Assembly: GCF_913773725.1 (NCBI RefSeq)
Contig: NZ_CAJYGK010000115.1
Location: 1 to 64,000 of the forward strand
DNA length: 64,000 nucleotides
Source: an uncultured Aquabacterium sp.
GTDB taxonomy: Bacteria > Pseudomonadota > Gammaproteobacteria > Burkholderiales > Burkholderiaceae_C
Reading direction: 5' to 3'
This document shows, one piece after another, positions 1 to 64,000 of this stretch; positions within the stretch are counted from its first letter, which is position 1; each line of letters opens with the position of its first letter. Below the pieces are notes generated by a model. The model saw only the letters and a list, made by a program, of their open reading frames with translations, was not told where the DNA came from and made no database searches. The position numbers and the translations under genes were made by a program.

Positions 1-50
1 CGCCGGCCCCCCCTGTGTCGGCCCCCCGAACCGGAGCCCGCCATGCTTGA
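1..50 (+). CDS. Possible 3' end of a livM-type permease gene
   Basis: One frame is open from the window edge and stops at a TGA overlapping the start of the next gene (ATGCTTGA). Upstream genes in branched-chain importer operons often overlap livG this way, so this could be the tail of the permease. Only about 15 codons are visible, too few to identify, so the call rests on position alone. Confidence 0.3.
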   Translation, partial: PAPPVSAPRTGARHA

Positions 51-807
51 AATCCGCAACCTCACCAAGCGGTTCGGTGGCCTCACGGCCGTGAACGATG
101 TGTCGGCCACTTTCGAGGCGGGCCGCATCAACGCCATCATCGGCCCCAACGGGGCGGGCAAGACGACGTTCTTCAACCTGATCGCCGGCACGCATGCGCC
201 GTCGGCCGGGCAGATCATCGTGAAGGGCGAGGACGTGACCGGCATGCGTGCGGACCAGATCGCGCGGCTGGGCGTGGCGCGCACCTTTCAGGCCACCACG
301 CTGTTCGACCAGGCCAGCGTGCTGGACAACCTCATCGTGGGCCACCGGCTGCGCACGCGGTCGGGCCTGTGGGACGTCATCCTCAACACGGCGCTGCTGC
401 AGCGCGAGGAGCGGCTGTGCCGCGAGAAGGCCGAAGCCGCACTCGAGTTCGTGGGACTGAACCGCGTGGCGCACCGGCTGGCGGGCGATATCACGCAGGA
501 AGAGCGCAAGCGTGTGGCCTTTGCGCTGGCGCTGGCCACCGAGCCCGACCTGCTGTTGCTGGACGAGCCGGCCGGCGGCGTGAACCCGGAAGAAACACTG
601 GGCCTGGCCGAGCTGATCCGCAAGCTGGTGGCCCATGGCAAGACCGTGTGCCTCATCGAACACAAGATGGACATGATCATGAGCCTGGCCGACAAGATCA
701 TCGTGCTGAACCATGGCGAGAAGATCGCCGATGGCACGCCCGCCGAGATCCGCAGCAATCCGCACGTCATCGACGCCTACCTGGGAGCCGAGCATGTTGA
801 AGCTTGA
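43..807 (+). CDS. livG: Branched-chain-type ABC transporter ATPase (LivG family)
   Basis: Cytoplasmic ATPase subunit of a HAAT/Liv-type importer, 254 aa, the usual LivG length. The Walker A motif GPNGAGKT is at about residues 34-41 and Walker B plus catalytic Glu lies in LLLLDEPAGG. The ABC signature is unusual: where LivG proteins carry LSYGQQ or LSGGQ, this one reads DITQEERKRV. It overlaps the second ATPase by 14 bp and a binding-protein gene follows. The fatty-acid-like catabolic genes nearby suggest the ligand may be a carboxylate rather than leucine; that is inference. The family call is firm, the substrate unknown. Confidence 0.9.
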   Translation: MLEIRNLTKRFGGLTAVNDVSATFEAGRINAIIGPNGAGKTTFFNLIAGTHAPSAGQIIVKGEDVTGMRADQIARLGVARTFQATTLFDQASVLDNLIVGHRLRTRSGLWDVILNTALLQREERLCREKAEAALEFVGLNRVAHRLAGDITQEERKRVAFALALATEPDLLLLDEPAGGVNPEETLGLAELIRKLVAHGKTVCLIEHKMDMIMSLADKIIVLNHGEKIADGTPAEIRSNPHVIDAYLGAEHVEA

Positions 808-1510
808 AGGGGTGTCGCTGTCGTATGGCAGCTTCCGTGCGCTGGACCAGGTCAGCCTGCATGCTGACAAGGGCGAGCTGGTGGTGCTGCTCGGCGCCAA
901 CGGGGCGGGCAAGAGCTCGATCTTCATGGCCATCAGCGGCATCCACAAGGCCTGCAGCGGCTCGATCGCGTTCGATGGCCAGGAGCTGGTGGGCATGCGG
1001 CCGGCTGCCATCGTGGCGCAGGGCGTTGTGCACTGCCCGGAGGGCCGCAAGCTGTTTCCGCAGATGTCGGTGCAGCAGAACCTGATGCTGGGTGCCTATG
1101 TGCACCGCAACGCGCCCGACACCCGCGCGCGGTCGCAGCAGATCCTCGACGAGGTCTACACGCTGTTCCCGATCCTCGCGCAGAAGCGCCACGACCCGGC
1201 GGGTTCGCTGTCGGGCGGGCAGCAGCAGATGGTGGCGATCGGGCGCGCGCTCATGGGCCGGCCCAAGGCCCTGTTGCTGGACGAGCCCTCGCTGGGCCTG
1301 GCGCCCCTGGTCGTCAAGCAGATGTTCGAGATCATCCAGCAGATCAACGCCAGCGGCGTGACGGTGCTGCTGGCCGAGCAGAACGCCTATTCGGCCCTGC
1401 GCATCGCGCACCGCGCCTATGTGCTGGAGCGCGGCCGCATCGTCATGGAAGGCCTGCCCGAGCAGCTGCTGCACGACGAGGGCATCCGCAAGGCCTACAT
1501 CGGGGCCTGA
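794..1510 (+). CDS. livF: Branched-chain-type ABC transporter ATPase (LivF family)
   Basis: Second ATPase of the importer, 238 aa, normal LivF length. It has Walker A GANGAGKS, a canonical LSGGQQQ signature and Walker B LLLDEPSLGLAP. The ATG at 794 was chosen because it gives the standard N-terminus (MLKLEGVSLSYG) and overlaps the end of livG, which suggests translational coupling; the open frame continues further upstream but only as antisense-like sequence. It would pair with the LivG-type subunit as a heterodimer under two permeases that lie outside the window. Confidence 0.92.
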   Translation: MLKLEGVSLSYGSFRALDQVSLHADKGELVVLLGANGAGKSSIFMAISGIHKACSGSIAFDGQELVGMRPAAIVAQGVVHCPEGRKLFPQMSVQQNLMLGAYVHRNAPDTRARSQQILDEVYTLFPILAQKRHDPAGSLSGGQQQMVAIGRALMGRPKALLLDEPSLGLAPLVVKQMFEIIQQINASGVTVLLAEQNAYSALRIAHRAYVLERGRIVMEGLPEQLLHDEGIRKAYIGA

Positions 1511-1559
1511 GGGGCCTCATCCGTTTCTCGACGTTCCAACCCACAAGAGGAGACCGCAC

Positions 1560-2726
1560 ATGCCATCCCGTTTCTTTGCGCTCAAGCGCCTGCCGCTGAC
1601 GGTGGCCGTGACCCTGGCCCTGGGCGCCGGCAGCAGCCTGGCCCAGGAGGTCGTCAAGATCGGCTACACCGGCCCGCTGAGCGGCGGTGCCGCCCTGTAC
1701 GGCAAGAACGTGCTCAACGGTCTGCAGCTGGCAGCCAAGGAGATCAACGCCAAGGGCTTCGACGTCAAGGGCAAGAAGTACAAGGTCGAGATCGTGCCGC
1801 TGGACGACAAGTACGCGCCGGCCGAGTCGGCCATCAACGCGCGCCGGCTGCGGCAGCAGCATGGCGTGCCGGTGGTCTTCGTGCCGCACTCGGGCGGGGC
1901 GTTCGCGTTGCAGGCCTTCAACCAGCAGGAGAACTTCCTGCTGATGGCCTACACCAGCGTGCCGACCATCACCGAGAAGGGCAACAAGCTCACGATGCGG
2001 ATCCCGCCGAACTTCCTGACCTACATCGAGCCCTTCATTCGCAGCCAGATGAAGTACGGTAAGAAGCTGGGCATGGCACCGGCGGATCACGACTATGCCA
2101 AGGCCTGGGTGGCGGCGTTCGAGCCGGCCTGGACCAAGGCAGGTGGCGCCGTGGTTGCGAACAACCCGATGTCGTACAACAAGTCGGCCGACTTCTACAC
2201 CGGGGTCAGCCGCGTGCTGGAAAGCAAACCGGACGTGATGTTCATTGGCGGGCCGTCCGAGCCGACCGGGCTGGTGGCCAAGCAGGCGCGCGAGCTGGGC
2301 TTCAAGGGCCCGTTCGTCATCATGGACCAGGCCAAGATGGACGAGATGGCCCGCGTGACCGGGGGGCTGCAGATGCTGGAGGGCTCGATCGGCACGTTGC
2401 CGCTGACGGCGGACGAGCGCCCGGGCGCGAAGGCCTTCGTCGCTGCGTACCGCGCGTCCTACGGGGCCGACAGCAACCCGTCGTCGGAGGCGTCGCTGAA
2501 CTACACGGCGCTGCATCTGGTGGTCCAGGCGATGCAGCTGGCGGGCAGCGTCAGTGAGCCGGCCGCCATCCGCGCACAGCTGGACGCGGCGGCCAAGGCC
2601 TTGCCCGATGCCGTCAATCCGAACGACCTCAACGGGGTCGACGAGAAGGGCGGCTCGGAGCTCAACACGGTGGTGGGCGTGGTTGAAGGCGGCAAGATGA
2701 AGGCGATGCGACTGAAGTCGCTGTAA
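1560..2726 (+). CDS. Periplasmic binding protein of branched-chain-type ABC transporter
   Basis: Substrate-binding protein of the type I fold (Peripla_BP_6, LivK-like), 388 aa. The first 25 or so residues form a Sec signal peptide: basic MPSRFFALKR, a hydrophobic stretch, and a cut near SLAQ. The mature protein opens with VVKIGYTGPLSGGAALYG, typical of the family. The start at 1560 follows an AGAGGAGA ribosome site. It lies 49 bp after livF and probably belongs to the same operon. The family binds amino acids, amides, aromatic acids or other carboxylates; the ligand cannot be read from sequence. Confidence 0.9.
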   Translation: MPSRFFALKRLPLTVAVTLALGAGSSLAQEVVKIGYTGPLSGGAALYGKNVLNGLQLAAKEINAKGFDVKGKKYKVEIVPLDDKYAPAESAINARRLRQQHGVPVVFVPHSGGAFALQAFNQQENFLLMAYTSVPTITEKGNKLTMRIPPNFLTYIEPFIRSQMKYGKKLGMAPADHDYAKAWVAAFEPAWTKAGGAVVANNPMSYNKSADFYTGVSRVLESKPDVMFIGGPSEPTGLVAKQARELGFKGPFVIMDQAKMDEMARVTGGLQMLEGSIGTLPLTADERPGAKAFVAAYRASYGADSNPSSEASLNYTALHLVVQAMQLAGSVSEPAAIRAQLDAAAKALPDAVNPNDLNGVDEKGGSELNTVVGVVEGGKMKAMRLKSL

Positions 2727-2737
2727 GCGCCTCGAGA

Positions 2738-2776
2738 GCCCGCCGGTGCCTGGGAACGGGGCCCGGGCCGGCGGGC
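2738..2776 (+). terminator. GC-rich hairpin after the transporter operon
   Basis: Nine-bp perfect arms (GCCCGCCGG at 2738-2746 and CCGGCGGGC at 2768-2776) with a 21-nt loop, 11 bp after the binding-protein stop codon. No T-run follows, so this is either a weak terminator or an mRNA 3'-end stabilising hairpin. Confidence 0.35.
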
Positions 2777-2849
2777 CGCCTGAGATAATGCCGACGTGGT
2801 CGCTGCCCGGTCGGGCGGCCGGCTGCGCAGTCAGGAGAAGAAGTCGATC

Positions 2850-3647
2850 ATGCACGACCCCGTTGCCGCCGAGGTGGCCGAGAAGGAAGACCGCCATTTC
2901 GTGACCGCCCTGGCCCGTGGCCTGGAAGTCCTCTCGTGTTTCCGCTCGGGTGACAAGGCCCTGGGCAACCAGGAGATCGCCAAGCGCTGCAAGCTGCCGA
3001 AATCGACGGTGTCGCGGCTCACGTACACGCTCACCCGGCTGGGCTACCTGATCCAGATCGAGGGCAGCGGCAAGTACCGGTTGGGCACGGCGACATTGGC
3101 CCTGGGCAGCTACATGCTGGCCCGCCTGGATGTGCGCCAGCTGGCGCGGCCGATGATGCAGGAGCTGGCCGACTACTGCAAGGCCACCGTGTCGCTTGGC
3201 ACCCGCGATCGCCTGTCGATGCTGTATGTCGAGAACTGCCGAAGCTCGGCGGCGCTCACCCTGAGCGTGGACGTGGGTTCGCGCATTCCCATCGTCAACT
3301 CGGCCCTGGGCCGGGCCTACCTGGCCGTGTCGAGCGAGGCGGAACGCCACGAGATCCTCGAACGCGTGCGCGAGTACGACGAGCAGGCCTGGCCGGCCAT
3401 CCAGCAGGGCGTCGAGACGGCGCTGGCCGACTATCGCACGCTGGGCTGCACGCGCTCGTTCGGAGACCTGCAGGCCCACGTCAACGGCATCGCGGTGGCG
3501 TTCAATCCGGGCGGCGGTCTGCCGTGCATGGCCATCAGCTGCGCCGGCCCGGCCTTCAGCCTGTCACAGGAGTTCCTGCTGGACGAAGCGCGGCCCCGCC
3601 TGATCGAGCTGGTGCGCAAGCTGGAAGCGTCGGCCGGCCGGCTCTGA
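2850..3647 (+). CDS. IclR-family transcriptional regulator
   Basis: 265-aa regulator. A winged helix-turn-helix fills about residues 15-75 (ALARGLEVLSCF, then IAKRCKLPKSTVSRLTYTL as the recognition region), followed by the IclR effector-binding domain ending in the usual FxLSQEFLLDEARPRLIELVRKL helix region. The layout resembles PcaR/PobR-type members that control aromatic or acyl-CoA catabolism. The start at 2850 was chosen for the AGGAGAAG site 9 bp upstream. It lies between the importer and the beta-oxidation genes and plausibly controls one or both. Its stop codon directly abuts that of the convergent thioesterase gene. Confidence 0.9.
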   Translation: MHDPVAAEVAEKEDRHFVTALARGLEVLSCFRSGDKALGNQEIAKRCKLPKSTVSRLTYTLTRLGYLIQIEGSGKYRLGTATLALGSYMLARLDVRQLARPMMQELADYCKATVSLGTRDRLSMLYVENCRSSAALTLSVDVGSRIPIVNSALGRAYLAVSSEAERHEILERVREYDEQAWPAIQQGVETALADYRTLGCTRSFGDLQAHVNGIAVAFNPGGGLPCMAISCAGPAFSLSQEFLLDEARPRLIELVRKLEASAGRL

Positions 3648-4100
3648 TCAGGCCGGACCGATCACCGCAAAAGCCCCGCTGGCGCGCAGCAGCACGCGCT
3701 CGCCAGCGCGCAGGCGGCAGCTGGCGAAGGCCATGCGCTGCCCCAGGCGTTCGATCTCGACGTGGGCTTCCACCCAGTCGCCCAGGCGTGCGGCGGCCAG
3801 GAAGTCGGTGCTCAGGCTCACGGTGACGATGGACAACGGCCCCCCGCGCGCGTGGTTGATGGCGTGCCCCAGGGCGGTGTCGGCCAGCGTGGCCATCAGG
3901 CCGCCGTGCGGGATGCCGCGCAGATTCAGGTGATGGGGCGCGATGCGCAGGCCGATCACCGGCGGTCCGCCCGGCACGTCGCGCACATGCACCGGCCCGA
4001 TGAGGCTGATGAAGCCGCCCGAAGCCGTGTGAAAGGGCGCGAACCCGGGCGGGACAGGCTGCGAGGGGGAGGGCGTGGATGACGGGTCTGGATGGCGCAT
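3648..4100 (-). CDS. PaaI-like hotdog-fold acyl-CoA thioesterase
   Basis: About 150 aa with one hotdog domain. The diagnostic region is NLRGIPHGGLMATLADTALGHA, matching the HGG motif and catalytic Asp/Glu helix of PaaI/YdiI-type thioesterases, which hydrolyse acyl-CoA thioesters in the cytoplasm. The first 30 or so residues are a Pro/Ser-rich tail and poorly conserved, so the start is uncertain; a GTG at 4139 would add 13 residues. It is downstream of, and probably co-transcribed with, the acyl-CoA dehydrogenase, where it could release stalled CoA intermediates. Confidence 0.8.
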   Translation of the reverse strand: MRHPDPSSTPSPSQPVPPGFAPFHTASGGFISLIGPVHVRDVPGGPPVIGLRIAPHHLNLRGIPHGGLMATLADTALGHAINHARGGPLSIVTVSLSTDFLAAARLGDWVEAHVEIERLGQRMAFASCRLRAGERVLLRASGAFAVIGPA

Positions 4101-4151
4101 GGACAGGGGCAGAGGGAGGGGCGGGGCGCTGGCGCACACCCGGACGGGGCA

Positions 4152-5954
<1,803 letters not shown>

Positions 5955-5957
<3 letters not shown>

Positions 5958-5992
5958 GAAGGCCTGCATTGCAGAACAATGTTCTGTACTTT
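5955..5992 (-). repeat. Inverted promoter repeat, arm 1, with palindromic operator
   Basis: This 38-bp arm, read on the minus strand, matches the plus-strand arm at 6085-6122 at 33 of 38 positions, start codon included. It contains the palindrome CAGAAC-AAT-GTTCTG (5972-5986). Size and symmetry fit a TetR-family operator; no TetR gene is in the window. Confidence 0.7.
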
Positions 5993-6052
5993 GGGGTTTT
6001 ACAGGCTGCATTGTGAGAAAACGGCTGCCCACGAAAACGCACGTAAACCCTA

Positions 6053-6081
6053 TTCACGGTGCACGCAGGCCGGGTTACGCT
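6053..6081 (+). promoter_or_regulatory. Candidate sigma-70 promoter for the FadB-thiolase-ligase genes
   Basis: TTCACG, a 17-bp spacer and TACGCT give a weak -35/-10 pair. The predicted start of transcription, near 6088, falls inside the operator arm at 6085-6122, which fits repression by steric block. The hexamer matches are modest. Confidence 0.35.
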
Positions 6082-6084
6082 GAA

Positions 6085-6122
6085 AAAGTACAAAACACTG
6101 TTCTGCATTGCAGAACTTCATG
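6085..6122 (+). repeat. Inverted promoter repeat, arm 2, with palindromic operator
   Basis: Partner of the arm at 5955-5992. It holds the palindrome GTTCTGCA-T-TGCAGAAC (6100-6116), and the core half-site TGTTCTGCA is identical in both arms. The arm ends in an in-frame ATG (6120) that corresponds to the start codon of the divergent acyl-CoA dehydrogenase. Confidence 0.7.
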
Positions 6123-6137
6123 GTGCCAGGAGACCCG

Positions 6138-8240
6138 ATGCCGAACGCTCCCTACGTTCTGAATGGCCGTGTGGCCGTGATCACGCTGGACAACCCTCCC
6201 GTCAATGGCATGGGCCTCGCCGTGCGGCAGGCCGTCGTGGGCGCGTTGGATGCCGCCGCGGCCGACCCCGCCGTTGCGGCCGTGGTCATCACCGGCAACG
6301 ACCGCTTCTTTTCAGGCGGGGCCGATGTGCGGGAGTTCGGCACGCCGCTGTCGACCCAGGAACCCACGCTGCACACGCTGATCGCGACGGTGGAGCGGTT
6401 GACCAAGCCGGTGGTGGCCGCCATCCAGGGTGTCTGCATGGGAGGTGGGCTTGAGCTGGCGCTGGGCTGTCATGGCCGCGTGGCCGGCCTGGATGCAACG
6501 GTGGCCTTGCCCGAAGTCAAGCTGGGCCTGCTGCCCGGGGCAGGCGGCACGCAACGCTTGCCGCGCGTGGTGGGGCTGGAGACGGCCCTCAACATGATCC
6601 TGTCCGGCGCCCAGGTGCCGGCCGCCCAGCTCGTGCACACCGCGCTGTTCGATGCGGTGGTGGCGTCCGAAGCGGTGCTGCCCGCCGCTCTGGCTCGGGC
6701 CGAACAGCTTGCGGCCCAGCAGGCCGAGCAGGGCACGCTGCCTCGCGTGCGCGACCGCGTTGTCGACGCCCCGCTGGCCGAGCCGTTCCTGCAGTTCGTC
6801 CGGCAGAACGTGGCGGCAGCATCCAAAGGCTACCCGGCTCCGCTGGCCTGTGTCGAAGCCGTGGCCGCCTCGGTCAGCAGCCCGTTCGACGAAGGCCTGC
6901 GCCGTGAGCGCGAGGGCTTTCTGGCGCTGATGCAGACGCCGGAATCCCGCGCGCTGCGCCATGTCTTCGCGGCCGAGCGGGCGGCGCCGAAGATCCCCGA
7001 CGTGCCGGCCGACACACCGCTGCGGCCGGTGGGCCTGGTGGGCGTGATCGGCGCCGGCACCATGGGCGGTGGCATCGCGATGAACTTCCTCAACGCGGGC
7101 ATCCCGGTCGTGATCCTGGAACGCCAGCCCGAGGCGCTGGAGCGCGGGGTCACCACCATCCGTCGCAACTACGAGAACTCGCAGAAAAAGGGCAAGCTCA
7201 CGGCCGCGCAGGTACACGAGCGCATGGCCTTGCTCAAGCCCACGCTGTCCTATGGTGATCTGGCCAAGGCCGATCTGGTCATTGAAGCGGTGTACGAAGA
7301 CATCGGCGTCAAGGAGGAGGTCTTCCGTACGCTCGATGAGGTCTGCCGTCCCGGGGCCATCCTGGCCTCGAACACCTCCACGCTGGACCTGAACCGCATT
7401 GCCGCCTTCACCCGCCGGCCGCAGGACGTGATCGGCCTGCACTTCTTCAGCCCCGCCAACGTGATGCGCCTGCTGGAAGTGGTGCGGGGCGAGCACACCG
7501 CCAAGGATGTGCTTGCCACGGCCATGCAGCTGGCGCGCACCCTCCGCAAGATTGCGGTGGTGTCCGGTGTGTGCGACGGCTTCATCGGCAACCGCATGAT
7601 CCATCGCTATGGCGCGGCGGCCAACGACCTCATCGTGCAGGGGGCCTCGCCCCAGCAGGTGGACCGCGCGCTGGAGCGCTTCGGCATGGCCATGGGGCCG
7701 TTCCGCATGGGCGACCTGGCCGGGCTGGACATCGGCTGGGCGATCCGCAAGCGCCGCGCAGCCGAGCACCCGGACGATGCGCGCCCCAGCGTGGCCGATG
7801 CCTTGTGCGAGGCCGGACGCTTCGGGCAGAAGACCGGCGCGGGTTGGTATCGCTATGAAGCCGGCCAGCGCAACGCCGTGCCCGACCCGGATGTGGATGC
7901 CCTGATCGCCCGCTTCCGTGCCGAGCAGGGCATCACACCGCGCCGCATCACTGACGAGGAGATCATCGAGCGCTGCATCTATGCCCTCGTCAACGAGGGC
8001 GCCCGCCTGGCGGAAGAGGGCATTGCGCAACGCGCGTCCGACATCGACATCGTCTACCTGAACGGCTACGGCTTTCCGGCCTACCGCGGTGGCCCCATGC
8101 GCTATGCCGACGAGGTGGGGCTGGTGAACGTGGTGCGGGCGCTGAACCGCATCGCCGCCGAGCCTGGCGTGGACCGCGCCTTCTGGACACCCGCGCCCCT
8201 GCTGGCCCGCCTGGCCGCCGAAGGCCGCAGCTTCAACTGA
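6138..8240 (+). CDS. FadB/FadJ-like enoyl-CoA hydratase / 3-hydroxyacyl-CoA dehydrogenase
   Basis: Fused beta-oxidation enzyme of 700 aa that hydrates enoyl-CoA and oxidises the 3-hydroxyacyl-CoA with NAD. The N-terminal crotonase domain (about 1-190) carries the oxyanion-hole motif VCMGGGLELALGCHGRVA. The dehydrogenase starts near residue 297 with the Rossmann loop VIGAGTMGGGIAM and continues through IGLHFFSPANVMRLLEVV. The start at 6138 has an AGGAGA site 4-9 bp upstream; an ATG at 6120 inside the repeat is the alternative. It begins a three-gene run with the thiolase and ligase. Confidence 0.9.
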   Translation: MPNAPYVLNGRVAVITLDNPPVNGMGLAVRQAVVGALDAAAADPAVAAVVITGNDRFFSGGADVREFGTPLSTQEPTLHTLIATVERLTKPVVAAIQGVCMGGGLELALGCHGRVAGLDATVALPEVKLGLLPGAGGTQRLPRVVGLETALNMILSGAQVPAAQLVHTALFDAVVASEAVLPAALARAEQLAAQQAEQGTLPRVRDRVVDAPLAEPFLQFVRQNVAAASKGYPAPLACVEAVAASVSSPFDEGLRREREGFLALMQTPESRALRHVFAAERAAPKIPDVPADTPLRPVGLVGVIGAGTMGGGIAMNFLNAGIPVVILERQPEALERGVTTIRRNYENSQKKGKLTAAQVHERMALLKPTLSYGDLAKADLVIEAVYEDIGVKEEVFRTLDEVCRPGAILASNTSTLDLNRIAAFTRRPQDVIGLHFFSPANVMRLLEVVRGEHTAKDVLATAMQLARTLRKIAVVSGVCDGFIGNRMIHRYGAAANDLIVQGASPQQVDRALERFGMAMGPFRMGDLAGLDIGWAIRKRRAAEHPDDARPSVADALCEAGRFGQKTGAGWYRYEAGQRNAVPDPDVDALIARFRAEQGITPRRITDEEIIERCIYALVNEGARLAEEGIAQRASDIDIVYLNGYGFPAYRGGPMRYADEVGLVNVVRALNRIAAEPGVDRAFWTPAPLLARLAAEGRSFN

Positions 8241-8249
8241 GGAATGCAC

Positions 8250-9428
8250 ATGACCGACGCCGTCATCGTTTCCACGGCCCGCACGGGCCTGGCCAAGTCC
8301 TGGAAGGGCGCGTTCAACATGACCTACGGGCCCACACTGGGTGCCCATGCCGTGTGCCACGCGGTGCTGCGGGCCGGCATCGAAGCCGACGAGGTCGAAG
8401 ACGTCATCATGGGCGGCACCTTCGGCGAAGGGACCACAGGGGGCAACGTGGCCCGGCAGATTGCCCTGCGCGCGGGCCTGCCCGTCACCACCGCCGGCAT
8501 GACCGTCAACCGCTTCTGCTCGTCGGGTCTGCAGACGATTGCCCTGGCTGCGCAACGCGTCATCGCGGGGGAGGGGCAGGTGTTTGTGGCCGGCGGCGTC
8601 GAGAGCATCTCGTGCGTGCAGAACGAAGCCAACACCCACATGCGGCGCGACCCGTGGCTGGTGGCGAACAAGCCCGAGATCTACTGGAACATGCTGCAGA
8701 CGGCCGAGCAGGTGGCCGCGCGCTATGGCGTGAGCAAGGAAGCGCAGGACGCGTACGGCGTGCGCTCCCAGCAGCGCGCCGCAGCGGCGCAGCATGCCGG
8801 CCTGTTCAACGACGAGATCGTGCCGATGACCACCACCATGGCCGTGGTCGACAAGGCCACAGGCCGCTTCACCACGCGCGAAGTGACGATCTCGTCCGAC
8901 GAGGGCATACGCCCGGACACCACGCTGGAGGCCGTGCAGAAGATCCGCGCGGCGCTGCCCGGTGGCGTGGTGACCGCCGGCAATGCGAGCCAGTTCTCCG
9001 ATGGCGCCTCGGCCTGCGTGGTGATGGACCGCCGCCTGGCCGAACGCCGCGGCCTGAAGCCGCTGGGCATCTTCCGGGGTTTTGCCGTGGCGGGCTGCGA
9101 GCCCGATGAAATGGGCATCGGTCCGGTGTTTGCCGTGCCCAAGCTGCTCGCCAAGGCCGGCCTGAAGGTCGATGACATCGGGCTGTGGGAGCTCAACGAG
9201 GCCTTTGCCGTGCAGGTGCTGTATTGTCGGGATCGTCTCGGCATCCCGGATGAGCGGCTCAATGTCAACGGGGGCGCCATTGCCGTCGGCCATCCCTACG
9301 GGGTCTCGGGCTCGCGGCTCACGGGGCATGCGTTGATCGAAGGCCGGCGCCGCGGCGTGAAGTACGTGGTGGTCACCATGTGCATCGGCGGCGGGCAAGG
9401 CGCAGCCGGCCTGTTCGAAGTGTGTTGA
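8250..9428 (+). CDS. Acetyl-CoA acyltransferase (thiolase)
   Basis: 392-aa thiolase that cleaves 3-ketoacyl-CoA and completes the beta-oxidation turn. The acyl-accepting Cys is at about residue 90 ([11 protein letters not shown]); the catalytic His is in [14 protein letters not shown] and the second Cys in [14 protein letters not shown]. The start at 8250 lies 7 bp from the GAGGA site at 8238-8243; the ATG at 8244 is too close to it. The gene follows the FadB-like gene by 9 bp, and its stop overlaps a possible ATG of the ligase. Confidence 0.93.
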
Positions 9429-9469
9429 TGCCCCCTGCGCCCTCCCGCCTGCCCAACTCCCTTTCTGCC

Positions 9470-11158
9470 ATGTCCGATCGCCACTTCGCCCACTGGCCCC
9501 GCCATGTCAGCCGCCACCTGAGCGTGCCGGCCACCAACCTGTACACCAACCTCGAGATCTCGGCCCTGCGCTTTCCCGACAAGCGCGCGCTGGTCTTCTA
9601 CGACTCGGTGACCACCTACGCCGAACTGAAGGACCAGACCGAGCGGCTGGCCGGCCATCTGCAGCAGGTGTGCGGCGTGAAGGCGGGCGACCGCGTGCTG
9701 CTCTACATGCAGAACAGCCCGCAGTTCGTCATCGGGTACTACGCCATCCTGCGTGCGAACGCGGTGGTGGTGCCGGTCAACCCGATGAACCTGACCGAGG
9801 AGCTGCGCCACTATGTGAGCGATGCCGATGCCCGCGTCGTGCTCTGCCCGCAGGATCTCTTTGCCCAGGTCCGCCCGCTGCTGCAGGAAGGCCGCGCGGC
9901 CGCGTCGGTCGATGACGCCGCGCCGGGGCTGCGCCATGCCCTGGTCGCAGCCTACAGCGACCACCTGACGGTGCCCACCGAACTCCCGGTGCCGGCCTTC
10001 GTGAAGGACCCGCGCCAGCCGCTGGACGAGCCGGGTGCCCAGGGATGGGTGGACGCCCTGACGGCGAACCACCGCCCCGGCCCCCTCACGCAGGGCCCGG
10101 ACGACCTGGCCGTGATGCCCTACACCTCGGGCACCACCGGCCATCCGAAGGGCTGCATGCACACACACCGCAGCGTCATGTACAACACCGTGGCCGGCAC
10201 GCAGTGGCTGATGACCACGCAGGATGCGGTGCAGCTGGCGGTGCTGCCCTTCTTCCATGTCACGGGCATGGAAAACGGCATGAACGGCTCGATCTACGTG
10301 GGCGCGACCATCGTGGTGCTGCCCCGCTGGGACCGTGATGCCGCGGCGCAACTCATCCAGCGCTACCGCGTCACGGGCACGCAGATGATCGTCACCATGG
10401 TGATCGACCTGCTGTCCAACCCGCGGCTGGCCGAGTACGACCTGTCCAGCATTTCGCGCCTCAGCGGGGGCGGAGCCGCCATGCCCGAGGCCTTGGCCAC
10501 GCGCCTGAAGGAGATGTGCGACCTCGACTACCTCGAAGGTTATGGCATGTCGGAGACCATGGCGCCCACGCACATCAACCCGCCGCAGCGGCCGATGAAG
10601 CAGTGCCTGGGCATCCCCATCTTCGACGTCGACGCCCGCGTGGTCGACCCCGACACCTTTCATGAGCTGCCGCCCGGCGAAGTCGGCGAGATCGTGGTGC
10701 ACGGCCCGCAGGTGATGCAGGGCTACTGGAAGCAACCGGCCGCCACGGCATCGAGCTTCATCGAGCTGGATGGCAAGCGCTTTCTGCGCACCGGCGACCT
10801 GGCCCGCACCGACGAGCACGGCTACTTCTACATGGTCGACCGGCTCAAGCGCATGATCAACGCCTCGGGCTTCAAGGTCTGGCCGGCCGAGGTCGAGGCG
10901 CTGATGTATGCCCACCCGGCCATCCAGGAGGTCTGCGTGATCGCGGCCCGTGATGAGCGGCGCGGCGAGACGGTCAAGGCCGTCGTCGTGCTGAAGGAGG
11001 CGCACCGCGGCCGCGTCACCGAGCAGGAGATCGTCGACTGGGCGCACGAGCACATGGCGGCCTACAAGAGCCCCCGCGTGGTCGCCTTTGCCGACACGCT
11101 GCCGAAGTCGGGCGCCGGCAAGGTGCTGTGGCGCGCGCTGCAGGCTCAGGAAGCCTGA
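9470..11158 (+). CDS. AMP-forming acyl-CoA synthetase (long-chain fatty acid-CoA ligase type)
   Basis: Adenylate-forming ligase that activates a carboxylic acid to its CoA thioester. It is 562 aa from 9470. The P-loop YTSGTTGHPKG, the YGMSETMAPTH motif, the TGDLARTDEHGYFYMVDRLKRMI hinge region and the C-terminal Lys motif PKSGAGKVLWR are all present. An ATG at 9428 overlaps the thiolase stop (TGATG) and would add 14 residues; neither start has a clear ribosome site. As the last gene of the operon it would supply substrate to the dehydrogenase, hydratase and thiolase. The acid itself is unknown. Confidence 0.9.
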   Translation: MSDRHFAHWPRHVSRHLSVPATNLYTNLEISALRFPDKRALVFYDSVTTYAELKDQTERLAGHLQQVCGVKAGDRVLLYMQNSPQFVIGYYAILRANAVVVPVNPMNLTEELRHYVSDADARVVLCPQDLFAQVRPLLQEGRAAASVDDAAPGLRHALVAAYSDHLTVPTELPVPAFVKDPRQPLDEPGAQGWVDALTANHRPGPLTQGPDDLAVMPYTSGTTGHPKGCMHTHRSVMYNTVAGTQWLMTTQDAVQLAVLPFFHVTGMENGMNGSIYVGATIVVLPRWDRDAAAQLIQRYRVTGTQMIVTMVIDLLSNPRLAEYDLSSISRLSGGGAAMPEALATRLKEMCDLDYLEGYGMSETMAPTHINPPQRPMKQCLGIPIFDVDARVVDPDTFHELPPGEVGEIVVHGPQVMQGYWKQPAATASSFIELDGKRFLRTGDLARTDEHGYFYMVDRLKRMINASGFKVWPAEVEALMYAHPAIQEVCVIAARDERRGETVKAVVVLKEAHRGRVTEQEIVDWAHEHMAAYKSPRVVAFADTLPKSGAGKVLWRALQAQEA

Positions 11159-11183
11159 CGCAGCGCGCGGGGCGGGGCGCCAC

Positions 11184-11867
11184 TCAGTGGTACGCCGGCC
11201 AGCTTTGCAAGGTTTCCTTGTCGGCGCTCACGTAGACCGCATCGTGCTCGCGGTCGATGCCGCGGGTCAGCGCGACCGGCACGGCGATCTCGCCGCCAGG
11301 CCGCCACCGTGCGGTGTCGACCACCAGTTGCTGCACCGCCCAGGTCTGCTCGTCGATCAGCAGGTCTTCCACCTTGCCGATCTGGCCGTCCGGCGTGGTC
11401 AGGGTGTAGCCCAACACCTCGCGTGTGCAGTGGACATGGGCCTCGGCCAGCGGCCGGGTGGCATCCAGTTCCAAGGCCTGCCCGTCGATGCCGGATGCCG
11501 GCGGAACCGGGAGCTCACCGGCTTCCATCGGATCGGGCAGGCGTTCCCAGTACAGCGGGGTGTCGTAGTACGCGGCATAGGCGCGCTCCTGGCGGCGTGT
11601 CAGCGGCCGTTCCCCGTCGAACTGCGGCCCGTGGAGCACGTCCTCCTTGAGCAGGGCGAGCTGAAGTTGCCGGTCGGTGGACGCATCCTGCCGAACGGCG
11701 GTCGGTGGAATGAGCAGGTGCCGCTCGCTGGGCCAGTGGCCTGTGCGCACGCCGAGGTAGCGGATGCCCCATTGCTCGTCGTCGAAGTACAGGGCGTCGA
11801 CCACGCCCACCTCGCCGTCCAGCGCCGTGACGACGGCGCCCTTGAGTTGGCTGGCTTTGTGCAACAT
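11184..11867 (-). CDS. PRC-barrel domain protein
   Basis: 227 aa with two PRC-barrel-like segments. The N-terminal one (about 3-70) reads LKGAVVTALDGEVGVVDALYF, and a second near residues 130-200 reads EVLGYTLTTPDGQIGKVEDLLI. Each ends in an LLIP/IAVPV-type beta strand. PRC barrels occur in RimM and photosynthetic reaction centre H subunits; most stand-alone members have no assigned role. There is no signal peptide or membrane segment. An AAGGAGA site lies before the start. It is 120 bp downstream of ligD on the same strand and could share transcription with the end-joining genes. Confidence 0.75.
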   Translation of the reverse strand: MLHKASQLKGAVVTALDGEVGVVDALYFDDEQWGIRYLGVRTGHWPSERHLLIPPTAVRQDASTDRQLQLALLKEDVLHGPQFDGERPLTRRQERAYAAYYDTPLYWERLPDPMEAGELPVPPASGIDGQALELDATRPLAEAHVHCTREVLGYTLTTPDGQIGKVEDLLIDEQTWAVQQLVVDTARWRPGGEIAVPVALTRGIDREHDAVYVSADKETLQSWPAYH

Positions 11868-11987
11868 GTCGAATCTCCTTTCTTGAGGGATGCCGATCCG
11901 GTTGCGGCAAGGGGCGTTCCCAGCACATCGCCGGGTGCATCGCCCGATGGTTCGGGCGCGGGGTTTGCCCGCGCGTTCTCATCCCGC

Positions 11988-14552
11988 TCAAGCCGAGCGT
12001 CGCGGTGTGGGCCGCGCAAACCCGAGCGCCTTCATCGCGCCCGCAAGCTCCTGTTTCGCGCTGCCGTGGTCGCGCCACGGGTCCTGGGTCTGAAACGACA
12101 GGTGGTCCCGGGCCGTGGCGATGGTCCAGTGCGCTCCGCTTCGGAGTTGCATCAGGTCGGCCCAGTCCACGGGCATGGAGACCCCCAGCCCCGGTCGCGC
12201 CCGCGCCGAGAACGCCGCCACGGTCGTCGCCCCATGGCCATTGCGCAGGTAATCCACGAAGATGCGCCCCACGCGGTGCGAGGCCCCTGGCTTCGCGACA
12301 AAGCGTGACGGGATCGTTTGAGCCAGATGCTGCACGATGGCCTGCGAGAAGGCTTTCACCGTGTCGAAGTCATGGCGCGGCTTCAAGGGCACCACCACAT
12401 GCAGGCCCTTGCCGCCGCTGGTTTTCAGCCACGACCGCAGTCCGACCGCCTCGAGCAAGGTCTTCACCAGCAGCGCAGCCTCCTGAACTTCGGGCCACTT
12501 CGTGCCTTCTCCCGGGTCCAGGTCGAAAACCATGCGGTCGGGCGCCCCGATCTTCTTGGCCGCGGCGTTCCAGGTGTGGAACTCGATGACGTTGAACTGC
12601 GCTGCCCCGACCAGGGCGCTGACGTTGTCCACCGACAGCAAGGGGTCATGGCCCGGCCACAGCGACGCAGCGAGCTCGGTGATGTGAGGAACGCCCGTCT
12701 TCCCGCCATGCTTCTGGAAGAACAGCGTCCCCTCGATGCCATGGGGGCCGCGCACCAACGAACAGGGGCGCCCTCGCAGATGCGGCAACATCCATTCCGC
12801 CACCGATTCGTAGTACCGCACGAGGTCGAGCTTGGTCAGGCCCGTCGAGGGGTCGATGACGCGTTCGCCATGGCTGACCTGCATGCTGCCCACCCGGGAC
12901 GGTGGGGCCGTCTGCAGCGTCACCGCGCCTGGGTCCTTGGCCGTCTCCTGGACGACGGACCGGGCCGGTTTGTCGGCACGCAGGGCGATGTAGACCGCGT
13001 GGCGGATCTGCTTGTCCGGTGTCCACGCCGCAAACTCGACTTCTGCCACCAGCGTGGGCTGCACCCACCGCTCGCTCCCCGGGCGCCTTCGTGACCACCG
13101 GTGTGTCTTGGCGCCGTGGTCCGCGAACGGGGGATCACGGACCTCGAGCCGTGCCAGCCGCTTCTTCAGCGCCTCGGCCTCATCGGCGCGCCAGCCCGTC
13201 CCCACGCTGCCCACGGACACCAACTGCCCGCGCTCATCGTGCACCCCGAGCATCAGGCTGCCGATCCGCAGGCTGCCATCCGTGCGGTCGGCGTAGCCGC
13301 ACACCACGAATTCCTGACGCTGCCGGCATTTGAGCTTGAGCCAGGTGTCATTGCGGGTGGATGTGTACGGTGCATCAAGGCGCTTCGCGATGACCCCTTC
13401 CATCCCCATGCGGCAGGCACTGCTGAGCATCGACGTCGGGTCACTGTCGAAGCTCTCACTGAAACGCACGTGCTCGGTGCCTTTCTCCTGAAGCCATGCC
13501 TTGAGCAGCTTCCGCCGGTCGGCCAGCGCGGCCCGCCGCAGGTCGTGGCCTTCAAAGAACGGCACATCGAAGAGGAAGTAGACCACCTCGTCGGTGCCGC
13601 TGCGGCCGTCAAAGGCCGTCTGCAGTGCATGGAAGTCCGGTGTGCCGTCTTGGCCCAGCACGACGATTTCGCCGTCCAGCCAGCCGGATCGCATGCCGAG
13701 CCGGGCGAGTTCGTCCAGCAGCGCGGGCATCTTCGCCGACCAGTCATGCCCGCCCCGTGTGATCAGCGTGGGCCGGCCTTGTTCGAAGCGCGTCAGCAGG
13801 CGGTAGCCGTCGAACTTCAACTCGTATGTCCACTGCCCGGTCGAAGGGATGCCGGTGGCCAGCGTGGCGAGCTGGGGCGCAAGCCGATCGGGCAAGGGCG
13901 CTTTGACGGCGCCGGGCAGGATGCCGCCCCGGCCCTCGGCCACGGAGGAAGGCGGTGGCACGGGCTTGCTGCCACGCCGTGCCGGCTGCAACGGTCGGGC
14001 GATGACGCTGTCCGGATGCGCCGCGGTGACGTCGAACTCGGCTCGGGGCCGCGCAAAACCGTCGCGCTTCTTGAACAGGATCCAGGGCACCTGCTTTTCG
14101 CCGCCCTTGGCGATCCTGACCAGTTCCCACAGTCCGGCCATCTTCCGGCCATTCAGGTGAAAGACGAGCTTGCCCTTGGCCAGCCCCTCGTGTGGGTCGC
14201 CCACTGGTTCCCAGGTGCCGTGATCCCAGACGATGACGGTGCCGGCGCCATACTGCCCGGGTGGGATGGTGCCCTCGAAAGAACCGTAGGACAGGGGATG
14301 GTCCTCGACGCGGATCGCCATGCGTTTGTCGCTCGGGTCGTAGCTGGGGCCCTTGGGCACAGCCCATGACAGGAACACCCCGTCGAGCGCCAGCCGGAAG
14401 TCGTAATGCAGGCGCGTGGCCGCATGCTTCTGGATGACGAACGACAGCGCCTTGCCGGCCTTTCGCCGTGCGCCCCGCGGCTCGGGCGTGACGCTGAAGT
14501 CGCGTTTGGCCCAGTAGCGTGCCAGGGGCTCCGAAGGATCCGAGGTGGCCAT
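11988..14552 (-). CDS. ligD: ATP-dependent DNA ligase D (LigD), multidomain end-joining enzyme
   Basis: 854-aa LigD, which seals and processes broken DNA ends with Ku in bacterial non-homologous end joining. The domain order is the Pseudomonas type. The 3'-phosphoesterase (about 36-165) has QKHAATRLHYDFRL. The ligase (about 225-530) has its adenylated Lys at about 246 in ELKFDGYRL. The archaeo-eukaryotic primase-type polymerase (about 570-850) has LVRYYESVAEWMLPHL and the DLDPGEG metal-binding motif. The start at 14552 gives the normal N-terminus and lies 11 bp after the upstream gene. Confidence 0.95.
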   Translation of the reverse strand: MATSDPSEPLARYWAKRDFSVTPEPRGARRKAGKALSFVIQKHAATRLHYDFRLALDGVFLSWAVPKGPSYDPSDKRMAIRVEDHPLSYGSFEGTIPPGQYGAGTVIVWDHGTWEPVGDPHEGLAKGKLVFHLNGRKMAGLWELVRIAKGGEKQVPWILFKKRDGFARPRAEFDVTAAHPDSVIARPLQPARRGSKPVPPPSSVAEGRGGILPGAVKAPLPDRLAPQLATLATGIPSTGQWTYELKFDGYRLLTRFEQGRPTLITRGGHDWSAKMPALLDELARLGMRSGWLDGEIVVLGQDGTPDFHALQTAFDGRSGTDEVVYFLFDVPFFEGHDLRRAALADRRKLLKAWLQEKGTEHVRFSESFDSDPTSMLSSACRMGMEGVIAKRLDAPYTSTRNDTWLKLKCRQRQEFVVCGYADRTDGSLRIGSLMLGVHDERGQLVSVGSVGTGWRADEAEALKKRLARLEVRDPPFADHGAKTHRWSRRRPGSERWVQPTLVAEVEFAAWTPDKQIRHAVYIALRADKPARSVVQETAKDPGAVTLQTAPPSRVGSMQVSHGERVIDPSTGLTKLDLVRYYESVAEWMLPHLRGRPCSLVRGPHGIEGTLFFQKHGGKTGVPHITELAASLWPGHDPLLSVDNVSALVGAAQFNVIEFHTWNAAAKKIGAPDRMVFDLDPGEGTKWPEVQEAALLVKTLLEAVGLRSWLKTSGGKGLHVVVPLKPRHDFDTVKAFSQAIVQHLAQTIPSRFVAKPGASHRVGRIFVDYLRNGHGATTVAAFSARARPGLGVSMPVDWADLMQLRSGAHWTIATARDHLSFQTQDPWRDHGSAKQELAGAMKALGFARPTPRRSA

Positions 14553-14563
14553 GGCCGTTCCCG

Positions 14564-15403
14564 TTACGCCGAAGTCTGCTGCAGTCGCTTGTAGGCGCTG
14601 AAGTGGCGCAGCGCCATCTGTGTGTCGCCCAGGTGCTCGTACAGCCGGGCCGCATTGAAGTGCGCGTCGGCCAGGCTGGGGTCGAGCGACAGACACCGTT
14701 CGTAGCTGGACAGCGCCTGCGCATGCTCACCCTGGTCTTCCAGCGCGATGGCATGGTTGAAATGCAAGAGGGGGGAGCCGGGGCAGCGCGCCACCGCGTC
14801 GCGGTACAGCGCCACCGCTTCGCCGCAACGGTGGTGCTCACACAGCAGGGCGCCCAGGTTCAGCAGGGCGTCGCAGTAGTCAGGCGCCAGATCGAGGGCG
14901 GTGCGATAGGCCGCTTCTGCGGCGTCGTGGTCCAGCGCCTCGATGGATTCGCCACGCGCCAGCCAGGCCTTGGGGTCGGCGCCTGCGGGGGGCTCGGGCG
15001 CCAGGAACGCGATGCCGTCGGGTGAGGGCGCGGCCTCGAAGTCCAGCAGCATCTGACCCGACTCCGCGCCCCAGGCGCCCTTGGGATCGCGCACCGCGAC
15101 CTCGGCGCCCACGGCGGTGATGCGCAGCCCCGTGAGCGGCATCTCATCAGGCAGCCGCTGCCGCAGCGAAGCGAGCGAACGCAGGATGCGGCGGCCGGGC
15201 ACCTTCGCCTTGCGCAGGTCCCGGGCCGTGCGCAGCAGCACGAGGTCCTGGAACGAGAAGCGCCACTCGTTGCGCGGGCCGCGCGCCGGGGAAATCACCC
15301 CTGCTCTGACGAACACGTCGATCGCAGCCCGTGACATGCCCAGCATGTCCTGGGCACGCCGCAGGCTGTAGGTCGATGCAGCAGAGGGCGGCGAGGTCGT
15401 CAT
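14564..15403 (-). CDS. MerR-like HTH plus TPR protein in the ku-ligD operon
   Basis: 279 aa with an unusual pairing. A MerR-type winged helix (about 12-75: SLRRAQDMLGMSRAAIDVFVRAG, then FSFQDLVLLRTARDL) is followed by a linker, and then by about three to four tetratricopeptide repeats (145-275; for example AEAAYRTALDLAPDYCDALLNLG). The start overlaps the ku stop codon (ATGA) and the stop is 11 bp before ligD, so it is almost certainly translated with both. It could regulate the operon or act as a scaffold; the sequence supports DNA binding and protein contact but no more. Confidence 0.85.
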   Translation of the reverse strand: MTTSPPSAASTYSLRRAQDMLGMSRAAIDVFVRAGVISPARGPRNEWRFSFQDLVLLRTARDLRKAKVPGRRILRSLASLRQRLPDEMPLTGLRITAVGAEVAVRDPKGAWGAESGQMLLDFEAAPSPDGIAFLAPEPPAGADPKAWLARGESIEALDHDAAEAAYRTALDLAPDYCDALLNLGALLCEHHRCGEAVALYRDAVARCPGSPLLHFNHAIALEDQGEHAQALSSYERCLSLDPSLADAHFNAARLYEHLGDTQMALRHFSAYKRLQQTSA

Positions 15404-16320
15404 CGACGGGCGCGTGCACGGGTGGGGGTGGCGACCGGCTCCTCCGTTCTGGTGGCGCGCCGGGCGCTCTTGCGTTCCTTGGTGTCGAGGGCCGCCACAG
15501 GAGGGGCCTTCGCGCTCGCCTTCGGTGGCGCCGTCTTCGCTGCGGGCTTCTTGCCCAGGCTGGCTCGAAGGGCCTCCATCAGGTCGATGACCTGACCGCT
15601 GCCTGCCTCTTCCTGGGGCGCCGTGGCGACGACCTGCTTGCCCGCGATCTTCTCGTCGATCGCGGCCAGCACCCGCTTCTTCTCTTCGTCCTCGAACCGG
15701 GTCGGGTCGTAGGTGTCTTCCGAGATCTGGTCGATGAGTTGCAGCGCCAGTTGAAGCTCAGACGACGACACCTGGACGTCCTCGATGTCGAGGTCCCTGA
15801 GCGACCGCACCTCTTCGGCATAGAGCAACTGCTGGAGGACGAGGCCGTCGTCGGTGGCCCGCACCTGCACGACGTACTGTTTGGCCTTCCAGGCCCACTT
15901 GGCCAGGGCGCATTTGCCGCTCTTCTGCATGGCCTCCTTGAGCAGGCCGTAGGGCTTGCCGCCTCGCTTGTCAGGCGCCAGCAGGTAGGCCTTGTCGTAG
16001 AACAGGGGGTCTACGGCCTTCTCGGGGATGAAGGAAACGATCTCGACCGCGTGGCTGCTTCCTTCCTCCAGCTTCTTGAGCTCCTCGGGCGTGAACAGCA
16101 CGAAGCGGTCCTTCTCGAACTCGTAGCCCTTCACCATCTCGTCGCGCGGCACCACCTTGTGCGTCTTTTCAGAGACGTACTGCTGCTTCAGCCTGCCCCC
16201 GGCCTTGTCGAGCAGGTTGAACCGGATGCCGGCCGAGGCATCGGTCGCGGAGTAGAGCTTCACCGGGATGGACACCAGTCCGAAGCTGAGGGTCAAGGAA
16301 GCGATGGAACGTGCAGCCAT
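15400..16320 (-). CDS. ku: Bacterial Ku, DNA double-strand-break end-binding protein
   Basis: 306-aa homodimeric Ku that threads onto DNA ends and recruits LigD. The Ku core (about 5-255) begins with the conserved ARSIASLTLSFGLVSIPVKLY, and RFNLLDKAGGRLKQQYV follows. The last 60 residues or so are a basic Lys/Arg/Ala tail, typical of bacterial Ku and involved in DNA contacts. The ATG at 16320 gives the canonical MAARSI start; an ATG at 16332 would add four residues. First gene of the ku, HTH-TPR, ligD operon. Confidence 0.95.
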   Translation of the reverse strand: MAARSIASLTLSFGLVSIPVKLYSATDASAGIRFNLLDKAGGRLKQQYVSEKTHKVVPRDEMVKGYEFEKDRFVLFTPEELKKLEEGSSHAVEIVSFIPEKAVDPLFYDKAYLLAPDKRGGKPYGLLKEAMQKSGKCALAKWAWKAKQYVVQVRATDDGLVLQQLLYAEEVRSLRDLDIEDVQVSSSELQLALQLIDQISEDTYDPTRFEDEEKKRVLAAIDEKIAGKQVVATAPQEEAGSGQVIDLMEALRASLGKKPAAKTAPPKASAKAPPVAALDTKERKSARRATRTEEPVATPTRARARR

Positions 16321-16388
16321 GTCGAACCCCATCGGGTGATTGGGCTGTCATCGCAGCAATCGGCGCGCCCGGGACGGGTTGGACATGA

Positions 16389-16423
16389 AAAAAGCCCTGA
16401 GCGGCGGGCGCTCAGGGCTTTTT
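16389..16423 (-). terminator. Intrinsic terminator after ssb
   Basis: A perfect 15-bp stem (arms 16389-16403 and 16409-16423) with loop GCGGG; its outer five pairs are A-T. T-runs flank it on both strands, so it can act either way. It separates ssb from the ku operon. Confidence 0.85.
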
Positions 16424-16449
16424 GAGGGCGGTTCTGGCAGAACGGGTGC

Positions 16450-16983
16450 TCAGAACGGGATGTCGTCATCCATGTCATCAAACCCGGTCGACGACTTGGG
16501 CGCCGGGGCCGGTGCGGGCCGGGGAGCCGGAGCCGGGCGGGCTGCCGGACGGGCCGGGGGGGCTTGCTCGAAGTCGTCGCCGCCGCCCTGACCGCCGCCG
16601 TAGCCGCTGCCCTGGGCGCCGCCGCCATAACCACCGCCGCTGCCGCCTTCACGGCCGCCCAGCAGTTGCATCTGCTCGGCCACGATTTCGGTGGTGTAGT
16701 TGTCCTTGCCGTCCTTGTCCTGCCACTTGCGGGTCTTCAGGCGGCCTTCGACGTACACGGGGCGGCCTTTTTTCAGGTACTCGCCAGCGATTTCAGCCAG
16801 GCGGTCATAGAACACGACGCGGTGCCATTCCGTTTCCTCCATCTTTTCGCCGGAGTTCTTGTCCTTCCAGTTGCGCGTGGTGGCCACCGAGACGTTGCAG
16901 ACCGCTGCGCCGCTGGGGGTGTAACGCACTTCCGGGTCGCGACCCAGGTTGCCGATGAGGATGACTTTGTTGATGGAGGCCAT
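16450..16983 (-). CDS. ssb: Single-stranded DNA-binding protein
   Basis: 177-aa SSB, which coats single-stranded DNA in replication and repair. The OB fold (about 1-110) starts [23 protein letters not shown] and includes [22 protein letters not shown] Gly-rich then Pro/Ala-rich linker follows. The protein ends in the acidic tip DDDIPF, the contact site for RecQ, Exo I, PriA and other partners. Start and length are standard. It is monocistronic, with its own terminator. Confidence 0.97.
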
Positions 16984-17180
16984 GGCCGTTCCTAGAGAGA
17001 GATGGTTGGTTAAAAAGGGTGCCGTTTGTTAGCCTGCGCATTATCGCCGGACGGCCCGCGGCGAACACCCCCCGGCATCCCCCTGTGGGGCCACTCCGTG
17101 TGGGGGAGGGCGCTGGCGCGACTTACACTTCTCCCGCGGTCGACTCCGGCCGCGCTCTGTCCGTTCGCAGGAGCCGCCGC

Positions 17181-17951
17181 ATGTGCCAGCTGCTGGGCAT
17201 GAACTGCAACACGCCCACCGACATCGTTTTCAGTTTTTCCGGCTTCGCCACCCGCTCGACCGAGCACGGTGACGGCTTCGGCATCGCCTTCTACGAAGGG
17301 CGGGGCGTGCGCCTGTTCGTCGACCACCAGGCGGCCCGCGTGTCGCCCGTGGCCGACCTCATCAAGCGCTATCCGATCAAGAGCCGCCATGCGATCGCCC
17401 ACATTCGCAAGGCGACGCAGGGCGTCGTGTCGCTCGAGAACTGCCATCCCTTCATGCGTGAGCTGTGGGGCCGGCACTGGGTGTTTGCGCACAACGGCAA
17501 CCTGGTCGATTACCAGCCGCGCCTGCACGGCAGCTTCCAGCCCGTGGGCGACACCGACAGCGAGCGCGCCTTCTGCTGGCTGATGCAGGAGCTGGCCAAG
17601 AGCCATGCGTCGATGCCGCCGGTGGCCGAGCTGACGCTGACGTTGAAGGAGCTGGTGCCCCAGATCGCGCGCCACGGCACCTTCAACTTCATGCTGAGCC
17701 AGGGCGATGCATTGTGGACGCACTGCTCGACGCACCTGCACTACCTGGTGCGCCGCCACCCGTTCGGCATGGCGCGCCTGCAGGACGAGGACATGGCGTT
17801 GAACTTCGCCGAGTTGACCAGCGCCGGCGACCGTGTGGCCGTGATCGCCACGCAGCCCCTCACCAGCAACGAACAGTGGGTGGCGATGCAGCCTGGCGAG
17901 TTGCTGGCGTTCGTGGGCGGCGAGCCGGTGGGCTTGAGCCAGGCGAGCTGA
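17181..17951 (+). CDS. Class II glutamine amidotransferase (YafJ-like)
   Basis: 256 aa, a stand-alone Ntn-type GATase_4 domain. Cys2 after the initiator Met is the expected nucleophile (MCQLLGMN). The glutamine-binding motifs IAHIRKAT and FAHNGNL, and the GDTDSERAF segment, match the YafJ/Gat family. YafJ-type proteins are glutamine hydrolases without a fused synthase, and their acceptor is not established. The start at 17181, after a CAGGAG site, is fixed by the catalytic Cys. The gene diverges from ssb and stands alone. Confidence 0.9.
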   Translation: MCQLLGMNCNTPTDIVFSFSGFATRSTEHGDGFGIAFYEGRGVRLFVDHQAARVSPVADLIKRYPIKSRHAIAHIRKATQGVVSLENCHPFMRELWGRHWVFAHNGNLVDYQPRLHGSFQPVGDTDSERAFCWLMQELAKSHASMPPVAELTLTLKELVPQIARHGTFNFMLSQGDALWTHCSTHLHYLVRRHPFGMARLQDEDMALNFAELTSAGDRVAVIATQPLTSNEQWVAMQPGELLAFVGGEPVGLSQAS

Positions 17952-18006
17952 TGCCCTCCGCGCCCGCCGAGCGCGTCGGCTCTGTGGCCGCGGCGCCGGC
18001 CGGCGA

Positions 18007-19197
18007 TCAGGCCGTCGCGTCGAACAGCTCCCGCCCGATCAGCGTGCGCCGGATTTCCGATGTGCCCGCGCCGATCTCGTAGAGCTTGGCATCGCGCCAC
18101 AGGCGGCCCATCGGGTAGTCGTGGATGTAGCCGTTGCCGCCGAGCAGCTGGATGCCGTCACCCGCCACGCGGGTGGCCTGCTCGGCCGTCCACAGGATGA
18201 GCGCGGCGCAGTCCTTGCGGAGGTGACGTGCCCCGCCCGGGCCGGCGGCATCGAGGTTGCGCGCCACGGTGTAGGCCAGGCAGCGTGCGGCCTGCAGCGC
18301 GGTGTACATGTCGGCCACCTTGGCCTGCACCAGCTGGAACTGGCCGATGGCCTGGCCGAACTGGTGGCGGTCGTGCACATAGGGCAGGACGTTGTCGAGC
18401 ACGGCCTGCATGATGCCGATGGGCCCGCCCGAGAGCACGGCGCGCTCGGTGTCCAGGCCGCTCATCAGCACCTTCACGCCGCCGCCCACCTCGCCCAGCA
18501 CCTGCTCGCGCGGCACGAAGGCCTGCTCGAACACCAACTCGCCCGTGGGCGAGCCGCGCATGCCGAGCTTGTCGAGCCGCTGCGCCACGCGGAAACCCGG
18601 CGTGCCTTGCTCGATCAGAAAGGCGGTGATGCCGCGCGGGCCGGCCTCCATGTCGGTCTTGGCGTAGACCACCAGCGTGTCGGCCACGGGGCCGTTGGTG
18701 ATCCACATCTTGCTGCCGTCGAGCAGAAAGCCGTCGACGCCGTCGCGGCGGTGCGGCGTGGCCTTCAGCCGCATGCTGACCACATCGGAGCCGGCCTCGG
18801 GCTCGCTCATGGCCAGCGCGCCGACGTGCTGGCCGCTGATGAGCGGTGGCAGGTAGCGGCGCTGTTGCGCCTCGGTGCCGTGGCGGTGGATCTGGTTGAC
18901 GCACAGGTTGCTGTGTGCGCCGTAGCTCAGCGCCACCGAGGCCGAGGCGCGGCTGATCTCTTCCATGATGACGAGGTGGGCCAGATACCCGAGCCCGGCG
19001 CCGCCGTACGTTTCGCTGACGGTGGGCCCGAGCACGCCGAGTTCACCGAGTCGCGGCCACAGGTCGGCCGGGAAGGCGTCGTCGCGGTCGATGCGGGCGG
19101 CGTGCGGCGCGATCTCGCGCTGGGCGAAGGCCTGCACGGCGTCGCGCAGCGCGTCGATCTCGTCACCGAGGTGGTGTTGCAGTCCGGGCAGGTCCAT
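18007..19197 (-). CDS. liuA: Isovaleryl-CoA dehydrogenase
   Basis: 396-aa FAD acyl-CoA dehydrogenase. It best fits isovaleryl-CoA dehydrogenase, which makes 3-methylcrotonyl-CoA in leucine breakdown. Support comes from its place beside methylcrotonyl-CoA carboxylase and HMG-CoA lyase and from the blocks [36 protein letters not shown], and [33 protein letters not shown]. The catalytic Glu of IVD-type enzymes lies earlier than in other family members; I did not fix its position. The ATG at 19197 has a GAGGAG site. It is the last gene of the operon, 69 bp after the lyase. Confidence 0.88.
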
Positions 19198-19266
19198 GGC
19201 GTCTCCTCGTGTTGTCACGGCGGGCGGCGACCATGGCGGCGGTTAGGCTCAACACGTGAGCCAGTT

Positions 19267-20178
19267 TCAGCCAGCCGGTGGTCGCTTGGCCAGCAGCGCG
19301 TTGGCCACGCGCGAGACCGGCTTGCGGCCCAGCGCGCGGGAAATGAAATCGGCGGTGTCCACCAGGGCGTCCAGGTCGATGCCGGTGACGATGCCCAGGC
19401 CGTGCAGCAGGTAGACCACGTCTTCGGTGGCGACGTTGCCGGTGGCACCCTTGGCATAGGGGCAGCCGCCGAGGCCGGCCACGCTGGTGTCGAAGGTGTG
19501 GACGCCGAGCTGCAGGCAGGCGTGGATGTTGGTGAGGGCCTGGCCGTAGGTGTCGTGAAAGTGGCCGCTCAGCTCGGCCACCGGCACGCGCTGCAAGGCC
19601 CGCTCCATCACGCGCTGCACCTGGCCGGCCGTGCCCACACCGATGGTGTCGGCGATGCCGATGTGGTCGCAGCCGATGCCGAGCAGGCGATCGACCACAT
19701 CGTCCACATCGTCGACCGCGACCTCGCCCTGGTAGGGGCAGCCCAGCGCACACGACACCGCCGCGCGCACCCGCATGCCATGGGCATGGGCGGCCGCCAC
19801 CACGGGCTGGAAGCGTGCGATGGATTCGGTGATGCTGCAGTTGATGTTGCGCTGGCTGAAGGCCTCGCTGGCAGCGGCAAACACCACGACTTCATCGGCG
19901 CCGGCAGCCAGTGCGCCTTCGAAGCCCTTCATGTTGGGCGTCAGCACGCTGTAGCGCACCCCGGGCTGGCGCTGGATGCCGGCCATGACCTCGGCGGCAT
20001 CGGCCATCTGCGGCACCCACTTGGGGCTGACGAAGCTGGTGGCTTCGATCTGGCGCAGGCCGGCGGCCTGCAGGCGGTGAACCAGTTCGATCTTGGTGGC
20101 GGCAGAAACCGGGGCGGCCTCGTTCTGCAGGCCATCGCGCGGGCCGACATCGACGAGGGCGACGTGGGTGGGCAGCAT
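19267..20178 (-). CDS. liuE: Hydroxymethylglutaryl-CoA lyase
   Basis: 303-aa HMG-CoA lyase, a TIM-barrel enzyme of the DRE-TIM/HMGL-like family. It splits HMG-CoA into acetyl-CoA and acetoacetate, the last step special to leucine degradation. The N-terminal VDVGPRDGLQNEAAPV carries the metal-binding Asp and catalytic Arg. HFHDTYGQALTNI supplies metal His ligands, and SVAGLGGCPYAKGATGNVATED holds the catalytic Cys. A TTG at 20184 overlaps the stop of the upstream carboxylase gene and could be an alternative start; the ATG at 20178 lies just after that stop. Confidence 0.94.
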   Translation of the reverse strand: MLPTHVALVDVGPRDGLQNEAAPVSAATKIELVHRLQAAGLRQIEATSFVSPKWVPQMADAAEVMAGIQRQPGVRYSVLTPNMKGFEGALAAGADEVVVFAAASEAFSQRNINCSITESIARFQPVVAAAHAHGMRVRAAVSCALGCPYQGEVAVDDVDDVVDRLLGIGCDHIGIADTIGVGTAGQVQRVMERALQRVPVAELSGHFHDTYGQALTNIHACLQLGVHTFDTSVAGLGGCPYAKGATGNVATEDVVYLLHGLGIVTGIDLDALVDTADFISRALGRKPVSRVANALLAKRPPAG

Positions 20179-20180
20179 GT

Positions 20181-22295
<2,115 letters not shown>

Positions 22296-22312
22296 GGCGC
22301 GTCCTTCCTGGC

Positions 22313-23200
22313 TCAATCGTTGAGCTCGTCGGTGCCGTCGTCGCGCAGCGCGCTGCGGTGCAAACGGTCGGCTTCCAGCCAGTTGGGCGGGCGTCTTTGC
22401 AGGAAGGCCTGCAGCCCTTCACGGCCCTCGGTGCTGGCGCGGGCGTCGGCAATGCGGCGGGCCGTCAGTTCGCGCAGCGGGGCGTCGATGGGCTTGCCGG
22501 CCACCTCGTCGATCAGGCGCTTGCACGCCCGGATGGCTTGCGGGCTGTTGCGCGCAATCGCTTCGGCCAGCTGCCGCACGGTGGCGTCCAGGGCGGCTTC
22601 GTCGGCCGCCACCTCGTGGACCAGACCGTGCGCATGGGCCTGTCGGGCATCGACCGTCTCGGCCGTGACGAACCAGCGCCGTGCCGTGCGTTCACCCACC
22701 GCCCGCAGCACATAGGGGCTGATGGTGGCCGGGATGAGGCCGAGGGCCACCTCCGACAAGCGGAAGGTGGCGGTGTCCAGCGCCACGACGATGTCGGCGC
22801 AGGCCACCAGCCCGACACCCCCGCCGTGGCATCCTCCCTGCACCCGGGCGAGCACGGGCACCGGGCAGCTGGCGATGGCGTGGAACAGGGCCGCTAGCGC
22901 CTGGGCATCGGCATGGTTGGCCGTCCAGTCCTGCTCGGCGGCCGCGCGCATGTGCCGCAGGTCGGCGCCGGCGCAGAAGCTGGTGCCTTCGGCGCGCAGG
23001 ATGACGGCACGCACACCCGGTGCCCGGGCCATCGCCCGGAAGGCGTCGGTCAGCGCCGAAATCAGGGCCGGATGCAGGGCGTTGTGCTGCGCTGCGCGTT
23101 GCAGGGTCACGCGGGCGATGCCGGGCCATTCGGCGTCGGGCCAGTCCAGGCGGAGCGCGGTGGCATCGTGGCGGGTGTCCGGGTCGGGCTGAGCGTTCAT
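22313..23200 (-). CDS. liuC: Enoyl-CoA hydratase family protein, probable methylglutaconyl-CoA hydratase
   Basis: 295-aa crotonase-fold protein. The oxyanion-hole segments are SFCAGADLRHM and VQGGCHGGGVGLVACADIV. Lying between the two methylcrotonyl-CoA carboxylase subunit genes it most likely hydrates 3-methylglutaconyl-CoA to HMG-CoA. The start at 23200 is only 8 bp after the beta-subunit stop. The frame stays open upstream of that point, but only as a shadow of the beta-subunit gene, so the longer form was rejected. Confidence 0.88.
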   Translation of the reverse strand: MNAQPDPDTRHDATALRLDWPDAEWPGIARVTLQRAAQHNALHPALISALTDAFRAMARAPGVRAVILRAEGTSFCAGADLRHMRAAAEQDWTANHADAQALAALFHAIASCPVPVLARVQGGCHGGGVGLVACADIVVALDTATFRLSEVALGLIPATISPYVLRAVGERTARRWFVTAETVDARQAHAHGLVHEVAADEAALDATVRQLAEAIARNSPQAIRACKRLIDEVAGKPIDAPLRELTARRIADARASTEGREGLQAFLQRRPPNWLEADRLHRSALRDDGTDELND

Positions 23201-23208
23201 GGTGCGCC

Positions 23209-24831
23209 TCACATGCGGAACACGCCGAAGCGCGTTTCCGGAATCGGGGCATTCAGGCTGGCACTGAGGCCCAGGGCCAGCATGCGGCGGGTGTCGGTGG
23301 GGCGGATGATGCCGTCGTCCCACAGCCGTGCCGTGGCGTGATAAGGGTGGCCCTGCGCCTCGTACTGCGCCCGGATCGGGGCCTTGAAGGCGGCTTCCTC
23401 CATGTCCGACCAGCTCACACCCTGAGCCTGGAGCGCATCCCGTCGGACCGTGGCCAGCACGCTGGCCGCCTGCTCGCCGCCCATGACACTGATGCGGGCG
23501 TTGGGCCACATCCAAAGGAAGCGCGGGTTGTAGGCGCGGCCGCACATGCCGTAGTTGCCCGCGCCGAACGAGCCGCCGATCACCACCGTGAACTTGGGCA
23601 CCTCGGCGCAGGCCACCGCGGTGACCAGCTTGGCCCCGGCCCGCGCAATGCCCTGGTGCTCGTACTGACGCCCGACCATGAAGCCGGTGATGTTCTGCAG
23701 AAAGACCAGCGGAATGCGGCGCTGGCAACACAGCTCGATGAAGTGCGCCCCCTTCTGGGCGCTTTCGGCGAACAGGATGCCCTGGTTGGCCAGGATGCCG
23801 ACCGGCATGCCTTCGATGTGCGCAAAGCCCGTGACCAGTGTGCTGCCATAGCGGGCCTTGAACTCGTCGAACACCGAGCCGTCCACCAGCCGCGCGATCA
23901 GTTCGCGCACCTCGAAGGTCTGGCGCCCGGTCTGGCCCTGTTCGTCCAGCGGGATCAGGCCCATCAACTCGGCCGGATCGTGCCGGGGCGGCTGCGGTGC
24001 CTGCAGGGCCAGGCCGCACGCCTTGCGTCGGTTCAGGCGGCTCACGCACTGGCGTGCCAGCGCGAGGGCATGGGCGTCGTCGTCGGCCAGGTGGTCGGCC
24101 ACGCCGGACAGGCGCGTGTGCACGTCGCCGCCGCCCAGCTCTTCGGCGCTGACGACTTCCCCCGTGGCGGCCCGCACCAGGGGCGGGCCACCCAGGAAGA
24201 TCGTGCCTTGCTCGCGCACGATGATGGTTTCGTCGCACATGGCGGGCACATAGGCGCCGCCGGCCGTGCACGACCCCATCACCACGGCAATCTGCGGGAT
24301 GCCGGCCGCACTCATGCGCGCCTGGTTGTAGAAGATGCGGCCGAAGTGGTCGCGATCGGGAAAGACCTCGTCCTGATGGGGCAGATGGGCGCCGCCCGAG
24401 TCCACCAGGTAGACGCAGGCCAGGTGGTTGGCTTCTGCGATCTCCTGAGCGCGCAGGTGCTTCTTCACCGTCAGCGGGAAGTAGGTGCCGCCCTTCACGG
24501 TGGCATCGTTGGCCACGACCATGCACTCCACCCCGTGGATGCGGCCGATGCCGGCCACCACGCCGGCGCCGGGTGCGGCGTGGTCGTACAGGCCGAGTGC
24601 GGCCAGCGGCGCCACTTCAAGAAACGGCGAGCCGGCATCCAGCAACTGCGCGATGCGATCCCGTGGCAGCAGCTTGCCTCTGGCCAGGTGCCGTGCGCGT
24701 GCCTCGGCCCCGCCGCCTTCGGCCACACGCGCAAGGTGCGCGTCCAGGTCGGCCACGAGGGCGGCCATGGCCCGGGCGTTGGCCTTGAAGCGGTCCGATC
24801 GCGGGTTGAGTTGGGTGTCGAGCACGGGCAT
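23209..24831 (-). CDS. liuB: 3-methylcrotonyl-CoA carboxylase, carboxyltransferase beta subunit
   Basis: 540 aa, full length for the family. The N- and C-terminal carboxyltransferase halves are both present. They carry [24 protein letters not shown], the [19 protein letters not shown] segment of MCC/GCC-type subunits, the [15 protein letters not shown] block and [16 protein letters not shown]. It transfers CO2 from carboxybiotin to 3-methylcrotonyl-CoA. The start at 24831 gives [15 protein letters not shown] with an AAGGGA site; upstream codons in the same frame lack family sequence. Confidence 0.93.
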
Positions 24832-24958
24832 GGCGCGGTCCCTTTGCAACCCATCATGCCGGGGCGCGGTGGCGGCGGGCTCCTGTCTTTCCCTGATGTG
24901 CGCCGCCGGCCACGCGGTGCAGGCCGCCCGGCGCGTGAGCGATCCCCCGTCCTGCCTG

Positions 24959-26143
24959 TCAGTCGAGGCGCTCCACCGCGATGGCCGTGGCCTCGCCACC
25001 CCCGATGCACAGCGAGGCCACGCCGCGCCGCTCGTCACGCTGGCGCAGGGCGTGCAGCAGCGTCACCAGAATGCGGGCGCCCGTGGCGCCGATGGGGTGG
25101 CCCAGTGCGCAGGCGCTCCCGCGCGGATTGAGGTGGTCGGCCGGGATGCCGAGCGCGCGCTGCACCAGCAGCGGCACGACGGCAAAGGCTTCATTGACCT
25201 CGAACAGGTCGACATCGCTCACGGCCCACCCCGCACGTTGCAGCACGGCGCGCACGGCATGCACCGGGGCCTCGGCAAAGCGGCCCGGCTCGCCGGCCAC
25301 GGTGGCGTGGGCCACGATGCGGGCCAGCATGGGCCAGCCCCGGGCTGCCGCCTCGCTGGCGGTGGACAGCACCAGGGCCGCCGCCCCATCCGAGATGGAC
25401 GCCGAGCTGGCCGCGGTGATGACGCCATCGGGCGCGAACACGGGGCGCAGGCGGGGCACCTTCTCGGGCTGGCAGGTGGCCGGCGTTTCGTCATCCTGCA
25501 TGGCCAGGTCGGTGGTGGAGCTGCCCGGCAGCAGCACGGGGACGATCTCGTCCTTGAAAAGGCCACGCTGCACGGCGTCCCGCGCCAGCCGCACCGAACG
25601 CAGTGCCACGGCGTCCAGATCGTCGCGGGTCAGGCCGGCCTCGCGCGCCATGCGTTCGGCGTGCACGCCCATCAACTGGCCGTCATAGGCGTCTTCCAGG
25701 CCGTCGCGCAGCATGTGGTCGAGCGTGCGACCATGGCCCAGCCGGTGTCCGGTGCGGGCGGCCGGCAGGAGGTGAGGCGCCCGGCTCATCGATTCCATGC
25801 CCCCTGCGACATACAGAACCCCGTTGCCGGCCCGCAGGGCATCGTGCGCCAGCATCACGGCCTTCATGCCCGAGCCACACATCTTGGTCAGCGTCGTGGC
25901 GGGCACGGTGGGCGGCAGGCCCGCAGCCAGCAAGGCCTGCCGCGCGGGCGCCTGACCCAGCCCTGCCATCAGGCAGCATCCCATCAGCACCTCGCTCACC
26001 GCGTCGGCGGGGGCCTGGCTGTCATCGAGCGCGGCCCGGATCGCCGCCGCACCCAGTTGCGGTGCCGGCACCTCGGCCAGCCGTCCCATCAGCGCGCCGA
26101 TGGGGGTGCGCCGTGCGGCCAGGATCACGATGTCGTCGTTCAT
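24959..26143 (-). CDS. Acetyl-CoA acetyltransferase (thiolase)
   Basis: 394-aa biosynthetic/degradative-type thiolase. The nucleophile is Cys at about 89 ([11 protein letters not shown]). [17 protein letters not shown] carries the catalytic His, and [17 protein letters not shown] the second Cys near the C-terminus. In this operon it would split acetoacetyl-CoA, derived from the lyase product acetoacetate, into two acetyl-CoA. A CoA-transferase to activate acetoacetate is not in the window. It lies 12 bp after the SDR gene. Confidence 0.92.
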
Positions 26144-26155
26144 GGGGATCGGCCT

Positions 26156-26944
26156 TCAACGAGGGCCCATGCGCAGCGCGCCATCCAGCCGGATGACTTC
26201 GCCATTGAGGTAGTCGTTCTCGATCACATGGCCCACGAGGGCAGCAAACTCCTCCGGGCAGCCCAGGCGCGCCGGGTGAGGCACCGTGGCTTCCAGGCTG
26301 GTGCGCGCGGCATCGGGCAGGCCCTGCATCATCGGGGTGTCGAACACCCCCGGGGCAATGGTCATGACGCGGATGCGGTCTCTCGCCAGTTCCCGCGCCG
26401 CCGGGAGGGTCATGGCGGCCACACCGCCCTTGGAGGCAGCGTAGGCCACCTGGCCGATCTGGCCGTCGAAGGCGGCGATCGAGGCGGTGAACAGGATCAC
26501 GCCGCGGCAGGCGTCTTCAGCCTGACCGGGCAGCGGCGGGGAGGCGAGCATGGCAGGCACCGCCAGCCGCATCATGTTGAAGCTGCCCAGCAGGTTGACC
26601 TGCAGCACGCGCTGGAAGGTGCCCAGCTGGTGAGGCCCTTCGCGGCCATGCACCTTTTCGGCAAAGGCGAGGCCGGCCGCGTTCACCAGCACGTCGAGCC
26701 GGCCGAAGCGGTCCTGCGCGGCGTGCACCGCTGCGGTGGCGGCCGTGTCGTCGGCCACGTCGGTGGGCTGCCACAGCCAGCGTTCGCCAGCGGGGTCGAG
26801 TGCGCGCAGCGGGTGGCCTGCAGGGGGCTCGGCGCGATCGGCCAGCAGCACGCGCGCACCGGCCTGCCAGGCCATGCGGGCCGTGGCGGCACCCAGGCCC
26901 GAGCTGCCGCCCGTGACGAGCGCGACCCTGTCTTGCAGTTGCAT
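26156..26944 (-). CDS. Short-chain dehydrogenase, HSD17B10-like 3-hydroxyacyl-CoA dehydrogenase
   Basis: 262-aa classical SDR. The NAD-binding TGGSSGLG lies at about residues 11-18, with NAAG after beta-4 and the catalytic YAASK. The C-terminal PHPARLGCPEEFAALVGHVIENDYLNGEVIRLDG block resembles type 10 17-beta-HSD proteins, which oxidise 2-methyl-3-hydroxybutyryl-CoA and related substrates. It is the first gene of the leucine operon and would feed the adjacent thiolase, possibly extending the operon to isoleucine-derived intermediates; that is inference. Confidence 0.85.
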   Translation of the reverse strand: MQLQDRVALVTGGSSGLGAATARMAWQAGARVLLADRAEPPAGHPLRALDPAGERWLWQPTDVADDTAATAAVHAAQDRFGRLDVLVNAAGLAFAEKVHGREGPHQLGTFQRVLQVNLLGSFNMMRLAVPAMLASPPLPGQAEDACRGVILFTASIAAFDGQIGQVAYAASKGGVAAMTLPAARELARDRIRVMTIAPGVFDTPMMQGLPDAARTSLEATVPHPARLGCPEEFAALVGHVIENDYLNGEVIRLDGALRMGPR

Positions 26945-27040
26945 GACGACCCCCGCGTGTGCGTTGCCGATGCGTCGGTTGTAGCACCGGGGTCGGGCGT
27001 GCGCCAGCGGGGAGGCCCTGCCCCTGTTGCCGACGCACGT

Positions 27041-27077
27041 AAAAAAAACGCCGTGCGCCCCATCGACGCACGGCGTT
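27041..27077 (-). terminator. Intrinsic terminator after iolA
   Basis: An 11-bp perfect stem (27047-27057 with 27067-27077) and a 9-nt loop. On the minus strand it is followed by eight T residues in the A-tract at 27041-27048. It lies 49 bp past the iolA stop and insulates the inositol operon from the leucine operon. Confidence 0.88.
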
Positions 27078-27125
27078 GAAAAAGGCGAGCAGAGTGCCCT
27101 GACAGGCCCGCCTTGGTTGACACCG

Positions 27126-28646
<1,521 letters not shown>

Positions 28647-28669
28647 GGCAAGGGTGTCAAGGGTTGGGG

Positions 28670-29704
28670 TCAGACGGGTTCGACCTGACCGCTGCGCAGC
28701 GAGCGCGTGATGGCCAGCCCGATGCGGGTGGCCTCGGTGGCGTCCGACAGCGACAGCGGCACCGGGCGGGTGCCCCAGCAGCTGTCGACAAAGGCCTGCA
28801 TCTCCAGCTGGAAGGCCTGCTCGAATCGCTCGAAGAAATCCTGAACGGCCAGGTGGCGCACGCCATGCTGGTCCGAGTAGACGACGCGGTCGCGGGCGGC
28901 GCCTGCGCCGACCTGAAGTTGGCCGCGGGTGCCGATCACCTCGGTCTGGGTCTCATGGCCGTGTGCAAAGGTGCGCGAGGCATACAGCACGGCCCGCGCG
29001 CCGCCTTCGAACTCGACGATGGCCAGGCCGTTGTCGACATCCTGGTGCTGCGCCAGATCGGGGTGGCAGGCGATGGTGCCGCTGGCGTAGGCGCGCAGCG
29101 CCCTGGGCGAACCGAGCATCCAGCGGGCCAGGTCGATGTCGTGCACGCTGCAGTCCATGAAGATGCCGCCCGAGGTGCCGGCGAAGCGCACGAAGAAGCC
29201 GTCGGGGCTGTACTGATCGGCCGTCTGCGAGCGCACCAGAAAGGGCTTGCCCACGGCATCGGCCTGGATGCTCGCGTAGGCGTTCGCGTAGCTGGGGTCG
29301 AAGCGCCGCACGAAGCCGACCATGGCCACCTGGTCCGGGTGGCGTGCCTTGACGGCCTCGACCCGTTCGCAGTCGGCGACGTTGAGCGCAAGCGGCTTCT
29401 CGATGAAGACGTGCTTGCCCGCTTCGAGCACGGCGATGGTCTGCTCGGCGTGCAGTGACGTCGGTGTCACCAGCACGACGGCGTCGAGATCGGCGCCCTG
29501 CAGCATGGCCTCCAGGCTGTCGAACACCTGGGGGATGCCGAGCTGCTGTCGGGCGGCGTCGCGCTCGGAATCGACCGGGCTGCACGCGGCCACCAGATCA
29601 CAGTGACGCACGCGAAACGTGAGGTTCTCGGCATGGCGCATGCCCAGGCGGCCCAGGCCGGCGATGCCGATGCGCAAGGGGCGATTCGAGGCGGACAGGC
29701 TCAC
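28670..29704 (-). CDS. Gfo/Idh/MocA-family oxidoreductase
   Basis: 344-aa NAD(P)-dependent dehydrogenase. The N-terminal Rossmann motif is [14 protein letters not shown], the catalytic EKPLAL segment carries the conserved Lys, and the C-terminal half is the Gfo/Idh/MocA beta-sheet domain with [12 protein letters not shown]. It is a second inositol-type dehydrogenase beside iolG, so a role on scyllo-inositol, chiro-inositol or an amino-/methyl-inositol (MocA- or IolX-like) is plausible. No ATG gives the full fold; the GTG at 29704 follows GAGGAT by 7 bp. The preceding iolG stop overlaps that ribosome site. Confidence 0.85.
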
Positions 29705-29714
29705 GGTGTGATCC

Positions 29715-30701
29715 TCAGAAGGTGACGATCGCGCCGGTTTCGGCCGAGCGGGCTGCGGCGTCGGACAGCTTCTGGGCGGCCACGCCGTCGGCGATGGTGG
29801 TGCGGAACGGGCCGCCGTCCTGCAGGCGGGCGAAGAAGTGCTCCAGCTCCAGCCGGTAGGCATCGCGGTAGCGCTGCAGGAAGAAGGCTTCCGGCTTGTC
29901 CTGGCTGATGCCGTTCGGCCCCCAGGCCACCACCTCGGTCGGCTTGTGGTTGCCGCAGGCCAGCAGCCCTTGCGAGCCCAGCACCTCGAAGCGCTGGTCA
30001 TAGCCATAGGCGGCCCGACGGCTGGTGTTGATCTGGCAGAGCTTGCCGCTGCGTGTGCGGATGTTGACGATGGTGCTGTCCAGGTCACCGGCCTGACCCA
30101 CGGCGGGATCGGTCAGCACCGAGCCCGTGGCGTGCAGTGAGGCGGCCTCGTCGCCCATGATCCAGCGGAAGACATCGAAGTCGTGGATCAGCATGTCACG
30201 GAAGATGCCGCCAGACGACTTGATGTAATCGACCGGGGGCGCGCCCGGGTCGCGGCTGGTGATCACCAGCATCTCGGCCACGCCGATCTCGCCACGGTCC
30301 AGGCGCTCCTTGGCTGCATTGAAGGTCGGGTCGAAGCGGCGCTGGAAGCCGATCATGCAGGCCACACCGGCGGCCTCGACGGCGCGCTGGCATTCCTCCG
30401 CACGCGGCACCGACAGGTCGACCGGCTTTTCGCAGAAGATCTGCTTGCCGGCGGCCGCAGCGCGCAGGATCAGATCGGAGTGGGTGCTGGTGGGCGAGCC
30501 GATCAGCACCACGTCGATGCTGCTGTCGCTCAGGATGGCTTCGACGGTGCGCACCTGCGCGCCGAGTTTGCTGGCCAGCGCGTCGGCGGCGGCGGGCATC
30601 GGGTCGCTCACGGCCACCAGCTTGACGCCGGGCAGCGCGGCCACGTTGGTGGCATGGATGGAGCCGATGCGGCCGGCCCCGAAAATGGCAACGTTCTTCA
30701 T
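29715..30701 (-). CDS. iolG: Inositol 2-dehydrogenase
   Basis: 328-aa Gfo/Idh/MocA enzyme that oxidises myo-inositol to 2-keto-myo-inositol (inosose) with NAD. The Rossmann motif is FGAGRIGSIHA and the catalytic Lys lies in IFCEKPVDL. IGFQRRFDPTFNAA and GGIFRDMLIHDFDVFRWI match rhizobial and Burkholderial IolG closely. The start codon overlaps the regulator's stop (ATGA), indicating coupled translation. Confidence 0.93.
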   Translation of the reverse strand: MKNVAIFGAGRIGSIHATNVAALPGVKLVAVSDPMPAAADALASKLGAQVRTVEAILSDSSIDVVLIGSPTSTHSDLILRAAAAGKQIFCEKPVDLSVPRAEECQRAVEAAGVACMIGFQRRFDPTFNAAKERLDRGEIGVAEMLVITSRDPGAPPVDYIKSSGGIFRDMLIHDFDVFRWIMGDEAASLHATGSVLTDPAVGQAGDLDSTIVNIRTRSGKLCQINTSRRAAYGYDQRFEVLGSQGLLACGNHKPTEVVAWGPNGISQDKPEAFFLQRYRDAYRLELEHFFARLQDGGPFRTTIADGVAAQKLSDAAARSAETGAIVTF

Positions 30702-31603
30702 GCAGAGGTCCTTGTGCGTTGGGTGGTGGGCTGGTAGGCCAGCTCCAGTCGGTAGGCCAGGGCGATGAACAGGCTCTGTGCCAGGCTCATCGTCGAGGTG
30801 AGAGAACGGAAACCCAGAACGGCGCTTTCCTGCACCAGCAGCAGGGCCTTGGCGTCCTTGGCCAGCGGGCTCATGCGGCTGTCGGTGATGGAGATCAGGC
30901 TGGCGCCCTTCTCGGCAGCGGCGGCTGCAACGACCTGGGTTTCCTCGGCATACGGGGCGTAGGAGATAGCGATGACGACGTCGCCCTTGCGGATGCCGCG
31001 GGCCTGCCCCTCGTGCGTCGAGCCCAGGGCCGAGACCAGGTGGATGCGCTTGTCGGTGTGCTGCAGCGCGTAGTTCAGGTACACGCAGGCGGCAAACGAG
31101 CGCCGTGAGCCGACCAGCCAGATGTTGTCGGCGGCGGTCAGCAGGTCCACGGCCTTCTTGAACGCCGTGGCATCGAGCCCGTCCTGCAGCTCCTGCAGGC
31201 CGGCCATGCTGCCCGAGAGGAACTCGTGCGCGATGGCCGCGCTGGTGAGCTGGCCGGCCCCGGCTTCGATCACCTCCCGGATGCGGGCCTTGTAGCTGCG
31301 GCCCGGTGCGATCTGCCGCGAGATGACGTCCCTGAACAGCTTCTGCATTTCAGAGAAGCCCGAGAAACCGAAGTGCTTGGCAAAGCGGACGATGGCCGAT
31401 GGCTGCACGCCACAGGCCGCGGCCACATCCTGGATGCCTTCGAGGCCCAGGTGGTCACGGTGTTCTTCCACGTAGCGGGCGATGACCTTGAGCTGCTTGC
31501 TCAGGTCGTCGAACTCGGCCGAGATGGCCTTGAGCAACTGCTCGACGTTGGCGGGTGGATGGGACATGTTCTTGCGATCGCGATGGGTGTCAGACGGGTT
31601 CAT
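30698..31603 (-). CDS. iolR: RpiR-family regulator of the inositol genes (IolR-like)
   Basis: About 301 aa. An N-terminal RpiR helix-turn-helix (IQDVAAACGVQPSAIVRFAKHFGFSGFSEMQKLFRD) is followed by a SIS sugar-phosphate-binding domain (LVGSRRSFAACVYLNYAL; VVIAISYAPYAEET). RpiR-type IolR proteins repress iol genes in rhizobia and Caulobacter, with a phosphorylated inositol intermediate as likely inducer. Two starts are possible, 31603 and 31567, neither with a strong ribosome site. Two GGAA-N6-TTCC-like sites lie directly upstream, which suggests autoregulation. The divergent neighbour is the ferredoxin reductase gene. Confidence 0.88.
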   Translation of the reverse strand: MNPSDTHRDRKNMSHPPANVEQLLKAISAEFDDLSKQLKVIARYVEEHRDHLGLEGIQDVAAACGVQPSAIVRFAKHFGFSGFSEMQKLFRDVISRQIAPGRSYKARIREVIEAGAGQLTSAAIAHEFLSGSMAGLQELQDGLDATAFKKAVDLLTAADNIWLVGSRRSFAACVYLNYALQHTDKRIHLVSALGSTHEGQARGIRKGDVVIAISYAPYAEETQVVAAAAAEKGASLISITDSRMSPLAKDAKALLLVQESAVLGFRSLTSTMSLAQSLFIALAYRLELAYQPTTQRTRTSA

Positions 31604-31606
31604 TGT

Positions 31607-31640
31607 AGAAATGGATTTCCAAAAAAGAAAACGGGTTTCC
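31607..31640. promoter_or_regulatory. Two IolR-type operator candidates
   Basis: AGAA-ATGGAT-TTCC (31607-31620) and GAAA-ACGGGT-TTCC (31627-31640) each match GGAA-N6-TTCC at 7 of 8 positions. A 16-bp stretch, AAACGGGTTTCCCCTA (31629-31644), recurs exactly at 37251-37266. They lie between the regulator and the ferredoxin reductase gene. Confidence 0.65.
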
Positions 31641-31666
31641 CCTAATCCAATAAAACAGAAAAAAAT

Positions 31667-31695
31667 TTGCGTATCGGGGGGTGCGTTCCTAGAAT
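31667..31695 (+). promoter_or_regulatory. Candidate sigma-70 promoter for the ferredoxin reductase gene
   Basis: TTGCGT, an exact 17-bp spacer, and TAGAAT, 51 bp before the start codon. A weaker third operator-like match (AGAA-AAAAAT-TTGC, 31657-31670) overlaps the -35, which would allow repression. Confidence 0.45.
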
Positions 31696-31746
31696 GAAGA
31701 CAGGGCCGGCGCAACAGACCGCCCCACATTCACAACGGAGACAGAC

Positions 31747-32985
31747 ATGGCATCACAACGGGCGATGGCCGTGGTGGGCGCGGGCCACGCGGGTGGCCGA
31801 GCGGCCCTGCAATTGCGTGCACAGGGTTGGACGGGGCCCATCGTCGTGTTCGGCGAGGAGCCTGATCTGCCCTACGAGCGGCCGGCCCTTTCGAAGGGAC
31901 TGCTCACCGGTGAGCAGTCAGCCGATCAACTCATGCTGGCCCAGGCCGAGGGCTACGCCGGCCAGGGCATCACCGTGCGGCTCGGCACGGCCGTGACCCG
32001 CATCGACACCGCCGCCCGGCAGGTCCATACCGCGGCCGGCGAGGCCCTGGATTACGAGGCGTTGCTGCTGGCCACGGGCGGCCGGGCGCGCCGGCTCGCC
32101 ATCCCCGGGGCCGACCAGGCGGGTGTGCAGGCCTTGCGCACGCTGGCCGATGCCCGGGCCTTGCAGGCCCGGCTGCAACCGGGGCAGCGGCTGCTGATCG
32201 TCGGGGGCGGCTTCATCGGCCTGGAAGTGGCCGCGTCCGCACGGGCGCGGGGGTGTGAGGTCACGCTGCTCGAAGGGGGCGTGCGGCTGATGGGCCGGGC
32301 AGTGCCGGCACCGATTGCGGAGCGTGTGGCCGCCTTGCATCGGGCGCACGGTGTGGACCTGCGCCTGCGCGCCGCGCCGGAGTCCATCGCGGCGCTCAAC
32401 GGCCGGCTCCACGTGCGCCTGCTCGACGGGGATCTGATCGTGGTGGACACGGTGGTGGCCGGCATCGGCATCGAGCCCGGCGTGCAGCTGGCCCGGGAAG
32501 CGGGTCTGCGGGTCGGCCATGGCGTGTGCGTGGACCGCCACCTGCGTACCAGCGACCCGCACGTCTTCGCCGCGGGCGATGTGGCCGAGTGCCCCAGCGT
32601 GCTGTCCGGCCTGCCCCTGCGTCAGGAAACGTGGCAGAACGCCGAGCGCCAGGCCGCCGTGGCGGCGGCCAACATGCTGGGTGGCCAGACGGTGTACGAC
32701 ACGCTGCCCTGGTTCTGGTCCGATCAGTATGACCACACCCTGCAGGTGGCCGGTGAGCCCGCCCTGGCGGCCACCGAGGTTCAGCGCACGCTGGGCGAAG
32801 GGGCCGTGCTGCACTTCTATCTGGACAGCGACGGACGTGTGGTGGGGGCCAGTGGCTACGGCCCGGCCCGGGATGTCACCAAGGAGCTGAAGCTGGCGCG
32901 CGCCCTGGTCGAGCGCCTGGCGCGTCCGCAGGCCGCGGCCTTGCAGGACCCGAACGTCAAGCTCAAATCGCTGCTCACGGCCTGA
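31747..32985 (+). CDS. FAD-dependent ferredoxin reductase (rhodocoxin reductase type; MocF-like)
   Basis: 412-aa NAD(P)H-dependent reductase that passes electrons to a small [2Fe-2S] protein. The FAD loop is VVGAGHAGGRAALQL and the family hallmark PYERPALSKGLL follows. The NAD-binding GGGFIGLEVAAS lies in the middle, with VFAAGDVAEC and the C-terminal reductase domain WFWSDQYDHTLQVAG behind it. The obvious partners are the Rieske ferredoxin and membrane oxygenase encoded 1.5-3 kb away. Rhizopine catabolism in Rhizobium uses such a trio (MocD, E, F). The equivalence is inference. Confidence 0.88.
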   Translation: MASQRAMAVVGAGHAGGRAALQLRAQGWTGPIVVFGEEPDLPYERPALSKGLLTGEQSADQLMLAQAEGYAGQGITVRLGTAVTRIDTAARQVHTAAGEALDYEALLLATGGRARRLAIPGADQAGVQALRTLADARALQARLQPGQRLLIVGGGFIGLEVAASARARGCEVTLLEGGVRLMGRAVPAPIAERVAALHRAHGVDLRLRAAPESIAALNGRLHVRLLDGDLIVVDTVVAGIGIEPGVQLAREAGLRVGHGVCVDRHLRTSDPHVFAAGDVAECPSVLSGLPLRQETWQNAERQAAVAAANMLGGQTVYDTLPWFWSDQYDHTLQVAGEPALAATEVQRTLGEGAVLHFYLDSDGRVVGASGYGPARDVTKELKLARALVERLARPQAAALQDPNVKLKSLLTA

Positions 32986-32989
32986 TTCC

Positions 32990-33994
32990 ATGAAAGACCT
33001 TCACATGCTGCCCATCGGCATCAACATCGACGGTGTTCTCGACCACGATGGCCTGCCCTGGCCCACGCCCGCCGAGCGCTTCGAGCGCGTGGCCCGGTCG
33101 GGCGTGTACGACTACATCGAAAAGAATTTCGATCCGACCGAAGACATCGCGCCCTACCTGCGGCTGTCCGAGCAGGTGGGTGTGCAGTTGCGTGTCATGG
33201 GCGGCATCCACCTGGCGGGGCGCGATGAAGCCCGCATCGCACGGGAGATCGCGGTGGCCGGCGAGCAGGGCGCGCGGGTGTTCAACTGCCAGCTGTTCGC
33301 ACGGCACGCCGACGGGCACGCGCTCACCGACGACGAGGTGGCGCACTTCTTCTTGCTGGCCATGGAACATGGCACGCGCTCGGGCGCCTTGCCGAGCTTC
33401 GAGGTCCACGTCGACATGTGGAGCGAAGACCCGCGTCGCGTCGAGCGTGTGGCCGAGCGGCTGGCGCGCCACAACGTGCGGCTGCGCGTGACGCTCGATC
33501 ACTCGCACCTGATCTTCAAGATCGACAACCCGCCTGAACTGGACCTCAGTGGCATTGCCGAGGATGTGCAGACCGGGCGCGTGGTGCTGCAGCCCGGGCA
33601 ACCGGACACGGTCTATGCGCTGTGGCTGCGTGAAGGCTGGGTGGCCCATGCCCACACGCGCAGTGTGCAGACGGCAGGCCGGCCCAACCCCTGGATGGCG
33701 CGGGGTGACGGGCGTGCCGGTCGCGGCATCCAGTACCCCTTCGTGGCACCGCCCGAGGGCAGCTACCACCAGCCCTGGCAGGCGGGCGAGCTGCTCACCT
33801 GGAAGGCTGCGGTCACGGACCTGCTGGCGTGGTGCGCGGCGCATCCTGAGCGCGCCCCGGCCCAGGTCTCGTGCGAGTTCATCCCCTTTGCGGACTATGG
33901 GGGCGGAGCGCGCTACAGCATCTTCGAGCAGAACGTCGCGTGTGCCCGCTGGTTGCGTGAGACCTGGGCGTCGCTGGCTGCCACGCCGTCCTGA
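32990..33994 (+). CDS. Xylose isomerase-like TIM-barrel protein
   Basis: 334 aa, related to AP endonuclease 2 / sugar-phosphate isomerase proteins: MLPIGINIDGVLDHDGLPW at the start, VHVDMWSEDPRRVERV and VTLDHSHLIFKI mid-barrel, and CEFIPFADYGGGARYSIFEQN near the end. Asp, His and Glu residues at strand ends could hold a metal. It starts 5 bp after the reductase gene, so it should act in the same pathway, perhaps as an epimerase or dehydratase on a modified inosose. ATGs at 32990 and 33005 are both possible. Exact reaction unknown. Confidence 0.75.
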   Translation: MKDLHMLPIGINIDGVLDHDGLPWPTPAERFERVARSGVYDYIEKNFDPTEDIAPYLRLSEQVGVQLRVMGGIHLAGRDEARIAREIAVAGEQGARVFNCQLFARHADGHALTDDEVAHFFLLAMEHGTRSGALPSFEVHVDMWSEDPRRVERVAERLARHNVRLRVTLDHSHLIFKIDNPPELDLSGIAEDVQTGRVVLQPGQPDTVYALWLREGWVAHAHTRSVQTAGRPNPWMARGDGRAGRGIQYPFVAPPEGSYHQPWQAGELLTWKAAVTDLLAWCAAHPERAPAQVSCEFIPFADYGGGARYSIFEQNVACARWLRETWASLAATPS

Positions 33995-34024
33995 CCGGGC
34001 GGCCAGCGACGCCCCCTGCTCGCA

Positions 34025-34420
34025 TCAGAGCCCGAACCAGGCCAGCCACCCGGCTGGCCTTTTGCTGAGCGCCACCGAGGCCATCCAGCCCAATACCATC
34101 AGGGCGCTCACCCACGCGGCCGCGCGCACGGCCATCGGCCTTCCGGGGCGGATGGCGACCGTGCCCAGGCCGATGTAGACCACCAACCCGATCAGCTTGG
34201 CCATGAGCCAGGGAGCCTGGCCAGGCTGCAGCTTCAGCAGGATGGCCAGCGCCACACCGGAGGCCAGCAACACCGTGTCGACCACGAGGGGCAGCACGCG
34301 GGCGGGTTTGGACCGCACCCAGCCTGCGCCCGTGAAAATGCCAAGGCCCCGGGCGGCAAAGCCCAGGGCCGAGAGGGTGATGGCTGCCAGGTGCAGCGTC
34401 TTCAGCGTGGTGTAGTCCAT
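34025..34420 (-). CDS. SirB2-family small membrane protein
   Basis: 131 aa with four predicted transmembrane helices (about 7-25, 45-62, 72-88, 99-117) and short loops, matching the SirB family. The opening YTTLKTLHLAAITLSALGFAARG is typical. Despite the name, taken from a Salmonella locus, function is not established. It is convergent with the TIM-barrel gene and downstream of the Rieske ferredoxin on the same strand, but nothing links it to inositol. Confidence 0.82.
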   Translation of the reverse strand: MDYTTLKTLHLAAITLSALGFAARGLGIFTGAGWVRSKPARVLPLVVDTVLLASGVALAILLKLQPGQAPWLMAKLIGLVVYIGLGTVAIRPGRPMAVRAAAWVSALMVLGWMASVALSKRPAGWLAWFGL

Positions 34421-34481
34421 GGCGCCGGATTGTGACCCGGACGGGCGCCGATCGTGCTCCGGGTCACACCACCGGGCCGGT

Positions 34482-34796
34482 TCAGGCCACGGGCTGGATG
34501 TAGATCACGCCGTTGTCGATGCGCGCAGGATGCGTCTTCAGGTTCACACACACCGGCGCGCCCATGGCGCGGCCATCCCGCACGTCGAAACGGCCGTTGT
34601 GCTTGGGGCACTCGATCACGTGGTCCATCACCAGGCCGTCGCACAGGTGCACCTGCTCGTGGGTGCAGTGGCCGTCCAGGGCATAGACCTGGTCGTTCAC
34701 GCGGCAGATGGCGTAGCTGTGGCCGTTGTGGTCGAAGCGTGCCACGTCTTCGTCGTCGATGTCGTCGAGCGGGCCGACTTCAATCCAGTTGCTCAT
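34482..34796 (-). CDS. Rieske [2Fe-2S] ferredoxin (MocE-like)
   Basis: 104-aa soluble Rieske ferredoxin. The cluster ligands are C44-x-H46 and C63-x2-H66 (HCTHEQVHL and ECPKHNGRFD), the standard pattern. It would shuttle electrons from the FAD reductase to the oxygenase encoded just upstream. The start at 34796 has an AGGAG site 8 bp away and lies 28 bp after the oxygenase stop. The closest functional analogue I know is MocE of rhizobial rhizopine catabolism; other Rieske ferredoxins of dioxygenases look similar, so the call depends on the neighbours. Confidence 0.9.
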   Translation of the reverse strand: MSNWIEVGPLDDIDDEDVARFDHNGHSYAICRVNDQVYALDGHCTHEQVHLCDGLVMDHVIECPKHNGRFDVRDGRAMGAPVCVNLKTHPARIDNGVIYIQPVA

Positions 34797-34824
34797 GGGG
34801 GGTCTCCTGAGGGTGAGGGGTGGG

Positions 34825-35937
34825 TCAGGCGGTGCGGGGCGACAGCGGCGCGCGTTCCGGCGAGGATGCCGGGGTGGCACCCGGAATCGGGCGCCGCACG
34901 TAGTGGCCTGGATCGCGGGCCTGCTTGAGCAGGTTGGGCAGGATCTCGGCATAGGCCGCGGCCGTGCTGGGATAGGCCGGCGGGCAGTCGGCGGCGATCA
35001 CCTCGTGCAGGCGGGGCAGGGCATGGAAGGGCACCATCGGGAACATGTGGTGTTCGACGTGGTAGTTCATGTTCCAGTACAGGAAGCGGAACACCGGGTT
35101 CATGTAGACGGTGCGGCAGTTGGCTCGGTGATCCAGCACGTTCTCGGGCAGCGCCGCATGCTGCGTCAGACCGAAGAAGCTGTAGAGCCAGGCGCCATAG
35201 ATGCTGGGCAGGCCGATGAACAGCAGCGGCACCCAGGTGCCTGCGGCCACACAGCCCGCCACCAGCGCGGTGTAGATCAGCACCCACACGCGGGCCTCGC
35301 GCACGACCTTGGGCCACTCCATCTCCGGGATGTAGCTCTTGTCGTGGGCGCTGATGTGGCCGGTGGCGTTCACCAGCACACGCCAGATCTCGCGCGGGGC
35401 GTGGATCAGGCCGAAGAAGCCGATCAGCTGCATGAACACGTTGACGGGCACGGGCACGGCGATCTCCGGGTCGCGGCCCGTCACCAGCGTGTCGGTGTGA
35501 TGTCGCGCATGCGTCCAGCGCCACACCGTGGGCCGGCGCATCACTTGAAAGCAGGCCAGCTGGTACAGCACCTCGTTCATCCAGCGCGTCTTGAAGGCCG
35601 TGCCGTGGCTGGCTTCATGCCAGCGCGAGTCGGCCGGGCCGCAGTACAGGGTGCCGTACAGCAGGAAGGCGGGCACGGCCCACGCGGTGTCCAGGGCCGA
35701 CCACGCCAGCAGCCCGCTGGCGATGATGAGCGCGTACCACAGGGCGGTGTCACGCAGGGCGCGCGCGTCGTTGCGCTGCATGAGCTCCTTCATCACTGGG
35801 CGGGGCACCGCGCAGCGATACCAGTTGGCGTTGACCAGCCCGGCCGAGGCGGCGTGGTTGCCGGCCCCGTGCAGCAGGTCGTAGTCCGACGAGCCGGTGC
35901 GGACCGGAGGGCGGGGAAGGTGCAGAGGGGTCTCCAT
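34825..35937 (-). CDS. Membrane di-iron oxygenase of the fatty-acid desaturase/AlkB fold (MocD-like)
   Basis: 370 aa with all three histidine boxes of integral-membrane di-iron enzymes: HEASH at about 107-111, HARHH at 143-147 and HVEHH at 293-297. Hydrophobic helix pairs lie at about 66-95 and 217-255. The family desaturates or hydroxylates. With a Rieske ferredoxin next door and a ferredoxin reductase nearby, the set matches MocD/E/F, credited with oxidative demethylation of the rhizopine 3-O-methyl-scyllo-inosamine. Lipid desaturase remains an alternative. The start at 35937 has a TTGGAGA site. Confidence 0.85.
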   Translation of the reverse strand: METPLHLPRPPVRTGSSDYDLLHGAGNHAASAGLVNANWYRCAVPRPVMKELMQRNDARALRDTALWYALIIASGLLAWSALDTAWAVPAFLLYGTLYCGPADSRWHEASHGTAFKTRWMNEVLYQLACFQVMRRPTVWRWTHARHHTDTLVTGRDPEIAVPVPVNVFMQLIGFFGLIHAPREIWRVLVNATGHISAHDKSYIPEMEWPKVVREARVWVLIYTALVAGCVAAGTWVPLLFIGLPSIYGAWLYSFFGLTQHAALPENVLDHRANCRTVYMNPVFRFLYWNMNYHVEHHMFPMVPFHALPRLHEVIAADCPPAYPSTAAAYAEILPNLLKQARDPGHYVRRPIPGATPASSPERAPLSPRTA

Positions 35938-36037
35938 GGGGTGTGTCTCCAATGTCAGAACGAGGCAGGCAGTCCGCAGCGGGTGTCTGCGTTCGAGCCT
36001 GATCCATGGAGGGCGATGCTAGGCAGCATGCGGGTTT

Positions 36038-36079
36038 GGCTCAATGGTCGAGCCTGTCACTCCTATCAGAAACTATCAG
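36038..36079. promoter_or_regulatory. Candidate operator elements between oxygenase and LacI genes
   Basis: GGCTC-AATGGTC-GAGCC (36038-36054) is a perfect 5-bp inverted repeat, close to LacI-family operator size. It is followed by a direct repeat CTATCAG-AAA-CTATCAG (36063-36079). Both lie in the 193-bp gap between the divergent oxygenase and regulator genes. No experimental motif is known to me for this regulator. Confidence 0.4.
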
Positions 36080-36130
36080 GATGACCTGCCAGAACCCATC
36101 AAAACCAGCAGCCTGTAGGGGCTGCCCCCA

Positions 36131-37186
36131 ATGGCCATGAGCCCCACCCGACGTCCCACCATGGTGGCGGTGGCCGAAGCGGCCGGGGTGAGTGTGGCCA
36201 CGGTCGACCGCGTGCTCAACAGCCGCCTTCCTGTCAAGGAGCGCACCGCGGTGCGCGTCATCGAGGCGGCCCAGCGTCTGGGCTATCACGGTGCCGACCT
36301 GATGCGCCAGCGTGTGCTGGGCGGGGCAAAGGGGCCGGCGCGCACGTTGGGCTTCATCCTGCAGATGCACCACGACGCCTTCTACCAGCCCTTGGGCGAG
36401 GCGCTCTGCCAGGCCGCCGCGGCCGAGACCCGCTGGCGTTGCCAGGCCGTGGTGCGCATGGTCGATGCCCTGCAACCCGAGGCCATGGCCGACGCCATGC
36501 GCGATCTGGCCCGCCAGGCCGATGGCATCGGGGTGGTCGCGGGGGACCATCCACACGTCAACCAGGCCGTGGCCGATCTCAAGGCCGCAGGGTGCCCGAC
36601 GGTGGCCTTGCTGTCCGACATCGGCTCACCCTTGCGGGCGGGGTACGTCGGGCTGGATCACCGCAAGACGGGACGCACGGCGGGATGGGCCATCAGCCGC
36701 CTGTCCCGCCAGCCGGGGGAGGTGGCGGTGCTGGTGGGCAGCCACCGCTTCATCGGGCAGGAACTGGCCGAGATGAGCCTGCGCTCCTACCTGCGCGAGC
36801 GGGCGCCCGACTTCCGCGTGCTCGATGCCGTCGTCAGCCGCGAGGAAGAGGCCATGGCCTATGAGGCCACCCTGGCCCTGATCGACCGGCATCCCGACCT
36901 GGTGGGGCTGCACCTGCCCAGCGGCGGGGTGGCCGGGGTGGTGAGGGCCCTGCGCGAAACGCGCTCGCATGACCACCACATCGTGTCCGTGGCGGCCGAG
37001 CTGTCGCCCGTTCACCGTGCCGCCCTGCTCGACGGGGTGCTCGACCTCGTGATCGCCACGCCGCGGCAGGCCGTGGCCCAGGCGGCCGTGCAGCTGCTGT
37101 GTGAAGCGCTGGATGCCCACGGGCAATCCTGGACGCCCCGAGCCATGGACCTGCCGTTCGATCTGTTCTCGCCCGAGAACGTGTGA
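36131..37186 (+). CDS. LacI-family transcriptional regulator
   Basis: 351 aa. The N-terminal LacI helix-turn-helix reads TMVAVAEAAGVSVATVDRVLNSRLPVKERTAVRV, and a periplasmic-binding-protein-like sensor domain follows (LGFILQMHHDAFYQPLGEAL; GYVGLDHRKTGRTAGW). It diverges from the oxygenase-ferredoxin pair and precedes the IolI-like gene, so it probably senses a sugar or cyclitol and controls the oxygenase branch. It is a second regulator in addition to the RpiR protein. The start could be 36131 or 36137; the ribosome site is weak. Confidence 0.88.
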   Translation: MAMSPTRRPTMVAVAEAAGVSVATVDRVLNSRLPVKERTAVRVIEAAQRLGYHGADLMRQRVLGGAKGPARTLGFILQMHHDAFYQPLGEALCQAAAAETRWRCQAVVRMVDALQPEAMADAMRDLARQADGIGVVAGDHPHVNQAVADLKAAGCPTVALLSDIGSPLRAGYVGLDHRKTGRTAGWAISRLSRQPGEVAVLVGSHRFIGQELAEMSLRSYLRERAPDFRVLDAVVSREEEAMAYEATLALIDRHPDLVGLHLPSGGVAGVVRALRETRSHDHHIVSVAAELSPVHRAALLDGVLDLVIATPRQAVAQAAVQLLCEALDAHGQSWTPRAMDLPFDLFSPENV

Positions 37187-37219
37187 ACCATCCGGTACCA
37201 CCCAACGGTGGCGGAAGAT

Positions 37220-37291
37220 GGAAGGGCGGTTCCAAGAAAACAAAAATTAGAAACGGGTTTCCCCTAGGTCCGAAATGAGAAAATAATTTCT
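37220..37291. promoter_or_regulatory. Three phased IolR-type operator candidates
   Basis: GGAA-GGGCGG-TTCC (37220-37233) fits GGAA-N6-TTCC exactly. AGAA-ACGGGT-TTCC (37249-37262) fits 7 of 8 and AGAA-AATAAT-TTCT (37278-37291) fits 6 of 8. Their starts are exactly 29 bp apart. They lie upstream of the main plus-strand inositol operon, 38-109 bp before the first start codon. Confidence 0.7.
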
Positions 37292-37328
37292 ACACTGGCT
37301 CCACATTGGAAATCACGACGGAGCCTTC

Positions 37329-38141
37329 ATGCGCTTTTCCCTCAACCGTATCGTAGCCCCTCGCCACAGCCTGCGCGACTTCGTGGCGCTCTGCCAGCGC
37401 CTGGACATCACCGACATCGAACTTCGCAACGACCTGCCCGGCATCGAATTCGTCGATGGCAGCTCGCCCGCCGAAGTGGGGCAGGTGGTGCGCGACGCGG
37501 GCCTGACGGTGCGCACCATCAACGCGCTGCAGCGTTTCGAGCAGTTCGACGCCCGGCGTGAGGCCGAGGCCCATGCGCTGGCCGATACGGCCGTGGCCTG
37601 CGGCGCCCAGGCCCTGGTGCTGTGCCCGACAAACAGCGCGCAGGATGTACGCAGCGCCAGTCAGCGTCATGACGACCTGGTTCATGCCCTGAGCAAGCTG
37701 ACCCCGATCCTGCAGTCGCGCGGCCTCAAGGGCCTGGTCGAGCCGCTGGGCTTCGGCATCTGCGCCACCCGCACCAAGGCCCAGGCCGTGCGCGCCATCG
37801 ATGCCGTGGACGGCCGCAACCTGTACAGCCTGGTTCATGACACGTTCCACCATCATCTGGCGGGCGATCCGGCCCTGTTCCCGGAACTGACCGGCCTCGT
37901 GCACATCTCGGGCGTCGAGGCCCCCGAGCTCCATGTGGACGAGATGGGCGACCAGCACCGCCTGCTGGTGGGCCAGCTGGACCGCCTGGGCACCGTGTCC
38001 CAGCTGAAGGCGCTCCGGGAGCGTGGCTGGGACGGCCTGGTGTCGTTCGAGCCCTTTGCCGTCGAGGTAGCCGAGTCCCCCAACATCGAAGCCGAGCTGC
38101 GCGACAGCATCGCCTTCATCCGAGCAGGCCTGGCTGCCTGA
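37329..38141 (+). CDS. IolI-like TIM-barrel isomerase/epimerase
   Basis: 270 aa, xylose isomerase-like TIM barrel, first gene of the plus-strand iol operon. It resembles Bacillus IolI (2-keto-myo-inositol isomerase) in length and in the segments ITDIELRNDLPG, VEPLGFGICATRTKAQAV and LVHDTFHHHLAGD; the Glu, Asp and His residues there fit metal ligands. IolI interconverts inosose isomers, which lets D-chiro-inositol enter the pathway. A MocC-type role is an alternative. A GGAG ribosome site lies about 7 bp before the ATG. Confidence 0.78.
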   Translation: MRFSLNRIVAPRHSLRDFVALCQRLDITDIELRNDLPGIEFVDGSSPAEVGQVVRDAGLTVRTINALQRFEQFDARREAEAHALADTAVACGAQALVLCPTNSAQDVRSASQRHDDLVHALSKLTPILQSRGLKGLVEPLGFGICATRTKAQAVRAIDAVDGRNLYSLVHDTFHHHLAGDPALFPELTGLVHISGVEAPELHVDEMGDQHRLLVGQLDRLGTVSQLKALRERGWDGLVSFEPFAVEVAESPNIEAELRDSIAFIRAGLAA

Positions 38142-38162
38142 AGCGCAGCCGCCGCACACGCA

Positions 38163-38179
38163 GGCCGGCGCCGCCGGCC
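38163..38179 (+). other. Short GC hairpin before the binding-protein gene
   Basis: A 7-bp perfect stem (38163-38169 with 38173-38179) and GCC triloop, 34 bp ahead of the binding-protein start. No T-run follows. It may be an mRNA-processing or stabilising element that raises binding-protein yield over neighbouring genes. Confidence 0.35.
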
Positions 38180-38212
38180 CTTTCCCGCCGTTGAGCACAA
38201 GAGGAGACAGCA

Positions 38213-39133
38213 ATGAAAAAATGGATCTCGGCCGCCCTGGTGACCATGATGATGCCGGTTGCGGCCATGGCCCAGACCAAAGTGGGCGTCGCGATGGCCC
38301 ACTTCGATGACAACTTCCTGACCATTCTGCGCGGGGGCATGCAGAAGCACGTGCAGGGTCTGAAGGGGGTGTCCCTGCAGTTCGAAGACGCGCGCGGCGA
38401 TGTGGGCCGCCAGGTCAGCCAGGTCGAGAACTTCATCGCCCAGAAGGTCAGCGCCATCATCGTCAACCCGGCCGACACGGCGGCGACCAAGCGCATCAGC
38501 GAGGCGGCCCGCAAGGCCGGCATCCCGTTGGTGTACGTGAACCGCAAGCCCGACGAAAAGATGGGCAACGGCGTGGCCTTCGTGGGGTCCGATTCGCTGG
38601 TGGCGGGGCGCCTGCAGGGTGAAGCCCTGGCCCAGCGCCTGGGCGGCAAGGGCAACGTGGTGATCATGGTGGGTGAACTGTCCACCGACGCAGCACAGGA
38701 CCGCACCCGTGGCGTGAAGGAAGTCTTCAAGAAGTACCCGGGCATCAAGGTCGTCGAAGAGCAGACCGGCAACTGGCAGCGCAGCCAGGGCATCGACCTG
38801 ATGAACAAGTGGATGGCAGCCGGCGTGAAGATCGATGCCGTGGCCGCCAACAACGACGAAATGGCCATCGGTGCGCTGATTGCCATGCGCCAGGCCAAGG
38901 TGAGCCCGAAGAAGGTGCTGGTGGCGGGCGTGGACGCGACACCGGATGCGCTGGCCGAACTGGTCAAGGGCGACCTGGCTTTGACTGTCTTCCAGAACGC
39001 AAAGGGACAGGGCGAAGGTGCCGTGGACCTGGCCTTGCGCATGGCCAAGGGCGACAAGGCCGCGCCGAGCACCGTGATGATCCCGTACGAGCTGGTCACG
39101 CTCGAGAACCACAAGAAGTACGCGACCAACTGA
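38213..39133 (+). CDS. Periplasmic sugar/inositol-binding protein of ABC transporter
   Basis: 306-aa type I periplasmic binding protein (Peripla_BP_4, RbsB/IbpA-like). The signal peptide MKKWISAALVTMMMPVAAMAQ ends near residue 21. The mature chain has VGVAMAHFDDNFLTILRGGM, then VSAIIVNPADTAATKRISEAARKAGIPLVYVNRKP and VAGVDATPDALAELVKGDLALTVFQ. Placement before an inositol operon suggests inositol or inosamine as ligand (IbpA- or MocB-like). A GAGGAGA site supports the start. Confidence 0.9.
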   Translation: MKKWISAALVTMMMPVAAMAQTKVGVAMAHFDDNFLTILRGGMQKHVQGLKGVSLQFEDARGDVGRQVSQVENFIAQKVSAIIVNPADTAATKRISEAARKAGIPLVYVNRKPDEKMGNGVAFVGSDSLVAGRLQGEALAQRLGGKGNVVIMVGELSTDAAQDRTRGVKEVFKKYPGIKVVEEQTGNWQRSQGIDLMNKWMAAGVKIDAVAANNDEMAIGALIAMRQAKVSPKKVLVAGVDATPDALAELVKGDLALTVFQNAKGQGEGAVDLALRMAKGDKAAPSTVMIPYELVTLENHKKYATN

Positions 39134-39251
39134 TCGCGGCTGCCGCCGCTGATTCGCGTGGTGGGTCGGGCAACCGGCTCGCCTCACCACTCCGATCGGT
39201 GGGTCCGGGCGTCCTCTGCCCCGTCCCGCCGACGCCCTGGAGCGCACCCTC

Positions 39252-40799
39252 ATGCAAGCAGATCTCGTAGAAATGCAGGCCGTGGCCACGACCGACCAAC
39301 CCGTCATGCTGGCCGCGCGCCACATCCGCAAGGCCTTCCCGGGTGTGGTGGCCCTGGACAACGTCTCCCTCGACATCCGAGCCGGTGCCGTCCACGCCCT
39401 GATGGGCGAGAATGGCGCAGGCAAGTCCACGATGATGAAGATCCTCGCGGGCGCCTACATCGCCGACAGTGGCACGCTGACGCTGCACGGGCAGCCGTTG
39501 AACCTGCGCTCGCCCCGCGATGCGCTGGATGCCGGCATCGCCATGATCCACCAGGAGCTGAACCTGCTGGCGGACATGACGGTGGCCGAGAACATCTGGA
39601 TCGGCCGCGAGCCGCGCAATCGCCTGGGCCTCATCGATCACGGCGAGTTGAACCAGCGTACCCGGGCACTGCTGAGCCGTCTGCACCTGGACATCGACCC
39701 CGAAGCCATGCTGGGCGATCTGTCGATCGCCAATCGCCAGATGGTGGAAATCGCAAAGGCCGTGGGCTTCGAGTCCGATGTGCTCATCATGGACGAGCCC
39801 ACATCGGCCATCACGGAAAAGGAAGTCGCCCGCCTGTTCGCGATCATCGAGTCGCTGCGCGAGCAGGGCAAGGCCATCATCTACATCACGCACAAGATGG
39901 ATGAGGTCTTCCAGATCGCCGACGACATCTCCATCTTCCGGGACGGCAAGCACATCGTGTCGGGCCCCGCCTCCAGCTTCACGCCGAACTCACTGATTGC
40001 CGCCATGGTCGGTCGCGAGCTCAGTCAGCTCTTTCCCAAGGAAGAGGTCGAGATCGGCGACGTGGCGGTGTCGGTTCGCAATCTGACCCGCAGGGGCAAG
40101 TTCCACGACGTCAGCTTCGATGTGCGCTACGGCGAGATCGTGGGCTTTGCCGGGCTGATGGGCTCGGGTCGGACCGAGGTGGTCGAGTCGCTGTTCGGCA
40201 TCGATCCGGCCGACAGTGGCGAGATCACCCTCCATGGGCAGACCCTCCGCATTCGCCATCCCCAGCAGGCCATCGACCAGGGCATGGCGCTGCTGACGGA
40301 AGACCGCAAGAAGTCGGGTCTGTTCCTGATGCTGTCGGTGGGCGAAAACATGGAAATCACCGCGATGCGCCACCATGCCCGCGCCGACTTCGTGCGCCAG
40401 GGACAGGTCGATGCCTTGTGCGAGGACATGCGCCAGCGCCTGGCCGTCAAGACGCCCAGCCTGCACGAGACCATCGAGAACCTCTCTGGAGGCAACCAGC
40501 AGAAGGTGCTCATCGCGCGCTGGCTGCTCAACAAGCCCCGCATCCTCATTCTGGACGAGCCGACTCGAGGCATCGACGTGGGTGCCAAGTCCGAGATTCA
40601 CCGCCTCATGTGTTCGCTGGCCCGGCAGGGCGTGGCCATCATCATGATCTCCTCCGAGCTGCCCGAAGTGATGGGCATGAGCGACCGCATGGTGGTGATG
40701 CACGAAGGCCGTGTCGCCGGCGTGCTGCCTCGCCCCGAATTCAGTCAGGAACGCATCATGGCGCTGGCCTCCGGTGTGCGTGCCGACTTCACGAACTGA
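39252..40799 (+). CDS. Sugar ABC transporter ATPase with two nucleotide-binding domains
   Basis: 515-aa fused ATPase of the carbohydrate-uptake 2 (RbsA/MglA/IatA) type. The N-terminal domain has Walker [10 protein letters not shown], the switch region [13 protein letters not shown] and Walker [12 protein letters not shown]. The C-terminal domain has a degenerate Walker A (GLMGSGRTE), signature LSGGNQQKV and [15 protein letters not shown]. The degenerate second site is normal for the family. It energises the adjacent permease. An ATG at 39252 gives a slightly extended N-terminus before the ATPase core. Confidence 0.93.
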
Positions 40800-40817
40800 A
40801 CCCAACAGGATCACATC

Positions 40818-41840
40818 ATGAGCCAACCAACCCTCAGTGCGATCAACCTGAACTCGCAGTCCTTCAAGGCCCCCGCACGCCGGTGGCCGCCCGAACTCAG
40901 CATCTTCCTCGTCCTGGTCGGCATCGCGCTGTGCTTCGAAGGCCTGGGCTGGATGGTGCGAGACCAGTCCTTCCTCGGCAACCCGGCCGGCCTGCTCATC
41001 ATGGTGCTGCAGGTCTCTGAAATTGGCCTGATCGCCATCGGCGTCACCATGATCATCATTGCTGGCGGCATCGACCTGTCCTCCGGTTCGGTGGTGGCGC
41101 TCACCGCGATGGTGGCGGCCAGCTTTGCACAGAGCAGCGATTACGCCCGCGCCGTATACCCGGCCCTGACCGACATGCCGGCCATCGTGCCGATCTTCAT
41201 GGGGCTGGCGGTGGGTGCGCTCGTGGGCTGGATCAACGGCACCTTGATCGTGAAGACCGCTGTGCCGGCCTTCATCGTCACGCTCGGCATGATGGTGTCG
41301 GCCCGCGGTCTGGCGCGTTTCTACACGCACGGCCAGCCGGTGTCGATGCTGACCGAGCAGTACATGTGGATCGGCAGTGGTGCCAAGCCCGTGGTCGTCT
41401 TCCTGCTGACCGCGCTGCTGTTCCACATCGTGCTGCGCTACACCCGCTTCGGCAAGGCCACGTACGCGATCGGCGGCAACCCGGTGGCCGCCCGCGTGTC
41501 CGGCATCAACATCAACCGCCATCAGATCTGGATCTACACCCTGGCGGGCCTCCTCGCCGGTCTGGCTGGCGTGATTGCCTCGGCCCGCGCGCAGACCGGT
41601 CAGTCGGGCATGGGCATGTCCTACGAGCTGGATGCCATCGCCGCAGCCGTGATCGGTGGCACCAGCCTGTCGGGCGGTGTTGGCCGCATCACCGGCACCG
41701 TGATCGGTGCGCTGATCCTGGGTGTGATCTCGTCGGGCTTCACCTTCCTGGGCATCGACTCCTACATCCAGGAAATCATCAAGGGCGCCATCATCGTCGT
41801 GGCCGTGGTGGCCGACCAGATGCGCAAGAAGAAGCGCTGA
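40818..41840 (+). CDS. Sugar ABC transporter permease (RbsC/IatP type)
   Basis: 340-aa inner-membrane permease with about eight to ten hydrophobic helices. Family hallmarks are GVTMIIIAGGIDLSSGSVVAL, VGWINGTLIVKTAVPAFIVTLGMM and the late block AAAVIGGTSLSGGVGRITGTVIGALILGVI. It forms the membrane channel for the ATPase and binding protein encoded upstream, 18 bp after the ATPase stop. A substrate in the inositol group is inferred from the operon. Confidence 0.93.
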   Translation: MSQPTLSAINLNSQSFKAPARRWPPELSIFLVLVGIALCFEGLGWMVRDQSFLGNPAGLLIMVLQVSEIGLIAIGVTMIIIAGGIDLSSGSVVALTAMVAASFAQSSDYARAVYPALTDMPAIVPIFMGLAVGALVGWINGTLIVKTAVPAFIVTLGMMVSARGLARFYTHGQPVSMLTEQYMWIGSGAKPVVVFLLTALLFHIVLRYTRFGKATYAIGGNPVAARVSGININRHQIWIYTLAGLLAGLAGVIASARAQTGQSGMGMSYELDAIAAAVIGGTSLSGGVGRITGTVIGALILGVISSGFTFLGIDSYIQEIIKGAIIVVAVVADQMRKKKR

Positions 41841-41899
41841 GCCGACGTGTCCCTGACCCTCCGAACCTCCCTAGCGAACCCTGTCTCAAAAGGACACGC

Positions 41900-43837
41900 A
41901 TGAGCACCCTTTCCTTTCCGGCCGATCGTCCGATCGACATCGCCTGCCTCGGCCGCCTGGCCGTGGACCTGTACGCCCAGCAGGTGGGCTGTGCGCTGGA
42001 AGACGCCTCCAGCTTTGCCAAGTACCTCGGCGGCTCGTCAGCCAACATCGCCTTCGGCACTGCCCGCCTCGGCCTCAAGAGCGCGATGATCTCGCGGGTC
42101 GGCAACGAGCAGATGGGGCGCTTCCTGCTCAACACGCTCACGCAGGAAGGCTGCGATGTCAGCCAGGTCCAGATCGACCCGCAACGTCTGACCGGCCTGG
42201 TGCTGCTGGGCCTCAAGGACCGCGACACCTTTCCGCTGCTGTTCTACCGCGAGAACTGTGCCGACATGGCCCTCGACGCCAACGGCATCGACGAGGCCTT
42301 CATTGCCAAGTGCCGCGCGCTGCTCGTGACCGGCACCCACCTCAGCACGCCGCAGGTGCGCGATGCGTCCCGACGCGCGCTGGCCTTCGCCGGGCAGCAC
42401 CGTGTCGTGCGGGTGCTCGACATCGATTACCGCCCCGTGCTGTGGGGGCTGACCACGCGCGGCGACGGCGAGACCCGCTTCGTGGCCGATGCCCGCGTCA
42501 CCAGCCAGATCCAGGAAGACCTGCCTCGGTTCGAGCTCATCATCGGCACCGAAGAGGAGTTTCTGATCGCGGGCGGCGTGCCCGATGACATCATGGCCTC
42601 GCTGCGGGCCGTGCGGGCGGTCACCCGGGCGGCGCTGGTGGTCAAGCGCGGCGCCATGGGGTGCAGCTTCATCCCGGGGGCCGTGCCGGCTTCGCTGGAC
42701 GAGGCGGAAACCGTGCAGGGCGAGCGCGTGGAGGTGCTCAACGTGCTGGGCGCCGGCGACGCCTTCGCCTCGGGCCTGCTCAGCGGCCTGCTGCGCGGCA
42801 AGTGCTTCGCTGACGCCGCGGCCATCGCCAATGCCTGCGGGGCGATCGTGGTGTCGCGCCACGCGTGCGCCCCGGCCATGCCGACCCCGGACGAGCTGGC
42901 CCACTGGTTCAGCGGCCACCGGCATCCCCGGCCCGACCGCGACCCGGTGCTGTCGCACCTGCACCGCGTCACCGCGGCCCGCCCCCAGTGGCCCGAGGTC
43001 TATGTCATGGCCTTCGATCACCGCTCGCAGTTTTACGAACTGGCGCGCGAGAACGGGGCCGATGAAGCCCGCATCCCCGAGCTGAAGCGCCTGATCGCCC
43101 GGGCTGCCAGCCTCGTGGCCGACGATCCGGCCACCCGCGGCAAGATCGGGGTGCTGGTCGACGACCTGTATGGCGAGGCCTCGCTGCACGATGTCACCGG
43201 CCGCGGCTGGTGGGTGGGGCGCCCCATCGAGCTTCCTGGTTCTTGCCCGCTGCGCTTCGACCGCACGCTGTCGCTGGCCACCAAGCTGCAGAGCTGGCCG
43301 CGTGAGCAGGTCGTCAAGTGCCTGGTCTTCTACCACCCGGACCATGCCGTCGACCTGCGCCTGGAGCAGGAGCGCACCCTGCTGGAAGTGTGGGAGGCCA
43401 CGCGCGCTTCGGGGCACGAACTGCTGCTCGAGGTCATCCCGCCCAAAGGCAGTGTGGTCGATGGCGACATCGGCGATGCCGTGGTGCGTGCGGTCAAGCG
43501 CCTCTACAACATCGGCATCAAGCCGGAATGGTGGAAGCTGGGGGTGATGCCGGCGCAGGCCTGGCAAGCACTCGGCAGGCTGGTGGCCGAGCGCGATCCC
43601 TACTGCCGTGGCGCGGTCATCCTGGGCCTGAATCAGCCCATGGATGAATTGCTCGACGGCTTCCGTCAGGCCCGTGACCCGATCGTCAAGGGCTTCATGA
43701 TCGGACGGACCACCTGGGCCCAGCCCAGTGCCCAATGGCTGCGTGGCGAGCTGAACGACCAGGCCTTCACCGAGCGTGTCGCCGCCAATTTCCGTGTCCT
43801 GATCGAAGGCTGGCGCGCAGCGCGTGCGGCAGCCTGA
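41900..43837 (+). CDS. iolC: Fused 5-dehydro-2-deoxygluconokinase / phosphogluconate-type aldolase
   Basis: 645 aa with two enzymes in one chain. Residues 1 to about 330 are a PfkB kinase (IolC): LGGSSANIAFGTARLGLKSAM near the start and the NVLGAGDAFASGLL anion-hole motif with catalytic Asp. Residues from about 345 to the end match DUF2090, considered to supply the IolJ aldolase step (VMAFDHRSQFYEL; GVLVDDLYGEASLHD). Together they phosphorylate DKG and split DKGP into dihydroxyacetone phosphate and malonate semialdehyde. The ATG at 41900 follows AAAAGGA. No separate iolJ is present, consistent with the fusion. Confidence 0.92.
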   Translation: MSTLSFPADRPIDIACLGRLAVDLYAQQVGCALEDASSFAKYLGGSSANIAFGTARLGLKSAMISRVGNEQMGRFLLNTLTQEGCDVSQVQIDPQRLTGLVLLGLKDRDTFPLLFYRENCADMALDANGIDEAFIAKCRALLVTGTHLSTPQVRDASRRALAFAGQHRVVRVLDIDYRPVLWGLTTRGDGETRFVADARVTSQIQEDLPRFELIIGTEEEFLIAGGVPDDIMASLRAVRAVTRAALVVKRGAMGCSFIPGAVPASLDEAETVQGERVEVLNVLGAGDAFASGLLSGLLRGKCFADAAAIANACGAIVVSRHACAPAMPTPDELAHWFSGHRHPRPDRDPVLSHLHRVTAARPQWPEVYVMAFDHRSQFYELARENGADEARIPELKRLIARAASLVADDPATRGKIGVLVDDLYGEASLHDVTGRGWWVGRPIELPGSCPLRFDRTLSLATKLQSWPREQVVKCLVFYHPDHAVDLRLEQERTLLEVWEATRASGHELLLEVIPPKGSVVDGDIGDAVVRAVKRLYNIGIKPEWWKLGVMPAQAWQALGRLVAERDPYCRGAVILGLNQPMDELLDGFRQARDPIVKGFMIGRTTWAQPSAQWLRGELNDQAFTERVAANFRVLIEGWRAARAAA

Positions 43838-43847
43838 GGAGCACCCC

Positions 43848-45710
43848 ATGAGCCATACCCTCCGCTTGACCATGGCCCAGGCCCTGGTCCGCTACCTGGC
43901 CGCGCTGCGCATCGAAGAAGACGATGGCAGCCTGCATCCCTACGTCGGCGGCGTCTGGGCCATTTTCGGTCACGGCAACGTGGCAGGCCTGGGCGAGGCC
44001 CTGGCCCAGCACCGCGACGAACTGCCGGTCTTCCGCGCCCACAACGAGCAGGCGATGGCGCATTCGGCCATCGCCTATGGCAAGGCGCTGATGCGCCGCC
44101 GCATCCAGGTGGCCACCTCGTCCATCGGGCCGGGCGCCACGAACATGGTGACGGCCGCCGCGCTGGCCCACGTCAACCGCCTGCCGCTGCTGCTGTTGCC
44201 GGGCGACACCTTTGCCAGCCGCGCCCCGGATCCGGTGCTGCAGCAGATCGAGAGCTTCAGCGAAGGCGACGTGAGCGCCAACGACTGCTTCCGTCCGGTG
44301 TCGCGCTACTTCGATCGCATCATGCGCCCCGAGCAGCTGATGACGGCCCTGCCGCGCGCCATGCAGATCCTGACCGATCCGGCCCAGTGCGGTCCGGTCA
44401 CGCTGGCCCTGCCGCAGGACGTGCAGGCCCAGGCCTTCGACTACCCCGTCGAGTTCCTGCACCCCGAGCCGCTGCGCATCCGTCGCCCGGCCCCCGATGC
44501 CCGCGAACTGGCCCTGGCCATCGAGGCCATCCGCGCGGCCCGCCGGCCGCTGATCATCGCGGGCGGCGGCGTGCTGTATGCGGGGGCCAGCGCCGCACTG
44601 GCCGCGCTGTCGGAACGCTTCGGCATTCCGGTGGCCGAATCGCAGGCCGGCAAGGGGGCGCTCGGCTGGGATCACCCGATGAACCTCGGCGCCGTCGGGG
44701 TCACGGGCTCGCCAGCCGCCAATGCCATGGCCGAGCAGGCCGATCTGGTCATCGGCGTGGGCACCCGCCTGCAGGATTTCACCACCGGCTCACACGCGCT
44801 GTTCTCGCAGGCGCGCCTGCTGTCGATCAACGTGCAGCCGCTGGACGCCGTGCGGGCCCGCGCGCAGACCCTGGTGGCCGACGCCCGCCTCGCCCTGCAG
44901 CAGCTGGGTGACGCGCTGGCCGGCTGGCAGCCACACGATGGCTGGGGCAGCGAAGCCCGTCAGCGTGCGCAGCAGTGGCGTGACCGCGTTCACGCGTTGA
45001 CCACGCGCGCCGTGCCGGAGGGCACCCTGCCGTACGATGCCGAAGTCATCGGCGCGGTGCGCGATTCGGTGGAAGACAGCCCCACGCGCGACATCGTGGT
45101 GTGTGCGGCGGGCACCCTGCCGGCCGAGCTGCACAAGCTGTGGCGTGCCGGCGGCCCGGGCCATTACCACATGGACTACGGCTACTCGTGCATGGGCTAC
45201 GAGATTGCCGGCGGCCTGGGCGTCAAGATGGCCCACCCCGACAAGGAGGTCATCGTGATGGTGGGCGACGGCTCCTACCTCATGATGAATTCCGAGATCG
45301 CCACGTCGGTGATGCTGGGGCTGCGCCTCACCATCGTCGTGCTCGACAACCGGGGCTACGGTTGCATCAACCGCCTGCAGCGCGCGTGCGGCAGCGAGAA
45401 CTACAACAACCTCCTGCAGCACTGCATTGCCGAAGGCGGGCTCGACATCCCGGTCGACTTCGCGGCGCATGCGGCCAGCCTCGGTGCACGCTCGGTGCAT
45501 TGCGCCAGCGTCGAGCAACTCAAGGCCGAGATGGTGCGCGCCCGCCGCGGCGACCGCACCACCGTGCTCGTCATCGACACCACCCCCGAACGCACCACAC
45601 CGGATGGCGGAACGTGGTGGGAGGTGGGCATCCCGGAGGTGTCCCCTGCCCAGGCCGTTCGCCAGGCTCACGAGGCCGGCCTGCAGGCCAAGGCCCGTCA
45701 GCGTCAGTAA
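43848..45710 (+). CDS. iolD: 3D-(3,5/4)-trihydroxycyclohexane-1,2-dione hydrolase
   Basis: 620-aa thiamine-diphosphate enzyme, the ring-opening step of inositol breakdown that yields 5-deoxyglucuronate. An N-terminal pyrimidine-binding domain (VFRAHNEQAMAHSAIAYGKAL, with the Glu that activates the cofactor), a central domain, and a C-terminal PP-binding domain (GDGSYLMMNSEIATSVMLGL then NRGYGCINRLQ) are all in order. The start at 43848 lies just 10 bp after the kinase-aldolase stop with a GAGGAG site. Confidence 0.95.
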   Translation: MSHTLRLTMAQALVRYLAALRIEEDDGSLHPYVGGVWAIFGHGNVAGLGEALAQHRDELPVFRAHNEQAMAHSAIAYGKALMRRRIQVATSSIGPGATNMVTAAALAHVNRLPLLLLPGDTFASRAPDPVLQQIESFSEGDVSANDCFRPVSRYFDRIMRPEQLMTALPRAMQILTDPAQCGPVTLALPQDVQAQAFDYPVEFLHPEPLRIRRPAPDARELALAIEAIRAARRPLIIAGGGVLYAGASAALAALSERFGIPVAESQAGKGALGWDHPMNLGAVGVTGSPAANAMAEQADLVIGVGTRLQDFTTGSHALFSQARLLSINVQPLDAVRARAQTLVADARLALQQLGDALAGWQPHDGWGSEARQRAQQWRDRVHALTTRAVPEGTLPYDAEVIGAVRDSVEDSPTRDIVVCAAGTLPAELHKLWRAGGPGHYHMDYGYSCMGYEIAGGLGVKMAHPDKEVIVMVGDGSYLMMNSEIATSVMLGLRLTIVVLDNRGYGCINRLQRACGSENYNNLLQHCIAEGGLDIPVDFAAHAASLGARSVHCASVEQLKAEMVRARRGDRTTVLVIDTTPERTTPDGGTWWEVGIPEVSPAQAVRQAHEAGLQAKARQRQ

Positions 45711-45740
45711 ACCCGTCTTTCGCATCAACAGGATCACACC

Positions 45741-46661
45741 ATGAGCTGGAACGTCCGCATTGGCATCAACCCCATCAGCTGGAGCAACGACGATCTGCCG
45801 TCCCTCGGCGGCGAAACGCCGCTGGAAACCGCCTTGTCCGAAGGCGCCGAGATCGGGTACGAGGGTTTCGAACTGGGCAACAAGTTCCCGAAGGAGCCAC
45901 AGGCCCTGGCCGACAAGCTCGCCGAGTTCAAGGTGGCCTGCGTGTCGGGCTGGTACTCGGGCATGCTGGCCGAAGGCGGCCTGGACGACGAGATCGAGCG
46001 TTGCCACGCCCACATGGCGAAGTTGCAGCACAACGGCTGCAAGGTGGTCGTGTACGGCGAGGTGGCCGGCTCGATCCAGGGCCAGATCGACACGCCGCTG
46101 GCCAAGCGCCCGAAGTTCACCACCGACGCCCAATGGCAGACCTACGCGAAGAAGCTGGACGCTTTCGGCGAGCACCTGCTGGCCCGCTATGGCATCTGCC
46201 TGGCCTACCACCATCACATGGGCGCCTGGGTGGAGTCGCCCGAGGATGTCGATCGGCTGATGGCCGAGACCAGTTCCAACGTGGGCCTGCTGTTCGACAC
46301 CGGTCACACCTGGTTCGGCGGCACGCAAGGGGGCCACAGCGTCGACGTGGTGGCCCAACTGCGCAAGCACGTTCGCCGCGTGGTGCACGTGCACTGCAAG
46401 GACGTGCGCCCGCAGGTCATCCAGACCGCGCGCAATGACAACTGGTCCTTCCTGCGCTCGGTGCTCAATGGCGCGTTCACCGTGCCCGGCGATGGCGCGG
46501 TCGATTTCCGTGGCGTGCTGACCGAACTGCATCAGGCCGGCTACGAAGGCTGGCTGGTGGTCGAGGCCGAACAGGATCCGGCGGTGGCGCCGCCGTATCA
46601 ATACGCCAAGCTGGGCCACGACACGCTGCGTGCCTTGGTCAACGAACTGGGGGCACGCTGA
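45741..46661 (+). CDS. iolE: Myo-inosose-2 dehydratase
   Basis: 306-aa TIM-barrel enzyme that removes water from 2-keto-myo-inositol to form the dione used by IolD. Family sequence is clear: IGINPISWSNDDLPSLGG at the N-terminus, EGFELGNKFP, CLAYHHHMGAWVESPEDVDRLM, NVGLLFDTGHTWFGG and VVHVHCKDVRPQVI. The Glu, Asp and His residues in these blocks fit the divalent-metal site. The stop overlaps the iolB start (TGATG). Confidence 0.95.
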   Translation: MSWNVRIGINPISWSNDDLPSLGGETPLETALSEGAEIGYEGFELGNKFPKEPQALADKLAEFKVACVSGWYSGMLAEGGLDDEIERCHAHMAKLQHNGCKVVVYGEVAGSIQGQIDTPLAKRPKFTTDAQWQTYAKKLDAFGEHLLARYGICLAYHHHMGAWVESPEDVDRLMAETSSNVGLLFDTGHTWFGGTQGGHSVDVVAQLRKHVRRVVHVHCKDVRPQVIQTARNDNWSFLRSVLNGAFTVPGDGAVDFRGVLTELHQAGYEGWLVVEAEQDPAVAPPYQYAKLGHDTLRALVNELGAR

Positions 46662-47449
46662 TGAGCCTGCTGGTGAAGGCGGCCCGGGAAGGGCGCGAAC
46701 TGGTTCACATCACGCCGGCTTCGGCGGGCTGGGGGCATGTGGGTTTCCGTGCCGTGCGCCTGGCCGCGGGCGAGGCGGACGTGTTCCTGACCGAGGGGGT
46801 CGAGGTCTGCCTGACCGTGCTCACCGGGCGCGTGGACGTGCAGGTGGGCGACCAGACCTTTGCGGGCCTGGGAGGACGGCAGAGCGTGTTCGACGAGCGT
46901 TCGCCCCACGCGGTCTACGTGCCGCCCGGGCAGTCGGTGCAGGTCAAGGCGCTGGACGGGGCCGAAGTGGCCTACAGCAGCGCGCCGGCTCGCGGCCTGT
47001 ATCCGGTCCGGCTGATTGAACCCGAGCAGATGAAGCGCAGCGTGCGAGGGCAGGGCAGCAACACCCGCTACATCTGCGACATCCTGCCCGAGAGCGAGCC
47101 GGCGGAATCCCTGCTGGTGGTCGAGGTCGTGACCCCGCCGGGGCATTCGTCCAGCTACCCCCCGCACAAGCACGACACCGCCACCGACACCGAAACGGTG
47201 CTGGAGGAGACCTACTACCACCGGCTGAACCCGGAGCAGGGCTTTGCCTTCCAGCGCGTCTACACCGACGACCGCAGCATCGACGAAAGCATGGCCGTCG
47301 AGAACCACGACACCGTGATGGTGCCGCGCGGCTACCACCCCTGTGTGGCTCCCTTTGGCTACAGCCTGTACTACCTCAACACGATGGCCGGTCCGCAGCG
47401 CAAGTGGGCGTTCCGGAACGATCCGGCTCACGAGTGGATGTTGCGCTGA
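46661..47449 (+). CDS. iolB: 5-deoxy-glucuronate isomerase
   Basis: 262-aa bicupin that isomerises 5-deoxy-D-glucuronate to 5-dehydro-2-deoxygluconate, the IolC substrate. The C-terminal cupin has the metal-binding SSYPPHKHDT, followed by EETYYHRLNPEQGFAFQRVYT and NHDTVMVPRGYHPCVAPFGYSLYYLN. ATG overlaps the iolE stop, indicating coupled translation. This completes the enzyme set in one operon. Confidence 0.95.
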   Translation: MSLLVKAAREGRELVHITPASAGWGHVGFRAVRLAAGEADVFLTEGVEVCLTVLTGRVDVQVGDQTFAGLGGRQSVFDERSPHAVYVPPGQSVQVKALDGAEVAYSSAPARGLYPVRLIEPEQMKRSVRGQGSNTRYICDILPESEPAESLLVVEVVTPPGHSSSYPPHKHDTATDTETVLEETYYHRLNPEQGFAFQRVYTDDRSIDESMAVENHDTVMVPRGYHPCVAPFGYSLYYLNTMAGPQRKWAFRNDPAHEWMLR

Positions 47450-47479
47450 ACGCACGGCGTCCTAGGGTTCTTCCGGACA

Positions 47480-47502
47480 TTAATTAATCATTAATTAATT
47501 AA
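47480..47502. repeat. AT-only tract with repeated TTAATTAA palindromes
   Basis: Three copies of the octamer TTAATTAA (47480-47487, 47491-47498, 47495-47502, the last two overlapping) in an otherwise GC-rich region, 130 bp before the LamB-type porin gene. It could be an upstream activating or nucleoid-protein site; no factor is identified. Confidence 0.6.
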
Positions 47503-47631
47503 TACTTTGTTAAGAAGGCTGCGGCGGGCTTCCGGAGACCCGCACCGGGTCAGATGGCCCGGCAGACGGCCCTCCCGTTCTTCCACCACCAACTGTGTCG
47601 GCAGAAAGACCGACCTACCGAGGAGCAAACG

Positions 47632-48843
47632 ATGAGCAAAGGCATTCGCCTGACCCTGGCCGCCGCCGCGGCCCTGCTGGCCACCCAGGCCATGGCGTTC
47701 GAGTTCAATGGCTATCTGCGCGCCGGCCCTGTCCTGTCGGGTGCCGAGTCCTCGGGCGCCACGCAGACCTATGGCAAGTACAGCCTGGGCGGCGCCGGCC
47801 AGATGTACCGTCTGGGTAACGAGGGTGATTTCTATGGCGAGTTCCTGCTGTCGCACACTCAGAAGGTGGGCAACCAGACCGTGAAGCTGGGATGGATGCC
47901 GGCGATCTTCTCCGCCAAGCCGAACCCCACCTCCGAGAACAACTACGAGACCAAGCAGGCCTTCATCGAAGTGGCGGGCGTGGACTTTGCCCCGAACGTG
48001 AAGTTCTGGGGCGGCAAGCGCTATCAGCGCGCAGACGTGCACATCGTCGACACGTTCTACATCAACTACGGCAACGACATCGGTGCCGGTGCGTACGACA
48101 TCGATGTGGGCGGCGCCAAGCTGGGCATTCATGCTTACTCGAGCGACGAGTTCACCACGAAGGATGGCACCAAGGCGACGGCCGCACGCGTGACGGCCGA
48201 CCTGTACGACATCCAGACCGGCTCGGACGGCAAGCTGCGTGCGGTGGTCTCGCTCGTCAACGGCGACTACATCAACGGCAGCAGCGGCTTCTCGCTGTCG
48301 CTGAAGCACGACCAGAGCAACTTCGGCATGAAGGGGCTGACCAACACCCTGTGGCTGCAGGCGGCCAATGGCCATGCGGCCTTGACGGGCGGCTTCTCGG
48401 ACACCAAGAGCAAGGGCGTGCGCGCAGTCGATTCGGTCAACTGGCAGTCGGGCCCCTGGGGCGGACAGGCGCAGGCCATGTGGGAGCGGTCCAAGTCCTA
48501 CGCGGACCTGACCAATGTCGAGACCGAAGTGACCCGTACTTCGCTGGGTGGCCGCGTGTCCTATGCCGTCACGCAGAACTTCAAGCTGCTGACCGAAGTC
48601 GGCATCACCTCCGCCAAGCAGGATGGGGTCGCCGGCACCGGCCGCCTGAACAAGATCACGTTTGCACCGACGCTGGCGCTCAATGGCGACTTCTGGTCGC
48701 GTCCGGAACTGCGTTTCTACGCCACCCACATCAGCTGGAATGACGCCGCGTACAACATCTCCGGCTCGACCCCGGCGGGCCTGACGGACAAGTCCAAGAA
48801 GTCCGCCACGCTGGTCGGCGTGCAAGCTGAACTCTGGTTCTGA
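47632..48843 (+). CDS. LamB-type outer-membrane carbohydrate porin
   Basis: 403-aa beta-barrel porin. The signal peptide MSKGIRLTLAAAAALLATQAMA ends near residue 22. The mature start FEFNGYLRAGPVLSG, the RLGNEGDFYGEF segment, and KFWGGKRYQRADVHIVDTFYINYG match the maltoporin family, and the chain ends VQAELWF with the C-terminal aromatic expected for outer-membrane insertion. It lies downstream of iolB with its own 182-bp leader, so it may carry inositol or a glycoside rather than maltodextrin. The start follows a GAGGAG site. Confidence 0.85.
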   Translation: MSKGIRLTLAAAAALLATQAMAFEFNGYLRAGPVLSGAESSGATQTYGKYSLGGAGQMYRLGNEGDFYGEFLLSHTQKVGNQTVKLGWMPAIFSAKPNPTSENNYETKQAFIEVAGVDFAPNVKFWGGKRYQRADVHIVDTFYINYGNDIGAGAYDIDVGGAKLGIHAYSSDEFTTKDGTKATAARVTADLYDIQTGSDGKLRAVVSLVNGDYINGSSGFSLSLKHDQSNFGMKGLTNTLWLQAANGHAALTGGFSDTKSKGVRAVDSVNWQSGPWGGQAQAMWERSKSYADLTNVETEVTRTSLGGRVSYAVTQNFKLLTEVGITSAKQDGVAGTGRLNKITFAPTLALNGDFWSRPELRFYATHISWNDAAYNISGSTPAGLTDKSKKSATLVGVQAELWF

Positions 48844-48964
48844 CCTCGTTCTCCAGTCACCGCAAGGTGAAGCGGCGGTGCCCGCCGTGATGGGTGGATC
48901 GGGCACCAGCCAGCCGAGCGGCCCAACCGCTGCACGCCGCCAGGCGTGAAGGCTCGGCCACCTG

Positions 48965-49002
48965 CCCCCGCGGACGCCACTGGCGTGCGTGGGGGTTTTT
49001 TT
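48965..49002 (+). terminator. Intrinsic terminator after the LamB-type porin
   Basis: A long hairpin with CCCCC/GGGGG ends and ACGCCA/TGGCGT core (two internal mismatches), then seven T residues at 48996-49002. It lies about 120 bp past the porin stop. Confidence 0.8.
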
Positions 49003-49106
49003 ATGGAAGCGCTGCGGCCGGCCGTCCTGCGGCGCATAACATGTCGGGGCGCTGCGCGTACACCCCCCTTCTTTCCATGTCCCCGCCTTCACAAGAGACC
49101 CGGCAC

Positions 49107-51920
49107 ATGCATCTGACCGACCAGGAACCCACCTCTTCGCACGACCCTCTGCATCCATTGAGGGAAGACATCCGCCTGCTGGGCCGCGTGCTCGGCGACA
49201 CCGTCCGTGAACAGCACGGCGAAGCCACATACGAGCTGGTGGACCAGATCCGCCGCCACTCGGTGCGCTTCCGCCGGGCCGATGACCAGGCTGCCCGCCA
49301 GGCGCTCGAGTCCACGCTCGACAGCCTCTCGCGCGAGCAGATGCTGCAGGTCATCCGCTCGTTCAGCTACTTTTCGCTGCTGGCCAACATCGCCGAAGAC
49401 CAGCACCAGATCCGCACCCAGCGGCAGGCGGCCCTGGCCGGCAGCGCCGCCACCGAAGGCACGCTCGAACACGCGCTGAACCAGTTCACCCGCGAAGGCC
49501 TGAGTGCGCAGCAGGTGCTGGAGCTGATCGGCCACGCCCAGATCGCGCCCGTGCTCACGGCCCACCCCACCGAAGTGCGCCGCCACAGCATCCTGCACGA
49601 ACAGATGCAACTGGCCCGCCTGCTGCGCGAGCGTGACCTGACCCCGCAGACGCCCGAAGAGCGCGCCGAATCCGAAGAGGAACTGCGCCGCATCGTGCTG
49701 ACGCTGTGGCAGACCCGCCTGCTGCGCCCCACCAAGCTGTCGGTGCTCGACGAGGTGGCCAACAGCCTCGAAACCCACGAGCGCACCTTCCTGCGCGAAG
49801 TGCCCCGGCTGTACAGCCACCTGGAAGACCGCCTGCGCGCCGACCTCAAGCAGGCTCGGGCGCCCCAGGCCGACGAGCTCGAGCTGCCCAACTTCCTGCA
49901 CGTGGCCAGCTGGATCGGGGGCGACCGCGACGGCAACCCCTTCGTCACCGCGCAGGTGCTGGACGCGGCCCTGCGCATGCAGGCCGAGTGCGTGCTGCGG
50001 TACTACCTGGCCGAGCTGAACAACCTGGGCCTCGAGCTGTCGATCTCGGCGCTGCTGGCCAACCCCTCCGAAGCCTTGCTTCAGCTGGCGGCCCGCTCGC
50101 CCGACCAGTCGCAACACCGGCAGGACGAGCCCTATCGTCGCGCCATCAGCGGCCTGTATGCGCGCCTGGCCGCCACCTACCAGCAGCTGGTCGGGCGCAA
50201 GCCGGCCCGCCCGGCCCTGGGAGAGGCCCCGGCCTACGAGACCGCAGCCGAACTGCTGGCCGACCTCGACATCATCCACCGCTCGTTGAAGGCCAACGGT
50301 TCGGTGTCGCTGACCCGCGGGCGCCTGCGCCAGCTGCGCCGCGCCGTGCAGGTGTTCGGCTTCAGCCTGGCGCCGCTGGACCTGCGCCAGAACTCCGACG
50401 TGCACGAGCAGGTCATCGCCGATCTGCTGGAGGCGGCCGAGCCGGGCACCCAGTACCTGGCGCTGTCCGAAGACCAGCGCATCGCCCGCCTGCAGGCCGA
50501 GCTCGAAACCGCCCGGCCGCTGTACTCGCCCCACATCGACTACAGCGAACTCAGCCAGGGCGAGCTGGCCATCTTCCAGCAGGCCCGCCTGGCCCATCAG
50601 CGCTACGGCAGCCAGTCCATCGCGCAGTGCATCATCAGCAAGACGGCCAGCGTGTCGGACCTGCTGGAGGTGGCCGTGCTGTTGAAGGAATGCGGCCTGC
50701 TCAAGCCGGCCCGCGGTGGCGAGGCCCCGACCCTGGCCGTCAACATCGTGCCGCTGTTCGAGACCATCGGCGACCTGCGCGCGGCCCCGGCCATCATGGA
50801 TGCGCTGCTGTCGCAACCCCTGTACCGCACGCTGCTCAAGAGCCGCGGCGACGTGCAGGAGGTCATGCTCGGCTACTCCGACTCCAACAAGGACGGGGGA
50901 TTCCTGACCTCCGGCTGGGAGCTCTACAAGGCCGAGATCGGCCTGGTCGACGTGTTCGCCCGCCACGGCGTGCGCCTGCGCCTGTTCCACGGTCGCGGGG
51001 GCTCCGTCGGCCGTGGCGGCGGCCCCAGCTACCAGGCCATCCTGGCGCAGCCCGCCGGCGCCGTGCAAGGCCAGGTTCGCCTGACCGAGCAGGGCGAGGT
51101 GATCGCCGCCAAGTACGGCCAGCCCGAAACCGGCCGCCGCAACCTGGAGGTGCTGGTGGCCGCCACGCTGACCGCCAGCCTGCTGCCGCCCAACAAGGAT
51201 GTGCCCGCCGAGTACCTCGACATCATGGAGGAGCTGTCGGCCACGGCCTTCGCGGCCTACCGCAACCTGGTTTACGAGACCCCGGGCTTCGAGCAGTTCT
51301 TCTGGGAATCGACCGTCATCGCCGAGATTGCCCACCTCAACATCGGCAGCCGCCCGGCTTCCCGCAAGAAGTCGACCTCGATCGATGACCTGCGCGCCAT
51401 CCCCTGGGTGTTCAGCTGGGCCCAGTGCCGCATCATGCTGCCAGGCTGGTATGGCTTCGGCAGCGCGGTCGAGGCCTATGTCCAGAAGCACGGCGAGGCC
51501 GGTCTGAAGCGCCTGCAGGCCATGCACGCCAACTGGCCTTATCTGTCCAGCCTGCTGTCCAACATGGACATGGTGCTGGCCAAGTCGGATCTGGCCATCG
51601 CCTCGCGCTACGCCGGGCTGGTGAGCGACAAGGCCTTGAGCGCCGCCATCTTCGGCCGCATCCAGGCCGAGCACGAGCGCACCCTGCGTCACCTGCTGGC
51701 CGTCACCGGGCAGTCCAGCCTGCTCGAGCGCAACGCGGAGCTGCAGCGCCACATCGCCGACCGTCACCCCTACCTCGACCCGCTCAACCACCTGCAGGTT
51801 ACGCTGCTGCGCAGCTTCCGCGAGCGCCAGCAACGCAACGAGGAGCCGGACGAGCGTGTCCAGCGTGGCATCCACCTGACCATCAACGGTCTGGCGCAGG
51901 GGCTGCGCAACAGCGGCTGA
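49107..51920 (+). CDS. ppc: Phosphoenolpyruvate carboxylase
   Basis: 937-aa PEPC that makes oxaloacetate from PEP and bicarbonate to refill the TCA cycle. Catalytic motifs are all present: [13 protein letters not shown] with the essential His, [23 protein letters not shown] and the C-terminal RNSG ending used in allosteric control. The ATG at 49107 gives the usual N-terminus; one at 49077 would add ten residues. A monocistronic housekeeping gene between two terminated units. Confidence 0.97.
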
Positions 51921-52038
51921 GACCGGACGGCCCCGTGGCCGGGTTTGTCCCTCCACCGCAGGAGGGCGCCCCTTGCGGGGGGAGGATGGGCGGGCACAGG
52001 GCGCACAATACGGCCCCGTGCCCGCCCATTCTTTTCCC

Positions 52039-53913
52039 GTGAACGACGCAGCCCCTGCCACGCCGCCCCGCGCCGGCAGCGCCCTCCCGCTCGACATCCT
52101 GCAGGAGGTCTTCGGCTACAGCGCCTTCCGGGGTCAGCAGGCCGACATCGTCGACCACGTGACAGCCGGGCACGATGCGCTGGTGCTGATGCCCACCGGC
52201 GGTGGCAAGAGCCTGTGTTACCAGGTCCCCGCCATTGCGCGACACCGCCAGGGACGCGGCGTCACCGTGGTCGTTTCCCCGCTGATTGCCCTGATGCACG
52301 ACCAGGTCGGGGCGCTGGAAGAAGTGGGTGTGCACGCGGCCTTTCTGAACAGCACCCTGAGCCTGGAAGACACCCAGCGCATCGAGCGCGAGATGATGTC
52401 GGGCCGCCTGGTGATGCTGTATGCCGCGCCCGAACGGGTGACCAACCTGCGCTTCCAGGCCCAGCTGGCCAGCCTGCACGAACGCGGCCTGCTCAGCCTG
52501 TTTGCCATCGACGAAGCGCATTGCGTGAGCCAGTGGGGGCACGACTTCCGGGAGGACTATCTCCAGTTGTCGATGCTGCACGAGCGCTTCCCCGACGTGC
52601 CGCGCCTGGCCCTGACGGCCACCGCCGACGCACAGACCCGCGCGGACATGATCGAGCGCCTGCAGCTGCAGGATGCCCGCGTCTTCATCAGCAGCTTCGA
52701 CCGGCCCAACATCCGCTACACGTTGGTCGAGAAGGACAACCCGCGTCAGCAGCTGCTGCGCTTCATCCGCGACGAGCACCCGGGTGATGCGGGCATCGTC
52801 TATTGCCAGAGCCGCCGCAAGGTCGAGGAAACGGCCGAATGGCTGTCCGACCAGGGCGTGCCGGCCTTGCCTTATCACGCAGGTCTGGATGCGGGCGTGC
52901 GCCAGCGTCACCAGGACCGCTTTCTGCGCGAAGACGGCCTGGTCATGGTCGCCACCGTGGCCTTCGGCATGGGCATCGACAAGCCCGATGTGCGCTTCGT
53001 GGCCCACCTCGACCTGCCCAAGAACATCGAAGGCTATTACCAGGAGACGGGCCGGGCCGGACGCGATGGCGGCGAAGCCGATGCGTGGCTGACCTACGGC
53101 CTGGCCGACGTGGTGAACCAGCGCCGCATGATCGACGAGAGCCCCGCCACCGACGAGTTCAAGCGCATCCAGCGCGGCAAGCTGGATGCGCTGCTGGCGC
53201 TGGCCGAGGCCCACGACTGCCGTCGCGTGCGCCTGCTGAGCTACTTTGGCGAAGACAGCGCGCCCTGCGGCAACTGCGACAACTGCCTGCGACCACCCGC
53301 CACCTGGGACGGCACCGAGGCCGCTCGCAAGATGCTCAGCTGCATCTACCGCTTCTGGCAGCATGGGCAGCAGCGGTTCGGCGCCGGCCACCTGATCGAT
53401 GTGCTGCGTGGCAAGCAGACCGACAAGGTGCGCCAGTACGGCCACGCCAGCCTGAGCACCTTCGGCGTGGGCGCCGACCTGAGCGAGAACCAGTGGCGCG
53501 CCGTGTTGCGGCAGCTGGTGGCCCTGGGTCATGTGGTCGCCGAAGGTGAGTTCAACACCCTGGCCCTGACTGCCTCGGCCCGGGCCGTGCTCAAGGGCGA
53601 GGTGCAACTGACCCTGCGGGAGGCCGTCGACGCGCCCCGCCGCAGCAAGACCAGCCGGTCCGGTGGCAAACCCGCCGCTGCGGCTGACCTGAGTGGGGAC
53701 GCCCTGGCCCGTTTCACGGCCCTCAAGGCATGGCGTGCGGGTGTGGCGCGCGAGCACAACCTGCCCGCCTACATCGTCTTCAACGACGCCACGCTGGCCG
53801 ACATGGCGCGGGTGGCCCCGCAGACCTTGGGCGAGCTCTCGCAGATCAGCGGTGTGGGGGTCGCAAAGTTACAGGCGTATGGCACCCAGATTCTGGATGT
53901 CCTGAATTCCTAA
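52039..53913 (+). CDS. recQ: ATP-dependent DNA helicase RecQ
   Basis: About 624 aa, a 3'-5' helicase in recombination and replication repair. Walker A is [12 protein letters not shown], the DEAH box [20 protein letters not shown], and the aromatic-rich loop follows it. The RecQ C-terminal zinc site shows CGNCDNC, then a winged helix and a C-terminal HRDC domain (about 555-620). No ATG precedes the conserved region; GTG at 52039 (VNDAAPAT) or 52018 is the likely start and no ribosome site is clear. Confidence 0.93.
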
Positions 53914-54120
53914 TGCATTCAGCGGTTTTGTTGCTACGATGCGACGAAATCGGCTTTCCCGCCCCCCTTTGGACGGACGAACAGGCTTTCTGGCGGGGGA
54001 AAACCCCAGCCCGCGCTCTTTTGCTGTGCAGAATCGCCTCATCAGTTTCAGCGCTCGCCCCACGGCGGTGCAGGTCTGCACCAAGCGCGTGCTGATGATC
54101 CCTAAGCAAAGGAGAACCAC

Positions 54121-55176
54121 ATGTTCGTGAAGAAGAACCTGATTGCTGTGGCCGCTCTGGCCACCCTGGCCGTGTCGGCCCAAGCTCAGTCGAGCGTGAC
54201 CCTGTACGGCAACCTGGACGTGTCGGGCGCCTACGTGAAGAACAAGCAGGGCGACCAGAGCCAGTCCACGACCGCTGTCGAGTCGTCGATCCTGACTGAG
54301 AGCTACCTCGGCCTGAAGGGCGTTGAGGATCTGGGCGGTGGCCTGAAGGCCATGTTCAAGCTGGAAAGCTCGCTGGCAGTGGATACCGGCAATGCCAGCA
54401 CCACGTTCTACGACCTGGACGAAAGAGATGGTCTCGACTCCAAGAACTTCTGGGACAAGAATGCGCTGGTTGGCGTGTCCGGTGACTTCGGCACCGTGAC
54501 CCTGGGCAATCAGGAGAGCCTCTTCAAGCTGCAGGCTGCCGCCTTCAACCCGTTTGGCACGTCGCGTCTGCTGGCCACCTCGCAACTGCTGCTGACCGCA
54601 TCCGGTCTGGGCGGTAGCTGGCAGAACACCGTCGGCTACACCTCGGCCAACCTGAGCGGCCTCACGGTGTCGGCTCAGCACAGCGCCAAGGAAGGCGGCC
54701 GTGGCGATGCCACGAAGTACAACGGCGGTGCGACTGCCGTGGCTGCCAACTACGGTGTGGGCCCTCTGGCTCTGTCGGCTGTGTACGGCGACGTTCGCAG
54801 CACCAACGCCACCGCACAGGAAACCCGCCAGAAGGCCTACCTGCTGGGTGCTTCGTATGACTTCGGCGCGGTGAAGGCCTTTGCTCAGTATGGCCGGGAC
54901 AAGGTCCAGCAGAAGGGTGTGCCGGGTGACGACACGGCCAAGTTCTTCCAGCTGGGCGCTGTGGTGCCTGTGACGCAGGCCGGCACCGTGCACGCTGCAT
55001 TCGGCCAGGTCAAGGACGAGGAAAGCAAGATTCGCCAGATCTCGCTGACTTACAACCACTCGCTGACCAAGCGCAGCGGTGTGTACGCAGGCTTTACCTA
55101 CATCAAGGACGAGATCAGCGGCGAACCCGATGGCAAGACGACCGCACTGGCCGTCGGCCTGCGCCACGCTTTCTGA
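54121..55176 (+). CDS. Outer-membrane porin, OmpC-type (first of three)
   Basis: 351-aa general porin of the Burkholderiales gram-negative porin family. The signal peptide MFVKKNLIAVAALATLAVSAQAQ is cut near residue 21-22. The barrel starts SSVTLYGNLDVSG, has SYLGLKGVEDLGGGLKAMFKLE, and ends TTALAVGLRHAF with the terminal Phe needed for BAM insertion. A strong AAAGGAGA site lies before the start. It is followed by its own terminator. Codon use is more restricted than in neighbours, consistent with high expression. Confidence 0.94.
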   Translation: MFVKKNLIAVAALATLAVSAQAQSSVTLYGNLDVSGAYVKNKQGDQSQSTTAVESSILTESYLGLKGVEDLGGGLKAMFKLESSLAVDTGNASTTFYDLDERDGLDSKNFWDKNALVGVSGDFGTVTLGNQESLFKLQAAAFNPFGTSRLLATSQLLLTASGLGGSWQNTVGYTSANLSGLTVSAQHSAKEGGRGDATKYNGGATAVAANYGVGPLALSAVYGDVRSTNATAQETRQKAYLLGASYDFGAVKAFAQYGRDKVQQKGVPGDDTAKFFQLGAVVPVTQAGTVHAAFGQVKDEESKIRQISLTYNHSLTKRSGVYAGFTYIKDEISGEPDGKTTALAVGLRHAF

Positions 55177-55215
55177 TGAGCGCGCGGCGTCTGACGCCGC
55201 TTGCTTTGATGACTC

Positions 55216-55240
55216 AAGCGCCCCTCGCGGGCGCTTTTTT
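55216..55240 (+). terminator. Intrinsic terminator after the first porin
   Basis: Perfect 8-bp stem AAGCGCCC/GGGCGCTT (55216-55223 and 55229-55236), loop CTCGC, and a run of six T residues (55235-55240). Confidence 0.9.
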
Positions 55241-55460
55241 GTTGGCGCACCACCTTGGCGCAATGTCCGAAACAACAAGCCTACTGGTGCGGATTGTTGC
55301 GCCAGACACACAGATTTCGCTTCACGCTGGTGCATCCTGGTCTGGATTTTGCTTAAGCGTTGGCGATGTTCTGCTTCACTCGCACAATTGTTTGCAAGGA
55401 ATGCGTGACCAGCGTGTGACGCAAACCGCCGATTCCCCATCTCATTGCTAGGAGAATTTG

Positions 55461-56522
55461 ATGTTTGCAAAGAAGACCCTGGTGGCCCTGGCCGCCCTCG
55501 TTGCTGCCGCTGGCGCTGCCCACGCTCAGTCCAGCCTGAAGGTGTACGGCCTGATGGACCTCGGCGTGGGCTCGTTCGAGGGCGCGCATGAGAAGGGCGC
55601 CTCGTCCCGCACGACCGAAGTCCGCAGCGGCGCCATGACCACGTCCTTCATCGGCTTTGCCGGCGTGGAAGACCTGGGCGGCGGCCTGAAGGCCGAGTTC
55701 ACGCTGGAAAGCTTCCTGGCTGCTGATTCGGGCCAGACGCTGAACAACAACGCTGGCTACTTCTGGGGCCGTGCCTCGAACATCGCCCTGAGCGGCGACT
55801 TCGGTAAGGTCGCTCTGGGCCAGTACGACAACCCGCTGTTCACCTCGGGCTACACCTACAACCCGTTCGGCTCGTCGATGACCTTCTCGCCGACGATGCG
55901 TCACTTCAACTACCTGGGCCAGACGAACATTGCCGGCAGTCCCTCTGGGATGGGCGTCGGCTTCGACACCGGCTGGGTGAACTCCGTGACCTACGAGTCG
56001 CCGAACTTCTCCGGCCTGAGCTTCGTCGGTCAGGTCGCTCTGAAGGAAGCCCCCGGCTCGTCGAACAAGAACAGCTACACCGCTGCTGTGTCGTACAACG
56101 CTGGCCCGCTGAGTGCCACGCTGACCTACGTGAAGGGTGGCGTGACCATCATCCCGAGTACCACCGCCTACACCGCCAACGAGAAGCTGTGGAACCTGGG
56201 TGCTTCGTATGACTTTGGCTTCCTGAAGGCCTTCGGTCAGTACACCTCCATCAAGGACACCACGGCAGCTGAACTGAAGGACAAAATCTTCCAGCTGGGC
56301 GTGTCTGTGCCCGTGACCGAGAAGGCCGCCGTGCTGGCTTCGTTCGGTCAGCTGAAGAACACCACCGCTGCCGACGTGGTCACCAAGAACGAAGTCTTCT
56401 CGCTGGGCTACGACTACAACCTGTCGAAGCGCACCGACGTGTATGGCGTGTTCTCGAACGTGCGTCAGACCGGTCTGGTGTCCGGCCAGTCGATCGCTGT
56501 GGGCCTGCGCCACAACTTCTGA
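55461..56522 (+). CDS. Outer-membrane porin, OmpC-type (second of three)
   Basis: 353-aa paralogue of the first porin. The signal peptide MFAKKTLVALAALVAAAGAAHAQ is followed by SSLKVYGLMDLGVG. Shared landmarks are FIGFAGVEDLGGGLKAEFTLE, LGQYDNPLF in the channel region, and the ending IAVGLRHNF. The ATG at 55461 follows a TAGGAGA site. The 284-bp gap before it holds the first porin's terminator and a roughly 200-bp leader in which I saw no further gene. Confidence 0.94.
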   Translation: MFAKKTLVALAALVAAAGAAHAQSSLKVYGLMDLGVGSFEGAHEKGASSRTTEVRSGAMTTSFIGFAGVEDLGGGLKAEFTLESFLAADSGQTLNNNAGYFWGRASNIALSGDFGKVALGQYDNPLFTSGYTYNPFGSSMTFSPTMRHFNYLGQTNIAGSPSGMGVGFDTGWVNSVTYESPNFSGLSFVGQVALKEAPGSSNKNSYTAAVSYNAGPLSATLTYVKGGVTIIPSTTAYTANEKLWNLGASYDFGFLKAFGQYTSIKDTTAAELKDKIFQLGVSVPVTEKAAVLASFGQLKNTTAADVVTKNEVFSLGYDYNLSKRTDVYGVFSNVRQTGLVSGQSIAVGLRHNF

Positions 56523-56555
56523 TCGGTCTAGGCTCATCTGAGCCGATCTCGAAGC

Positions 56556-56580
56556 AAAGCGCCCCTTCACGGGGCGCTTT
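56556..56580 (+). terminator. Hairpin terminator after the second porin
   Basis: Perfect 10-bp stem AAAGCGCCCC/GGGGCGCTTT (56556-56565 and 56571-56580) with loop TTCAC; the T-run is short (TTTGTCGTTT). Confidence 0.75.
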
Positions 56581-56735
56581 GTCGTTTCTGGCGTGCATGG
56601 ACGGCGCGCGAGCACGCGCGTGGCCTTCAGGGTCTGCGCCGCATCCCCCCTTCTGGTGCGGCACGGTTCCTGCAAATCTGTATACAGTTCACCAAGGCGG
56701 TGAACAGCATCCACCCGATACGGAGTCACCTGTCC

Positions 56736-57806
56736 ATGTCCCTCCAGAAGTACATCGCCCCAGCCGCCCTGCTCGTGCTGGGCTCGGCCGTCCAGGCTCA
56801 AAGCTCCTTGAACGTCTATGGCGTCATCGACCTCGCCATTGGCAGCTACCAGTTCAGCGGCACCGATGGGTCGGCTGACAACAGGCGCGTCACGCGGGTC
56901 GAGCCCAACCAGCTCACCACCAGCTACCTGGGGTTCAAGGGCGTCGAAGACCTGGGCGGCGGCCTGAAGGCCGGTTTCGTTCTGGAAGGCTTTCTGCGTC
57001 CCGATACCGGCGCGTCAGGCCGTTTCGGCTCGGCCGACCCGATGTGGTCGCGCAACGCGAACGTCTACCTGCAGAGCGGGATGGGCAAGGTGACCCTGGG
57101 TCGCCAGATCGACATGCTCTACCTGGCTGTTCTGCAGACCGAGGCCTTCGGCGGCTCGTTCGGGCTGTCGCCCATGACCCAGCTGACCTTCGGTGGCAAG
57201 TGGGGCAACGACCTGGGCGACTCCGGCTGGAGCAACGCCATCTCGTACTCGACGCCCGTGGTCTCCGGCTTCTCTGCGACGGCGGCCGCGCAGTTCGGCG
57301 AGACCGCCGACAAGAGCCAGCGCAACGGCTATGCCCTGCACACCCGCTACAGCAGTGGGCCGTTCACCGTGGTCGGTGCCTGGCAGACCGTGGGCAGCAC
57401 GGCGGCGCCCAAGGCGGCGTTCGTCAAGGGACAGCGCCAGAACTTCGGCCTGATCGGCGCCAGCTACGACGCAGGGTTTGCCAAGTTCTTCGCGCAGTAC
57501 GGTGAGCTGGACAACAGTGGCTTCACCGGCGCCAAGAACATCGACACCAAGGTCTGGCAGCTGAGCGCATCCGTGCCGGTCACCCCGTCGGGCAAGATCC
57601 TGACGGCATTCGGCCAGAGCAAGGAGCGTCCGTCGGAAGGCAGCGCCTCGACGGTGCGGGTCACGCACAGCATCTTCACGCTGGCCTACGACCACAATCT
57701 GTCGAAGCGCACCGACGTGTATGCCGCCTACATGATGGACTACGAGAAGGTGTCGGGCTACAACAAGGGCCACACCTACACGCTGGGCGTGCGCCACGCC
57801 TTCTGA
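56736..57806 (+). CDS. Outer-membrane porin, OmpC-type (third of three)
   Basis: 356-aa porin, more diverged than the other two. The signal peptide MSLQKYIAPAALLVLGSAVQAQ is followed by SSLNVYGVIDLAIG. SYLGFKGVEDLGGGLKAGFVLE and LGRQIDMLYLAVLQ are conserved, and the chain ends YTLGVRHAF. The ribosome site is weaker than for the other two, and codon use is closer to the genome average, so expression is probably lower. It converges with metW, 7 bp away. Confidence 0.93.
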   Translation: MSLQKYIAPAALLVLGSAVQAQSSLNVYGVIDLAIGSYQFSGTDGSADNRRVTRVEPNQLTTSYLGFKGVEDLGGGLKAGFVLEGFLRPDTGASGRFGSADPMWSRNANVYLQSGMGKVTLGRQIDMLYLAVLQTEAFGGSFGLSPMTQLTFGGKWGNDLGDSGWSNAISYSTPVVSGFSATAAAQFGETADKSQRNGYALHTRYSSGPFTVVGAWQTVGSTAAPKAAFVKGQRQNFGLIGASYDAGFAKFFAQYGELDNSGFTGAKNIDTKVWQLSASVPVTPSGKILTAFGQSKERPSEGSASTVRVTHSIFTLAYDHNLSKRTDVYAAYMMDYEKVSGYNKGHTYTLGVRHAF

Positions 57807-57813
57807 GTTCGGT

Positions 57814-58398
57814 TCAGCCCCGCTCGAACTTGAAGACGGCGGTGCTGGCCAGCAGGTTGGGCCACATGGTCACGGTCTTGCCACCCTGGAGCCCGAACGA
57901 GGCCAGGATGCGCAGGCCGTTCTTGCGGGCCAGCACCTCGAAGTCGGCAAAGGTCGAGACGCGGATGTTGGGCGTGTCGTACCACTGGTAGGGCAGGGCG
58001 CGCGTGACCGGCATGCGGCCACGCAGCACGCTCAGCCGGTGCGGCCAGTGCGCGAAGTTCGGGAAGCTGACCAGCCCGATGCGGCCCACGCGCGCCGTCT
58101 CGCGCAGCATGGCTTCGGTGTTGCGCAGGTGCTGGAGGGTGTCGAGCTGCAGCACCACGTCGAAGCTGTTGTCTTCGAACAGGCTCAGGCCTTCTTCCAG
58201 GTTGCGCTGGATGACGTTGACGCCACGGCGCACGCATTCCAGCACCTTGGCGTCGTCGATCTCGATGCCGTAGCCGGTGCATTGGCGGGTGTCGCGCAGG
58301 TGGGCCAGCAGGGCGCCGTTGCCGCAGCCCAGGTCGAGCACGCGGGAGCCCGGGGGCACCAGCTCGGCGATCACGTGGTGGAGGTCGCGTTCGATCAT
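57814..58398 (-). CDS. metW: Methionine biosynthesis protein MetW
   Basis: 194-aa class I methyltransferase-fold protein. The SAM-binding loop is RVLDLGCGNGALLAHL; DNSFDVVLQLDTLQHLRN and SFPNFAHWPHRLSVLRGRMPVTRALPYQWYDTPNI are highly characteristic. MetW works with MetX and raises homoserine O-acyltransferase activity in several Proteobacteria. It starts 17 bp after metX, so it is under the same SAM-II riboswitch. Confidence 0.96.
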   Translation of the reverse strand: MIERDLHHVIAELVPPGSRVLDLGCGNGALLAHLRDTRQCTGYGIEIDDAKVLECVRRGVNVIQRNLEEGLSLFEDNSFDVVLQLDTLQHLRNTEAMLRETARVGRIGLVSFPNFAHWPHRLSVLRGRMPVTRALPYQWYDTPNIRVSTFADFEVLARKNGLRILASFGLQGGKTVTMWPNLLASTAVFKFERG

Positions 58399-58415
58399 CG
58401 TGTTCCTCCCCCGCC

Positions 58416-59627
58416 TCAGACGGCCATGCGCACAGGCTGACCCTGCACGCTGTTCAGCGGGGCGGCTTGGCGGCCCATGTCCTGTGCGATGCGCTCGAAG
58501 TAGGCGCGCACGACGCCGTGGTAGCGCGGGTCGTCCAGCAGGAAGGCGTCGTGGCCATGGGGTGCATCGATCTCGGCGTAGCTCACGTCGTGGCGGTTGT
58601 CGACCAGGGCCTTGACGATCTCGCGCGAGCGGGCCGGAGAGAACCGCCAGTCGGTCGTGAAGCTGATGACCAGGAACTTCGCCAGGGCCTTGGACAGAGC
58701 GGCGCTCAGGTCGCCACCATGGTGCCGTGCCGGATCGAAGTAATCCAGCGCGCGGGTGATCAGCAGATAGGTGTTGGCGTCGAAGTAGTCGCTGAACTTG
58801 TCGCCTTGGTAGCGCAGGTAACTTTCCACCTGGAACTCGATGTCCTGCGTGCTGTAGCGCGGGGCGTCACCGAGTTCGCGGCCCACCATCTCGCGGCCGA
58901 ACTTCTCTTCCATCACGTCGTCCGACAGGTAGGTGATGTGGCCGATCATGCGGGCCACGCGCAGGCCGCGGCGGGGCACCACGCCGTGCTCGTAGAAGTG
59001 GCCGTGGTGGAAGTCGGGGTCGGTCACGATGGCCCGGCGCGCCACCTCGTTGAAGGCGATGTTCTGCGCGGACAGCTTGGGCGCCGTGGCGATGGCCACG
59101 CAGTGCCCGACACGTTCGGGGTGTTGCAGCGTCCAGCTCAGCGCCTGCATGCCACCCAGGCTGCCGCCCAACACGGCCGCCAGCTTGTCGATGCCCAGGC
59201 GGTCCAGCACGCGGGCCTGCGCGTTCACCCAGTCTTCCACCGTCACCACGGGGAAGTCGGCGCCATAGAGCTTGCCGGTGTCCGGGTTGGTGTGCATCGG
59301 GCCCGTCGAGCCGAAGCACGATCCCGGGTTGTTGATGCCGATGACGAAGAACTTGTCGGTGTCCAGCGGCTTGCCGGGGCCGATCAGGTTGTCCCACCAG
59401 CCCTCGCTCTTGGGAAGAGGGCGCCCCTGTTCGTCGGCATGCACGCCGGCCACATGGTGCGACGCGTTGAGCGCGTGGCACACGAGCACGGCGTTGCTGC
59501 GGTCGGCATTGAGCCGGCCGTAGGTTTCGTAGACCAGGGTGTAGTCGCGCAGCACGGCGCCGCTTTGCAGCGGCAGCGGCGTGCTGAAGTGCATGGTGGC
59601 AGGGGTGACGACCCCGAGAGAAGACAT
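58416..59627 (-). CDS. metX: Homoserine O-acyltransferase (MetX family)
   Basis: 403-aa alpha/beta-hydrolase-fold enzyme that acylates homoserine, the first committed step to methionine. The nucleophile Ser lies in [13 protein letters not shown]; oxyanion and substrate motifs include [11 protein letters not shown] and [12 protein letters not shown]; the C-terminal Asp/His pair is in [12 protein letters not shown] and [12 protein letters not shown]. Family members use acetyl-CoA or succinyl-CoA; the sequence alone does not decide. The start MSSLGVVTP at 59627 was chosen because the leader upstream holds the riboswitch and terminator. Confidence 0.94.
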
Positions 59628-59650
59628 GACGCTACAACGATGATGACAAC

Positions 59651-59684
59651 AAAAAACCGGCCTCGCATTAAAGCAGGGGCCGGT
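59651..59684 (-). terminator. Leader terminator (attenuator) of metX
   Basis: On the minus strand, ACCGGCC and GGCCGGT form a 7-bp stem (59678-59684 with 59656-59662) around a 15-nt loop, followed by six T residues (59651-59656). It begins 10 nt after the aptamer core and ends 23 nt before the metX start, so it probably is the expression platform of the riboswitch. Confidence 0.75.
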
Positions 59685-59694
59685 CTGAGCAGCG

Positions 59695-59746
59695 CCCTCT
59701 TTAGCGGCATTTCTTGAGCGCCCGCAATCCGGACAAATCGGCGCTG
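59695..59746 (-). promoter_or_regulatory. SAM-II riboswitch aptamer upstream of metX
   Basis: Read on the minus strand, this 52-nt element aligns without gaps to the SAM-II (metA motif) aptamer as I recall it, matching about two thirds of positions including the conserved blocks CGATTTG, GGATTGC, AAATGC and GCTAAAGAGGG. The P1 stem is AGCGCC/GGCGCT. Position before a methionine gene fits. SAM binding should shut off metX-metW. A second copy of the P1 3' arm (GGCGCTG) follows directly and could compete for the same partner. Confidence 0.85.
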
Positions 59747-59754
59747 TGGGCTTG

Positions 59755-59760
59755 AGTGTA
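59755..59760 (-). promoter_or_regulatory. Candidate -10 element for metX
   Basis: TACACT on the minus strand. Transcription would start near 59748, just before the first base of the aptamer, the usual arrangement for these short leaders. No good -35 match was seen. Confidence 0.4.
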
Positions 59761-59798
59761 GCGCAGCCAGGGGCGGGTGTGCGACGCCCGCGCCGCGT

Positions 59799-59810
59799 GT
59801 GACATGTCAC
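59799..59810. promoter_or_regulatory. Perfect palindrome between metX and the glutamate-synthase-like gene
   Basis: GTGACATGTCAC, a perfect 12-bp palindrome in the divergent intergenic region, about 40 bp upstream of the candidate metX -10. It may be an operator; the binding protein is unknown. The rest of the 302-bp gap holds the riboswitch, its terminator and no gene. Confidence 0.4.
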
Positions 59811-59929
59811 GATCTGGACGGGCTTTGACCCGTACTTGAATTGACCTGCATGGTGAACGCGGGTCTAGGATCACCTCGGGGCGTCGTGGCGCGGCCCGAT
59901 GTCCGGCGCAACAAGAGAAGGAGGCCACC

Positions 59930-61594
59930 ATGCCACGCTGGCTGATGCGGCTCAACGAGCACGTTCCCATCCGCTATGGGGTTCTGGCCCTGGCGCTGCT
60001 GATGGCCGTTGTGGGGTGGTGGCGGTGGCTTGGTGGTGCCGGCGGGCAAGGCGCCTTGATCGCGGCCTTGCTGGGAATGGCCTTGTGCGGCCTCGGGCTC
60101 AGTGACCTGCGCCAGACCAGCCGGGCGGTGCTGCGCAACTATCCCGTCATGGGGCACCTGCGCTACCTGCTGGAATTCATCCGGCCGGAGATCCGCCAGT
60201 ACTTCATCGAGGGCGACGGCGAGGCCGCGCCCTTCTCGCGGCAGCAGCGTTCCCTGGTCTACCAGCGCGCCAAAGGCGAGCCCGACAAGCGGCCCTTCGG
60301 CACCCAGATGGATGTGGGGCAGGCGGGTTACGAATGGATCAACCATTCGCTGGCCCCCACCACGCTGGCCAGCCACGATTTCCGCATCGTGATCGGTGCG
60401 GGCGGCAGTTCCTGCACCCAGCCCTACAGTGCCAGCGTGTTCAACATCTCTGCCATGAGCTTCGGGGCCTTGAGTGCGAACGCGGTGCTGGCGCTCAATG
60501 CCGGTGCCAAGCTGGGTCACTTCGCCCATGACACGGGCGAGGGCTCGATCAGCCGCTACCACCGTGAGCCGGGCGGTGACCTGATCTGGGAGATCGGTTC
60601 GGGCTACTTCGGCTGCCGTACACCGGACGGCCGATTCGATCCCGAAGCCTTCCAGCGCAATGCCCGCGAGCCCCAGGTGAGGATGATCGAGCTGAAGCTC
60701 AGCCAGGGGGCCAAGCCGGGCCACGGCGGAGTGCTGCCCGGCCCGAAGGTCACGCCCGAGATCGCGGAAGCGCGCGGGGTGATGGTGGGCCAGGACTGCG
60801 TTTCACCGGCTCGCCACAGCGCCTTCCACACGCCGATGGAGATGATGCGGTTCATCGAACGCCTGCGTCAGCTCTCCGGCGGCAAGCCGGTGGGATTCAA
60901 GCTGTGCATCGGCCACCCGTGGGAATGGTTTGCGCTCGCCAAGGCCATGGTGGAATCCGATCTGTGGCCTGACTTCATCGTGGTCGACGGGGCGGAAGGC
61001 GGCACGGGCGCGGCACCGCTGGAGTTCACCGACCACGTCGGGGCCCCTCTGCAGGAGGGTCTCCTGCTGGTGCACAACACGCTGGTGGGTCTGAACCAGC
61101 GACACCGTGTCAAGATCGGCTGCGCCGGCAAGGTGATCAGCGCCTTCGACATCGCCCGCATGATGGCGCTGGGTGCCGACTGGTGCAATTCGGCGCGGGG
61201 CTTCATGTTCGCGCTGGGCTGCATCCAGGCCCAGAGTTGCCACACGGGCCATTGCCCGACCGGCGTCACCAGTCAGGATCCGATGCGCCAGCGGGCGCTG
61301 GTCGTGCCGGACAAGACGCAGCGGGTGTTCCGCTATCACCAGAACACGCTGCACGCGCTCAAGGAGCTGGTCCAGGCGGCCGGGCTCACCCATCCCAACG
61401 AGATTTCGCCGGATCACATCGTGCGGCGCCTCTCGGGCTACGAGGTGCGGCGACTGTCCAACCTGTTGGTGTACCTGGCGCCTGGCGAAATCCTGGCCGC
61501 CGAGCGGGGCGACATGCCATGGCGGCATGCCGCGTTCGAGCAGTACTGGCATCGGGCCAGCCCGCATTCGTTTTCACCGACGACCGACGCCTGA
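59930..61594 (+). CDS. FMN-binding glutamate synthase family protein with N-terminal membrane anchor
   Basis: 554 aa. Residues 11-31 and 37-57 are hydrophobic and likely a membrane hairpin; the rest matches the FMN/Fe-S synthase domain of glutamate synthase. FNISAMSFGALSANAVLALN, DGAEGGTGAAPLEFTDHVG and the [3Fe-4S] cysteine set CIQAQSCHTGHC (C-x5-C-x4-C) are intact. The glutaminase domain of GltB is absent, and no small subunit lies nearby, so this orphan may oxidise or reduce another substrate. A strong AAGGAGG ribosome site precedes the start. Confidence 0.9.
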   Translation: MPRWLMRLNEHVPIRYGVLALALLMAVVGWWRWLGGAGGQGALIAALLGMALCGLGLSDLRQTSRAVLRNYPVMGHLRYLLEFIRPEIRQYFIEGDGEAAPFSRQQRSLVYQRAKGEPDKRPFGTQMDVGQAGYEWINHSLAPTTLASHDFRIVIGAGGSSCTQPYSASVFNISAMSFGALSANAVLALNAGAKLGHFAHDTGEGSISRYHREPGGDLIWEIGSGYFGCRTPDGRFDPEAFQRNAREPQVRMIELKLSQGAKPGHGGVLPGPKVTPEIAEARGVMVGQDCVSPARHSAFHTPMEMMRFIERLRQLSGGKPVGFKLCIGHPWEWFALAKAMVESDLWPDFIVVDGAEGGTGAAPLEFTDHVGAPLQEGLLLVHNTLVGLNQRHRVKIGCAGKVISAFDIARMMALGADWCNSARGFMFALGCIQAQSCHTGHCPTGVTSQDPMRQRALVVPDKTQRVFRYHQNTLHALKELVQAAGLTHPNEISPDHIVRRLSGYEVRRLSNLLVYLAPGEILAAERGDMPWRHAAFEQYWHRASPHSFSPTTDA

Positions 61595-61610
61595 GGTCGC
61601 CGCGCAGGGG

Positions 61611-62231
61611 TCACGCCTTGGGCGGCGTGGTGTCGATGAAGGCCTGGCGCTGCGCGAGCTTGTCCGACAGCTTGGCCAGGTTGGGGTAATCGGTGCGCCA
61701 GTCGATGTCCGGGAAACGGAAATCGAGGTAGCCGAGCGCGCAGCCCACGGCGATGTCCGCCAGGCTGTGGTGGTTGCCGGCGCACCAGGGGCGGTCGCCC
61801 AGCCCCAGGCTCATGGCCTTCAGGCTCTGGTGAATCTTGGCAATCTGACGGTCGATCCACGCCTGGCTGCGCTGCGCATCGGTCCGGCCGTTCCAGGTCT
61901 GCTCCATGCGGGCCAGCACGGCGGCGTCCAGCAGGCCGTCGGCCAGGGCTTCCCAGGTGCGCACCTCGACCCGTTCGCGGCCGCTCAGCGGAATCAGCTT
62001 GCCCACCGGCGAGAGGGTGTCGACGTACTCGACGATGACGCGCGAATCGAAGATGGCTTCGCCGCCCTCCATCACGAGACAGGGCACCTTACCCAGGGGG
62101 TTGGCATCCGCGATGGCCGTGTCAGGCGCCCACACGTCTTCCAACACGAACTTGTAGTCGAGCTTTTTCTCGGCCAGCACGATGCGCACCTTGCGGACGA
62201 AGGGGCTGGTCAGGGATCCGATCAGTTTCAT
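61611..62231 (-). CDS. Glutathione S-transferase (YibF-like)
   Basis: 206 aa with an N-terminal thioredoxin fold (MKLIGSLTSPFVRKVRIVLAEK; the Ser/Pro pair at about 9-10 is the usual glutathione-contact site) and a C-terminal all-helical domain with LADIAVGCALGYLDFRFPDIDWR. Substrate is not predictable. It converges with the glutamate-synthase-like gene, with 16 bp between stops. Confidence 0.9.
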   Translation of the reverse strand: MKLIGSLTSPFVRKVRIVLAEKKLDYKFVLEDVWAPDTAIADANPLGKVPCLVMEGGEAIFDSRVIVEYVDTLSPVGKLIPLSGRERVEVRTWEALADGLLDAAVLARMEQTWNGRTDAQRSQAWIDRQIAKIHQSLKAMSLGLGDRPWCAGNHHSLADIAVGCALGYLDFRFPDIDWRTDYPNLAKLSDKLAQRQAFIDTTPPKA

Positions 62232-62398
62232 TCTGTGTCGTGATGTGTGTTTGAACGGATTCTAGCCAAGCGCGTCTTTCGTCCAGGAGAGTAGGTTTTC
62301 CGAAGAGGGACACCCGATCTGAGGGTCGCTCGGCTGCCACGGGCGGGCCCGGCGACGCTACATTCGTAACTTGATCAACGGACCCCGCCTTCCGTCCC

Positions 62399-63694
62399 AT
62401 GCAGTACTTCGCCAGGCTGGTGGGGAGGCTCATGTGTCACGTGATGCCGTCGCGCGCTGGCGCGGCGGACGACGCGGACACGGAGCCCGGACCCGATGCG
62501 CTGACCCGGGCCCGCCCCATCGGCGGCCGCCATGAAGGCCCGCCGACCTCGTCCCCGCTCCCGCTGACGGGACCAGGACCGCTCGCCCCGGAACTGGCGG
62601 CGTCGCTGTTGCCGCGTCTGCCGCGTGGGGTGGTGCGCGAGGCACGCTTTCATTTCGATGCCCGCCCCCGGGACTTCGTGCGGATCTGGTGGCGCCATGC
62701 CCTGATCGTGTTGCTGACGGGCGGGCTGGCGCTGCCCTGGGCGCGGGCCGCGAACCGGCGCTGGCTGTTGCAGCACACCCGGGTTGGGGGGCACGCGTTG
62801 AACCTGGATGTGTCGGTGCAGGGCCTGTGGCTGCGGGACTTTCTTGGCGTGAGCCTTCTTGCTGGTGTGGTGGGGGCCCTGGCCGGCGAGGCGCAGTGGG
62901 CAGCCCTGCTGGCCGTGGCCCTGGCCTGCGCGGCCGTGCCGATCTGGTTGCACCTCCGCCTGACCGATGACCTGGCCCGCATCACCTGGGCGGGGCGGCG
63001 GTTGGCGTTCGACGGATCTTTGCCGGCGCTCTACAGGGGGGTGGGGCTGGCGTTCGGATGCGCAGCCCTGCTGGCTGCGGCCGGGCTCTGGTTGTGGCGC
63101 CATCCGCATCCCGCCAGCGCGGTGGCCTGGGGCGTGTGCCTGGCCCTGGTCCTGGCCGGCCTGCCCGCGTGGTGGTGGCGCTGGCTGGCCTACCGGCAGC
63201 AGCGCCTGCGGCTCGGGCCGCTGGCGCTGACCTGGCGAGGCGCTCCGTCGGTCTTCTGGCAGTTGGGGCTGCGGACGCTGGCCTGGGGCGGCGTGGCCGC
63301 GGCGGGTGTGGGCGGGGCACTCTGCCTGGCATGGGCAGTGGCCGTGATGGCGCTGGGTTGGCAGCCGGCGCCAGGCGTGAGCCGCTGGCTGTTGGTCCTT
63401 TGGTGGGGTGGCAGTGCGGTGGCCGTCTGGCCGTTTCTGGTGGCGCTGCTGCAGAACCTGGCCTGGAACCACACCGGGTGCCGGCATCTGAGGTTCCGCA
63501 GCAAGCTGCATGCTGGCGTCTACGTGCGCATGCGGCTGACCCACCTGGCTCTGGTGGTGTCGAGTTGCGGGGTGTATTGGCCCTGGGCAGTCTTCCATGC
63601 CTGGCGGGCTCGAACCGAGGCCATGTCGGTGCGTGCCCGGGTCGATCCCGAGGTCCTGGCCGCGCACTGGCCAGTGGCCCAGTCGGGACAGTAA
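62399..63694 (+). CDS. DUF898 family membrane protein (YjgN-like)
   Basis: 431 aa, integral membrane. After a Pro/Gly-rich N-terminal tail of about 75 residues, the domain begins with FHFDARPRDFVRIWWRHALIVLLTGGLALPWAR. Further membrane segments follow. The C-terminal repeat NLAWNHTGCRHLRFRSKLHAGVYVRMRLTHLALVVSSCGVYWPW is diagnostic of DUF898. The role is unknown. The variable tail makes the start uncertain; an ATG at 62432 is an alternative. Confidence 0.82.
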   Translation: MQYFARLVGRLMCHVMPSRAGAADDADTEPGPDALTRARPIGGRHEGPPTSSPLPLTGPGPLAPELAASLLPRLPRGVVREARFHFDARPRDFVRIWWRHALIVLLTGGLALPWARAANRRWLLQHTRVGGHALNLDVSVQGLWLRDFLGVSLLAGVVGALAGEAQWAALLAVALACAAVPIWLHLRLTDDLARITWAGRRLAFDGSLPALYRGVGLAFGCAALLAAAGLWLWRHPHPASAVAWGVCLALVLAGLPAWWWRWLAYRQQRLRLGPLALTWRGAPSVFWQLGLRTLAWGGVAAAGVGGALCLAWAVAVMALGWQPAPGVSRWLLVLWWGGSAVAVWPFLVALLQNLAWNHTGCRHLRFRSKLHAGVYVRMRLTHLALVVSSCGVYWPWAVFHAWRARTEAMSVRARVDPEVLAAHWPVAQSGQ

Positions 63695-63772
63695 AATGGC
63701 GGGTTCGCCTGCTGCTGTGCGGGCGATCTCTTTCGAACCCAGCCTGACCCGGTCTTGCGGCCGGCCTCCGCC

Positions 63773-64000
63773 ATGAACCTGTCTGCCCTTTCCGCCCTGT
63801 CGCCGCTGGACGGCCGTTACGCCGCCAAGGTCGCCGCGCTGCGTCCGCTGCTGTCCGAGTTCGGTCTGATGCACCGCCGCGTGCAGGTCGAGATCGAGTG
63901 GTTCATTGCCCTGTCGGACGCCGGCCTGCCCGAGTTCGCGCCGCTGTCCGAAGCCGCACGCGGCTACCTGCGTGGCCTGGTGGCGCGCTTCTGCGAGGCC
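63773..64000 (+). CDS. purB: Adenylosuccinate lyase, 5' part only
   Basis: The first 76 codons are in the window and the frame runs off the end. The N-terminus MNLSALSALSPLDGRYAAKV with LSEFGLMHRRVQVEIEWFIAL matches the PurB of Gammaproteobacteria and Burkholderiales. The enzyme acts twice in purine synthesis, on SAICAR and adenylosuccinate, releasing fumarate. Catalytic residues lie beyond the window edge. Confidence 0.93.
   Translation, partial: MNLSALSALSPLDGRYAAKVAALRPLLSEFGLMHRRVQVEIEWFIALSDAGLPEFAPLSEAARGYLRGLVARFCEA

Follow-up and report, generated by a model that had tools for sequence, protein, structure and literature searches.

A MocDEF-like oxygenase set in the inositol locus of an uncultured Aquabacterium and its possible role in O-methyl-inositol use

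The 64,000-nucleotide stretch of DNA analysed here (the window) carries a complete inositol catabolic (iol) locus into which a MocD-type di-iron oxygenase, a MocE-family Rieske ferredoxin and a MocF-like ferredoxin reductase are inserted (Table 1). Judged from sequence comparison, this trio probably functions as an O-demethylase for plant O-methyl-inositols, under the control of a LacI-family regulator and probably of IolR. Methyl-inositols are common in trees. Production of pinitol and/or ononitol is also widespread among legumes, as described in the accessible text of PMC8730688. Searches of open-access literature listings gave no paper on a bacterial gene removing the methyl group of methyl-inositols. 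If the assignment is right, many genes annotated as "fatty acid desaturase" or "rhizopine catabolism" would encode the methyl-inositol demethylation step, an unnamed TIM-barrel family would acquire a role, and bacterial use of pinitol-rich hosts would be open to test by single deletion.

Composition of the locus and unity of the trio

IolA/MmsA, IolG, a fused IolC-aldolase, IolD, IolE and IolB all score above their NCBIfam cut-offs. In the initial annotation, the trio stood between the halves of a complete iol locus with a LacI regulator beside it, and every part named there is present, the regulator carrying LacI and Peripla_BP_4 domains. The proposed ferredoxin reductase is a MocF-like protein with Pyr_redox_2 and Reductase_C domains. 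In the translations, the intact ligands claimed for the Rieske protein are legible as C-x-H and C-x-x-H, and the three His boxes of the oxygenase as HEASH, HARHH and HVEHH. The box histidines are invariant in the window and nine relatives, and also across 26 sequences. PDB sequence searches returned nothing useful; with the predicted MocD model, two PDB chains were retrieved under E 1e-3, both from plastid FtsHi motor complexes.

Table 1. Features of the iol locus, with profile scores (and cut-offs) or other evidence
Feature	Position	Strand	Evidence
IolA/MmsA	27126..28646	-	TIGR01722 674.6 bits (cut-off 448.5)
Second IolG-like dehydrogenase	28670..29701	-	TIGR04380 296.5 bits, below cut-off of 355
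IolG, inositol 2-dehydrogenase	29715..30701	-	TIGR04380 406.5 bits (cut-off 355)
RpiR-family regulator, probable IolR (start 31567 or 31603)	30698..31567	-	HTH_6 45.4 bits, SIS 73.5 bits
Putative operator region RpiR-MocF	31607..31644	.	AGAAATGGATTTCC at 31607, shared 16-mer at 31629
MocF-like ferredoxin reductase	31747..32985	+	Pyr_redox_2 229 bits, Reductase_C 63.8 bits
TIM1, orphan 334-aa xylose-isomerase-like TIM barrel	32990..33994	+	Predicted model; 4-bp gap to MocF
SirB-family protein	34025..34420	-	PF04247 125.7 bits
MocE-family Rieske [2Fe-2S] ferredoxin (ATG at 34796)	34482..34796	-	TIGR02377 137.1 bits (cut-off 136.15)
MocD-type di-iron oxygenase (ATG at 35937)	34825..35937	-	PF00487 FA_desaturase 135 bits
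LacI-family regulator, divergent from MocD	36131..37186	+	LacI 43.4 bits, Peripla_BP_4 101 bits
Putative operator region upstream of TIM2 and transporter	37220..37291	.	GGAA-N6-TTCC exact at 37220; 16-mer at 37251; palindromes at 37249 and 37278
TIM2, AP_endonuc_2 TIM barrel	37329..38141	+	PF01261 80.5 bits
Sugar-type ABC transporter (binding protein, ATPase, permease)	38213..41840	+	Peripla_BP_4 213 bits, ABC_tran 186 bits, BPD_transp_2 149 bits
IolC kinase fused to DUF2090 aldolase	41912..43837	+	NF047869 1012 bits (cut-off 600)
IolD	43851..45710	+	TIGR04377 909.8 bits (cut-off 715)
IolE	45741..46661	+	TIGR04379 386.9 bits (cut-off 290)
IolB	46661..47449	+	TIGR04378 325 bits (cut-off 205)

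Oxygenase, ferredoxin and the SirB-family gene are encoded on the minus strand, reductase and TIM1 on the plus strand. Since the reductase lies opposite to its two partners, the trio forms two transcription units in the window. The SirB-family gene, absent from the initial annotation, is probably incidental; it had no match in the best 80 MocD loci at 1e-8.

The MocD family is widespread, with at least 584 confirmed relatives. At 17 of the best 80 MocD loci, mostly from Verrucomicrobia and Acidobacteria, oxygenase, Rieske protein and reductase are joined in a single protein of ~760 aa, and all four fusion proteins scanned contain FA_desaturase, Rieske and NAD_binding_1 domains. MocE, fused or separate, is found at 75 of the best 80. 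These natural fusions show that MocD, MocE and MocF are parts of one enzyme and act as a unit. The set is not unusual for a betaproteobacterium, being also present in genera such as Burkholderia, Caballeronia, Paraburkholderia and Sphaerotilus.

We infer the following scheme, in which O-demethylation, its substrates (pinitol, ononitol, bornesitol, sequoyitol or quebrachitol as a class), the later steps and the signals sensed by the regulators are all predicted. Electrons would pass from NAD(P)H via MocF (FAD) and the Rieske ferredoxin MocE to MocD, which would hydroxylate a methylated inositol at its O-methyl carbon. The hemiacetal would then split into formaldehyde and free inositol, and the latter could be oxidised by IolG or the second dehydrogenase. 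Where stereochemistry requires, the inosose might be isomerised by TIM1 and TIM2, and IolE, IolD, IolB, IolC and IolA would complete the route. The adjoining ABC transporter may take up the substrate. MocD-MocE would be under the divergent LacI, and RpiR/IolR would control MocF-TIM1 jointly with the transporter operon.

Co-occurrence with inositol genes and the range of substrates

The proposed tie of the trio to inositol catabolism held across genomes. Among 399 genomes of the family, iolD over cut-off is present in 9/9 MocD genomes, four of which belong to one genus, and in 42 overall (p 7e-10); counted by genus, it is found in 6/6 MocD genera vs 20/141 (p 4e-6). It lies within about 17 kb of MocD in five of the nine and on other contigs of draft assemblies in four. 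TIM1, at a threshold of E <= 1e-30 fixed beforehand, was detected in 8/9 MocD genomes vs 16/399 overall (p 8e-12), using a search model built from TIM1 genes adjoining MocD, of which two came from genomes among the 399. Two genomes (G348, G406) have TIM1 more than 1.7 Mb away from MocD, adjoining MocF and an RpiR gene. A "strong" TIM1 class (E < 1e-150), chosen after the fact, comprises 7 genomes, all with MocD. Around MocD itself, inositol-type catabolic genes lie within 10 kb at 29/49 full-flank non-fusion loci vs 2/40 random 20-kb stretches, and core iolB-E are only weakly enriched (7/49 vs 1/40, p 0.055). In these comparisons, here and below, each related locus entered the count as an independent one, and the window's family was the sole source of the random stretches.

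A link to one-carbon genes also favours the demethylation reading. A PanB-like gene is located near MocDEF at 15 of the best 80 MocD loci, and at 11/49 MocD loci vs 0/40 random stretches; PurU is not above random (3/49 vs 1/40). In a MocR locus, mocDEF is followed by PanB-like and PurU genes. Against this, the window has neither neighbour, and its genome offers only a PanB match of 34%.

Alternatively, the substrate of the trio might be a different O-methyl or deoxy sugar or cyclitol, for which the inositol locus would serve as outlet. Inositol-type neighbours occur at only 1/17 fusion loci, and no inositol enzyme cluster was seen in the eight Caballeronia-type MocD loci drawn; therefore, part of the MocD family may serve other substrates. 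An aldose 1-epimerase adjoins some of the fusion and Caballeronia forms, and one genome contains two MocD classes, ~47% identical and each with its own LacI, which argues for several substrates. However, the MocD genomes within the window's own family all possess full-length iolD, nearly all of them together with TIM1, and for the window trio a substrate outside the methyl-inositols appears possible but doubtful.

Building on the proposed demethylation of O-methyl-inositols by the trio, it is tempting to speculate that MocDEF is a general bacterial cyclitol O-demethylase that did not originate for rhizopine. MocD-MocE-LacI cassettes would be interchangeable, each tuned to one O-methyl-inositol (pinitol, ononitol, bornesitol or quebrachitol), whereas MocF and TIM1, the latter a new metal-dependent isomerase family, would be common to all and would feed the iol route under IolR. 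Formaldehyde would enter a PanB-like one-carbon branch in many lineages, and rhizopine use would have come later through a swap of LacI for MocR. We put this wider scheme forward tentatively.

Relationship to rhizopine loci and to lipid desaturases

The rhizopine demethylation model for mocDEF reportedly goes back to work by Bahar in 1998. The rhizopine mocDEF genes of Rhizobium leguminosarum and Sinorhizobium meliloti L5-30, as described in the accessible text of PMC10107442, share with the window the same three protein families and the same link to inositol catabolism. The homology to MocD, MocE and MocF proposed earlier is borne out, in that the window MocD clusters with MocD adjoining a verified MocR. 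A role in demethylating the rhizopine 3-O-methyl-scyllo-inosamine, on the pattern of rhizobial moc loci, would fit this homology, a MocE at the TIGR02377 cut-off and an iol pathway able to take up the product. However, no MocR (NF052281) over cut-off exists in the genome (best match 470 vs 650 bits; Phyllobacterium control L009 765), and the window has LacI in its place. Unlike rhizopine mocDEF, the trio is split in two units and paired with TIM1. The window MocE lies at the edge of its family and clears the cut-off only narrowly, against 185.8 and 183.8 bits for L009 and L010. MocR-linked MocD represents a rhizobial branch: the copy from L009, compared here in place of L5-30, is ~51% (50.6%) identical to the window MocD, whereas identity between MocR-linked MocD and the LacI-linked copy from S. 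meliloti 1021 amounts to 87.5%. Both regulator and phylogeny thus disfavour rhizopine, one of the substrates named by the initial annotation, and we consider it an unlikely substrate of the window trio on these comparisons. The rhizopine-binding-protein model NF052284 (cut-off 420) gave 42 bits in the window and also remained under cut-off across the entire MocR-bearing control plasmid (best 172), so that this marker is uninformative here. Strain Rm1021 makes no rhizopines according to the accessible text of PMC6668481, which does not thereby exclude catabolism.

Three further arrangements resemble the window. In Pseudomonas syringae phylogroup 3, mocDEF beside xylA2 has already been published (PMC5132102); it likewise has a xylose-isomerase-like gene beside mocDEF and lacks mocCABR, and in the accessible text its function is left open and an inositol locus is not mentioned. 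Rhizobium plasmids and pSymB of S. meliloti 1021 (L008, L015, L010) carry a LacI-mocDEF-PanB locus, in which LacI is likewise divergent from MocDEF, and in L008 and L015 a TIM2-like barrel adjoins it as in the window. Unlike the window, this locus has MocF in the same operon followed by a PanB-like gene, and no iol core genes were seen alongside. The Sphaerotilus iol-moc cluster (L029/L137, L037) contains, on the L137 stretch, iolD, iolC, transporter, LacI, MocDEF, TIM1, RpiR, TIM2 and IolG. It differs in having MocDEF as one operon, then PanB- and PurU-like genes, and an exact IolR-type operator ~49 bp upstream of MocD.

MocD could in principle be a lipid desaturase or hydroxylase placed in the iol locus by accident. 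It does contain an FA_desaturase domain, its predicted model has long helices, and the MocD tree was built without characterised lipid desaturases. Against this, NCBIfam desaturase models score far under cut-off on MocD (DesB 46 vs 500 bits), and MocD co-occurs with iolD. The genome's own lipid desaturase, verified as DesA family (626 vs 400 bits), reaches -5.8 bits when scored with the MocD profile, and a further two FA_desaturase proteins of the genome reach 20-24 bits. With such a score, DesA could not enter a MocD tree. Of the phylogeny suggested earlier, the grouping of the window MocD with MocR-linked MocD was obtained, and the separation from lipid desaturases was replaced by one from a GntB-like outgroup. 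The tree input of 124 trimmed MocD-like sequences was reduced to 101 rows by near-identity and by keeping 8/18 outgroup rows, with one partial MocD left out. The eight outgroup rows are FA_desaturase proteins nearest the arginine hydroxylase GntB, below its cut-off. They were separated from 93 rows with a support of 100, to which a long-branch warning applies. Four own-genome desaturases stood outside this tree (two too distant, two removed by a motif filter). Two of them were restored in a 31-row tree, in which GntB-like rows and own-genome rows each fall on one side (100/100) but the MocD rows hold together as a single side in no more than 22% of the bootstrap trees. A lipid desaturase is therefore disfavoured by family scores and the DesA comparison, not by the tree, and we regard it as very improbable.

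TIM barrels, regulators and promoter sequence

TIM1 has no Pfam match at 0.001 and no NCBIfam match at 1e-25. Its AlphaFold model (pLDDT 75.5, pTM 0.81, built on a 6-row alignment) finds its best matches among the TIM barrels of IolE and of sugar epimerases (against IolE, Foldseek gave E 8.2e-9, query TM 0.54 and 16% identity), so the label of TIM barrel given to this orphan was right. E138, D170, H222 and E296, which we take to be Glu-Asp-His-Glu metal-ligand positions, are invariant in 8 sequences, and the c13 family has E, D, H and E there. On its predicted fold, TIM1 is a candidate inosose isomerase or epimerase; it was rejected as IolE proper (TIGR04379), a true IolE being encoded downstream (Table 1).

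The MocF-TIM1 and iol transporter promoters have an identical 16-mer in common, which within 64 kb occurs only upstream of MocF and TIM2; it was picked after inspection of the sequence. GAAA-N4-TTTC, likewise picked post hoc, was found four times in the window vs 0.04 expected, one site lying inside TIM1. GGAA-N6-TTCC is an inositol operator (PMC2597717). In 103 loci, 16/45 of its sites are upstream of module genes (2.1 expected), compared with 2/83 for five scrambled motifs; of the two exact sites in the window, one (29879) is included in the 16 although it lies inside iolG. Upstream of MocD there are four sites (0.7 expected, p 0.006): one in Sphaerotilus, two in the related alphaproteobacterial bins L044/L045, and one in an Akkermansiaceae bin, at a distance of ~304 bp. 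In the window, no IolR-type site was found upstream of MocD, and one-mismatch IolR sites (21 vs 12.9 expected over its whole length) are unconvincing.

A LacI homologue is present at 46/63 non-fusion MocD loci. The window has no palindrome between MocD and LacI, and no LacI operator was recognised there. A palindrome like TGACGAAATTTCGTCA lies between the two genes in 7/24 sequences, all from Burkholderia or Paraburkholderia.

Inositol genes around MocDEF

In this study, the gene set described by the initial annotation was confirmed in the window by translation and by domain and family profile scores, and the iol locus is complete, with all six proteins above their NCBIfam cut-offs (see table). 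The Rieske ferredoxin MocE lies narrowly above the TIGR02377 cut-off (137.1 versus 136.15 bits); MocE of two rhizobial plasmids scored 186 and 184 bits. A SirB-family gene, left out of the initial annotation, was found at none of 80 other MocD loci (best 80 of at least 584 relatives).

Features and scores (window unless a locus is named)
Feature	Position	Score (bits)	Cut-off (bits)	Remark
IolA		674.6	448.5	
IolG		406.5	355	
IolC-aldolase		1012	600	
IolD		909.8	715	
IolE		386.9	290	
IolB		325	205	
Second IolG-like dehydrogenase	28670-29701			Under IolG cut-off; candidate for other inositol isomer
SirB-family gene	34025-34420			Downstream of MocE, same strand
Exact GGAA-N6-TTCC	37220			Before TIM2
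A-T-rich overlapping palindromes	47479-47505			Between iolB and LamB-type porin gene
PanB-like gene	L008:14715-15524			Near MocDEF
PanB-like gene	L009:14768-15583			Near MocDEF
Fusion gene	L049:9953-12241			MocD-type oxygenase, Rieske domain, FNR-type reductase

Of 399 genomes from the window's family, nine contain MocD (E <= 1e-60) and 42 contain IolD (above cut-off); all nine MocD genomes, four of which belong to one genus, possess IolD (p 7e-10). Counted by genus, IolD occurs in 6/6 MocD genera versus 20/141 overall (p 4e-6). In five MocD genomes iolD and MocD are no more than about 17 kb apart, and in the other four iolD is on another draft contig. Within the genus, a close MocD was detected in only 2 of 42 genomes, including the window's own. 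Neighbourhoods (<=10 kb) of 49 full-flank non-fusion MocD loci, which come from many phyla with kin kept unthinned, were compared with 40 random stretches of the window's family: inositol-type catabolic genes were found at 29/49 versus 2/40 (p 2.7e-8), LacI at 38/49 versus 0/40, sugar ABC parts at 18/49 versus 0/40 and core iolB-E at 7/49 versus 1/40 (p 0.055). An inositol-coupled MocDEF module in the window is well supported. Its most likely job, favoured with some reserve, is O-demethylation of plant O-methyl-inositols, both activity and substrate being predicted. From earlier work, mocDEF-xylA2 is already known from P. syringae (PMC5132102), and mocDEF of Rhizobium mesoamericanum is 1.5-2.1 fold up in Mimosa root exudate (PMC5789663).

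MocD phylogeny and rhizopine

The histidines of the three MocD boxes are conserved without exception between the window protein and nine relatives (41-67% identity). Genome contigs were scanned with a ten-row alignment profile; at least 584 relatives were confirmed, and the best 80 served for locus counts. A phylogeny of the oxygenase had been proposed initially. In a quick 101-row tree, for which the program issued a long-branch warning, 93 MocD-type rows stood apart from eight others (support 100), and the window MocD belonged to a 30-row betaproteobacterial clade (support 97). The eight are FA_desaturase proteins of congeners, closest to GntB (77-94 bits, cut-off 380). In a careful 31-row tree, the GntB-like rows, two FA_desaturase proteins of the window genome and an eight-row MocD clade including the window protein each received 100/100, but just 22% of bootstrap trees kept all MocD rows together on one side. 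The genome's DesA lipid desaturase, verified by family score (626 versus 400 bits), obtained -5.8 bits with the MocD profile, and its other FA_desaturase proteins 5 to 24 bits. Judged by its sequence, the window oxygenase is a MocD.

Rhizopine units comprise mocDEF, mocR, mocBA and mocC, according to PMC10107442. No MocR above cut-off was found in the window genome (best 470 versus 650 bits), and the MocR-linked MocD, 87.5% identical to the LacI-linked S. meliloti 1021 copy and 50.6% to the window MocD, is nested among rhizobial sequences (101-row tree). Therefore, rhizopine, initially named as a candidate substrate, is considered unlikely. The LacI-linked MocDEF appears to be older than the MocR-linked form. 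On a Phyllobacterium plasmid (L009), MocR passes the rhizopine MocR model (765 versus 650 bits), and no protein of that record passes the NCBIfam rhizopine binding-protein model.

Enzyme composition and neighbouring families

MocD, MocE and the reductase are one enzyme. Among the best 80 of at least 584 relatives, a MocE relative, separate or fused, occurs at 75/80 loci, and at 17/80 a single protein of ~760 residues spans MocD and more (Verrucomicrobia, Acidobacteria, one Chloroflexota bin and one bin of unstated phylum). All four scanned fusions carry FA_desaturase, Rieske and NAD_binding_1 domains, the reductase part differing in type from MocF.

The predicted model of the orphan TIM barrel TIM1 best matched IolE of Brucella (E 8.2e-9, query TM 0.54), followed by sugar epimerases. 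TIM1 (E <= 1e-30) occurs in 16/399 family genomes, including 8/9 MocD genomes (p 8e-12, with a search model made from TIM1 genes adjoining MocD); in the MocD genome G156 the match is weaker. In G348 and G406, TIM1, MocF and RpiR lie together, >=1.7 Mb away from MocD. A second family, c13, occurs at 14 of these best 80 loci, including Pseudomonas and fusion-bearing bins. Its profile and that of TIM1 share a 263-column alignment (probability 90, E 1.4e-6), and E138, D170, H222 and E296 of TIM1 have E, D, H and E as their c13 counterparts; the TIM2 profile aligned to neither.

At the same 80 loci, a PanB-like gene was found at 15 and PurU at three; in the 10-kb comparison, the counts were 11/49 versus 0/40 and 3/49 versus 1/40 (p 0.39), respectively. 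On the Phyllobacterium plasmid, mocDEF is followed by both genes. The PanB-like protein, whose match to Pantoate_transf is confined to its second half, may be a one-carbon enzyme of formaldehyde or folate metabolism. This form is missing from the window genome, where the sole match is at 34%.

Regulation and multiple cassettes

The 16-mer AAACGGGTTTCCCCTA, chosen by eye, has two exact copies in the window, one ahead of MocF-TIM1 and one ahead of TIM2 and the transporter; chance would yield 0.11 matches even if three mismatches were allowed. GGAA-N6-TTCC is an inositol operator demonstrated in Caulobacter (PMC2597717). Of 45 such sites in 103 loci, 16 precede a module gene by <=300 bp, where 2.1 would be expected, the figure for five scrambled motifs being 2/83. 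Four sites precede MocD (0.7 expected, p 0.006). No exact GGAA-N6-TTCC site precedes MocD in the window. The RpiR protein of the window is presumably IolR.

In G348, G406 and G281, two MocD genes are separated by 2.6 to 4.3 kb; each has a LacI of its own, and most have a MocE (in G348, a single MocE was detected). Inside one genome, identity between the two classes is about 47%, and the same class is 85-90% identical between G348 and G281. G079 and G406 each possess three MocD copies. At loci L132, L133 and L134, two old MocD classes lie close together, each with LacI, and MocF-TIM1 is at another place.
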